NCBI GenBank assembly: GCA_003669055.1
Contig: RAYB01000048.1
Span: 1 to 37,470 of the forward strand
From: a bacterium 1XD21-70
Lineage (GTDB): Bacteria; Bacillota; Clostridia; Lachnospirales; Lachnospiraceae
Reading direction: 5' to 3'
DNA length: 37,470 nucleotides
Shown: positions 1 through 37,470 of the stretch, piece by piece
Layout: each line of letters begins with the position of its first letter
Numbering within the stretch: position 1 is the first letter of the stretch
Translations under genes and position numbers: made by a program
The notes under the pieces: generated by a model
The model's input: the letters and a program-made list of their open reading frames with translations, nothing else
The model's database searches: none
Told to the model about the DNA's origin: nothing

Positions 1-35
1 AGTGAGGAGTTGTTTTATTTTGTGACAAAGAGAAT

Positions 36-72
36 CCCGTATTTATGCGGGTTCTGGCGTTTCGCAAACGCC
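36..72 (+). other. Two tandem stem-loops upstream of the AlbA_2 gene
   Basis: Positions 36-51 can fold as CCCGTA/TGCGGG (one G-T pair), and 56-72 as a perfect 7-bp stem GGCGTTT/AAACGCC with a three-base loop. The pair sits about 40 bases before the start codon at 109. There is no T-run, so a terminator is not supported. It could be a leader-RNA structure or the trimmed end of a mobile element. Confidence 0.4.
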
Positions 73-108
73 TATTAGCCATTAGAGAGTGAAAGGAGGG
101 ATAGCCGA

Positions 109-1632
109 ATGACAATTGAGGAAGTGTTAGCGTTTGATGAAATGCAGATATTTGACCGAAAGAGCATCCATATTGAACCGAAATCACTGGCAGTTACGAT
201 TGTTGCCTTTGCCAATGCAGATGGCGGTACGGTTGCCATTGGTGTGTCAGATAAAACCAGAAGGATAGAGGGGACAGATTATGATATCCGACAATTGAAT
301 GAACTGCTTACCGTTCCATATGATTTTTGTGAGCCGACCGTACAGGTGTCTATAGAAAAAGTGCCATGTATTGATGATAAAGGTCGTGAAAACCATGTTG
401 TATTGATGCATATAGAGCCAAGTCCTCATGTGCATTCCAACCAGGCGGATGAAGTTTATCTGCGTGTGGGGGACAAATCCAAGAAACTGGGATTTGATGA
501 CCGTTTGCAGCTTACATATGATAAAGGGGAGAGGTTTTTTGAGGACAAACCGGTGCCGGATGCTGAACTAGAAGATTTAGATATTGATTTTGTTGGGGAT
601 TATTTAAGAAAAATCGGATATCAGAAAAGCGCAATATCATATCTGACAGAAAATAAAGGGTTCGTAAAAAAGAAAGACGGCAAAATACAGATCAGCACAG
701 CGGCTATTTTATTGTTTGGAAGAAACCCGCAAAACTTTTTCCCGCGTGCACGCATACGTTTTATACGCTACGATGGGGAGGAAGAGCATTTTGGTGCAGA
801 AATGAATGTGGTCAAAGATGTGATTTTTGAAGGGAATATTTTGAAAATGGTCACTGATTCCATTTCTTATCTTGATACACAGATTAAGGAAAAAACTTAC
901 CTCGGAAAGGAAGGGCTATTTGTAACAGAAGAAGAATACCCCAAATTCGTAAGACAGGAGATTGTTGTAAATGCTGTAACCCATCGGGCATATAGCATTA
1001 GCGGAACAGATATCCAGATAAAGATGTTTGATAACCGCATTGTGGTAGAAAGTCCGGGAAAGCTGCCTGGACTTGTGCGGGCAGACAATATCCGAAATAC
1101 ACATTTTTCCAGAAACCCTAAAATTGCGGAATTTTTGAAAGCATATAATTATGTCAAAGAATATGGAGAAGGCGTAGATCGTATGTATCGGGAAATGTCA
1201 GATGCCGGGCTACAAGAGCCGCAATATTATACAAATGCGTTTTTACTACAAACTGTTGTTTATAATATAAAGAAAGAAGGGTCAGCTTTCAATGTCTGTA
1301 ATCCGGCTATTGATGTGGAAAAACTGGCTATTCGGAATGAAAAACCGGCTATTGGAGATAAAAAGCTGGCTATTGAAATTTTGGAATCGGCAATTAGAAG
1401 GCAGAATTATAATGAACCGACCCTAAAAAACATAATTACAATTTATAATGTGATAGAAACAGACCAGATTTTTGGGGCGCCGGAAGTAAAAGATATATTG
1501 AAATGTTCAGTGTCCGCCTCAAAAGAGATTATGAAAAAACTGCGGGATATAGGAGCAATACAAAACGTAAAGGGAAAAGGAAAAGGAAAATATAGGTTTG
1601 TAAATATTGAAGAAATGAAAGGGCAGATATAG
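109..1632 (+). CDS. AlbA_2 / divergent-AAA ATP-binding protein (putative transcriptional regulator)
   Basis: The 507-residue protein starts with an AlbA_2 (Schlafen-like, divergent AAA-4) domain at about residues 10-135, recognisable from the segment around FANADGGTVAIGV. A GHKL-like ATPase segment (HATPase_c_4 type) lies at about 280-370, with EIVVNAVTHRAY and the end motif GEGVDRMYREM. The C-terminus (about 445-500) looks like a winged helix. Between them are four 7-residue repeats of the form xAIxxEK. An AGGAGG-type site lies 8-12 bases before the ATG. Proteins of this family are often carried on mobile elements and are annotated as ATP-binding or helix-turn-helix proteins; their targets are mostly unknown. 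Its stop codon is directly followed by the presumed IS1595 left end. The AT-rich base use differs from the core genes. Family assignment is firm; function is not. Confidence 0.8.
   Translation: MTIEEVLAFDEMQIFDRKSIHIEPKSLAVTIVAFANADGGTVAIGVSDKTRRIEGTDYDIRQLNELLTVPYDFCEPTVQVSIEKVPCIDDKGRENHVVLMHIEPSPHVHSNQADEVYLRVGDKSKKLGFDDRLQLTYDKGERFFEDKPVPDAELEDLDIDFVGDYLRKIGYQKSAISYLTENKGFVKKKDGKIQISTAAILLFGRNPQNFFPRARIRFIRYDGEEEHFGAEMNVVKDVIFEGNILKMVTDSISYLDTQIKEKTYLGKEGLFVTEEEYPKFVRQEIVVNAVTHRAYSISGTDIQIKMFDNRIVVESPGKLPGLVRADNIRNTHFSRNPKIAEFLKAYNYVKEYGEGVDRMYREMSDAGLQEPQYYTNAFLLQTVVYNIKKEGSAFNVCNPAIDVEKLAIRNEKPAIGDKKLAIEILESAIRRQNYNEPTLKNIITIYNVIETDQIFGAPEVKDILKCSVSASKEIMKKLRDIGAIQNVKGKGKGKYRFVNIEEMKGQI
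1300..1383 (+). repeat. Four 21-bp in-frame tandem repeats inside the AlbA_2 gene
   Basis: Units begin at 1300, 1321, 1342 and 1363. Each has the core CYGGCTATT and encodes a heptad such as LAIRNEK or PAIGDKK. The period of seven residues with Ala-Ile at fixed positions suggests an amphipathic helix or coiled-coil linker. The units are imperfect copies. Confidence 0.75.
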
Positions 1633-2724
1633 AGTCCTCTCTAAAAAATGTAGGCATATAAAAATATAAATTTTAATGATTTTATACAAAGCTTAGCCAG
1701 ACCATCTGAGTCCGTTTTATGGGTCTGAATAAGTGGTATGATAGTTCTATCAAGTAAAAAAGAGGCATCTTACCATGAATAAATATATCGACCCCAGAGC
1801 AAATACTTATAGCCTTTTTGAGTTCCAATCCAAGTATGGTACCGAACAGGATTGTGAGCAGGCATTATTCCGTTTGAAAGGGCCTGACGGTTTTGTTTGC
1901 CCTAAATGCGGGGAACGCCATTTTACTATTATTCATGGCCGCAGGCTTCCTTTATACCAGTGCACCGCCTGCCGCCATCAGACATCTGTAATCACCGGCA
2001 CTATTATGGAAAACACAAAACTGCCACTGGCTAAATGGTTCCTTGCATTATATTTTGCGGCAACCAATAAGGACGGTATCTCTGCTATGGCTTTGACTAA
2101 ATACATTGATACAACCCTCAAAACCGCCTGGATTCTCCTGCATAAAATCCGCAGCGCTATGGGTGAGCGCGAAAATATTTACTATCTTGGCGTCTCAGTC
2201 GAAATGGATGAAGCCTTTTTCGGCGGAAAAGCAGAGGGCAAGCGTGGAAGAGGCAGTGAAAATAAGGCAGAGGTAGCTGTTGCCCTGCAGCTGGATGTTA
2301 GCGGCAGACCCCAACTTTTGAAAATGCAGGTAATTCCAAATGCAAAAGGAGAGGCGTTATTAGCTTTTGCGGAAAGAAACATTATGGAGGGAAGCACAAT
2401 CCATAGTGATGCATTCCGGTCATATGGTGCTCTTTCAAAAAAATATTGCTGTGATATGCAGAAATATGAGCCCAAAAGTAAAGATGAGCGTTTAAAGTGG
2501 CTCCATGTAATGATCTCAAACATAAAGGCGAACATAGAAGGTGCATACCATGGCTTGGGGAAGAGGTATCTGCAATGCTATCTAGATGAATTTTGTTACC
2601 GTTTTAACAGGCGGCACAGCAGGAAGCCTGTGTTTGATCACTTGCTGGAATGTAGCGTATGGTCACCTTATAAGACAGTAGCTGAGCTTGGTATATAATC
2701 ATTTAAAATTTTTTATGCAGGACT
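1633..2724 (+). mobile_element. IS1595-family insertion sequence
   Basis: The transposase gene is bounded by candidate 17-bp terminal inverted repeats. The left is AGTCCTCTCTAAAAAAT at 1633-1649. The complement of 2724-2708 reads AGTCCTGCATAAAAAAT, with 14 of 17 positions identical. The implied length of about 1.09 kb fits a one-gene IS1595-type element. The flanking 8-mers (AGATATAG on the left, TGACACAA on the right) do not match, so no target duplication is visible. The two flanks belong to unrelated genes, which suggests an adjacent deletion after insertion. The transposase is good evidence; the exact ends are a proposal. Confidence 0.65.
1775..2698 (+). CDS. IS1595-family transposase
   Basis: This 307-residue protein has an N-terminal zinc ribbon (CPKCG near residue 43 and CTAC near 66). 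It continues into an ISXO2/IS1595-type DDE-like nuclease domain. Candidate catalytic residues are D145 in VEMDEAFFGG, D212 in IHSDAFRSYG and N249 in ISNIKANIEG, matching the DDN(K) arrangement of this family. The end of the domain (YHGLGKRYLQCYLDEFCYRF) is also typical. The frame is intact from ATG to stop, so the protein may be active. It would catalyse cut-and-paste or replicative movement of its own element. The start at 1775 is preceded by AGAGGCATCTTACC, a weak ribosome binding site, which is common for transposases. Confidence 0.93.
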   Translation: MNKYIDPRANTYSLFEFQSKYGTEQDCEQALFRLKGPDGFVCPKCGERHFTIIHGRRLPLYQCTACRHQTSVITGTIMENTKLPLAKWFLALYFAATNKDGISAMALTKYIDTTLKTAWILLHKIRSAMGERENIYYLGVSVEMDEAFFGGKAEGKRGRGSENKAEVAVALQLDVSGRPQLLKMQVIPNAKGEALLAFAERNIMEGSTIHSDAFRSYGALSKKYCCDMQKYEPKSKDERLKWLHVMISNIKANIEGAYHGLGKRYLQCYLDEFCYRFNRRHSRKPVFDHLLECSVWSPYKTVAELGI

Positions 2725-3275
2725 TGACACAAGCAAACGAGAAATACAAAGGGGACGCGCTCCTGCAGAAGCAGTACACGGCGGACTTCCTCACGAAAAA
2801 GCGGAAGAAGAACCAGGGGGAGATACCGCAGTATTATGTGGAGGGGAGCCACGAGGCGATCATCCCTCCCGAAACATGGGAGTTGGTGCAGGAGGAGATG
2901 GAGCGGCGCAAAAATATGGATTCAAGGTACAGCAGCGCGAGCATATTCTCCTCAAAGATTAAATGCTCAGAGTGCGGGAACTGGTACGGCTCCAAGGTAT
3001 GGCACTCGCAGGACAAATACCGCAGGGTGGTCTTCCAGTGCAACCGGAAGTTCAAAAACAGCCAGAAATGCCGGACGCCGCACCTTACCGAGGATGAGAT
3101 AAAGGACGCTTTCGTGAAGGAGGCCGCGCCCATGGACCAGGAGGAATACCAGAGATGTCGCAATGAACTGGTCGCCCGGTACGAGGCGGCAAGGGACGGG
3201 TACGAAAAGGCATCCAGGGAGATTTCCGACAGGCAGGGGAAGCAGAAAACCTCTGCGGAGGGGCGGATGTGTAAA
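2719..3275 (+). pseudogene. Large serine recombinase, C-terminal fragment
   Basis: The readable frame gives a stretch typical of the recombinase domain and zinc beta-ribbon of large serine recombinases: NEKYKGDALLQKQYTADF, then GEIPQYYVEGSHEAIIPPE, then CSECG...CNRK, and a start of a coiled coil. The catalytic N-terminal resolvase domain (about 150 residues with the nucleophilic serine) is absent, being replaced upstream by the IS1595 element. The C-terminus also breaks off after about residue 190 and runs to a stop at 3285-3287. Such enzymes integrate and excise phages, integrative elements and cassettes. The open frame formally begins at 2688 inside the IS tail, but that start has no meaning for the ancestral protein. 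It is certainly non-functional as a recombinase. Confidence 0.85.
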
Positions 3276-3306
3276 AGCGCTATTTAATATAGAAAGAAAA
3301 TTTTTT

Positions 3307-3336
3307 CCGGGCCGGAATAATCAGTTTCCGTCCCGG
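3307..3336 (+). other. GC-rich stem-loop in the gap after the recombinase remnant
   Basis: The sequence at 3307-3336 pairs CCGGG with CCCGG and an inner CGGAA with TTCCG. It stands out in AT-rich surroundings. A weak T-rich stretch (ATATTTTG) follows, so a terminator is possible but not clear. The rest of the gap 3288-3480 shows only an AGGAGG site before the next gene. Confidence 0.35.
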
Positions 3337-3480
3337 ATATTTTGTAGGAATTTTACGATTAGTGTGATACAATCAAATATGCGAGATGGTATGTAAAGTG
3401 GAAATTGATAAGATAAAAAGCGGATTAAAATCAGGAATATTGGCAGTTTATTTTAGAACAATCAAAAGGAGGAGAATAGC

Positions 3481-3840
3481 GTGAAATTAGTATTTGAGGG
3501 AAACGGTTCATTTTTTCTTCCACCGAATCAATTATCTGCTTTTGAACATGGTGGAAAGAAACTGCATTGCAATGTTGATCTGTTAATAGAAGATTATAAG
3601 GGGAAGGAGGCAGAGTGGGTAAATGTCAGTGAAATATTCAATCCAGATAGTACAGTTAATTCTGAATATGCAATGAAAACAGATGTTAGCAGACCTATTA
3701 TTGTGGTTCGATTCGATGACGGAACCTATGAAACTTTAGATGGGAATCACAGATTGTTTAGAGCGGCACATGAAGGGAAATCCCAAATAAAAGCACATAT
3801 CTTGAATGAGTCAGAACTGAATAAATATATTATGGATTAA
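3481..3840 (+). CDS. Small ParB/sulfiredoxin-fold protein, function unknown
   Basis: The 119-residue frame uses GTG as start, with a strong AAGGAGGAG site 8 bases upstream. Its C-terminal half contains VVRFDDGTYETLDGNHRLFR followed by AAHEGKSQIKAHIL. The core DGNHRLFRA resembles the conserved DGxHRxxAA box of ParB-like nuclease/sulfiredoxin-fold proteins, while the N-terminal helix-turn-helix and dimer domains of true ParB are missing. No parA-like partner is nearby, so chromosome or plasmid partition is unlikely. It is a stand-alone gene ended by a clear terminator at 3852. Low GC and its position in the mobile patch suggest horizontal acquisition. The fold call is moderate; no function is proposed. 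Confidence 0.6.
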   Translation: MKLVFEGNGSFFLPPNQLSAFEHGGKKLHCNVDLLIEDYKGKEAEWVNVSEIFNPDSTVNSEYAMKTDVSRPIIVVRFDDGTYETLDGNHRLFRAAHEGKSQIKAHILNESELNKYIMD

Positions 3841-3851
3841 AGTGATGAATG

Positions 3852-3878
3852 AATCCGGACTTCGGTCTGGATTTTTTT
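3852..3878 (+). terminator. Intrinsic terminator after the ParB-fold gene
   Basis: The stem ATCCGGAC/GTCTGGAT closes on a TTCG tetraloop and is followed by seven T residues. It starts 12 bases after the stop codon. Confidence 0.88.
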
Positions 3879-3920
3879 ATTAGAAATAATTTCGATGAAA
3901 AATTATATATTTAAAACGTG

Positions 3921-4056
3921 AGGGGGTGCATTTGGGGGTGCATCGTTGAATTGTATCAAAATCAGCGTACCGATGAACATCGCAACACCGAAATTGATAC
4001 AATGGAAAACCGCTAAAATGTGTGGAAATAAGCCTTTTCACGCATTCGGCGGTTTT
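3921..4056. repeat. Att-like cluster of direct and inverted repeats
   Basis: This stretch has no credible gene. It holds a direct repeat GGGGGTGCAT (3922-3931 and 3935-3944) and a perfect 10-bp inverted repeat ATTGTATCAA (3950-3959) / TTGATACAAT (3994-4003). Between these arms lies a small palindrome CGATGAACATCG. A further long hairpin follows: AAAACCGC (4006-4013) with GCGGTTTT (4049-4056), having an inner arm AATGTGTG/CACGCATT and a T-rich tail. Nested repeats like these resemble recombinase arm or core sites at the edge of an integrated element. That reading is inferred. Confidence 0.45.
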
Positions 4057-4090
4057 ATTTTTGGGCTTTTTGGGTCTTTTTTCTGTTGCG

Positions 4091-4292
4091 GGGACTGTTT
4101 ATGAACATGACAAGACAGGAATGGCGGAGCCATTCCGGGCAATAGAAGAACGCCTGAAAGCAGCATTCGTGGATATTGCCCAAGGGCGTGAGAAAGCAGC
4201 AATATTCTGATAGTAACCCATGCCTTTGCCATAAAGACAATAATCCATTTATTTGCGCCGGAGCAGTTAGGAAAAGTCATCAGGAAAGCCTG
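4091..4292 (+). pseudogene. Histidine phosphatase (phosphoglycerate-mutase fold) remnant, frameshifted
   Basis: One frame reads VYEHDKTGMAEPFRAIEERL and continues to REKAA near 4200. Shifting by one base there restores NILIVTHAFAIKTIIHLF followed by APEQLGKV. Read together this matches the C-terminal half of histidine phosphatases of the PhoE/GpmB type, where the second catalytic histidine sits in a V(S/T)H box. The N-terminal half with the RHG motif is absent and is replaced by the repeat region at 3921-4056. The piece is therefore truncated and frameshifted. It probably marks the original chromosomal sequence interrupted by the mobile patch to its left. The family call comes from this short match only. 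Confidence 0.55.
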
Positions 4293-4661
4293 TCACGGTT
4301 CTCCTGCTGACTTTTTTGTACAGCACGGCGGCTGGATGTCCAGCCCGTCCAAAAACCCTGCGCCCCAATCGCACATGGCATCCAGCACGGGAATGATGCT
4401 GCGTCCAAACGGGGTGAGGGAGTACAGCGTCCTGGGCGGCTTGTCCGGGATGACCTCCCGGTGCAGCATCCCGCATTCTTCCAGATCGTGCAGCTGCTGT
4501 GACAGCATCTTTGGCGTTGCCTTGGGGATCATGCGCTGCAGTTCCATGTAGTGGAGCGGTTTTTCTATCAGATACCAGAGGATGAGGGGCTTGTATTTCC
4601 CGCCGATCAAAAACAGCGTGGCCTCCACCGGGCAGCTGAACTGGTCTTTTGAATATTCCAT
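4293..4661 (-). CDS. HxlR-family (DUF24) transcriptional regulator
   Basis: This 122-residue winged-helix protein has the HxlR layout: N-terminal FSCPVEATLFLIGGKYKPLI, a recognition-helix region around MIPKATPKMLSQQLHDLEE, and the wing VIPDKPPRTLYSLTPFG. Cys10, in the FSCPVE box, is the position used as a thiol or electrophile sensor in characterised relatives such as YodB and HypR of Bacillus. That is family knowledge, not shown here. An AAGGAGAGGA site precedes the ATG. It is divergent from the nitroreductase at 4811, which it probably controls; B. subtilis HypR similarly controls a nitroreductase. A motif shared with the next HxlR module lies at 4712-4727. A weak promoter for this gene may be TTGACC (4761-4756) with a -10 around 4738-4733. 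Confidence 0.9.
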   Translation of the reverse strand: MEYSKDQFSCPVEATLFLIGGKYKPLILWYLIEKPLHYMELQRMIPKATPKMLSQQLHDLEECGMLHREVIPDKPPRTLYSLTPFGRSIIPVLDAMCDWGAGFLDGLDIQPPCCTKKSAGEP

Positions 4662-4711
4662 TGTCTGTATCCTCTCCTTTTTATAGCTACCCTTTTGGGA
4701 AGTATCTACCC

Positions 4712-4727
4712 AAAAAGTGCATTCTTG
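4712..4727. promoter_or_regulatory. Candidate HxlR operator 1
   Basis: AAAAAGTGCATTCTTG lies in the nitroreductase/HxlR divergent region. It matches the motif at 5769-5784 in 14 of 16 positions. A neighbouring imperfect inverted repeat (CTTTTGGG / CCCAAAAAG) spans about 4693-4717. Confidence 0.55.
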
Positions 4728-4810
4728 CGGAATTTCTGTATCCTGCTAAAATTTAGGTCAACGGTTAATTAACACGTTCAGTATACAATAGAAAGAGAGG
4801 ATTTGCCACT

Positions 4811-5329
4811 ATGGATTTTATCGAAATTGCAAAGAAACGTTATTCCGTCCGGAGTTATAAGGACAAGAAAGTGGAGGAAGAAAAGCTGCAAAAGATTCTG
4901 GAGGCTGCCCATGTTGCGCCGACAGCGGCCAATCTCCAGCCCGTCCGCCTGATCGTTGTCCAGAGCAGTGAGGGGCTTGCGAAGATAGGGAAAGGGGCGA
5001 ACCTTTACGGAGCGCCGCTGGCGGTCATCGTCTTTGCTGACCACGGGAAGGCATGGGTGCGCCCGTTTGATAAAAAGCAGACCACCGACATAGACGCATC
5101 CATACTTACAGACCACATGATGCTGCAGGCAACGGAATTAGGCCTTGGCTCCGTGTGGATATGCTATTTCAAGCCGGATGTGATACGCAGGGAGTTCGGG
5201 CTGCCGGATAATCTGGAGCCGGTTAATATCCTTGCAGTCGGATATTCAGATGAGGAAGCTGCTGACCCGGAGCGCCATTTACAGACACGCATCCCGGTGG
5301 AAGAACTGGTTTCCTACGAAACGGTATAG
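4811..5329 (+). CDS. Nitroreductase-family FMN protein
   Basis: The 172-residue protein begins IEIAKKRYSVRSYKDKKV, the classic nitroreductase N-terminus in which RxSxR binds the FMN phosphate. It continues through AAHVAPTAANLQPVRLIVV and the central DASILTDHMMLQATELGLG helix, ending with the GYSDEEA segment. Length is typical of the short, single-domain subfamily that works as an FMN homodimer using NAD(P)H. Substrates in this family include quinones, nitroaromatics and other electrophiles; the natural one cannot be told here. The start has an AGAGAGGA site. It stands alone, divergent from the HxlR gene, and is followed by a strong hairpin at 5346. Induction by electrophile or redox stress is inferred from the HxlR neighbour. 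Confidence 0.92.
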   Translation: MDFIEIAKKRYSVRSYKDKKVEEEKLQKILEAAHVAPTAANLQPVRLIVVQSSEGLAKIGKGANLYGAPLAVIVFADHGKAWVRPFDKKQTTDIDASILTDHMMLQATELGLGSVWICYFKPDVIRREFGLPDNLEPVNILAVGYSDEEAADPERHLQTRIPVEELVSYETV

Positions 5330-5345
5330 ACAGGGCATAATGCGA

Positions 5346-5377
5346 GGAGAAGGGCTGTGATATTTCAGCCCTTCTCC
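5346..5377. terminator. Hairpin between convergent nitroreductase and HxlR genes
   Basis: GGAGAAGGGCTG pairs perfectly with CAGCCCTTCTCC over 12 bp, with an 8-base loop. The T-run is weak (TACTTTTATT) on the plus strand. Its place between two convergent genes supports a terminator. Confidence 0.7.
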
Positions 5378-5385
5378 AAATACTT

Positions 5386-5718
5386 TTATTGCCGCTGATA
5401 TTCCTGATATGTCTTTCCCCATTCACACAGCCCGCCTAAGATTGGTTTCAGGGTATTGCCTGTTTCGCTTAATGAATATTCAACCCTCGGAGGGACTTCC
5501 GGGAAAACAGTTCTAAGGATGATTCCCTGTTCCTCCAGTTCCCGGAGCTGTTCCGTCAGTGTCTTAGTGGTGATGCTGCCCAGGAGCCGCTGCAGCTCAT
5601 TAAAACGGATTGTGCCTTTGGAGAGATGCCATAATATTTTCAGTTTCCATTTTCCGCTAAGGATATTCAGCCCAAGTTCAACCGGGCATTGTTCATCCAC
5701 TGCCTGCACCTTTGCCAT
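5386..5718 (-). CDS. HxlR-family (DUF24) transcriptional regulator, second copy
   Basis: I start the protein at the ATG at 5718 (110 residues) because GGAAAGGGG lies about 10 bases upstream; the longer GTG start at 5742 has no such site. The sequence shows the family pattern: VDEQCPVELGLNILSGKWKL, ITTKTLTEQLRELEEQG and the wing FPEVPPRVEYSLSETG. Cys11 in the CPVE box aligns with Cys10 of the first HxlR protein and is the sensor position in redox-responsive relatives. It is divergent from the amidohydrolase at 5844. A good promoter (TTGACG, 17-bp spacer, TAAAAT) at 5813-5785 reads into this gene. The shared motif starts directly after its -10, as expected for autorepression. Confidence 0.9.
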   Translation of the reverse strand: MAKVQAVDEQCPVELGLNILSGKWKLKILWHLSKGTIRFNELQRLLGSITTKTLTEQLRELEEQGIILRTVFPEVPPRVEYSLSETGNTLKPILGGLCEWGKTYQEYQRQ

Positions 5719-5768
5719 TATGTATTGCCCCTTTCCACGCACGGTTTCAAAAAGGAAACCTTATTTCA

Positions 5769-5784
5769 AAAAAGTGCGTACTTG
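5769..5784. promoter_or_regulatory. Candidate HxlR operator 2
   Basis: AAAAAGTGCGTACTTG contains the near-palindrome AAGTGCGTACTT (10 of 12 bases symmetric). It lies immediately downstream of the -10 box of the HxlR promoter and about 60 bases before the amidohydrolase start. It matches operator candidate 1 in 14 of 16 positions. Confidence 0.6.
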
Positions 5785-5813
5785 ATTTTAGCTTTCCTTA
5801 ATGCTAACGTCAA
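5785..5813 (-). promoter_or_regulatory. Promoter for the second HxlR gene
   Basis: Reading leftwards, TTGACG (5813-5808) is separated by 17 bases from TAAAAT (5790-5785). This is close to the SigA consensus. Confidence 0.65.
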
Positions 5814-5843
5814 TATACCAAAATTGTCAAGGAGGTTCTGAAA

Positions 5844-6644
5844 ATGGTGATAGACAGCCACGAACATATCATGTTCCCCATAAAAATGCAGTTGGATAAA
5901 ATGGATGCGGCGGGAGTGGATAAGACGGTATTATTCTGCACGGCACCGCACCCGGAGAAAGCAGGCACATTAAATGAATTGGAAGAAGAAATGGCGGTTT
6001 TGAATAAGATTTTAGCAGGTTCCAACACTAAGGAGGATAACATCGGCCGCCTGAAAAAGAATATTGCAGAAGTGGCAGAGGCAGTAAGGGCATATCCTGA
6101 CCGTTTTTTAGGTTTCGGCGCTGTGCCTTTGGGAATGGAACTGGAAGAAACGGAAAAATGGATTGACACACAGATTACTTCCAATTCTCTGTATGGAATC
6201 GGAGAGTTTACACCCGGAAACGAGCAGCAGATCAGGCAGTTGGACACGGTATTTCAGGCAATGATGGATACAAGGATTTATCCGGTTTGGGTACATACTT
6301 TCCACCCGGTTACGATGGAGGGAATAAAATTTCTGATGTCTTTATGCGAAAAATATCCCGGCATTCCCATTATCTTCGGGCATTTGGGCGGATCTAACTG
6401 GATGGACGTGGTCAGATTCGCAAAAGAGCATGATAATGTGTACTTAGACCTTTCGGCTGCATTTGCTTCCATTGCTACTAAGATAGCATTGACCGAACTG
6501 CCGGAGAGGTGCTTGTACAGTTCAGATGCCCCTTATGGGGAACCGTATCTATACAGGCAGCTTATTGAATTTGTCAGCCTAGACAAGAGGACAGCGGAGA
6601 TGGCATTAGGGGAGAACATATCCCGGTTACTGGAATTATACTAA
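5844..6644 (+). CDS. Amidohydrolase-family (Amidohydro_2) metal-dependent hydrolase
   Basis: The 266-residue TIM-barrel protein opens with VIDSHEHIMF, whose HxH pair (H6, H8) is the first metal ligand set. Further ligand candidates are in YPVWVHTFHPV, IPIIFGHLGGSNW and the terminal Asp in YSSDAPYGEPY. This arrangement belongs to the amidohydrolase-2 group, which contains decarboxylases and lactone or ring hydrolases as well as amidases, so the reaction is open. An AAGGAGG site precedes the ATG. It is transcribed alone and ends at the terminator at 6654. Divergence from an HxlR gene with an adjoining operator suggests it is induced by a small electrophile or aromatic compound (inference). Confidence 0.85.
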   Translation: MVIDSHEHIMFPIKMQLDKMDAAGVDKTVLFCTAPHPEKAGTLNELEEEMAVLNKILAGSNTKEDNIGRLKKNIAEVAEAVRAYPDRFLGFGAVPLGMELEETEKWIDTQITSNSLYGIGEFTPGNEQQIRQLDTVFQAMMDTRIYPVWVHTFHPVTMEGIKFLMSLCEKYPGIPIIFGHLGGSNWMDVVRFAKEHDNVYLDLSAAFASIATKIALTELPERCLYSSDAPYGEPYLYRQLIEFVSLDKRTAEMALGENISRLLELY

Positions 6645-6653
6645 AGATAAAGA

Positions 6654-6690
6654 GGAAAAGGGCTCATAGACCCTTTTTCCAATTTTTATA
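6654..6690 (+). terminator. Intrinsic terminator after the amidohydrolase
   Basis: GGAAAAGGG (6654-6662) pairs with CCCTTTTTCC (6671-6680), with one bulged base and an 8-base loop, followed by AATTTTTATA. Confidence 0.85.
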
Positions 6691-6780
6691 ATTTCGTCTC
6701 CAAATATGGGCAGTTTTATGGTAGAATAATCAAAGCAGTTCGGAGGTTTGATTTTGAGGACTGAGAGGAAGGCAGTATTT

Positions 6781-7707
6781 ATGGATAAAACAAAAAATCA
6801 GCATTATGTTCCTCGGATGTATATTAAACGATTCGGGTATGGTACAGAAGATAACCCAAGGATATCGGTTTTAAAGAAACAAGAAGGAATTATTCTGCAT
6901 AATCAGAACCCAGAAAATTTTGCCTCGAAACGCTTTTTTTATGATACAACAGAGGATGTGATAGAAGATGTATTGAAATGGGATATTGAAGCGTTTCCGT
7001 CAATTAAAGAAAGTAAATTTTATCATGATGAGCAATTAACAGAGCATACGTTGTCGCGTATGGAAGGGGCGTATAAAGAATTACTTGATAATTTGGAAGC
7101 TGCTCCGAAAACAATTTATGAGGATAAATCACGGGCAAGATTTATTTGCTTTATACATGAACTTGCGTATCGGACGAAGAGTTTTAGGGGCAGGATGGAT
7201 GCCATCAATTCCAAGACAGAAGAAGTTTTAAATAAAATGTGCGATAATTTGGGATTGAGTGAAGATACAAAAAGAAAAACTATAGAAGAAAATTGTGTTT
7301 CGGGGATAAATATACAACTGGAAAATATTTTGTCATTGGGGCCTGTTCTACAAACAATGAAAATGTTAGTGGAAAATTATGATTGGTTCATTGGCTATAA
7401 CGACACAGAACTGGATTTTATTATAAGTGATAATCCGGCTCAGATGATATGGTGTCACTTTAATGATATTTGCATTCCGGTTTCAAAGCGTATATCTGTT
7501 GTAATGAGGGTGAAAGATGAGGAAGCACCGATGATTTCAGGAGATAAGGCAAAGGGTAATATAATCAATATGTCTATTAAGGGGGTTATTGCATATAACA
7601 CGGTGCAGATAAGTATGGCTCAATTATATTTATTTGGATCAGAAAAAGCAATAAATTTTATGCAAAATATAAATACATTGTATAACATGAAGGGAAGATT
7701 GCAGTAG
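6781..7707 (+). CDS. DUF4238 domain-containing protein
   Basis: The protein is about 308 residues from the ATG at 6781. That start is preceded by GAGAGGAAGG with good spacing; a TTG start at 6748 would add 11 residues but leaves almost no gap to its GGAGG. The N-terminus carries the DUF4238 signature NQHYVPRMYIKRFG. A central stretch RARFICFIHELAYRTKSFR and the later DWFIGYNDTELDFIISDNPA are also typical. The family has no established biochemical role and is often found in genomic islands, next to mobile genes and near defence loci. The gene is markedly AT-rich and monocistronic, with a long C-run (eight C) just after the stop. Horizontal acquisition is likely. Confidence 0.82.
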   Translation: MDKTKNQHYVPRMYIKRFGYGTEDNPRISVLKKQEGIILHNQNPENFASKRFFYDTTEDVIEDVLKWDIEAFPSIKESKFYHDEQLTEHTLSRMEGAYKELLDNLEAAPKTIYEDKSRARFICFIHELAYRTKSFRGRMDAINSKTEEVLNKMCDNLGLSEDTKRKTIEENCVSGINIQLENILSLGPVLQTMKMLVENYDWFIGYNDTELDFIISDNPAQMIWCHFNDICIPVSKRISVVMRVKDEEAPMISGDKAKGNIINMSIKGVIAYNTVQISMAQLYLFGSEKAINFMQNINTLYNMKGRLQ

Positions 7708-7869
7708 TGCCCCCCCCAATTTTTACTACGATTGGCGGCTTCAACTTGCCACATTTTGCCTCGTTTTGCTCATTCTGTGATTTTTTTGACAATTTTCTGC
7801 GGAAAAACAAACCTCGCAAAACGTGCCAAAACACGGAAAATCATCGCAGTTTTAGGAGGAGTTTTTATT

Positions 7870-8331
7870 ATGATTAAGATACTTTTCGTCTGCCACGGCA
7901 ACATCTGCCGCAGCCCCATGGCTGAGTTCGTTCTAAAAGACATGGTTCAAAAAGCAGGCATTTCCGATCAGTTCGAGATTGCATCTGCCGCCACCAGCAC
8001 TGAAGAAATCGGCAACCCGGTTCATCGGGGGACGAGGGAGAAGCTAAAACAGGTGGGCATCAGTGTGGCTGGCAAGACAGCAGTTCAGCTGAAAAAATCA
8101 GATTATACAAAATACGATTACCTGATTGGCATGGACACCTGGAATATCCGCAACATGCAGCGGATGTTAGGCGGGGATCCGGAAGGGAAGATCTATAAGC
8201 TGCTGACCTTTGCAGACAGTGGACGAGATGTAGCAGATCCCTGGTATACCGGGGATTTTGAGGCTACTTACCGTGATGTGGTAGCCGGATGCAAAGGGCT
8301 GCTGCGGTTTTTGGAAGTTTTACACGACTGA
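7870..8331 (+). CDS. Low-molecular-weight protein-tyrosine phosphatase
   Basis: The start at 7870 gives 153 residues and follows TTAGGAGGAG at good spacing; the open frame extends further upstream but that part has no homology features. The P-loop CX5R(S/T) is present as VCHGNICRSPMAEF, with nucleophile C8 and R14, and the general acid is D123 in ADPWYTGDF. Length and order match the LMW-PTP family of about 150 residues. These enzymes act in the cytoplasm on phosphotyrosine proteins, in Gram-positives often with a BY-kinase, but no kinase is near here. It ends 117 bases before the kinase-like gene at 8449, with no terminator between them, so cotranscription is possible. Confidence 0.95.
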   Translation: MIKILFVCHGNICRSPMAEFVLKDMVQKAGISDQFEIASAATSTEEIGNPVHRGTREKLKQVGISVAGKTAVQLKKSDYTKYDYLIGMDTWNIRNMQRMLGGDPEGKIYKLLTFADSGRDVADPWYTGDFEATYRDVVAGCKGLLRFLEVLHD

Positions 8332-8448
8332 AAAGCCAAAGCCGATAAAGCGGTGATGGAACCATGGCTAATGGGGATAATGGATAGAGAAAGAAATAAG
8401 AAGAAAGAAGAAACAACGAAGAAACAATGAAAAACGAGAGGTCTATAC

Positions 8449-9519
8449 ATGGACGCAGAACTTCAAAACAATGATATAAAAGAACAAGTTACCGGGAAAA
8501 ATATCCTGTTAGTCAATGACCTGCCTGGGTACGGCAAGGTGGCGTTAGCGGCGATGGTGCCGATTTTGTCACGGATGGGGCATTACACGTTCCAGCTTCC
8601 GACGGCGGTAGTTTCCAATACTTTAGATTACGGGAAGTTTTGCATCCAGGATATGACAGGCTATATGAAGGATACCCTGGCGGTGTGGAAGGGGTTAGGG
8701 TTTGAGCCGGATTGCATTTGCACCGGATTTATTGTATCGGAAGGGCAGGCCGACTTAATCGGGGAATATATCCAGGATCTGAAAAGCACGTCAGGGAGGG
8801 GGCAGAGGCAGCTTCCCTTGGTTGTGGTGGATCCGATTATGGCAGACGGAGGAAAGCTATATAACGGGATTGGCCAGGAGCGGGTTCTTGCTATGAGAAA
8901 GCTGGCGGCTCATGCGGATGTGATGATGCCCAATATTACGGAAGCTTCTTTTTTGACGGGAATCCGTCCGGGGCAGGAGAACGGCACACAGGAGGAACTG
9001 CGGGAACTGACAGATGGCTTAAGAGAGATTTCCGGTAAATCGGTGGTGATTACCAGTGCAGTTGTGAAAGGCGAGGCAGGAGACAGCCGAGCGGGAGGAG
9101 AAAAGGCACAAAACAGCCAAGCAGAGGGGGACAAGGCGCGAAACAGCCAATTAGAAGGCAGCCAGATGGGAGGAGGGAAGGCAGCAGGTACGAGGAAAGA
9201 TGCCCAGGGCAGGACGCCGGAGGAAAAGGAAGACAGGGAAGGCGTGGAGAGCGGAAGGCACCTGGTATATGGCTACGACCATTGGAGGCAGGAATATTTC
9301 CAAGTGCCTTATGAGTACCTGCCGGTAAGGGTAGCAGGAAGCGGGGATATCTTCTCGGCGATCGTTACAGGGAGCCTCTTGGCAGGGAAGCCCCTGAAAG
9401 TGGCTGTTGAGAAGGCAGTGCAGGCACTGTCGAGGCTGATTGTGGAAAACAGGGGGCATCTGCAGGGGTATAAAGGGATCCTGGTGGAACGGTATTGGGA
9501 TATATTAGGCACGTTCTAA
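8449..9519 (+). CDS. Pyridoxal/pyridoxamine kinase-like protein with low-complexity insert
   Basis: The 356-residue protein resembles PdxK/PdxY-type ribokinase-fold kinases, which phosphorylate vitamin B6 with ATP. It has ILLVNDLPGYGKVALAAMVP at the N-terminus, VVDPIMADGGKLYNG near 127, NITEASFLTG near 162, and the C-terminal anion-hole/catalytic motif RVAGSGDIFSAIVTG with D300. Relatives are about 280-290 residues. The excess is a hydrophilic stretch at about residues 208-268, rich in Gly, Glu, Lys, Gln and Ser and partly built of 10-residue repeats. It sits where the kinase normally goes straight from VVIT to the next strand. All recognisable catalytic motifs remain, so activity may be kept. 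The 3' end overlaps the convergent amidotransferase by 15 bases. Confidence 0.85.
   Translation: MDAELQNNDIKEQVTGKNILLVNDLPGYGKVALAAMVPILSRMGHYTFQLPTAVVSNTLDYGKFCIQDMTGYMKDTLAVWKGLGFEPDCICTGFIVSEGQADLIGEYIQDLKSTSGRGQRQLPLVVVDPIMADGGKLYNGIGQERVLAMRKLAAHADVMMPNITEASFLTGIRPGQENGTQEELRELTDGLREISGKSVVITSAVVKGEAGDSRAGGEKAQNSQAEGDKARNSQLEGSQMGGGKAAGTRKDAQGRTPEEKEDREGVESGRHLVYGYDHWRQEYFQVPYEYLPVRVAGSGDIFSAIVTGSLLAGKPLKVAVEKAVQALSRLIVENRGHLQGYKGILVERYWDILGTF
9081..9170 (+). repeat. Degenerate 30-bp tandem repeat inside the kinase gene
   Basis: Units at 9081, 9111 and 9141 each begin RRACAGCCRA. The first two agree in about 21 of 30 bases; the third is more diverged. Each encodes ten residues, for example NSQAEGDKAR, so length changes would keep the frame. 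Confidence 0.65.
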
Positions 9520-10239
9520 CGTGCTGGCGGCTTTTATGAATTCTGCAAATATATTTTTGGAGGCAATATCTTCCTCCCACAGGTATTCGGGGTGCCATTG
9601 GACGCCCAGGAAAAAGGTGGGGTAACCAGGCATTTCGACGCATTCGATTAAGCCATGGGGGGCGTGGCCTGTGGCTGCCAGGCATGGAGCCAGGCGGCGG
9701 ATGGCCTGGTGGTGCATGCTGTTGACATGGATTTTGCCCGTGCCGGAGATACGGGAGAGGAGGGTCTCGGGCACTACGGTAACGGTGTGGGATGGGATCT
9801 CATAGGCAAAGGGCTGGATATGGGCAATGGGGAAATCCTCTTTAAACTGGCTGGGGATGTCCTGGTAGATATCGCCGCCTAAGCCGATGTTGATCAGCTG
9901 GATGCCGCGGCAAATGCCAAGGAGGGGTTTTTTTGCCTGGATGACTTGCTTTAGGAGAGCCAGTTCAAGGCGGTCCCTTTTGGGGGACACGTTGCCGCAG
10001 TGGCGCTGCGTATCCTCGCCGAAGGAAAAGGGGTGGAGGTCTGGGCCGCCCGTGAAGAGGAAGGCGTCAAACATGGCGGCAAAGCGCTGCAGTTCTGCTT
10101 CATCCAGGTCCAGGGGGAGGATGACAGGGGTGCCGCCGGCAGCCCGGATTGCCTTTAGGTAGGCCGGGCGCATATAAGGTTCGTCTTTTTCGGTATTGTG
10201 GCAGGGGGTAAGGGCGATCACGGGTTTTTGGTTGGGCAT
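9505..10239 (-). CDS. Class I glutamine amidotransferase, PuuD-like (gamma-glutamyl-GABA hydrolase family)
   Basis: Started at the ATG at 10239 because AAGGAGGA lies 7-8 bases upstream; the frame runs on to 10302 without a good site. The 244-residue protein has the GATase triad: C110 in LLGICRGIQLIN, and H216 and E218 in GVQWHPEYLW. FLFTGGPDLHPFSFGE near residue 61 is typical of the peptidase C26 / PuuD subgroup, which hydrolyses gamma-glutamyl amides. Without puuA or puuB genes nearby, a role in putrescine use is not supported; a general gamma-glutamyl hydrolase is safer. It is convergent with, and overlaps by 15 bases, the kinase gene, with no terminator visible between them. Confidence 0.9.
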   Translation of the reverse strand: MPNQKPVIALTPCHNTEKDEPYMRPAYLKAIRAAGGTPVILPLDLDEAELQRFAAMFDAFLFTGGPDLHPFSFGEDTQRHCGNVSPKRDRLELALLKQVIQAKKPLLGICRGIQLINIGLGGDIYQDIPSQFKEDFPIAHIQPFAYEIPSHTVTVVPETLLSRISGTGKIHVNSMHHQAIRRLAPCLAATGHAPHGLIECVEMPGYPTFFLGVQWHPEYLWEEDIASKNIFAEFIKAASTLERA

Positions 10240-10318
10240 GGGGGATTCCTCCTTGTGGTTTTTGTTATATGGAATATTGTTTGGGGCAGGCTCTTGGGGC
10301 ATGGCTGATTATTTCATA

Positions 10319-10357
10319 ATAAATGCCTCTTCCATATAGAATGAAAGAGGCATTTAT
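10319..10357. terminator. Hairpin downstream of the ferredoxin gene
   Basis: A perfect 13-bp stem ATAAATGCCTCTT (10319-10331) / AAGAGGCATTTAT (10345-10357) lies just after the ferredoxin stop on the minus strand. The T-run is poor, but position and stem strength support termination. Confidence 0.7.
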
Positions 10358-10378
10358 GTAGTCGTCAAAAATCAATCA

Positions 10379-10626
<248 letters not shown>

Positions 10627-10696
10627 GTGGAAATCACTGCACAATTGGATAAAAAAATATACAAGAGCAGGCGCCCTAGTGAGGCTGGGCAGGCAG

Positions 10697-11479
10697 CTAG
10701 GGGGAATATTGGACTTTGGTATCTGCTTCGGTTGCTTTTTGCCGTTCGTCGCGGATTCCAGAAAGGATGACCTGGCGGGCAGCCCGGGCGTTATCATCCC
10801 CCAGGGGTTTTACTTTTTCTAGGGGGTAGGGGATATTCAGGCGTTGGTATTTGGACTTGCCCATGTCATGGTATGGCAGCACGTCCAGGGCTTTTACATT
10901 GTGGAGGGTTCCCACAAAACGCCCCAGGCGGTATAACAGATCCTGCTTGTAAGTGATGCCGGGGACTACCACATGGCGGATCCAGACAGGGATGTTTTTC
11001 TCGTCCAGGTAACGGGCAAAGGCCAGGACAGGCTCCAGCTTCTGGCCGGTCAGGCTGACATGGGCATCGGGATCAATGTGCTTGATGTCCAGCAATACCA
11101 GGTCGGTGACAGCTGCCAGCCGGTCAAACCGGCGGATGCTTTCCGGGGAATCCGGGCGGAAGGTGATGCCGGAGGTATCCAGGCAGGTGTGTATCCCGAG
11201 TGCCTTTGCCGCTTCAAAAAGTTCGGTCACGAAAGCGGCCTGGACCAGCGGATCACCGCCGGTCACCGTGATGCCGCCTTTTTCATAAAAGGCTTTATTT
11301 TTTTCGTACTGAGCCAGTATCTCGCCTACAGACATTTCGGTACCGCCATTTATTTGCCAGGTGTCCGGATTGTGGCAGTAAAGGCAGCGCATAGGGCATC
11401 CCTGTAAAAATACAACCAGGCGGACGCCAGGGCCGTCAACCGTGCCGAAGCTTTCGATGGAATGGATTCGTCCTGTCAT
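10697..11479 (-). CDS. pflA: Pyruvate formate-lyase-activating enzyme (radical SAM)
   Basis: Started at the ATG at 11479 with GGAGG seven bases upstream, giving 260 residues. The radical-SAM motif CxxxCxxC is CPMRCLYC (C28, C32, C35), preceded by SIESFGTVDGPGVRLVVF, which is the signature of glycyl-radical activases. GGITVTGGDPLVQ is the family's glycine-rich SAM-binding motif. The enzyme uses S-adenosylmethionine and a [4Fe-4S] cluster to abstract a hydrogen from the glycine of its partner, here probably G56 of the small protein encoded just upstream. It is the last gene of the pfl operon, 64 bases after the glycyl-radical protein. The C-terminus carries a polar tail after RQVILSGI. Confidence 0.95.
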   Translation of the reverse strand: MTGRIHSIESFGTVDGPGVRLVVFLQGCPMRCLYCHNPDTWQINGGTEMSVGEILAQYEKNKAFYEKGGITVTGGDPLVQAAFVTELFEAAKALGIHTCLDTSGITFRPDSPESIRRFDRLAAVTDLVLLDIKHIDPDAHVSLTGQKLEPVLAFARYLDEKNIPVWIRHVVVPGITYKQDLLYRLGRFVGTLHNVKALDVLPYHDMGKSKYQRLNIPYPLEKVKPLGDDNARAARQVILSGIRDERQKATEADTKVQYSP

Positions 11480-11543
11480 ATGGATACCTCCAAAAGAACA
11501 AGTGATTGTCAACGGGTGTTTGATGCGGCCTTTCTGAGACGGG

Positions 11544-11792
11544 TTATTTCATCGCCCCATGGAAAGTGCGGGAGATTACCTCGTCCTGCTGTTCCTTTGT
11601 CAGCTTGTTGAAGTTGACCGCGTAGCCGGAGACCCGGACAGTCAGCTGCGGATATTTTTCCGGATGAGCCTGGGCATCCAGCAGGGTTTCCTTGGAAAAC
11701 ACGTTTACATTCAGGTGGTGGCCTCCTTTTTCGGCGTAGCCGTCCAGCAGGGACACCAGATTGTCAACCTGAGATTCGTTTGCATGGGTCAT
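11544..11792 (-). CDS. Stand-alone glycyl-radical domain of pyruvate formate-lyase (GrcA-like)
   Basis: The 82-residue protein equals the C-terminal domain of [43 protein letters not shown] and the end [11 protein letters not shown]. The radical-bearing glycine is G56 in RVSGYAV. The catalytic protein encoded immediately upstream lacks exactly this domain. AGGAGGATATCATT precedes the ATG, 50 bases separate the genes, and the frame has its own start, so this is an evolved split rather than a point break. By analogy with E. coli YfiD/GrcA, which replaces a damaged radical domain of PFL, the small protein should dock on the catalytic one. Here it would be essential, since no intact PFL is visible in the window. 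Confidence 0.9.
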
Positions 11793-11842
11793 AATGATAT
11801 CCTCCTGTTATAAGATAAAATAGTATTTTTACATAAGCGCCG

Positions 11843-13954
11843 TTATTCCCGGTCCAGCCCGCTCATCAGGTTGGGGATGGCGCAGGCCTTGTTAGTGCCG
11901 CATTCCAGTTCCAGGCCTTCCTCTAGGCTTAGGTCAAGGTCGCCCATGAAAAGCTGGTCTTCTTTGCCCAATGCTCCCGGGATAATGGAAAACGTATTAG
12001 AAATCCCATCCTGCGCATCCATAAATGGAAGCTTTGCCACAGAGGCAAGGGAAGAGACGGCTCCGTGGGAGTCCCTGGTATGCATGGGATTGGCGCCCGG
12101 GGCAAATGCCTGCCCGGCCTTTCTCCCGTCAGGGGTGGAGCCGGTAGCCTTACCATACACTACATTTGAGGTGATGGTCAAGATGGAGGTTGTTGGAATT
12201 CCCCCGCGGTAGCAGTGGTTTTGCTTGATATAGTTCATGAAGGCGTGGACGATTTCTACGGCAATCTGGTCTACCCGGTCATCGTCGTTGCCGTACTTGG
12301 GGAAGTCGCCCTCAATCTCATAGTTCACGGCGATCCCGTTTTCATCCCGCACAGCGCGTACTTTGGCATATTTGATGGCAGAGAGGGAATCGGCAACCAC
12401 GGAAAGGCCTGCAATGCCGGTGGCGAACCAGCGGGTCACGTTCATGTCATGGAGCGCCATCTGAAGCCGTTCGTAGCAGTACTTGTCGTGCATATAGTGG
12501 ATGATGTTCAGGCTGTTCACATATACGCCTGCCAGCCATTTCATCATATCATGGTAGCGTTCCATGACCTCGTCATAGTCCAGGTATTCGGAAGTGACGG
12601 GACGGTATTTGGGAGCCACCTGTTTTTTGCTGATCTCATCTACGCCGCCGTTGATGGCATATAGCAGGCATTTGGCAAGGTTAGCCCGGGCGCCAAAGAA
12701 CTGCATCTCTTTCCCGATCCGCATGGAGGATACGCAGCAGGCGATGGCATAGTCGTCGCCGTGGGTTTCCCGCATCAGGTCGTCGTTTTCATACTGGATT
12801 GAAGAGGACTCGATGGAGGTGCGGGCACAGAACCGCTTGAAATTGCCTGGCAGGCGTACTGACCACAGCACCGACAGGTTGGGCTCCGGGGCAGTGCCGA
12901 GGTTTTTTAAGGTGTGCAGGTAGCGGAAAGACATTTTGGTTACCAGGTGGCGCCCGTCAATGCCTACGCCTCCGATAGATTCCGTCACCCAGGTGGGATC
13001 GCCGGAGAAGAGGGCGTTGTATTCCGGGGTGCGGGCAAACTTGACCAGGCGCAGCTTCATGATAAAGTGGTCTACGAATTCCTGGATCTGCTCTTCTGTG
13101 AAGGTGCCGTTTTTCAGATCACGTTCTGCATAGATATCCAGGAAGGTGGAGGTGCGCCCTAGGGACATGGCGGCGCCGTTTTGCTCCTTGACGGCAGCCA
13201 GGTAGGCAAAATAGAGCCATTGGATGGCCTCCTGCACATTCCCGGCCGGGCGGGAGATATCGTAGCCGTATATTTTCCCCAATTCCTTCAGTTCCTTGAG
13301 GGCATGGATCTGTTCGGACAGTTCTTCCCGGGCACGGATAATGTGGGAATACATGGTGCCGCGGGTAGTCATTTTCTGCTCTTCCTTGTCCTCGATAAGG
13401 CGGTCTACGCCGTAGAGGGCAACTCTGCGGTAGTCGCCGATGATCCTCCCCCGGCCATAGGCATCCGGCAGGCCGGTTATGATATGGCTGGAACGGCAAG
13501 CCCTCATCTCTGGTGTGTAAGCATCGAATACCCCTGCATTGTGGGTTTTCCTGTGCTTGGTGAAAAAATCACTGATTTCCGGGTCAACCCGGTAACCGTT
13601 GTCCGAGCAGGCTTTTTCTGCCATCCGGATACCGCCATAGGGCTGCAGGGAGCGCTTGAAGGGCTTGTCGGTCTGGAAGCCCACAATGGTTTCTTTTTCC
13701 TTATTCAAATAGCCGGGGCCATGCGAGGTGATGGTGGAAATGACTTTGGTATCCATGTCCAGCACACCGCCTGCCGCCTGTTCCTGCCGGGACAGTTCCA
13801 TGACCTGTTCCCACAGATCCAAGGTGTTTTTGGTCGGGCCGGCCAGGAAAGATTCATCACCGTCATAAGGGGTGTAGTTTTTTTGGATAAAACTACGGAC
13901 ATTGACCTCCCGTTCCCAGGCGCCAGGCTGAAAGAATCTCCACTCTTGCTTCAT
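11843..13954 (-). CDS. pflB: Pyruvate formate-lyase catalytic protein lacking the glycyl-radical domain
   Basis: The 703-residue protein matches PFL from the N-terminus ([20 protein letters not shown]) through the active-site pair C406-C407 in [13 protein letters not shown], to [13 protein letters not shown]. There it stops, where a normal PFL of about 750 residues would continue into the radical loop. PFL converts pyruvate and CoA to acetyl-CoA and formate; the cysteines carry the acyl group and thiyl radical. GAAGGAGGAACT lies just before the ATG. The order pflB, radical protein, pflA on the minus strand forms an operon. A TATAAT box at 14157-14152 with a cre-like sequence overlapping it is the probable promoter, leaving a leader of about 190 bases. 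Confidence 0.93.
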
Positions 13955-14151
13955 AGTTCCTCCTTCTCGTTCATGTTTTGGGGCTGTATTTGATCGGTTG
14001 CCACAAAAATTATAAAAGCAGAGGGAAAAAGTTTCAAGGGGGGCTGCTGAGAATGTTTTTTAACAAGGGATAGCTGAGAAAAAAAGCCGGGATGGCAGGG
14101 ATTGTACGGGGATAAGCGGATTTTTATGGCTTGCCAATCAACGAAAAATAT

Positions 14152-14180
14152 ATTATAGTAAACGTAAACGCATCTGTGGA
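14152..14180 (-). promoter_or_regulatory. Probable pfl promoter with cre-like overlap
   Basis: On the minus strand TATAAT is at 14157-14152. The -35 is weak (around TTCCAC, 18 bases upstream). On the plus strand AGTAAACGTAAACG (14157-14170) fits 12 of 14 positions of the CcpA cre consensus TGNAANCGNWNNCW. A half Rex-like site, TTAACAA, lies at 14060-14066 in the leader. The rest of the gap 13955-14303 shows no gene. Confidence 0.45.
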
Positions 14181-14303
14181 ATGGTTATATTTTCAATGGT
14201 AAATTCCGGGATGTGTCCCGTGTCCTGGCATGCTCTTGATGGGGTTAACGGTACACGCGCTTTAGAAAAGTAAAAAGTAAGTACGAGAAGGAGGAACTTT
14301 TAT

Positions 14304-14507
14304 ATGCAGATCAGTAAGGATATGCTGATTGGGGATCTGGTTCAGGCTCATGAACTGATTGCGCCGATGCTGATGCGCGCCGGGATGCACTGCCTGGGCT
14401 GCCCGTCCGCACAAGGGGAGACTTTGGAGGAGGCCTGCATGGTTCACGGGATTGACTGTGATACGCTGGTGTCCGGGATCAATGAAGTGCTGGCGGAAAG
14501 AGCCTGA
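14304..14507 (+). CDS. DUF1858 domain protein
   Basis: The 67-residue protein shows the DUF1858 pattern: [20 protein letters not shown] followed by [20 protein letters not shown] and a final helix. The CLGCP segment is characteristic, and related N-terminal domains occur in hybrid-cluster and Ric/ScdA-type iron-sulfur proteins. No enzymatic role has been established for the stand-alone form; a link to iron-sulfur or redox handling is only suggested. AAGGAGGAAC lies upstream. The gene is divergent from pflB, monocistronic, and ends in a strong terminator. Confidence 0.88.
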
Positions 14508-14541
14508 ATAGCGCGGCATGATGCGTAACGGCAAAACAAAG

Positions 14542-14578
14542 GAGGGTATCTTTTGGGGATACCCTCTTTTCCTTTTTT
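14542..14578 (+). terminator. Intrinsic terminator between DUF1858 and mecA
   Basis: GAGGGTATC (14542-14550) pairs with GATACCCTC (14558-14566), followed by TTTTCCTTTTTT. It serves the DUF1858 gene and may help the convergent mecA. Confidence 0.9.
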
Positions 14579-14584
14579 GCTGCA

Positions 14585-15334
14585 TCACACCAGCATCAGC
14601 TTCTGCAGTGCCTGCTGGTAGACAATCACTTCATAATGCTCCTTGTAGTAGGCTTCAGAGGCAGCTTGATGGCGGATCTTCTCGCCATATTCTGCCAGGA
14701 TGTTGCATACCCGGCTAAAGACTAAGGGTTCGGTATCCGCGCTTGAGAGAACCAGGTAATATTGCATGGAGCCGGGCTTCTTGTAAAGGGTATTGGCTCC
14801 CTGGTAGACATGTCCGGCCACTTTTGAGGCGGCCACGACCTGGTCAAGGCTGTCAAAGCGGTAGATCCGGGTCTGGATCTCCTGGGCTTTGGAGCCGTCC
14901 TCCGTCTGCGGTGTCGCAGGGGCGGAATCCCCCTCCTGGCTGGAGAGGCCAAGCAGATTCTGCTTTAGGAGTTCCATCAGGCCGTCCGCACCTTCCAGGA
15001 ATTCGTTGGCAATACCGCCGAAAATACTGTCCGTATCCTCATCCGCCATCTGGGAAAATTTGGAAAAACGGGTATCCAACTCCTCAGGGTCTTCTATTTT
15101 GGTGATGACCAGCATGACGCTTTCGTTGGAAAGCGGTATGGCTTCCACCATCAGCGGGATATCCTCCGCATCAAATCCTACTTCATTGGAGGCCTTCTGA
15201 ATCATTTCACGAAACAGATTGCGGGCTTTCTCGCTTCCGTAGGCAAGTTCGCCCAGATTCAGATTGCGGACGCTCAGATCAAAACTGCTTAATGTGCATC
15301 GTATCTGGTTTTCATTAATCCGTTCTATCTTCAT
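14585..15334 (-). CDS. mecA: Adaptor protein MecA
   Basis: The 249-residue protein starts MKIERINENQIRCTLSSFDL, a standard MecA N-terminal substrate-binding segment, and ends in the C-terminal ClpC-binding domain with IYRFDSLDQVVAAS and YYLVLSSADTEPLVFSRVCN. An acidic, Ser/Pro-rich linker (about 130-155) separates the two domains. MecA brings substrates such as unfolded proteins to the ClpC-ClpP protease and helps ClpC assemble; in Bacillus it controls competence. No clpC is in the window. The gene has its own promoter at 15429-15400 and a GGGAGTGATC site, and is convergent with the DUF1858 gene. Confidence 0.94.
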   Translation of the reverse strand: MKIERINENQIRCTLSSFDLSVRNLNLGELAYGSEKARNLFREMIQKASNEVGFDAEDIPLMVEAIPLSNESVMLVITKIEDPEELDTRFSKFSQMADEDTDSIFGGIANEFLEGADGLMELLKQNLLGLSSQEGDSAPATPQTEDGSKAQEIQTRIYRFDSLDQVVAASKVAGHVYQGANTLYKKPGSMQYYLVLSSADTEPLVFSRVCNILAEYGEKIRHQAASEAYYKEHYEVIVYQQALQKLMLV

Positions 15335-15399
15335 TAGATCACTCCCTTACTTATGTTATCGTTTGTAGAAACTGAAAAAGAACGTAATATCCTAATTTA

Positions 15400-15429
15400 A
15401 TTATAGTATATGATATAGAGAAAAGGCAA
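15400..15429 (-). promoter_or_regulatory. mecA promoter
   Basis: On the minus strand TTGCCT (15429-15424), an 18-base spacer, and a perfect TATAAT (15405-15400). The start codon is about 65 bases downstream. Confidence 0.7.
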
Positions 15430-15497
15430 TTCCTATGTGAAAAAATTTAGGAAAATTTAAGGTTTTTATGGGTACATGCGAAGGAAGGACAGATTTC

Positions 15498-15526
15498 TTG
15501 AGTTTTTCGGCGGATTGTGATATAGT
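15498..15526 (+). promoter_or_regulatory. metG promoter
   Basis: TTGAGT (15498-15503), a 17-base spacer and TATAGT (15521-15526). The transcript leader of about 90 bases shows no T-box sequence. Confidence 0.65.
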
Positions 15527-15623
15527 TTGATTACTTGCAGCGGACAGTGGACAGCCGGGAGTTCTTTTGTTCGCTGAGGGTGTGTGGATAAAGAATAAGG
15601 AAAAGATCAGGAGGGATTGTCCC

Positions 15624-17633
15624 ATGTGTCAGGAAAAAAATTGCAATTGTAAAAAGCCCTATTATATCACGACAGCCATTGCCTATACATCCGGGAAGCC
15701 TCATATCGGCAATACCTATGAGATTGTGCTGGCAGACAGCATAGCACGGTTTAAGCGGGAGCAAGGGTATGATGTGCGGTTTCAGACCGGAACCGATGAG
15801 CACGGGCAGAAGATTGAGTTAAAGGCGCAGGAGGCCGGGATTACGCCGCAGGAGTTTGTGGACGGGGTAGCATCCCAGATCCGGGGGATTTGGGATTTGA
15901 TGAACACCTCTTATGATAAATTTATCCGTACCACGGATAAGGACCATGAAGCTATGGTTCAGAAGATTTTCAAGAAGCTGTATGACCAGGGGGATATCTA
16001 TAAAGGCTACTATGAGGGGTTGTACTGCACCCCGTGTGAATCCTTCTTTACGGAGTCTCAGTTGGTGGACGGCAAGTGCCCGGACTGCGGGCGGGAGGTG
16101 CTGCCGGCAAAGGAAGAGGCTTACTTTTTTAAGATGAGCAAGTATGCAGACCGGCTGATTGAGCATATCAACACCCACCCGGAGTTTATCCAGCCGGTGG
16201 CGCGTAAGAATGAGATGATGAACAATTTCCTGCTCCCAGGCCTTCAGGATTTATGCGTGTCGCGCACCTCGTTTACCTGGGGGATCCCGGTCAGTTTTGA
16301 CCCGAAGCATGTGACTTATGTGTGGCTGGATGCCCTGACCAACTATATAACAGGGTTGGGATATAGCTGTGACGGCAGCCACGGGGAACTGTACCAGAAA
16401 TACTGGCCGGCAGACCTGCATCTGATTGGGAAGGATATTATCCGCTTCCATACGATTTACTGGCCAATCTTTTTGATGGCGCTGGATGTTCCGCTGCCTA
16501 AGCAGGTGTTTGGCCATCCGTGGCTGCTGCAAAGTGGCGGGAAGATGAGCAAATCCAAGGGGAACGTGCTGTATGCGGATACGCTGGCAGAGGTGTTCGG
16601 CGTGGATGCAGTGCGCTATTTTGTCCTGCATGAGATGCCGTTTGACAATGACGGTGTGATTTCCTGGGAATTGATGGTAGAGCGCCTGAATTCGGATCTG
16701 GCCAATATCCTGGGGAACCTGGTTAACCGGACGGTGTCCATGTCCAATAAGTATTTTGGCGGTGAGGTGCGTGACGGCGGTGTCTGCGCGGCAGAGGATG
16801 AAGACCTGAAAGCCGTGGTGCTGGAAGCGGTAAAGAAGGCGGAGGCGAAGATGGACGAGCTGCGGGTGGCGGACGCGATTGGTGAGATCTTCAATATTTT
16901 CCGCCGCTGCAATAAGTATATCGATGAGACCATGCCGTGGTCTTTGGCGAAGGACGAGGCGAAGAAAGAGCGCCTGGCTGCCGTGCTCTATAACCTGGTG
17001 GAGTCCATTTCCATCGGTGCTTCCCTGCTGGAATCCTTTATGCCGGAGACCTCGGCCAAGATCCTGGCACAGCTGAATGCTTCCAAGAGGCCTCTGTGCG
17101 AGATGGGAGAATTCGGGAAGTATCCGTCCGGCGGCAGGGTGACGGAAAAGCCGGAGATCCTGTTCGCCCGCATGGAGGTGGAAAAGGTCTTAGAGCAGGT
17201 GGAAGCGATGCAGCCCGCAGAAGGCAAGGCGGACGGCAGCGAGGCAAAAGAGGAGCAGGGCAAGGCAGATGGTGAAAATGAGCCTGTAGTTGATATTGAG
17301 GCAAAGCCGGAGATCACCTATGATGATTTTGCCCGCCTGCAGTTCCAGGTGGGGGAGGTGGTTGCCTGTGAGGCGGTGGCCAAGTCCCGCAAGCTTTTGT
17401 GCTCCCAGGTAAAGGTCGGAAGCCAGGTAAGGCAGATTGTCAGCGGGATCAAGGCACACTATACCCCGGAGGAGATGGTAGGCAAGAAGGTTATGGTGGT
17501 AGTGAACTTAAAGCCTGCGAAGCTGGCAGGGATCCTGTCGGAGGGGATGCTTCTGTGTGCGGAGGATGCGGATGGCAACCTAAGCCTGATGGTGCCGGAG
17601 AAGGCGATGCCGGCCGGGGCAGAGATCTGCTGA
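15624..17633 (+). CDS. metG: Methionyl-tRNA synthetase
   Basis: Started at the ATG at 15624 with AGGAGGG nine bases upstream, giving 669 residues. The class I signatures are present: PHIGN (HIGH type) near residue 28 and GGKMSKSKGN near 307. The zinc knuckle is split as CTPCESFF and CPDCGRE (about 135-155). The anticodon-binding helical domain follows (about 350-500). After a charged linker rich in Glu and Lys (about 530-565) comes a C-terminal EMAPII-like tRNA-binding domain, FQVGEVVACEAVAKSRKL. This is the long bacterial form. It charges tRNA-Met in the cytoplasm. The extreme N-terminus MCQEKNCNCKK adds three cysteines not needed for the fold. The stop codon overlaps the next start. Confidence 0.97.
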   Translation: MCQEKNCNCKKPYYITTAIAYTSGKPHIGNTYEIVLADSIARFKREQGYDVRFQTGTDEHGQKIELKAQEAGITPQEFVDGVASQIRGIWDLMNTSYDKFIRTTDKDHEAMVQKIFKKLYDQGDIYKGYYEGLYCTPCESFFTESQLVDGKCPDCGREVLPAKEEAYFFKMSKYADRLIEHINTHPEFIQPVARKNEMMNNFLLPGLQDLCVSRTSFTWGIPVSFDPKHVTYVWLDALTNYITGLGYSCDGSHGELYQKYWPADLHLIGKDIIRFHTIYWPIFLMALDVPLPKQVFGHPWLLQSGGKMSKSKGNVLYADTLAEVFGVDAVRYFVLHEMPFDNDGVISWELMVERLNSDLANILGNLVNRTVSMSNKYFGGEVRDGGVCAAEDEDLKAVVLEAVKKAEAKMDELRVADAIGEIFNIFRRCNKYIDETMPWSLAKDEAKKERLAAVLYNLVESISIGASLLESFMPETSAKILAQLNASKRPLCEMGEFGKYPSGGRVTEKPEILFARMEVEKVLEQVEAMQPAEGKADGSEAKEEQGKADGENEPVVDIEAKPEITYDDFARLQFQVGEVVACEAVAKSRKLLCSQVKVGSQVRQIVSGIKAHYTPEEMVGKKVMVVVNLKPAKLAGILSEGMLLCAEDADGNLSLMVPEKAMPAGAEIC

Positions 17634-18400
17634 TGGGGATGCCAAAGCCCCGGGGCGCCGTTACCGGCAGCCAGCTAAAGATGGTTGCCGTGGTTGCCAT
17701 GCTGATTGACCATACGGCATATCTGCTGCTGGGATGCAAGGTCCTGTCGGCGCTGCCGGCATCGGCGGCAGGATATGCCGGATATATTCAGGTATACCGG
17801 GTGATGCGCTGCGTGGGGCGGGCGGCATTCCCCATCTATGCCTTCCTCCTGACGGAAGGAATTGTGCATACCAGGGACTGGAAAAAATACGGGCTGCGCC
17901 TGGGGGTGTTCGCGCTCGTTTCGGAGATCCCGTTTGACCTGCTCTGTTTCCAGCAGCTGGTATCCTGGGAGAGGCAGAATGTATTTTTTACCTTGCTGCT
18001 TGGCCTTTTGGCAGTGGAAGGGGCGGAGTATGCCGCAGGCCGGGCGTCAAGGGCACAGTCCTATCCCGGGGAGAAGAGCAGCCTGGCCTGGATCGTGGCA
18101 GCCGGGATAGGCTGCCAGGCAGCGGTTTTTTTGAGGACGGACTATGATGCCGGCGGGGTTTTGCTGGTGGTGCTTTTATATTTGCTCCGCCAAAGCCGCC
18201 TCAGGCAGTGCGTGGCGGGTTTTTTGTGGCTTTTGGTGACAGAGGCGAGATGGTATTATGCGGCAGGGCTGGCGGCGGCATTTCTGCTGATCGGGATGTA
18301 TAACGGGGAGCGGGGGAGGCAAAGGGGAAAGTATGCTTTTTATGCCTTTTACCCGCTTCACCTGGCGGTGCTTTACCTGATTTATTGTTATCTTCCGTGA
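17633..18400 (+). CDS. TraX-family membrane protein
   Basis: The ATG at 17633 overlaps the metG stop (TGATG), giving 255 residues and suggesting translational coupling; a second ATG six bases later is also possible. The sequence has TraX features: GSQLKMVAVVAMLIDHTAYL near the N-terminus, then GRAAFPIYAFLLTEGIVHTRD, then LGVFALVSEIPFDLL. Seven or eight hydrophobic segments place it in the cytoplasmic membrane. F-plasmid TraX acetylates pilin, and relatives are acyltransferase-like membrane proteins; chromosomal Clostridia copies have no known substrate. No conjugation genes are near. It ends 14 bases before the convergent PRD regulator. Confidence 0.88.
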   Translation: MGMPKPRGAVTGSQLKMVAVVAMLIDHTAYLLLGCKVLSALPASAAGYAGYIQVYRVMRCVGRAAFPIYAFLLTEGIVHTRDWKKYGLRLGVFALVSEIPFDLLCFQQLVSWERQNVFFTLLLGLLAVEGAEYAAGRASRAQSYPGEKSSLAWIVAAGIGCQAAVFLRTDYDAGGVLLVVLLYLLRQSRLRQCVAGFLWLLVTEARWYYAAGLAAAFLLIGMYNGERGRQRGKYAFYAFYPLHLAVLYLIYCYLP

Positions 18401-18414
18401 ATAAGGAGGGTATA

Positions 18415-20868
18415 TTACAGAAAAATTTCCGTTATATAGGCGATCTCGCTGGCAGGAATTTTGATCCCGAAGATGTTCTCGGCATATTCCAGCTTATGTT
18501 CTATCAGGTTCATCAATTCATAGTGCTCATTGGTAAATTGGCTTAAGCGGGAGTAATTCCAGCTTTCGCCGCGGATGGCACGTTCCAGCATATTACAGCA
18601 GTGGCATAAATATTTGGCGGCAATCTCATTGGAATAGGGAAGCTGCAATTCCAAAAGGGTGGCTTTGAGGCATTTTTCAAGCACATTCACTGCCTTTGTG
18701 GTGTCCAGGAACACGGTGGTTTTGCCGATGACCTTGTCCACCAAGTTCTGGATGAAGGCCTCCTGGGCGCTGATGTTTTCTGACCGGATGCTATGGGGCT
18801 CTTTGGACGGAGCCAGCAGGGAGAAGTCAGAGCGGTTGGAAAGGATCTGGCGGATTGTATCCAAAAGCAGCGGCAGGGTGACCGGATAGAGGATGCTGGC
18901 ATCGACTCCGGCCTGCCGGGAGACATATTCGTTTATGGTGGTCAGGGGTTCCATATCGGTAAGGATCAGGATCCCGGAACCGCGGTTCAGCTTCTTGGCC
19001 TTAGCTGCGGCCAGTTTTAGGCATTCCTCCAGGCACATGGAAGCGGAATAGTTGATGTAGTCAATGATATAGTCCCCATATATGGTTTTCATCGCCTGGC
19101 TGACTAAGTCAGAGGCAATGCTTTCCCCGTGGCAGATGACCAAAAGCCCCAGGTTTACCGTGGAGATCCAGTTGGTAAACACGGCAAAATAGGAAGCAAG
19201 GTAATCCACCTCCCGCCCGGAAAAGCAGCAGCCATAGATTTGGGACAGGCTTTCCATGATTTCTGATGCCATCTGGTATTCATCCGGGAAGATTTCCCTG
19301 GAAGCGGCGGGCATGCTGCTTTTTGCTGCCTGGCCGGGGGCATCGGAACGCTTTAGGAAATTGGTGATGTGCAGCAGGATCCCATACAGGAGGTGGATAT
19401 GTTTTTTGCTGCCCTCAAAACGTCCTCTTTTCTGCAGCTGCGCCACGACGATCTGCAGCACAATGGGATAAATATCCCGCTTGATCTGATATAACTCCGT
19501 ATCTGTGAAGCTTGACAGGTTGGAGATATGGTCTATTACGCTCTGATAAATATTCTCAATGGATTCCGTGTCCATCTCCAGCCGGTGTGCCAGGGATCTC
19601 CGGCTTTCGGATTCAGGTACCGGGCGGGAGGGATTGCGGTGCTCCATATATTTGGAATTCCCATGCTGATCCAGTTCTATATATTTGTCGGGAACTTCTT
19701 CCAGGATGTGGCGGATGCTGTCTTTCTGTTCGCGGCTGCAGCCATGGAAGGCCAAAAGTTCCCTGGAGAGATGGTATAAGTGGATATAGACGGTCTGGTA
19801 GCGGTTGGTGAGGCTGTCCAGGTAAGCCCGGGAGCAGGCGGATTTCACCTCGCCTGCCAGCTGGGTGATATTCTTATCGTAGCGCATGGCAGCCATGACG
19901 GACAATACGTCCCTGGACAGTTTCACTGGCAGCCGGATAGTATGCGCTTCTTCTGCAAACATCTTTAAGATCAGTTCGGTCTTTTCATAAATCCCACGTT
20001 CTTCAAGGTCCGGAATATGGATGGCCACCGGGAGGCTTTCTACCAGCACCCGGATGGACTCATCGTCCCTCTGGCGGGTGGTGGAGGCCGCGACCATGCA
20101 TTGGATCTGCCGGGTTTGGGTATCGCCGATGCGGTTGTAGGAGTTTTTGGTAAGGATGGAGGCGAGCAGATCCAGGGAAGCGGGGGCGAGATATTCAATT
20201 TCATCCAGAAAGAGCAGGCCGCCTTTGGCAGCATCTAAAAACCCCCTGCGCGCCTTGTTGGACAGCACATCCCGGGCAAGCCCCAAAAGCTGCTGGGAAA
20301 ACAGCTTGGGGTTTTGGGAAAAATTGTGGCAGGATATGGTGACAAAGGGGATCTGTTCGCCGTCCGCACAGGCATTTTTCTTATACAAGTACATGCAGTA
20401 GGCAAACCTCCCTTTTCCTACGCCGATGGAACCATGCAGAAGGGCGTGAAGGCCATGGGGAGGATAGGCTACAGCCGCTTTGGCAGAGATAATTGCCTCT
20501 TTCAGGCTGGCATTAGCGCCGGTCAGCAGTTCTAAGGAGGTTGCCGGTTCTGCCTGCCCTTCATTCTCGGAGGGCTGCAGCAGGCTGGAGAGTTTTTCCC
20601 CTTTGGCCACGGTCTGGGGGATAAAATAACCGGGATAATGCTGGGTAATTACTTTCCGGTCAAGAAACAGGGTGGGCTTTCCTTGGCATTTGATTAAAGC
20701 CCCGTCTTTCCATAGGCTGTTCAGGATCCTGGATACGTTGGCGCGGTCTGACTTGAGGTCAATGGACAGCGTGTTTGCGTCTGCGCCTTTCCCGTCTAGG
20801 CTGCCGCTTTCTAAAATCTGGCGGGTTATTTTTTTGACTATATTTTGTATTGCCTGGTTCTGTGGCAT
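18415..20868 (-). CDS. LevR-like PTS-regulated AAA+ transcription factor with PRD and EIIA domains
   Basis: Started at the ATG at 20868, preceded by GGAAGGAGGCACC, giving 817 residues; the frame is open further upstream but without support. Order of parts: winged helix (about 5-70), AAA+ domain (about 115-345) with Walker A GSIGVGKG near 146 and Walker B GLLFLDEIE near 218, PRD1 (about 430-510), a mannose-type EIIA-like domain (about 570-650) with H580 in VICHGESIAS, and PRD2 (about 705-817). This is the architecture of LevR/ManR activators, which respond to PTS phosphorylation. The sigma-54 contact loop GAFTGA, expected near residue 200, is not recognisable, the loop being shortened to LLGLARDVLSNKARRG. 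It is divergent from the PTS operon it probably controls. Confidence 0.88.
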   Translation of the reverse strand: MPQNQAIQNIVKKITRQILESGSLDGKGADANTLSIDLKSDRANVSRILNSLWKDGALIKCQGKPTLFLDRKVITQHYPGYFIPQTVAKGEKLSSLLQPSENEGQAEPATSLELLTGANASLKEAIISAKAAVAYPPHGLHALLHGSIGVGKGRFAYCMYLYKKNACADGEQIPFVTISCHNFSQNPKLFSQQLLGLARDVLSNKARRGFLDAAKGGLLFLDEIEYLAPASLDLLASILTKNSYNRIGDTQTRQIQCMVAASTTRQRDDESIRVLVESLPVAIHIPDLEERGIYEKTELILKMFAEEAHTIRLPVKLSRDVLSVMAAMRYDKNITQLAGEVKSACSRAYLDSLTNRYQTVYIHLYHLSRELLAFHGCSREQKDSIRHILEEVPDKYIELDQHGNSKYMEHRNPSRPVPESESRRSLAHRLEMDTESIENIYQSVIDHISNLSSFTDTELYQIKRDIYPIVLQIVVAQLQKRGRFEGSKKHIHLLYGILLHITNFLKRSDAPGQAAKSSMPAASREIFPDEYQMASEIMESLSQIYGCCFSGREVDYLASYFAVFTNWISTVNLGLLVICHGESIASDLVSQAMKTIYGDYIIDYINYSASMCLEECLKLAAAKAKKLNRGSGILILTDMEPLTTINEYVSRQAGVDASILYPVTLPLLLDTIRQILSNRSDFSLLAPSKEPHSIRSENISAQEAFIQNLVDKVIGKTTVFLDTTKAVNVLEKCLKATLLELQLPYSNEIAAKYLCHCCNMLERAIRGESWNYSRLSQFTNEHYELMNLIEHKLEYAENIFGIKIPASEIAYITEIFL

Positions 20869-20953
20869 CGCTGGTGCCTCCTTCCGGGGTGGTGGGGTGA
20901 TGCAAGGTACGTGTCTGTGTGGGCGGATTTCCAGAATTTGGATGAGAGAAAAG

Positions 20954-21130
20954 CGTGTGATTACTTGGGGAAGATTATAACACATATCGTGTGAATGTGC
21001 AAGAAATGTGTGTAATTCGTGCGGATAATTTGTGTATTGGTACACACATGGATGGGCAGTTCGGATTGTGCAAAAGAATTGCAACAAAAATTGGATAAAA
21101 TAGATAAACACAAATAGAAAACGTGTGATT
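20954..21130. promoter_or_regulatory. Repeated CGTGTGAWT motifs between the regulator and PTS operon
   Basis: CGTGTGAWT occurs at 20954-20962, 20988-20996 and 21122-21130. A related palindrome TGTGTA-TTGG-TACACA lies at 21031-21046, and CACATATCGTGTG at 20981-20993 is also symmetric. They lie between the regulator start (20868) and the PTS start (21203), where operator sites are expected. This 334-bp gap holds no gene. Confidence 0.55.
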
Positions 21131-21142
21131 TTTAGGCTAAAT

Positions 21143-21171
21143 TTTACAAGATATGGTTTTTGCATTATCAT
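21143..21171 (+). promoter_or_regulatory. Promoter of the PTS operon
   Basis: TTTACA (21143-21148), a 17-base spacer and TATCAT (21166-21171) lead to a start codon at 21203. No sigma-54 -24/-12 element with correct spacing was found here. Confidence 0.6.
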
Positions 21172-21202
21172 AGGTGCATAACAAATGTTTGAAGGAGGAG
21201 AT

Positions 21203-21601
21203 ATGAGTAAGATACTTCTTTTAAGCCATGGGAATCTGGCCAGGGAGGTGTGGGCGACATCCAAGATGGTTTTGGGTGTGGTGCCGGGAGTAGAATACCT
21301 GACCCTCCCATCCGGAACGGATCTCACGCAGTATGAGGCTGATATCCGCCGCAAAGTAGAAGAGGCAGAGGACGGGATCCTGATCCTGACGGATATTTTT
21401 GGCGGAACCCCCTTTATAACTGCTTCCAGGATTTATGCATCCCTAGAGGACAAGGGTAAGATGGAGATCGTCACGGGAATGAACCTGGCCATGGTTCTCC
21501 AGGTGTTTAACTTTGTGGGGGGCGTGCCGGTGGGGGAACTGAAATCGATCGCCGTGGCGGCCGGCGTGGAGGGGATCGTGGATCTTAAGGAACGTGTGTG
21601 A
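21203..21601 (+). CDS. PTS mannose-class EIIA component
   Basis: Started at 21203 behind GAAGGAGGAG, giving 132 residues. MSKILLLSHGNLAREVW holds the phosphorylated His9 in the SHG box of EIIA-Man proteins, and LILTDIFGGTPFITASRIY is the second family motif. The protein accepts phosphate from HPr and passes it to the EIIB encoded next. Cytoplasmic. It is the first gene of a compact run of six genes on the same strand; the next upstream-most EIIB start lies at the 3' end of this gene. Confidence 0.94.
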   Translation: MSKILLLSHGNLAREVWATSKMVLGVVPGVEYLTLPSGTDLTQYEADIRRKVEEAEDGILILTDIFGGTPFITASRIYASLEDKGKMEIVTGMNLAMVLQVFNFVGGVPVGELKSIAVAAGVEGIVDLKERV

Positions 21602-21627
21602 CGGCAGGGGAAAGGATGGTGTGGAAT

Positions 21628-22095
21628 ATGGCAGTAAAAATGATACGGATTGATGACCGCCTAATCCATGGGCAGATTGTGGCAGCCTGGTCGAAGAGTT
21701 TGTCGATCAAGAGGATTTGGATTGTGGATGACGGGGTGGCAAAGGATACCTTCATTACAAATGTGATGAAGATGGTGGCGCCGCCGGATACGGAACTGAC
21801 GATCACCGGCACGGATGAGGTGGGGGCGCTGCTTGCAGAATATGATGGTTCCGATAAAAATACCCTTATTCTTGTGAAGTACCCGAAAGTGGCAAAGCTT
21901 CTCTTTGACAGCGGCGTGGTGCTGCGGGAACTGAACGTGGGGGGGATGGGAGCCAACGCGGAGCGCAAAAAACTGTTTAAGAATATCTCGGCCAGCGAGG
22001 AAGAGCGGAGGACGCTGAACGAACTGAAAAATGCGGGGGTAAAGGTGTATTTCCAGGTGACTCCCCATGAAAAGCAGACCGTATTTGACGGATGA
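21628..22095 (+). CDS. PTS mannose/sorbose-class EIIB component
   Basis: The start at 21628 gives 155 residues beginning MAVKMIRIDDRLIHGQIVAA. H14 in DDRLIHGQ is the phosphorylated residue in this class. The upstream GTG (21598) and ATG (21616) in frame would add ten or four residues; AAAGGATGG spacing favours 21628. The rest (WIVDDGVAKDTFI, RELNVGGMGA) matches the EIIB-Sor fold. It takes phosphate from EIIA and phosphorylates the sugar entering through EIIC/EIID. Substrate class cannot be read from the sequence. Confidence 0.93.
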   Translation: MAVKMIRIDDRLIHGQIVAAWSKSLSIKRIWIVDDGVAKDTFITNVMKMVAPPDTELTITGTDEVGALLAEYDGSDKNTLILVKYPKVAKLLFDSGVVLRELNVGGMGANAERKKLFKNISASEEERRTLNELKNAGVKVYFQVTPHEKQTVFDG

Positions 22096-22110
22096 AGGAG
22101 GGTGTAAAGT

Positions 22111-22863
22111 ATGTTGATGCAGTCGGTTTTAGTTGCTATATGGGCGTGGTTTAACGGTGGGGTGGTATCGGAATACCTGGTTTGGATTGTGCGGGGGGCG
22201 CCTTTGGTCAGCGGCACGGTTACGGGCATCCTGATGGGTGACTGGCGTGCCGGAGCCATGATCGGCGCGACGATCCAGCTTTTATATATGGGGCAGGTGA
22301 CGGTGGGAGGCATCTCTTCCTATGACAAATGCTATGCCGGTGTGATCGCTACTGCGGTTACGATTGCATCCCATCAGACGGCGGAGATCGGGATAACCCT
22401 GGCAGTTGCCCTGGGAACCCTTGGCCTGGTGGCGAGCAATATCCTGATGACGGTGTGTGTGGCGTTTGTACATATGGCAGACCGCTATATAGAGGAGGGG
22501 AAGACGGAGCATTTGTGGATTTATAACTGGCTTTTACCAAATCTTTTGTGTGGGCTTTTATATGGGGTACCTGCGTTCCTGGCAGTTTTTTACGGCGCGG
22601 CTTACCTTGAGTCAGCCATGAACCAGATACCGGCCTTCGTATCCAAGGCCTTGACTACGGCAGGCATGATCCTTCCTGCGCTGGGGATCTCCATGATGTT
22701 CAAAACGGTATTCAGCCCCAAGTTTGCCCCGTTTATCGTGGTGGGGTATCTGTGTGTGGCCTATCTCCATATGGATATTATTGCCTGTGCGCTTCTCGGC
22801 GGTGCCTGTGCAGTGCTTTACTGGACGCTGAACCTGGATAAACTGGCAGAAGGAGGGAATTGA
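22111..22863 (+). CDS. PTS mannose/sorbose-class EIIC component
   Basis: The 250-residue membrane protein has about seven hydrophobic helices and the typical segment GILMGDWRAGAMIGATIQLL followed by GQVTVGGISSYD. Together with EIID it forms the sugar channel. AAGGAGGGTGTAA precedes the ATG, and the stop is one base from the EIID start, indicating coupled expression. Confidence 0.94.
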   Translation: MLMQSVLVAIWAWFNGGVVSEYLVWIVRGAPLVSGTVTGILMGDWRAGAMIGATIQLLYMGQVTVGGISSYDKCYAGVIATAVTIASHQTAEIGITLAVALGTLGLVASNILMTVCVAFVHMADRYIEEGKTEHLWIYNWLLPNLLCGLLYGVPAFLAVFYGAAYLESAMNQIPAFVSKALTTAGMILPALGISMMFKTVFSPKFAPFIVVGYLCVAYLHMDIIACALLGGACAVLYWTLNLDKLAEGGN

Positions 22864-22864
22864 T

Positions 22865-23683
22865 ATGGGTGAAATAAATGATAAAAAATTAACAAAGTCG
22901 GATTTGCTCCGCTGTTTCCTGATCTGGGAGACTACCTCCGAATCATGCTTAAGCTATGAGCGTCTGATGTCCTTGGGCTTCTGCCATGCCATGGCCCCGG
23001 TGATTAACCGGCTTTACAAAGAGAAGGAAGAGCGGGTTGCTGCTTTGAAGCGCCACATGGTATTTTTCAACACGGAAAACAACTGGGGTGCGTTCATCCC
23101 TGGGATCGTCTGCTCCATGGAGGAGGAAAGAGCCAATGGAGGGACTGTCAGCGATGAGATGATCAACAGTGTCAAGATCGGCCTTATGGGGCCGCTGGCG
23201 GGGATTGGCGACACCATCACCCAGGGGCTTTTAAAAACGGTTTTGCTGGCGATCTTTGTGGATATGACATTGAAGGGCAATATCGTGGCTCCGTTCATCT
23301 ATGCCGTCCTTTTGGGCGCCTATATATTGGGGATGGGATATTTTACCTTCTTTTCCGGCTATAGGCTGGGGCAGAATGTGCTGACCAAGATCACGGATCC
23401 TTCCATTATGAGAAAGATTACCAACAGCTTGTCGATCCTTGGCCTGGTGATTGCCGGGGCGATGATGGTCAACAACGTTTCCATTGTTACGCCGCTTGCC
23501 ATCCATGTGGGGGAGACTTCCGTGGTGATCCAGGAACTTCTGGATTCCATTCTCCCCGGCATGCTGAGCGTGATTTTTGTCATGATGTGTTTCGGGCTGA
23601 TGAAGAAAAATGTCAGCGTGTTTAAGATTATGGTTCTTTTGTTTGCGGTTGCGCTTGTGGGGGCATTCTGTGGGATTTTGTGA
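22865..23683 (+). CDS. PTS mannose-class EIID component
   Basis: The 272-residue protein starts with a soluble part (LTKSDLLRCFLIWETTSESC, then GFCHAMAPVINRLY), followed by SVKIGLMGPLAGIGDTITQG, the family hallmark, and several C-terminal membrane helices. EIID exists only in the mannose class of PTS and completes the permease with EIIC. AGAAGGAGGGAATTGAT precedes the ATG. With EIIA, EIIB and EIIC the set is complete in this operon. Confidence 0.94.
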   Translation: MGEINDKKLTKSDLLRCFLIWETTSESCLSYERLMSLGFCHAMAPVINRLYKEKEERVAALKRHMVFFNTENNWGAFIPGIVCSMEEERANGGTVSDEMINSVKIGLMGPLAGIGDTITQGLLKTVLLAIFVDMTLKGNIVAPFIYAVLLGAYILGMGYFTFFSGYRLGQNVLTKITDPSIMRKITNSLSILGLVIAGAMMVNNVSIVTPLAIHVGETSVVIQELLDSILPGMLSVIFVMMCFGLMKKNVSVFKIMVLLFAVALVGAFCGIL

Positions 23684-23750
23684 GGGATTGCCGGTTTGGT
23701 GATATTAGGATATCTATTATGAGGATAAGAGATAAAGGAGAGATTGTGCG

Positions 23751-24575
23751 ATGAGGAAGACTTGGTTATCGGATGTGGTGGGAACAGAGAAGGCGGCATT
23801 TGGGCTGGTGCACCTGCTGGCGCTCCCGGGTGATCCGATGTATGACCCGGAGGGCGGCATGGAAAAGGTCTATGAGGCAGCTTTAGCGGATATCACGGCT
23901 TTGCAGGAAGGGGGGATCGATGCGCTGCATTTTTCCAATGAGTTCAGCTTCCCTTACCAGAAGAACCCGCCGAAGGAGATTCTGTCTGCCATGGCCTATA
24001 TTATCGGCAGGCTGAAGCCGCATATCCGTGTGCCGTACGGAGCCAATGTGATCAGCAATCCGTCAGACAGCGTGGCCTTGTGTGCCACAACAGGGGCAAG
24101 CTTCACCCGGGGGACGTTTTCCGGCGTCTATTCCGGCAACATGGGGCTTTATGACACTGCGGTCGGGGATTATGTGCGTCTGCGCCACAACCTGCATGCC
24201 GACCATGTGAAGATGATCCACTATGTAACCCCGGAATCCAGCGCGGATATCGGCGGCCGGGATCCCCTGGCCTCGGCGCTGTCGGCGCAGTTCAACAATA
24301 TGCCGGACGGTTTTGCCGTGCCGGGCGCCACGGCAGGCAAGTCCGCAGATATTTCGCTGCTTCACCAGCTGAGGGAGGCGATGCCGGATATGGTTCTGGT
24401 GGCGTCTACGGGCGTGAAGTATGAGACGGTTGAGGATATCTACGCTGTGTGCGATGCGGCATTTATTGCCACCAGCTTAAAGAAGGACGGAATTTTTGCG
24501 AACCCTATGGATAAAGGCCGGGTGAAACGCTTTATGGATAAGCTGAGGGAATACCGGGGAGAGGGCAGGCATTAA
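23751..24575 (+). CDS. BtpA/SgcQ-family TIM-barrel protein
   Basis: The 274-residue protein carries FGLVHLLALPGDPMY, EGGIDALHFSNEFSFPY, RVPYGANVISNPSDSVAL and VASTGVKYETVEDIYAVC, a pattern of the BtpA/SgcQ family. The prokaryotic members include BtpA, needed for photosystem I biogenesis in cyanobacteria, and SgcQ of the E. coli sgc PTS locus; neither has a settled enzymatic reaction. Repeated Asp/His-rich strand ends suggest a sugar-phosphate-handling barrel. It lies 67 bases after EIID with a good GGAGA site and probably belongs to the PTS operon, so it may act on the imported phosphorylated sugar. Family call firm, reaction unknown. Confidence 0.85.
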   Translation: MRKTWLSDVVGTEKAAFGLVHLLALPGDPMYDPEGGMEKVYEAALADITALQEGGIDALHFSNEFSFPYQKNPPKEILSAMAYIIGRLKPHIRVPYGANVISNPSDSVALCATTGASFTRGTFSGVYSGNMGLYDTAVGDYVRLRHNLHADHVKMIHYVTPESSADIGGRDPLASALSAQFNNMPDGFAVPGATAGKSADISLLHQLREAMPDMVLVASTGVKYETVEDIYAVCDAAFIATSLKKDGIFANPMDKGRVKRFMDKLREYRGEGRH

Positions 24576-24655
24576 ATGGCAGAATAGGGATCCTGGGCTT
24601 AAGGATGGCAGGCGAAGGGCGGGGGTTTCGGCTTCGCAAAGATAGGAGGGAGCCT

Positions 24656-25312
24656 ATGGCTAAGGCGGTATTGTTTGATTGTGACGGCGTTTTGCTGGAC
24701 AGTGAATATCAGTATCTTGACAGTGTTTCCAGGTACCTTAGGACACTGGGCAGGGAGGCGGGGATAGAGGAACTGGCTTACTTAGTGGGAACGGATATCC
24801 GCCGGATCACAGAACAGCTGAAAAAGGATTACCACCTGGAAGGTTATGGGACGGAAGAACTGATCCGCGGCCAAAGGGCATTGTTCTATAAGGAATTTTA
24901 TGGAGAGGGGAAGCTTAGCCCGATGGAAGGCCTGGTTGCTTTTTTGGACAGGTTAAGGGCAGCAGGGATCCGGATGGCAGTGGCATCTTCCTCGCCCCAG
25001 GAATACGTGGATTATGTGCTGGGCCAACTAAAGATAGGGGAGTATTTTGAATTTGCCCTGGGCAGGGAGAACGTGCAGCGGGCAAAACCGGCGCCGGACC
25101 TGTACCTGGAAGCTATGAGGAGGCTTAAGATCCTTCCCCATGAAGCGGTAGTGATCGAAGATTCCCAAAATGGCGTTGCAGCCGGGCTGGCCTCCGGGGC
25201 ATATGTCATCGCATACAAAGGCTCCGTGGTACGTCAGGATACCAGCGGGGCACACAGGACGGTTTTCTCTTTTCAGGAGATCGGCGTGGAGGAACTGAAA
25301 AAGGATCTATGA
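24656..25312 (+). CDS. HAD-superfamily hydrolase, beta-phosphoglucomutase-like
   Basis: Started at the ATG at 24656 with GATAGGAGGG nearby, giving 218 residues. Motif I is VLFDCDGVLLDSE with nucleophile D8 and acid/base D10. Motif II is MAVASSSPQEY, the conserved Lys is in RAKPAPDLYLEAM, and motif IV is VVIEDSQNGVAAG. The helical cap places it in the subfamily I group with beta-phosphoglucomutase and 2-deoxyglucose-6-phosphate phosphatase; the two activities cannot be separated by eye. As the last gene of the PTS run it probably acts on the sugar phosphate formed by uptake or made by the BtpA-like protein. A hairpin follows at 25317. Confidence 0.88.
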   Translation: MAKAVLFDCDGVLLDSEYQYLDSVSRYLRTLGREAGIEELAYLVGTDIRRITEQLKKDYHLEGYGTEELIRGQRALFYKEFYGEGKLSPMEGLVAFLDRLRAAGIRMAVASSSPQEYVDYVLGQLKIGEYFEFALGRENVQRAKPAPDLYLEAMRRLKILPHEAVVIEDSQNGVAAGLASGAYVIAYKGSVVRQDTSGAHRTVFSFQEIGVEELKKDL

Positions 25313-25316
25313 TGTT

Positions 25317-25343
25317 ATGCCCCCGGGCTAAGCCCGGGGGCAT
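25317..25343. terminator. GC-rich hairpin between the HAD and LysR genes
   Basis: ATGCCCCCGGGCT and AGCCCGGGGGCAT form a near-perfect palindrome of 27 bases between convergent genes. There is no strong T-run on either strand, but the position suits a bidirectional terminator. Confidence 0.65.
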
Positions 25344-25355
25344 TGCTGTCGAAAA

Positions 25356-26237
25356 TTATGATTTTCTGAAATCTCTGAAATAGTCTTTCATAAAATCCCG
25401 GAATATAACGGCGGCAGAGGGGAGGTACCCCTCGCTCCGCCAGGAAAGCTGGATATAGCGCTTGCACTGCGGGAAGTGGATAGGGATCAATGCCAGGTTC
25501 TTGGTTTCCATGCCCCGCCAGGTGATGGAGGGAATGAAGGAGATGCCGATGCCGGCATGGATCAGTTCCCGCACGATCTCGGGGCTGTCGCTCTCCAGCA
25601 CCACCGACGGCTCAAACCCGGCGATCTGGCAGTAGGTATCCGTAATCTTGCGGAGGCTTTTGCCTTTGTGGAGGCAGATGAATTTCTCGTGGGCAACTTC
25701 GATTAAGTCCACATAGGGGCGGCTGGCAAGGGGGCTGGAGTCCGGCAGCGCCAGCAGGATATCCTCCGAAAACAGGGTGATGGTGTTGGAGGCGCTGAGC
25801 GGGTAGATCGAGGAGGAGAGCGTCAGGTCGCATTCTTCGGAGGCATCCGGGTTGGGGCTTTCCTGGATGACCTTTAAACGGATGGAGGGGTATTTTTGTT
25901 TAAAGGCCGAGACCATCTGGGGGAGAAGCTTGGAGGCGGCGTACAAGGACAACGAGACCAGCTGATGGGACTGGTCGGAGTAATCGGCAAGTTCCCGTTC
26001 GATATCATGGAGTTCCTGCAGGATCCGGTTGGTGTGGCGGAGCACGATTTCGCCATGGGGGTTTAGGGTGACATTCTTGCCGGAACGGTCGAAAAGGCGG
26101 AATCCCAGGGATTGTTCCAGGCGGGAAATGGTGCGGCTTAGGGAGGGCTGTGCTACCCGCAATTTTTCCGCGGCGAGGGTAAAATGCTGCAGTTCGGCAA
26201 CTTTTTTGAAGTAAGTCAGAGAGTTTAAGTCGATCAT
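25356..26237 (-). CDS. LysR-type transcriptional regulator, probable regulator of the malonate operon
   Basis: The 293-residue protein has the LysR winged helix at about residues 1-60 (LTYFKKVAELQHFTLAAEKL, then VAQPSLSRTISRLEQSLGFRL) and an effector-binding domain from about 88 onward. It is divergent from the malonate decarboxylase genes. In Klebsiella and others a LysR-type protein, MdcR, activates the mdc genes, and the arrangement here suggests the same job with malonate as likely effector (inference). AGGAGGCATCCCC precedes the ATG. The intergenic region holds an AT-rich inverted repeat AATATAT/ATATATT at 26272-26293, suitable as a LysR site next to the operon's -35. Confidence 0.92.
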   Translation of the reverse strand: MIDLNSLTYFKKVAELQHFTLAAEKLRVAQPSLSRTISRLEQSLGFRLFDRSGKNVTLNPHGEIVLRHTNRILQELHDIERELADYSDQSHQLVSLSLYAASKLLPQMVSAFKQKYPSIRLKVIQESPNPDASEECDLTLSSSIYPLSASNTITLFSEDILLALPDSSPLASRPYVDLIEVAHEKFICLHKGKSLRKITDTYCQIAGFEPSVVLESDSPEIVRELIHAGIGISFIPSITWRGMETKNLALIPIHFPQCKRYIQLSWRSEGYLPSAAVIFRDFMKDYFRDFRKS

Positions 26238-26271
26238 GGGGATGCCTCCTATTCATAACAAATATGGTATT

Positions 26272-26293
26272 AATATATGACTTATTATATATT
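26272..26293. promoter_or_regulatory. Candidate LysR operator
   Basis: The inverted repeat AATATAT (26272-26278) / ATATATT (26287-26293) is spaced by 8 bases and overlaps the -35 of the malonate operon promoter. This matches where LysR-type activators bind. Confidence 0.45.
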
Positions 26294-26321
26294 GGACGTT
26301 ATGACGTGTCAAGCTTATAAT
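26292..26321 (+). promoter_or_regulatory. Promoter of the malonate decarboxylase operon
   Basis: TTGGAC (26292-26297), an 18-base spacer and a perfect TATAAT (26316-26321). Transcription from here gives a leader of about 210 bases before the first ATG at 26537. Confidence 0.65.
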
Positions 26322-26443
26322 ACAAGTTAAGAAGTGAGAAAGATGACAAAGGCAGGAAGGGGATAATGGAAAACAAGTGGTCAATATGCAAGAAGAAAGT
26401 CTGCTGTTTGTGTTAAGAAATGGTGAATTTTTTTCTGGCGCAC

Positions 26444-26461
26444 TTGTTAAAAAAATAACAT
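26444..26461. promoter_or_regulatory. Rex-like operator in the malonate operon leader
   Basis: TTGTTAAAAAAATAACAT fits the Rex consensus TTGTTAA-N4-TTAACAA in 12 of 14 defined positions. Rex senses the NADH/NAD+ ratio. It lies downstream of the promoter, where binding would block elongation. Confidence 0.5.
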
Positions 26462-26536
26462 TGGTGAAGTCTGCCTTTTTGCCCGAATCAGTCCGCAGCT
26501 TTGGAAAATTATTACATAGGAAACGGAGGTGATCAC

Positions 26537-26911
26537 ATGTTAGCAGGACAGGCAATCTATCTTGGGGATGCGGTTGTGATTTCCATCACAGGGATGGCGA
26601 TCGTTATGCTGGAGTTAGCGATCCTGGCCATATTTATCCAGGTGATGTCTAAAATCCTGGCAATGGTTGTGAAGGAGAAAGAAGAGCCCAAGAAAGCACC
26701 GGCTGCAGCGTCGAAGGCAGCACCGGCACCGGCTGCGCCGAAAGCAGCGCCGGCACCAGTACCGGCAGCACCAGCAATGCAGCCGGCGGCTCAGGGAGTT
26801 ATGGGCTCGGAGGAGGACGATGACCTGGCAGTAATCATGGCAGTGGTTCTGGAAGAGTCAGGGCTGCCGATGGATCAGGTGGTGTTCCAGTCGGTTGTGA
26901 GGGTACAGTAG
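26537..26911 (+). CDS. OadG-family subunit of a sodium-pump decarboxylase
   Basis: Started at the ATG at 26537 behind CGGAGGTGATC, giving 124 residues. One membrane helix (about 9-36, with ITGMAIVMLELAILAIFIQV) is followed by a charged stretch, an Ala/Pro-rich linker (about 50-88) and a short acidic C-terminal part. This is the layout of the small gamma/delta subunits (OadG, MmdD) that anchor and assemble Na+-translocating decarboxylases. Here it would tie the soluble decarboxylase to the membrane pump MadB. The Ala/Pro linker resembles that of the biotin carrier next in the operon. Confidence 0.8.
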   Translation: MLAGQAIYLGDAVVISITGMAIVMLELAILAIFIQVMSKILAMVVKEKEEPKKAPAAASKAAPAPAAPKAAPAPVPAAPAMQPAAQGVMGSEEDDDLAVIMAVVLEESGLPMDQVVFQSVVRVQ

Positions 26912-27031
26912 CCCTAAGCCGAATTTTCGGCGCCGTTATGGAGGGAAGAGGGTTCCGGCATAGGGGACCTTGAAAGAGTATAAGCCGCAAGAACAAAAAG
27001 AAAACGAAAATAAAAGGTGGAGGAAATTGAG

Positions 27032-27505
27032 ATGAAGTATATTGTGCGTATGAACCAGAAGGTTTATGAGGTAGATATTGAGAAGGCAGGGGCAATGGGA
27101 CAGGGAATGATGATGAACCCGGGGATGCCCATGATGGCAGCGCAGGCTCCGATGGCTCCTCAGATGCCTCCGATGGCAGCGGCTCCGATGGCAGCACCAA
27201 TGGCAGCCCCGATGCAGGCGGCTCCCGTTCCGATGGCAGCACCGGCTCCGGCAGCAGCGCCCGCTCCGGCGGCAGCACCGGCAGGCGGGGCAGATGTACA
27301 GGTAGAGTGCCCGATGCCCGGCAAGGTTCTTTCTATCGCTGCTTCGGTAGGGCAGAGCGTAAATGCCGGCGACTGCCTTCTGGTGGTGGAAGCCATGAAG
27401 ATGGAAAACGAGATTGTGGCACCTCAGGCAGGTGTGGTAAAGCAGATTTTGGTATCCCAGGGAACTACGGTAGATACGGGGGATGTGCTGGTAGTTTTGA
27501 ACTAA
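27032..27505 (+). CDS. madF: Biotin carboxyl carrier subunit of the malonate decarboxylase
   Basis: Started at the ATG at 27032 after AAAGGTGGAGG, giving 157 residues. An N-terminal strand region (1-20) is followed by a flexible Met/Ala/Pro-rich linker (about 21-85) and a biotinyl domain (88-157). The acceptor is K123 in VVEAMKMENEIVAP, the classic AMKM motif. The carrier takes CO2 from malonyl-ACP via the carboxytransferase subunits and delivers it to the membrane subunit MadB. The linker is unusually rich in methionine compared with the usual Ala/Pro linker. A biotin ligase is needed but is not in the window. The symbol follows Malonomonas rubra nomenclature and rests on context. Confidence 0.85.
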   Translation: MKYIVRMNQKVYEVDIEKAGAMGQGMMMNPGMPMMAAQAPMAPQMPPMAAAPMAAPMAAPMQAAPVPMAAPAPAAAPAPAAAPAGGADVQVECPMPGKVLSIAASVGQSVNAGDCLLVVEAMKMENEIVAPQAGVVKQILVSQGTTVDTGDVLVVLN

Positions 27506-27535
27506 ACGAAGGCTGATTGAAGGAGGAGACTTACT

Positions 27536-28762
27536 ATGAATATTGTTGAAGTATTGATAAACACAATACAAAGCTCCGGATTTGCCGCCATCACCTCCAG
27601 ACAGGCGATCATGCTGATTGTGTCTTTTGTGCTGCTTTACATGGCGATCGTGAAGAAGTTTGAGCCGCTTTTGCTGCTTCCGATCTCTTTTGGGATGATG
27701 TTGGCCAATCTGCCTTTGGCAGGGCTTATGTATGATGCCCAGGAAGCTGCCCATGCCGGTTTAAGCGCAGCAGTGGCAAGCGGTTCCGAGGCGGAGATAC
27801 AGGCAGCCCTCACAGAACTTGCCAATACGCACTGGTATGATTCCGGTGTGCTGAGGATCATTTATATGGGCGTGAAAAGTTCGATATTCCCATGCCTGAT
27901 CTTTATGGCAGTAGGGTCGATGACGGATTTTGGCCCGCTGCTTGCCAATCCCATCAGCTTGCTTTTGGGGGCGGCAGCACAGTTCGGTATCTATGTGGCA
28001 TTTATGATTGCTATTGCGATCGGGATTTTCTCCCCGGAGCAGGCAGCCTCCATCGCCATTATCGGCGGGGCGGACGGCCCGACAGCAATCTTTTTGACCA
28101 GTAAGCTGGCGCCGGAACTGTTAGGGCCGATCGCCGTTGCCGCTTATTCCTACATGGCTCTGATCCCCCTCATCCAGCCGCCGATTATGCGCCTTCTGAC
28201 GACAGAGAAGGAGAGGACGGTAAAGATGAGCCAGCTGCGCCAGGTATCCAAGGCTGAAAAGATTGTGTTCCCGATTGCCTGTACCGTGTTCTGCGTACTG
28301 ATGCTGCCGTCTGTGGCACCTCTTATCGGTATGCTGATGTTGGGTAACCTGTTCCGTGAGAGCGGCGTTACAGATCGCTTAAGCGACACGGCACAGAATG
28401 CACTGAGCAATATTGTCACCATCATGATCGGAACGACAGTTGGCGCTACTGCTAACGGAGAGCAGTTCTTGCAGGTTCAGACCCTGGCTATTGTCGGCCT
28501 TGGCCTTACCGCGTTTGCCTTCTCCACGGCCGGCGGTGTGATGTTAGGGAAACTGATGTATCTGATCACCGGAGGGAAGATCAATCCGCTGATTGGTTCC
28601 GCAGGCGTGTCCGCTGTGCCGATGGCAGCCCGCGTATCCCAGGTAGAGGGAAGGAAAGCCAACCCTACCAACTTCCTGTTGATGCATGCTATGGGGCCGA
28701 ATGTGGCCGGTGTTATTGGTTCCGCCGTAGCAGCAGGGTTTTTGCTGATGTTGTTCCAGTAG
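27536..28762 (+). CDS. madB: Sodium-translocating decarboxylase beta subunit
   Basis: The 408-residue membrane protein belongs to the OadB/GcdB/MmdB/MadB family. It has about nine to eleven hydrophobic helices, and the conserved [15 protein letters not shown] segment carries the Asp that binds Na+ in the family. It also has [19 protein letters not shown] and a C-terminal [19 protein letters not shown]. It decarboxylates carboxybiotin on the carrier and couples this to Na+ export, conserving energy. AAGGAGGAGA precedes the ATG, 30 bases after the carrier gene. The surrounding mad genes identify malonate rather than oxaloacetate or glutaconyl-CoA as the substrate. Confidence 0.94.
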
Positions 28763-28775
28763 GAGGAGGAAACAG

Positions 28776-30443
28776 ATGGAAGGAAACAGAAAAAGATGGG
28801 ATTCGCTGAAACGTGACCGGATGGAGCGGATCCGCGAGGCGATTCCCCTGGTAAAGATGGGGAAGATTGTGGAGGCCTCCAATACGGTGAAATTGCTGGA
28901 GACCGTGATTAAGCCTTACGATAAGGTGACGATCGAGGGAGATAACCAAAAGCAGGCAGATTTTTTGGCAGAATGCCTGTGCAAGGTGGACAAAGAGCAG
29001 GTTCACCATCTACATATGGTTCAGTCGGCAATCTCCCTGCCGAGCCATTTGGATGTATTTGAGAAAAAGATAGCCAGCAAGGTGGATTTTTCCTATGCAG
29101 GCTCCCAGGCTAACCGCCTGGCGCAGTTTGTGAAGGAAGGAAAGATTGAAATGGGTGCCATCCATACCTACCTGGAACTGTTTGGGCGGTATTTTATCGA
29201 CCTGACACCCCGGGTGGCTTTGACTGTAGCCGTTTCCGCAGACAAGGACGGCAACCTTTATACAGGGTTTAATACAGAAGACACCCCGGTGGTGATTGAG
29301 GCTACTAAGTTCAAACAGGGAATCGTCATTGCCCAGGTCAATGAGATCGTGGACCGGGTTCCGCGTGTGGATATCCCCGGGGATTGGGTTGACTTTGTGG
29401 TCCAGGCACCGCGCCCCTTCTATGTGGAGCCCCTGTTTACCAGGGATCCGGCCAACATCACCGATTCCCAGGTGCTGCGTGCCATGATGGTAATCAAGGG
29501 CATCTACGCAGAATATGGGATCCAGAGTCTGAACCATGGCGTCGGCTTCGACACGGCGGCCATTGAACTTTTGCTTCCCACCTATGGGGAGGAGTTGGGG
29601 CTGAAAGGCAAGATATGCAAATACTTCTCGCTGAATCCGCATCCTACATTGATCCCTGCCATCGAGAGCGGGTGGGTGGAATCGATCCACAGCTTTGGCG
29701 GAGAGTCAGGTATGGCGGATTATGTGGCGGCGCGTTCCGATGTGTTTTTTGTAGGGCCGGATGATTCGCTTCGTTCTAACCGTACCTACTGCCAGGCAGC
29801 CGGCCATTACGGGATCGATTTGTTTATCGGCGGCACATTGCAGATTGACAAGTACGGGAACAGCAGCACGGCGACAGCCTCCCGCATCGCAGGCTTTGGC
29901 GGTGCGCCGAACATGGGATGTGATCCCAAAGGGAGACGCCATTCTACAGAGGCCTGGTTAAAATGCGGCCAGGAGGACGGGATCCAACGTTCCCTGATCG
30001 GTGAACTTCCGAGAGGGAGAAGGCTGGTAGTGCAGCTTCAGGAAACCTTCCGGGAGAAAATGGCTCCAGGCTTTGTGGATAAGCTGGATGCCTGGAAGCT
30101 GGCAGAGACCGCAGGCCTTGCCATTCCGCCGGTAATGATCTACGGGGATGACCTGACCCATATCGTGACGGAGGAAGGCATCGCCTATCTTCACAAATGC
30201 GGTTCTTTAGAAGAGCGCATGGCGGCAATCCGCGCCGTGGCGGGTTTTACCGAGGTGGGCCTGGAGGAGAAGCCGGAAGAGACAAAGGAACTTCGGAAAA
30301 AGGGAATTGTAAAGACGCCAGAGGATCTGGGGATCGATATATCCCGCGCAAACCGCAGCCTGCTGGCAGCGAAAAATGTCCGTGACCTGGTAGAGTGGTC
30401 CGGCGGGCTATACCATCCGCCGGCAAAATTCCGCAGTTGGTAG
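28776..30443 (+). CDS. madA: Malonate decarboxylase alpha subunit (acetyl-ACP:malonate ACP transferase)
   Basis: The 555-residue protein matches MadA/MdcA: NRKRWDSLKRDRMERIREAI at the start, KMGKIVEASNTVKLLETVI, VHHLHMVQSAISLPSHLDVF, and the late FGGAPNMGCDPKGRRHSTEA. The family is related to CoA transferases. It exchanges the acetyl group on the ACP prosthetic thiol for malonate, giving malonyl-ACP and acetate, the first step of the cycle. Length agrees with relatives (about 550). AGGAGGAGG lies before the ATG and the gene follows madB by 13 bases. A long hairpin occurs in the gap after it. Confidence 0.95.
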   Translation: MEGNRKRWDSLKRDRMERIREAIPLVKMGKIVEASNTVKLLETVIKPYDKVTIEGDNQKQADFLAECLCKVDKEQVHHLHMVQSAISLPSHLDVFEKKIASKVDFSYAGSQANRLAQFVKEGKIEMGAIHTYLELFGRYFIDLTPRVALTVAVSADKDGNLYTGFNTEDTPVVIEATKFKQGIVIAQVNEIVDRVPRVDIPGDWVDFVVQAPRPFYVEPLFTRDPANITDSQVLRAMMVIKGIYAEYGIQSLNHGVGFDTAAIELLLPTYGEELGLKGKICKYFSLNPHPTLIPAIESGWVESIHSFGGESGMADYVAARSDVFFVGPDDSLRSNRTYCQAAGHYGIDLFIGGTLQIDKYGNSSTATASRIAGFGGAPNMGCDPKGRRHSTEAWLKCGQEDGIQRSLIGELPRGRRLVVQLQETFREKMAPGFVDKLDAWKLAETAGLAIPPVMIYGDDLTHIVTEEGIAYLHKCGSLEERMAAIRAVAGFTEVGLEEKPEETKELRKKGIVKTPEDLGIDISRANRSLLAAKNVRDLVEWSGGLYHPPAKFRSW

Positions 30444-30468
30444 AAAGACTATCCTAGAGAGATGTGCC

Positions 30469-30530
30469 AGACAAACCGGGGCGAAACGCCATGAGGAAAG
30501 CTTTATGGCGTTCCCGTTTGTCTTTATTTA
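30469..30530 (+). terminator. Long hairpin in the gap between madA and the ACP gene
   Basis: AGACAAAC and GTTTGTCT close the base, with a GGG/CCC step and an inner perfect AACGCCAT/ATGGCGTT pair, then TTATTTA. It occupies a 180-base gap inside an otherwise tight operon. It may be an attenuating terminator or an mRNA-processing site. A weak promoter-like pair (TTGGCA at 30559, GATAAT at 30584, 19-base spacer) lies just after. Confidence 0.55.
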
Positions 30531-30622
30531 AAAATGAGGCTGGGAAAATATAAACCTCTTGGCATATCCTTATGAAAACAGCAGATAATACAGATGCATA
30601 AAATCGGGAGAGGAGAAAAGCC

Positions 30623-30952
30623 ATGGCATTACAGGAATTGAAATTCTCATTTAAGCCGGAAAAAAATTATATATCCTTTGCCCCGGAATGGTTCCACAGC
30701 GGGGTGGTTGGTTCCGGTGATATGGAAGTTTTGATGGAACATAAGAAGCAGGACGGAAAGGTGACGGTAAAGGTGGTAACGCCGGTGACCGGCTTTGACC
30801 AGGTATGGGAAAAAGTGCTGGCAAAATTTGTGGCAGAGACAAAGATTGGAAATCTCCATATGGAGATCAACGATAATAATGCGACACCGTTTATAGTCCA
30901 TATGCGGTTAAAGCAGGCATTATTTGAGGCGAAAGGAGACGTGGAATCGTGA
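30623..30952 (+). CDS. madE: Malonate decarboxylase acyl carrier protein (delta subunit)
   Basis: The 109-residue protein matches the MdcC/MadE ACP: GVVGSGDMEVLMEH includes the likely attachment serine S31, and VVTPVTGFDQVWEKVLAKF and NATPFIVHMRLKQALFEAK are family segments. The carrier bears a 2'-(5''-phosphoribosyl)-3'-dephospho-CoA group, as in citrate lyase, not the usual phosphopantetheine. The thiol carries acetyl or malonyl groups. GGAGAGGAGAA precedes the ATG. Its stop overlaps the GTG start of the next gene (GTGA), giving coupled translation. Confidence 0.9.
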   Translation: MALQELKFSFKPEKNYISFAPEWFHSGVVGSGDMEVLMEHKKQDGKVTVKVVTPVTGFDQVWEKVLAKFVAETKIGNLHMEINDNNATPFIVHMRLKQALFEAKGDVES

Positions 30953-31908
30953 GAAAATGGGAGGAGATGCAGGAGAGAAGCTTTTATGAATCCACGGCCA
31001 GAGAACGGGCGGTAAACCTGGTTGATAAGGGTACCTTCACGGAACTTTTGGCTCCCATCGATAAGAAGACCAGCCCCCATTTGCCAATATTGGGCGAGGC
31101 GGTTTCTTTTGATGACGGCGTTGTGACCGGCGTGGGGAAAATCGGAAATCGCCCGGTGTTCGTGATTTCCCAGGAAGGACGCTTTATCGGCGGGGCTGTG
31201 GGAGAGGTCCATGGAGCCAAGATGGTAGCGACGTTCCGCCTTGCGCAGCAGAGTTACGAGAAAATCAAGGCGAAATACCCCAATGATTATGAGAGCCGCG
31301 TGCCGGCGGTGGTGATTTCCTTTGAGACAGGCGGAGTGCGCCTCCACGAAGCAAATGCAGGGCTTTTGGCTCATGCAGAGGTCATGGAGCAGATCCAGCA
31401 CTGCCGCGGTAAGATCCCGGTGATCGGCCTGGTAGGCAGCAAGGTCGGCTGTTTCGGCGGCATGGGCTTTGTGGTGGTAGCGACCGATATGGTGATTATG
31501 AGCGACCGGGGGAGGATCGGGCTTACCGGCCCGGAGGTTATTGAGGAAGCGATGGGCAAGAAGGAGTTTGATGCGTCGGATAAGAGCCTGATCTACCGGA
31601 TTACCGGCGGGAAGCATAAATATATTATGCGCGATGCAGCTTATCTGGTGCAGGATACCATCGGTGCATTCCACAAGCAGGTAGCCGAAGCGCTGAAAAT
31701 GTCCTATGACGAGGTTCAGAGCCATCGTTGCATCGGCAGCCTAAAGCTGGTGGAAGAACAGCTGGAACTGGTGAAGATAGCTGCGGAGAATAATTTTAAG
31801 GATGCGACGGATGTGTGGGCCTATTTTGGGAACAAGAAGAGCGACCAGATCCAGGATCAGTTCTATGATGAGTTTATCCGCGAAGCAAAAAGAAGGCCAA
31901 GGAGGTAA
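30949..31908 (+). CDS. madC: Malonate decarboxylase beta subunit (carboxytransferase-like)
   Basis: This 319-residue protein uses a GTG start overlapping the ACP stop. It has the crotonase/acyl-CoA carboxylase fold of MdcD/MadC, with ARERAVNLVDKGTFTELLAP, VGGIGG-like segments such as GKIGNRPVFVISQEGRFIGG, and the hallmark FETGGVRLHEANAGLLAHAE. GSKVGCFGGMGFVVVATD gives an oxyanion-hole type turn. With the gamma subunit it moves the carboxyl group from malonyl-ACP to biotin on the carrier in the Na+-pump version of the enzyme. The gene is followed after five bases by the gamma subunit. Confidence 0.93.
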   Translation: MRKWEEMQERSFYESTARERAVNLVDKGTFTELLAPIDKKTSPHLPILGEAVSFDDGVVTGVGKIGNRPVFVISQEGRFIGGAVGEVHGAKMVATFRLAQQSYEKIKAKYPNDYESRVPAVVISFETGGVRLHEANAGLLAHAEVMEQIQHCRGKIPVIGLVGSKVGCFGGMGFVVVATDMVIMSDRGRIGLTGPEVIEEAMGKKEFDASDKSLIYRITGGKHKYIMRDAAYLVQDTIGAFHKQVAEALKMSYDEVQSHRCIGSLKLVEEQLELVKIAAENNFKDATDVWAYFGNKKSDQIQDQFYDEFIREAKRRPRR

Positions 31909-31913
31909 GGAAT

Positions 31914-32786
31914 ATGGGGATGACAATGCTGGGAAAAGGCAGAAAAGCCATATCCATGATTTTAGACGAAGGGTCGTTTGTGGAGGGGAAGATTGACGGG
32001 TATACATTGCCGGATATTGGCCCGGGGGCGGTGATCGGAACCGGCTCTTTAAAAGGGCGCAAGGTAACGGTGATTGCCAATGACGCCATGGTGAGGAATC
32101 CCCGGTTTCCGGTTGTGTACTCCGGTGTCATCGGCATGGAGGAAGCCTATAAGATGGCGACCACCGTATATAAGATGATTGAACTGGATAAAAATAAACC
32201 CCAGGGGGAAAAACGGCCGCTGGTGCTGATTGTAGACACCCCCGGAAACGGTCCTGGTAAGGTGGAGGAACTTTTCGGCATGAATAAGGCTACCGGTGCG
32301 TACCAGCTGTCCCTGGCAGAGGCCAGGCAGCACGGGCATCCGATTGTGGCAATGATTATCGGGAGGGCGATCAGCGGGGCATTCCTATGCCATGGGCTGC
32401 AGGCTGACCACATCCTTTCCCTGTCTGAGGAATTCCAGACCATGATCCACGTTATGCCGCTGGCAGGGATATCCCGTATCACCAAGAGAGATATTGAATC
32501 CCTGACCGAACTGTCAAAGACCAACCCGGTGTTTGCATCAGGAGCCGGATTTTTCTACAAGCTGGGCGGCCTGGAGGAACTGGTACATAATGTGGACGAT
32601 ATGAAGGATACCATTGACCGTCATATCACGGAAGTTTATAAGTGCAACGCAGAGGGAAATTCGGAAAAATGCGGACCCTGGGGACGGGGCATATTAGGGA
32701 AAGAAAGAGGCGGGAGAGAGACCCGTGACGAAGTTATCCGCATGATGTATGACGAGTTTGCCAAGGTGGAGGCTCAGTATATCTGA
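31914..32786 (+). CDS. madD: Malonate decarboxylase gamma subunit (carboxytransferase-like)
   Basis: The 290-residue protein is the partner of MadC (MdcE/MadD type), with GYTLPDIGPGAVIGTGSLKG, LVLIVDTPGNGPGKVEELFG, AMIIGRAISGAFLCHGLQAD and VMPLAGISRITKRDIESL. The last segments form the second half of the carboxyl-transfer site. CAAGGAGGTAAGGAAT precedes the ATG. The C-terminus carries a charged extension (GREKGGRET region) before the final helix. It ends 91 bases before the ligase-like gene; a 10-bp GC hairpin at 32817-32844 lies in this gap. Confidence 0.93.
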   Translation: MGMTMLGKGRKAISMILDEGSFVEGKIDGYTLPDIGPGAVIGTGSLKGRKVTVIANDAMVRNPRFPVVYSGVIGMEEAYKMATTVYKMIELDKNKPQGEKRPLVLIVDTPGNGPGKVEELFGMNKATGAYQLSLAEARQHGHPIVAMIIGRAISGAFLCHGLQADHILSLSEEFQTMIHVMPLAGISRITKRDIESLTELSKTNPVFASGAGFFYKLGGLEELVHNVDDMKDTIDRHITEVYKCNAEGNSEKCGPWGRGILGKERGGRETRDEVIRMMYDEFAKVEAQYI

Positions 32787-32816
32787 CGGCAGGGAATGCC
32801 GGTGCAAAAGAACCTG

Positions 32817-32844
32817 CCCTCCCCGGTGATCTTGCCGGGGAGGG
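32817..32844 (+). other. GC hairpin between madD and madH
   Basis: CCCTCCCCGG and CCGGGGAGGG form a 10-bp perfect stem with an 8-base loop. No T-run follows, so it more likely stabilises or separates mRNA parts than ends transcription. Confidence 0.45.
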
Positions 32845-32877
32845 GGTAAATTTGACCGCAACAGGAAGGGAGATCGC

Positions 32878-33948
32878 ATGGATAAGGTCAGTGAACTAAG
32901 GACATTCGTGGAAGAGTTTGGGACGGCGCCCACTCTCGGAGAGATGGAGCGGAGAGGACTGAAGGAAAAGGGGATCGACGGCCCCACAGGAGCCCATGTG
33001 ATTGAAGAAATCCATACGCCTTTTAACTTTGCGTATATTACCACTACCACGGGAACCATGGCATTCCAGAACCTAGTCGGGGTCACCCACAATGAGATAG
33101 CAGGCAGGATCGATGCTGCCAGGGAATTGTTTTCCTTGGCAGGCATTGAAAAGGGGTGCCGGATGCTGGTCAGCTACCCTCCTCTTGTCAGCGTGTTTTC
33201 CAAAGCGGCTTTAGAGGATTTGGAGGTAAAGACGGAGTTTCTTATACGTTCAGAGCGCGATGCGTTTATTCTTGCTATGTGTGATAAACAACCTCAGGTT
33301 GTAGCGGGGGAATCCTCGTTCATGAAAAGAGCCATAGAGGACGCTAAGGGAATGGGCGTATTGGGGAATTTCCCTAAAGGGTGCATTTTTTTGGCAGCAG
33401 GGACTCCGCTGGACATGGATTTTCTGGAAGCAGCAAAGGAAGTGGATGGAAAAGTCCATGACCTTTATGGATGCCAGGAGTTTGGCTTTTTGGCTTTAGA
33501 TGGGGTGCCGCTCAGGAAGGACCTGATGCTGATCCCCCGCGAGGGGGAGTACCGGGATTTGTTTGTGGGAGGCCTATCCACCGGGGACTGTTTTGCTATT
33601 TCCGAGAAAGGGCATGTGTGCAACCCGGAAGGGAAAATCCTTACGTATTCCCGAAAACGCCATAATACGGAGTGTGAAACCATATTAAGGAAGACCACTG
33701 CCAACGGACTTCCCACGGCACGGCGGCTTGCCAGGACAATCCTTCGGCTAAAGGCCAAGTTTATCTATCTGGACAAAGACCTGGAGTTCGGGGCAGAGGC
33801 TACCCAGCTTCTGATCCGCAATCAGAACGGCGAGGAATGGCTGGTGGAAGGGCCGGAAAAAACCCAGCTGTTTGACGAACTGATGCAGGCGCAGATTGAT
33901 TATCAGTCCAGGGGGAAGGCAGATCCTGTATGGCTGAAGGAGAGGTAA
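32878..33948 (+). CDS. madH: Adenylate-forming protein, probable ACP:acetate ligase
   Basis: The 356-residue protein resembles the adenylate-forming (PaaK-like) branch: TPFNFAYITTTTGTMAFQN near the N-terminus, LVSYPPLVSVFSKAALEDL, and DLYGCQEFGFLALDGVPL, with the YGxxE acid. In Malonomonas rubra MadH acetylates the ACP thiol using acetate and ATP, which primes the decarboxylase. That role fits the place here, after the gamma subunit and before the prosthetic-group transferase. The protein is shorter than a full ANL enzyme of about 430-500 residues. GGAAGGGAGATCGC precedes the ATG. Fold call good, exact substrate inferred from context. Confidence 0.75.
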   Translation: MDKVSELRTFVEEFGTAPTLGEMERRGLKEKGIDGPTGAHVIEEIHTPFNFAYITTTTGTMAFQNLVGVTHNEIAGRIDAARELFSLAGIEKGCRMLVSYPPLVSVFSKAALEDLEVKTEFLIRSERDAFILAMCDKQPQVVAGESSFMKRAIEDAKGMGVLGNFPKGCIFLAAGTPLDMDFLEAAKEVDGKVHDLYGCQEFGFLALDGVPLRKDLMLIPREGEYRDLFVGGLSTGDCFAISEKGHVCNPEGKILTYSRKRHNTECETILRKTTANGLPTARRLARTILRLKAKFIYLDKDLEFGAEATQLLIRNQNGEEWLVEGPEKTQLFDELMQAQIDYQSRGKADPVWLKER

Positions 33949-33967
33949 AAGGTTTCCCCCGGCACAT

Positions 33968-33985
33968 TTGTTAAAAAAATAACAA
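33968..33985. promoter_or_regulatory. Rex-like operator before the mdcG-like gene
   Basis: TTGTTAAAAAAATAACAA fits the Rex consensus TTGTTAA-N4-TTAACAA in 13 of 14 defined positions. It lies five bases before AGGAGG and 17 before the ATG at 34003, in the gap after the ligase gene. Confidence 0.5.
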
Positions 33986-34002
33986 TAATAAGGAGGGCGG
34001 AT

Positions 34003-34698
34003 ATGGATAGGCGGGAGGGGTCTGGCAATAAGTGGAACCGCCATACGCTGATTTGGGTTACACCAGAGGGCAGGCAGTATGCGGCGGAGCATATCGTCTC
34101 CTGGCAGTGGGAGGAGGATACCCCTGAGTCTATGGCCTGGAAACGTCTCCTGGTACAGGACGTAGAGGTGCCTGGCATCATCTGCCGCCAGCCTGAGCAG
34201 GAGGAAGGCTTCTGGCTGGCCGGGTTTTCCCACTGGGAATACCGGAATGGGAGCAGAATGAGGATGCAGGCTTATGTGCCGGAAGAAACGGTATGGAAAA
34301 GCTGTTCTCCTTTTGAATTGTGCCGGGAGGGGGAACGGGAGAGGCTGTGTGAGAAGTATCCGGAATTGAAGCCGGTTTTTGAGGCGGCCGGAGGCTTTGG
34401 TGTGGAAGTGGGGCTTTATGGCTCTACCGCCCTGGAGTGGGTAACAAAGCGTCCTTACCGGAATCAGGGCTCGGATTTTGATCTCTATGTCCGGGCAGGG
34501 CAGGAAGAAGGCCTGCAAGGCTTTGGGCGGGAACTGCAGAGGATGGAAAAGGATCAGGGCGTGTGTTTTGACGTTGAAGCGGAGATAAAAGGTTTTGGCG
34601 TGAAACTCAAGGAATTTCTGGAAAGAAGGAAGACATTTCTTGGAAAAGGCCTCTATGAGGTAAGGCTGTTGGGGGCGGAGGACGTGATAAAAGATTGA
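34003..34698 (+). CDS. mdcG: Malonate decarboxylase holo-ACP synthase, MdcG-like
   Basis: The 231-residue protein begins NRHTLIWVTPEGRQYAAEH and contains VGLYGSTALEWVTKRPYRNQ and GSDFDLYVRA, a nucleotidyltransferase pattern (GS...SDxD) used by MdcG and CitX relatives. These transfer the phosphoribosyl-dephospho-CoA group to the serine of the ACP, here MadE. GCFGVEVG and the C-terminal KKTFLGKGLYEVRLL-like end also fit. AAGGAGGGCGG precedes the ATG. The enzyme making the precursor (CitG/MdcB type) is not in the window. The gene sits inside the operon between the ligase and the transporter, behind a Rex-like site. Confidence 0.82.
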   Translation: MDRREGSGNKWNRHTLIWVTPEGRQYAAEHIVSWQWEEDTPESMAWKRLLVQDVEVPGIICRQPEQEEGFWLAGFSHWEYRNGSRMRMQAYVPEETVWKSCSPFELCREGERERLCEKYPELKPVFEAAGGFGVEVGLYGSTALEWVTKRPYRNQGSDFDLYVRAGQEEGLQGFGRELQRMEKDQGVCFDVEAEIKGFGVKLKEFLERRKTFLGKGLYEVRLLGAEDVIKD

Positions 34699-34707
34699 CT
34701 TTCAGGA

Positions 34708-34775
34708 GAAGGCAATGGGGTTTTAGCAGCTTTATGCCTTCTAATAGGCAGCAATCATAATAATAGGCTGCTGCC
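34708..34775 (+). other. Two tandem stem-loops before madL
   Basis: GAAGGCA (34708-34714) pairs with TGCCTTC (34735-34741), and GGCAGC (34747-34752) with GCTGCC (34770-34775). They lie in a 168-base gap between the mdcG-like gene and madL. Possible mRNA stabilising or attenuating element; no T-run. Confidence 0.45.
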
Positions 34776-34866
34776 AATATGCCGAAAAGGGCAATATAAG
34801 ACCGATTACGGCGATATGGGAAAGCAGCGCAAAATGATATATGTGACGAGATAAGGAGGGCTTTAC

Positions 34867-35247
34867 ATGGAGATTTTCGGATTGGGGATTATTGGAGCGT
34901 GCATGTTTATCGGCTCCTTTGTCGGGCGCCTTCTGGGGGCGGCTCTGGGGCTGGACAGTGACGTGGGCGGTGTAGGCTTTGCCATGGTTTTGATCGTGGT
35001 ACTTTGTGCTTACCTGGAGAAGACAGGGAAAAGCCTGAACAAAAAAACGGAAGGCGGAATCCAGTTTTTAAGTGCGCTTTATATTCCGGTGGTAGTAGCT
35101 ATGTCCATGAACCAGAACGTGTATTCGGCAGTTACGGAAGGGGTTATCCCGATTGTGGCAGGCGTAGTGGCTACGGTTGGTTCGCTGCTGCTGATCCCGG
35201 TGTTATCTAAGCTGGCAAAAGATACGGACCAAAAACAGAACGCATAA
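34867..35247 (+). CDS. madL: Malonate transporter subunit MadL
   Basis: The 126-residue membrane protein has four hydrophobic helices and starts FGLGIIGACMFIGSFVGRLL, ending with a short charged tail. It matches the small subunit of the MadLM malonate carrier, which works with MadM in Na+-coupled malonate import. AAGGAGGGCTTTAC precedes the ATG. madM follows after 15 bases. Confidence 0.9.
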   Translation: MEIFGLGIIGACMFIGSFVGRLLGAALGLDSDVGGVGFAMVLIVVLCAYLEKTGKSLNKKTEGGIQFLSALYIPVVVAMSMNQNVYSAVTEGVIPIVAGVVATVGSLLLIPVLSKLAKDTDQKQNA

Positions 35248-35262
35248 CAGGGGGAAAACACA

Positions 35263-36018
35263 ATGAAAATATTTGTATCAATGGCCACATCCTATGGCCT
35301 GGTAGGCGCTTTTATCCTAGTGGCAATTATCATGTGGGTCAGCTATACCTTTGCCGGGCTCTTGAAACAGAAGAGGATGGGATCTGCCATCGCGATTATG
35401 GTGGCATTGGTGGTTGCATTTATTGGCGGAAAGATTACAGGCGGTGAAAAGGGAATTTCAGATATCGCCATGTTCGGCGGTGTAGGGCTTTTGGGAGGCG
35501 GCATGATGCGTGACTATACCATCGTTTCCACCGCCTATGGAGTGAAGGTTGAGAACCTGAAAAAGGCCGGGCTTGCAGGCACGGTTGCGCTGGTTTTCGG
35601 GATTGTGTTCTCTTTTATAGTCGGTGTGGTAATAGCATGGCTTATGGGCTACCGGGATCCGGCAGAACTGGCCACCATCGGTGCAGGTGTTGAGACCTTT
35701 GTGGTAGGCCCGGTGACAGGTGCGGCTCTGGGAGTCAGTTCGGATGTGATTGCCCTTTCCATTGCTGCCGGTGTGGTGAAATCTGTGGTAGCTATGATCC
35801 TGACCCCTCTTGTAGCGGAAAAACTGAAGATCAACAATCCTACAGGAGCAATGATCTTTGGAGGCCTGATCGGCTCCACCAGCGGAGTTGCCGGCGGGCT
35901 GGCAGCTACCGATGCATCCCTGGTTCCCTACGGAGCCATGGTTGCTACCTTCTACACGGGGCTTGGATGTTTGCTGACACCTACTGTATTAGCGTTGGTA
36001 ACCAATATGATCTTCTAA
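35263..36018 (+). CDS. madM: Malonate transporter subunit MadM
   Basis: The 251-residue integral membrane protein shows about seven or eight helices and family segments MATSYGLVGAFILVAIIMWV, GGGMMRDYTIVSTAYGVKV, FVVGPVTGAALGVSSDVIAL and GGLIGSTSGVAGGLAATDAS. With MadL it forms the malonate carrier. The pair closes the operon, and the long palindrome at 36080 follows. Malonate entry driven by Na+ would use part of the gradient built by MadB, as in Malonomonas. Confidence 0.92.
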   Translation: MKIFVSMATSYGLVGAFILVAIIMWVSYTFAGLLKQKRMGSAIAIMVALVVAFIGGKITGGEKGISDIAMFGGVGLLGGGMMRDYTIVSTAYGVKVENLKKAGLAGTVALVFGIVFSFIVGVVIAWLMGYRDPAELATIGAGVETFVVGPVTGAALGVSSDVIALSIAAGVVKSVVAMILTPLVAEKLKINNPTGAMIFGGLIGSTSGVAGGLAATDASLVPYGAMVATFYTGLGCLLTPTVLALVTNMIF

Positions 36019-36079
36019 TTTAGCCCGGAGGTTGCAGGGGAAGGTTCCCCGGCAATTTCTAAATACAATACTTTCTTCT

Positions 36080-36129
36080 ATACAAATGATTCGAGGGATG
36101 CCATATGGCATCCCTCGGGTTATTTGTAT
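36080..36129. terminator. Perfect 50-bp palindromic hairpin after madM
   Basis: A 26-base perfect palindrome (36092-36117, half site CGAGGGATGCCAT) sits inside outer arms ATACAAAT (36080-36087) and ATTTGTAT (36122-36129). It lies 62 bases after the madM stop. It suits termination or transcript stabilisation, but its symmetry is greater than usual for a terminator, and the T content after the stem is modest. Confidence 0.65.
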
Positions 36130-36192
36130 GGGGGTACAGTACTAGGCATTAGAGAGACAGGGGAGGCGGCGGGCAGACGAAAAGAGAAGGTA

Positions 36193-36221
36193 TTGTAAGC
36201 GATGGGGAAAACAGTTATACT
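36193..36221 (+). promoter_or_regulatory. Promoter for the TatD-family gene
   Basis: TTGTAA (36193-36198), a 17-base spacer and TATACT (36216-36221), about 45 bases before the start at 36266. Confidence 0.65.
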
Positions 36222-36265
36222 AAGGGATGCAAGCAGTATTACGGTAATCCTTAGGAGGCACAGAC

Positions 36266-37033
36266 ATGAAAATATTTGACACACATGCCCATTATGATAA
36301 CGAGGCTTTTGACGCAGACCGGGAAGAAATTTTAGCAAGCCTAGACGCCCAGGGCATCGGCACCATAGTCAACGTAGGAGCCAGCATCCGAAGCACCCAA
36401 AAGACCCTGGATCTTACCCGGCGCTATCCCTTTATCTACGGCGCCGCCGGTGTCCATCCCAACGAGACAGGAGAACTGGACGAGGGCGGGATGGACTGGC
36501 TTAGGCAGGTAACCAGGGAAGAAAAGATCGTTGCAGTCGGCGAGGTCGGCTTAGACTACCATTGGGGCGAGCCGGAGCCCAAAATACAAAAATACTGGTT
36601 CGCCCGCCAGCTGGCACTGGCACGCGAGACAGGCATTCCCGTGGTCATCCACAGCAGGGACGCTGCAAAAGACACACTCGACATCCTAAAGGCAGAACAA
36701 GGAGCCAAGACCGGCGGTGTGATCCACTGCTTCTCTTACGGGACAGAGTTGGCAAGAGAATACCTGCAGATGGGATTCTACCTGGGAATCGGCGGGGTAG
36801 TGACCTTTAGCAACGCTAAAAAGCTAAAAGAAGTCGTAAAATACGCCCCTCTCGAACAACTGGTGTTGGAAACAGACTGCCCCTATCTGTCACCAGAGCC
36901 AAACCGGGGAAAACGCAACACCTCTCTTAACCTCCCCTACGTAGCCTGCCAGATCGCGCAGCTAAAAGGCATCCCGGCAGAAAAAGTGATCGCTGCCACC
37001 ACCCAAAATGCCCGAAAACTGTACCGCATATAA
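36266..37033 (+). CDS. tatD: TatD-family metal-dependent hydrolase/DNase
   Basis: The 255-residue TIM-barrel protein carries the TatD signature: IFDTHAHYDNEAFD with the HxH pair, GVHPNETGELDE, AVGEVGLDYHW, IPVVIHSRDAAKDTL, GVIHCFSYGTEL and VLETDCPYLSPEPNRGKRN. These are the metal ligands and family-specific patches. TatD enzymes act as 3'-5' exonucleases or as metal-dependent hydrolases in DNA repair and RNA processing. The length is normal. AGGAGGCACAGAC precedes the ATG, and a terminator follows at 37071. Confidence 0.95.
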   Translation: MKIFDTHAHYDNEAFDADREEILASLDAQGIGTIVNVGASIRSTQKTLDLTRRYPFIYGAAGVHPNETGELDEGGMDWLRQVTREEKIVAVGEVGLDYHWGEPEPKIQKYWFARQLALARETGIPVVIHSRDAAKDTLDILKAEQGAKTGGVIHCFSYGTELAREYLQMGFYLGIGGVVTFSNAKKLKEVVKYAPLEQLVLETDCPYLSPEPNRGKRNTSLNLPYVACQIAQLKGIPAEKVIAATTQNARKLYRI

Positions 37034-37070
37034 TTTAGCCTTCCCCTCTTTCCGTCACGCTCTCCGAGTC

Positions 37071-37109
37071 AAAAACCCCCCATGGACGCATTGCCCACGG
37101 GGGTTTTTT
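37071..37109. terminator. Bidirectional terminator between tatD and the ABC binding protein
   Basis: A-run and CCCCC (37071-37080) face GGGGG (37099-37103) followed by TTTTTT (37104-37109). It has T-runs on both strands and lies between convergent genes. Confidence 0.88.
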
Positions 37110-37116
37110 CTATACT

Positions 37117-37470
37117 TTATTTGGTCAGCACGGAAACGCCGGTATCCTGTACGGCACCGCCTAAGGACTCACCCTCGAGTGCCTTTACAGCAGCCTTCAC
37201 GCCTTCCTCACCCATAACATCCGGGTTCTGTGCCATGGTGCACAGCAGGAATCCGTCGTTGATCAGGTTCATGATAGCGTCTGATTTGTCAAAGCCGACA
37301 CCGACGATTCCGGAGTTGCCGGAAGCCTTGATGGCATTGCCGGTACCGGTGGTGGAACCCTCGTTGCATCCGAAGATACCGACCACGCCCTGTGTGATAT
37401 AGTTCTCTGCAATCGTCTGGGACTTGGCAGCATCGCCTTCGCCGTACTGGGTCTCCATCAGTTCATAGCC
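37117..37470 (-). CDS. Sugar ABC transporter substrate-binding protein, C-terminal part (gene continues past the window)
   Basis: The frame is open through the right edge of the window; 118 codons are visible, ending in GVSVLTK and a stop. It matches the C-terminal half of type I periplasmic-binding proteins (RbsB-like), with GVVGIFGCNEGSTTGTGNAI, GIVGVGFDKSDAIMNLINDG and FLLCTMAQNPDVMGEEGVKA. The conserved GxCNEGS-type turn and the QNP box line the ligand pocket in ribose-type receptors. As a Gram-positive receptor it should be a membrane-anchored lipoprotein, but the N-terminus is outside the window. The remaining ABC genes are expected to the right. Confidence 0.9.
   Translation of the reverse strand, partial: GYELMETQYGEGDAAKSQTIAENYITQGVVGIFGCNEGSTTGTGNAIKASGNSGIVGVGFDKSDAIMNLINDGFLLCTMAQNPDVMGEEGVKAAVKALEGESLGGAVQDTGVSVLTK

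Follow-up and report, generated by a model that had tools for sequence, protein, structure and literature searches.

A probable malonate-fermentation operon with a glutaconyl-CoA-decarboxylase-type sodium pump in a Lachnospiraceae bacterium

Energy conservation from a single decarboxylation is a textbook example of minimal metabolism. In the biotin-type malonate decarboxylase cluster of Malonomonas rubra (L030), the core genes for MadA, acyl carrier protein (ACP), MadC, MadD, MadH and MadK and the transporter genes madL and madM are accompanied by MadB, by a short carrier downstream of madK and, on the upstream side, by genes for a HutP-like protein and CitG; OadG was not detected in this cluster. 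The related oxaloacetate decarboxylase (OAD; structures 6iva and 6iww) has an alpha subunit, and Arg304 is essential in this enzyme. Clusters of the glutaconyl-CoA-decarboxylase (Gcd) type, here L140-L142 from the same bacterial family, carry the gene order OadG-carrier-beta. Finally, the biotin-independent malonate decarboxylases (Mdc) are described in PMC5534430 as containing MdcH while lacking a biotin carrier and a pump.

The operon found in the window (the whole stretch of 37,470 nucleotides analysed, from bacterium 1XD21-70) resembles each of these systems in part. Its core and transporter genes follow the same order as in M. rubra and encode proteins that are 28-70% identical to the M. 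rubra ones, but upstream of them are genes for an OadG-like protein, a long biotin carrier and a GcdB-type beta subunit, and no HutP or CitG gene was found there. The order of this cassette is that of the Gcd-type clusters, whose beta subunits are 65-71% identical to the window beta over the full length; however, the cassettes of L140 and L142 are followed by genes for a CoA-transferase and a carboxyltransferase of 593 or 612 residues, whereas the one in the window is followed by malonate genes. L140, which also contains 2-hydroxyglutaryl-CoA dehydratase genes, is the one clear Gcd-type cluster. The similarity of the window beta to OAD is likewise strong (5e-125 against the OadB structure 6iva), but in place of an alpha subunit the window encodes MadC and MadD, with a putative ACP route to biotin. 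With Mdc, the window shares MdcA, ACP, two carboxyltransferase-like subunits and MdcG; unlike Mdc, it encodes a biotin carrier, a pump and MadH, and no MdcH match was found among the operon proteins. The Mdc-like copy in L067 is more distant, at 62% (A), 38% (ACP), 41% (C) and 40% (D) identity to the window proteins. Quite likely, this is a malonate-fermentation operon that combines a conserved Mad core with a primary Na+ pump of the Gcd type.

The operon and its malonate core

The eleven genes named in the first-pass annotation are all open frames on the forward strand, between positions 26537 and 36018, and family matches in Pfam or NCBIfam were obtained for ten of them (Table 1). Identity to the M. 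rubra proteins is 70% for MadA, 52% for ACP (MadE), 60% for MadC, 63% for MadD, 50% for MadH, 28% for the MdcG-like MadK, 45% for MadL and 54% for MadM; the first five are of the Mad kind, and the MadLM carrier is the one of the M. rubra-type system. The cluster has syntenic counterparts in the assemblies L018 and L019 (the latter from isolate D16-56), with 87-98% identity for beta, A, ACP, C, D and H, 71-79% for the OadG-like protein, carrier and MdcG-like protein, and 88-96% for MadL and MadM; the end of the L018 D gene is shifted out of frame. Given this synteny and identity, the operon is not a chance arrangement and hardly an assembly chimera. The source genome is a draft (137 contigs, 96.7% complete, 3.34% contamination), which leaves some room for a chimera or an inactive remnant, but with all frames open and the adjacent lysR 90-91% identical in L018 and L019 as well, such an explanation is extremely improbable. 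The operon thus proved present and intact as annotated, and complete with respect to the eleven named genes; madG/mdcB (CitG) was not found in the window.

Table 1. Features of the operon and its flanks (positions in the window)
Feature	Position	Strand	Evidence
LysR-family regulator	25356..26237	-	divergent from operon; best NCBIfam match GltC, below cut-off
Overlapping divergent promoter-like sites	26284..26321		consensus match only
OadG/GcdD-like small membrane subunit	26537..26911	+	PF04277 (OAD_gamma) 1.3e-10; TIGR01195 just at cut-off
Biotin carrier, GcdC/MmdC-like, not short MadF	27032..27505	+	Biotin_lipoyl 3.3e-22
Carboxybiotin decarboxylase/Na+ pump beta subunit, GcdB type	27536..28762	+	OAD_beta 2.2e-157
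MadA/MdcA, acetyl-S-ACP:malonate ACP transferase	28776..30443	+	TIGR01110 949 bits (cut-off 789); mdcA 5.1e-286
MadE acyl carrier protein, GSGD motif	30623..30952	+	TIGR03130 110.5 bits (cut-off 84); 2.7e-32
MadC carboxyltransferase subunit	30949..31908	+	malonate beta model 1.1e-112; M. rubra MadC
MadD carboxyltransferase subunit	31914..32786	+	malonate gamma model 3.6e-86; M. rubra MadD
MadH, remote PaaK-like adenylate-forming fold	32878..33948	+	homologous protein in M. rubra DSM 5091 mad cluster
MadK/MdcG-like phosphoribosyl-dephospho-CoA transferase (holo-ACP synthase)	34003..34698	+	PF10620 1e-13, above Pfam cut-off
MadL malonate transporter subunit	34867..35247	+	TIGR00807 above cut-off; 2.4e-34
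MadM malonate transporter subunit	35263..36018	+	TIGR00808 311 bits (cut-off 236); 5.5e-93
Two hairpins 3' of madM	36032..36129		36032-36055; 36080-36129 with 25-base arms

In phylogenetic trees, the window A, C and D proteins group with those of M. rubra-type loci, apart from the Mdc-type copies, so that neither MadA nor MadC is closer to another enzyme class. MadC and MadD pass NCBIfam models named 'biotin-independent', but the M. rubra MadC and MadD pass the same models, and these names were therefore rejected as grounds for a biotin-independent function. MadH, presumably an acetate:HS-ACP ligase, has no Pfam or NCBIfam match, and a profile search of PDB sequences found nothing; its predicted structure (pLDDT 84) remotely matches the fold of PaaK-type adenylating ligases (best Foldseek match PaaK1, 3e-7). 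The MdcG-like protein remains below the cut-off of TIGR03135 (9e-22, 77.9 bits against 99.7).

The absence of madG from the window, where M. rubra-type systems have it, does not indicate a defective system: CitG was found in 12 of the 12 tested genomes whose mad locus shows none over the stretch covered (as fragments only in one), compared to 17 of 150 in the family. The source genome has a single CitG match, in a CitX-CitG fusion encoded on contig C60, away from the operon; in the genome of L020, CitG and the operon share a contig, with CitG some 5.5 kb upstream.

The divergent lysR gene upstream of the operon is 44% identical to its counterpart in L066. The promoter-like sites between them read TTGACA-17-TATAAT towards lysR (12/12) and TGGACG-17-TATAAT towards the operon (10/12), with no excess of such sites in the region over shuffled sequences (8 against a mean of 9.4); GGAGG lies shortly 5' of the OadG-like gene. 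The hairpins after madM are a possible transcription end.

The pump cassette

As judged by sequence comparison, the pump differs from the M. rubra MadB and matches the kind that accompanies glutaconyl-CoA-decarboxylase-type genes. The beta subunit scores 487 bits with TIGR01109, the general Na+-pump model (cut-off 191), and retains 12 of 12 checked OadB positions, including D203, S382 and N412 of the Na+ site; both the score and these conserved Na+/biotin residues place it in the TIGR01109 family. It forms a clade with the betas of L140-L142 (support 100/100), and both the gene order and the beta clade are shared with the Gcd-type cassettes. The carrier, of 157 residues, is of the long form, with a Met/Ala/Pro-rich linker and an EAMKM biotin motif, and is the single carrier in the window: no short MadF gene is present downstream of madK, in 34699-34866.

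An ordinary M. rubra-type system, with divergent MadB and MadF and a classical biotin shuttle, would account for the clearly Mad-type core, and MadB and OadB are homologous; nevertheless, this is very unlikely. The window beta is only 31% identical to M. rubra MadB and scores 188 bits with TIGR03136 (MadB; cut-off 597), whereas the true MadB proteins of M. rubra and of L017, a locus from the same family as the window, reach 781 and 634 bits, respectively. The position of StOadB Arg389 is Arg in 45/45 OadB-type rows including the window but Lys in 59/59 MadB-type rows (8 and 1 of these rows, respectively, are duplicates), and an OadG-like gene is present in the window, whereas none was detected in 58 MadB-type loci. 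Model score, tree, the residue at this position and the gene content of the loci thus all led to rejection of an M. rubra-type pump class. Other residues are less consistent: Arg304, kept in the window, is replaced by Gln in 24/37 other OadB-type rows and by Pro in 56/59 MadB-type rows, and Asn412, also kept, is Asn in only 32/59 MadB-type rows. The L060 beta has Ala at the Ser382 position, so that its Na+ coupling is doubtful. Because Arg304, Asn412 and Ser382 vary outside the window, these residues were discarded as family-wide proof of Na+ coupling.

The OadG-carrier-beta trio might instead serve another carboxyltransferase, with the malonate core biotin-free as in Mdc. Such a split is compatible with the 'biotin-independent' model matches of MadC and MadD and with L066, a close relative of the core, which shows no pump gene in its 10.5 kb contig, where a LysR gene fills the 1.5 kb upstream of madA. 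It is nonetheless unlikely, given the lack of an MdcH match among the operon proteins and the conservation of the arrangement: the cassette precedes madA in the same order in four loci (window, L018, L019 and L020), three of which are near-copies whereas the beta of one is only 79% identical, and among 83 loci the OadG HMM matches only these four and L016, a duplicate of L020. Furthermore, an orphan glutaconyl-CoA or oxaloacetate carboxyltransferase as the user of the pump was rejected since all PF01039 and PF02436 matches in the source genome are accounted for, with no unpaired one found at 96.7% completeness. Of the four PF01039 matches, two are MadC and MadD, one is an accAD fusion within a fab operon, and one is an MmdA-like protein encoded next to an OadG, a carrier and a beta of its own; the one PF02436 match, a 5S-type protein, lies within that same pump locus (C35), and OAD_gamma is found only in C35 and the window. 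A whole Gcd system was not found either, with no GcdA in the operon or among these PF01039 matches.

Distribution and origin of the pump types

When 84,980 species genomes were scanned once, 96 stretches matched; the best 80 of these and the window together make up 81 distinct MadH-bearing loci. Among these 81, there are 58 loci with MadB-type pumps, 8 with OadB-type pumps and 15 with none seen (13 of the 15 have less than 3 kb of upstream sequence). The M. rubra-type loci in this set carry at least six phylum labels, and such systems extend well beyond the M. rubra example named in the first-pass annotation. In Clostridia, the system is rare: of 391 genomes in the class, 2 have MadA, and of 299 in the family, 3 have a high-scoring MadH, with the source genome counted in both cases.

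A swap of the pump from MadB is favoured. The MadB-type cores fell on one side in 0% of 200 bootstrap trees, but with an AU test of ancestral MadB replacement at p = 0.104, the swap is favoured and not proven. The Gcd-type betas were sampled within one family, and 'glutaconyl' is read from neighbouring genes. With a pump here that resembles the one of glutamate fermentation, the pump of malonate decarboxylase may well be an interchangeable component. A broader reading, to which an even chance can be assigned, is that the carboxybiotin-discharging part is a plug-in module on a conserved malonate core: MadB/MadF, the Gcd-type cassette in the window, other OadB-type betas (L060; L073, L078 and L084), biotin carboxylase with no pump seen in the lineages Methanofastidiosum (L085 and L092) and Defluviitaleaceae (L052), or, in L066, nothing beyond a carrier-like head fused to MadA. 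No title or abstract opening describing a Gcd-type pump, biotin carboxylase or HutP in a malonate operon was found in the literature covered, which mostly excludes subscription papers and makes this a weak absence.

Proposed pathway and its implications

By analogy with the activities of related enzymes, malonate would be imported by MadLM, and apo-ACP would receive its prosthetic group from MadK, with the precursor supplied in trans by CitG of the CitX-CitG fusion. MadH may then acetylate the ACP thiol using ATP, and MadA would exchange acetyl for malonyl on ACP with release of acetate. MadC-MadD would then move the carboxyl group of malonyl-ACP onto the biotin of the long carrier. In a predicted joint complex, as in relatives, the OadG-like subunit would hold both the carrier and the carboxyltransferase at the GcdB-type beta, and beta would decarboxylate carboxybiotin and export Na+. 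The same machinery could run in reverse, with the Na+ gradient used to carboxylate acetyl-ACP, giving malonyl-ACP or malonate. For related Na+ decarboxylases, such reversal has been published (Dimroth and Hilpert 1984, by its title as cited in PMC7274780); considering the MadLM transporter genes in the operon and separate acc genes in the genome, this direction is highly improbable.

A biotin-dependent, Na+-coupled malonate decarboxylase, as first described, remains the best reading of the operon; core genes A, C and D are of the M. rubra type, but the pump is of another kind. For annotation, NCBIfam calls these MadC and MadD proteins, including those of M. rubra, 'biotin-independent', and annotators should be warned. 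If the module reading is true, the window would contain a membrane-tethered, re-invented Na+ pump, and in the biotin-carboxylase loci the same core would either spend ATP to convert acetate into malonate or, with malonate in great excess, form ATP from it. If the module is exchangeable between malonate and glutaconyl-CoA systems, beta would need no carboxyltransferase-specific fit, or only one via the OadG-like subunit. By comparison with its relatives, the operon probably couples biotin-dependent malonate breakdown to a sodium gradient in gut-type Clostridia, and would provide these bacteria with a route to gain energy from malonate.

Class of the pump and layout of the operon

In this analysis, which is based on sequence throughout, the pump of the malonate operon in the window is different in kind from MadB of Malonomonas rubra. 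Its beta subunit reaches 487 bits on the general model TIGR01109 but 188 bits on the MadB model TIGR03136 (cut-off 597); on the latter, MadB of M. rubra obtains 781 bits and MadB of L017, a locus in a genome of the window's own family, 634 bits. The core genes resemble those of M. rubra (70% identity for MadA, 52% for ACP, 60% for MadC, 63% for MadD and 50% for MadH; 28%, 45% and 54% for MadK, MadL and MadM), whereas identity is 31% for beta and 39% over 64 residues for the carrier. The biotin-dependent, Na+-coupled malonate decarboxylase proposed by the first-pass annotation remains the preferred interpretation, with a core of the M. rubra type but a pump of another kind; sequence speaks against a classical MadB system. 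Among 83 loci searched with an OadG profile built here, an OadG-like gene is found only in the window and in L018, L019 and L020, the other malonate loci with this OadG-carrier-beta cassette (L016 is the same locus as L020).

All eleven genes named by that annotation are present as open frames on the plus strand, 10 of the 11 backed by family scans (Pfam/NCBIfam). Beta and madA are separated by 13 bases, the ACP gene shares 4 bases with madC, and hairpins lie 3' of madM. Judged by match to consensus only, a perfect TTGACA-17-TATAAT directed towards lysR overlaps a 10/12 site directed towards the operon. No Rfam family attains its gathering score in the window. The reading of the operon as an artefact is contradicted by L018 and L019. 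Elsewhere, the window encodes a transposase and PTS-related proteins.

Features of the window and of the compared loci
Feature	Location	Strand	Remark
IS1595-family transposase gene	1775-2698		
DagR-like PTS-type regulator	region 18415-23683	-	below cut-off
Mannose-type PTS IID gene	22865-23683		
LysR gene	25356-26237		divergent from operon
OadG-like	26537-26911	+	open frame
Biotin carrier	27032-27505	+	open frame
Beta	27536-28762	+	open frame
MadA	28776-30443	+	open frame
ACP	30623-30952	+	open frame
MadC	30949-31908	+	open frame
MadD	31914-32786	+	open frame
MadH	32878-33948	+	open frame
MdcG-like	34003-34698	+	open frame
MadL	34867-35247	+	open frame
MadM	35263-36018	+	open frame
HutP-family (PF09021) genes	L030:1502-1996; L017:10498-10935; L020:5457-5969		L030, M. 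rubra
OadB-type beta, Nitrospiraceae	L060:4491-5633		
MadA	L066:1566-3383		
Permease, carrier, biotin carboxylase	L052:11616-14728		
Carrier, madA, biotin carboxylase	L085:217-3838 (carboxylase 2480-3838)		carboxylase Pfam-confirmed
Carrier, madA, biotin carboxylase	L092:4121-7751		carboxylase read from sequence
Mdc-like A, CitG, ACP, C, D set + MadH	L043:912-9237		Desulfovibrionaceae
Second Na+ pump locus, own genome	L009:1518-6922		contig C35

Distribution and origin of the cassette

A MadH alignment scan of 84,980 species genomes yielded 96 matching stretches; the best 80 together with the window form 81 distinct loci, 58 with a MadB-type and 8 with an OadB-type beta (none seen in 15). Among the 65 of these with at least 3 kb upstream of madA, the counts are 56, 7 and 2. 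High-scoring MadH occurs in 3 of 299 family genomes, with a fourth, weak and incomplete match at 5e-5; for MadA, the figure across the class is 2 of 391 genomes. Both counts include the own genome. Searches confined to an open-licence library of papers turned up no description of this arrangement.

Outside malonate loci, the best beta matches in 200 genomes of the family come from G019, G063 and G072. The locus in G019 (L140) encodes, in this order, an OadG-like protein, carrier, beta, two CoA-transferase proteins, a 593-residue carboxyltransferase, a BadF-type ATPase and two 2-hydroxyglutaryl-CoA dehydratase proteins; by its neighbours, it is a glutaconyl-CoA decarboxylase (Gcd)/hydroxyglutarate cluster. 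In L142, the cassette is accompanied by genes for a CoA-transferase and for a carboxyltransferase of 612 residues, and on the short contig of L141 the cassette is visible with frames of matching size. A tree of 30 OadB-type sequences unites the betas of L140-L142 and of the four malonate operons in a 100/100 clade; with MadB included (51 of 104 rows), support for this set is 87/30. A single origin of the four malonate-operon betas, three of which (window, L018 and L019) are near-copies, is not rejected (p-AU 0.339); as to the donor, the betas were sampled from one bacterial family.

The phylogeny against M. rubra-type loci that had been suggested earlier places A, C and D among MadB-type rows, with beta of the OadB type. 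In a concatenated A+C+D tree built by a quick method from 50 of 76 rows (26 were removed manually as relatives of rows that stayed in; 6 loci that were incomplete and 2 duplicates had been excluded beforehand), with a warning on the long branches of the Mdc-type and L073-group rows, the window clade is nested among MadB-type rows, and L060, with Ala at the Na+-site Ser382 of its beta, is the sister of MadB-type L067 (SH-aLRT 100). A more careful tree (31 rows) groups 23 MadB-type rows with 3 from the window clade at 99/99. MadB-type rows fall on one side in 0 of 200 bootstrap trees; the AU test does not reject this arrangement (p 0.104). The Mdc outgroup from L067 has no D row in the core trees. 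L020 retains, between beta and madA, a HutP-like gene with 58% identity to those of MadB-type L074 and L080, others being similarly close. Among the best 80 of 96 matches plus the window, a HutP-like frame occurs in 56 of 58 MadB-type loci (three only at 38-42 bits), M. rubra among them, and is absent from OadB-type loci other than L020. This is consistent with the cassette having replaced madB upstream of hutP; replacement of MadB is the favoured, albeit unproven, scenario. At MadB-type loci, HutP-family proteins are candidates for antitermination or for a MadB partner.

Other possible discharge modules

L066 belongs to the same core clade as the window, and its upstream LysR gene product is 44% identical to that of the window; no pump gene is seen in its 10.5-kb contig, 1.5 kb of which lies upstream of madA. 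Its MadA carries ~45 extra N-terminal residues (the Pfam match begins at 53, not 8) resembling the carrier head: the score is reached by 1 of 5000 shuffles against the window carrier and by none of 5000 against those of L020 and L009. Apparently, this head is a scar from deletion of the carrier body and beta. The draft genome has a separate OadG-carrier-beta-5S locus. In L052 (Defluviitaleaceae), genes for a GntP-type permease, for a short biotin carrier with an AFKM motif and for a biotin carboxylase come after the core; its draft genome has no OAD_beta match. The archaeal Methanofastidiosum loci L085 and L092 share the order carrier-madA-biotin carboxylase-ACP-C-D-H-K-CitG with no pump gene seen nearby; OAD_beta is absent from the L085 draft genome and matches once in that of L092, at a locus with an MmdA-like gene. 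The L043 genome has no OAD_beta match.

Predicted function of the system

The operon had been called apparently complete, a label that has to be qualified: CitG was not found in the window. The sole CitG match in the own genome is a CitX-CitG fusion adjoining CitC on contig C60. CitG is present in all 12 genomes tested whose mad locus shows none (one as fragments; some loci partial); the L020 genome has it ~5.5 kb upstream of the operon, within one contig. In the family, it occurs in 17 of 150 genomes, including the three known MadH carriers. These data support, without showing, supply of CitG in trans.

MadH, which we take to be an acetate:ACP ligase, has no match in Pfam or NCBIfam, and its profile retrieves nothing from PDB sequences. 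The AlphaFold2 model (32 aligned sequences, mean pLDDT 84, <50 for residues 32-66) has PaaK1/PaaK2 as top Foldseek hits (E 3e-7, TM-score only ~0.4), a predicted fold that fits this role.

All 12 OadB positions checked are kept in the window beta. These sites include Asn373, Gly377 and Arg389, as well as Tyr229, which is named in the title of a paper cited by PMC7274780. The Arg389 position of StOadB holds Arg in 45/45 OadB-type and Lys in 59/59 MadB-type rows, and the Arg258 position Arg in 44/45 (one Lys) and Pro or Gly in 59/59, counts that include 8 and 1 duplicate rows, respectively. The other positions come from PMC7274780: Glu40, Asp203, Arg304, Asn311, Ser382, Asn412, Ser419 and Arg258, the last of which was tested. 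At the Arg304 position, 24 of 37 other OadB-type rows carry Gln and 56/59 MadB-type rows carry Pro; at the Asn412 position, Asn is seen in 32/59 MadB-type rows. The residues kept in the window beta thus support a working Na+ pump but fall short of proof because some sites described as essential in OAD are not constant in other loci.

The rival possibility that the trio serves another enzyme is countered by the lack, in the own genome, of an unpaired PF01039 or PF02436 protein. The second Na+ pump locus in this genome encodes an MmdA-like carboxyltransferase, OadG-like protein, carrier, OadB and a PycB/5S-like protein. PMC7274780 describes OAD gamma as interacting with alpha and beta; by analogy, the OadG-like subunit would hold the complex together. 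Operation in reverse is a rival to the decarboxylating direction, in which the core would be expected to generate carboxybiotin as in M. rubra, and the Gcd-type beta would decarboxylate it and export Na+.
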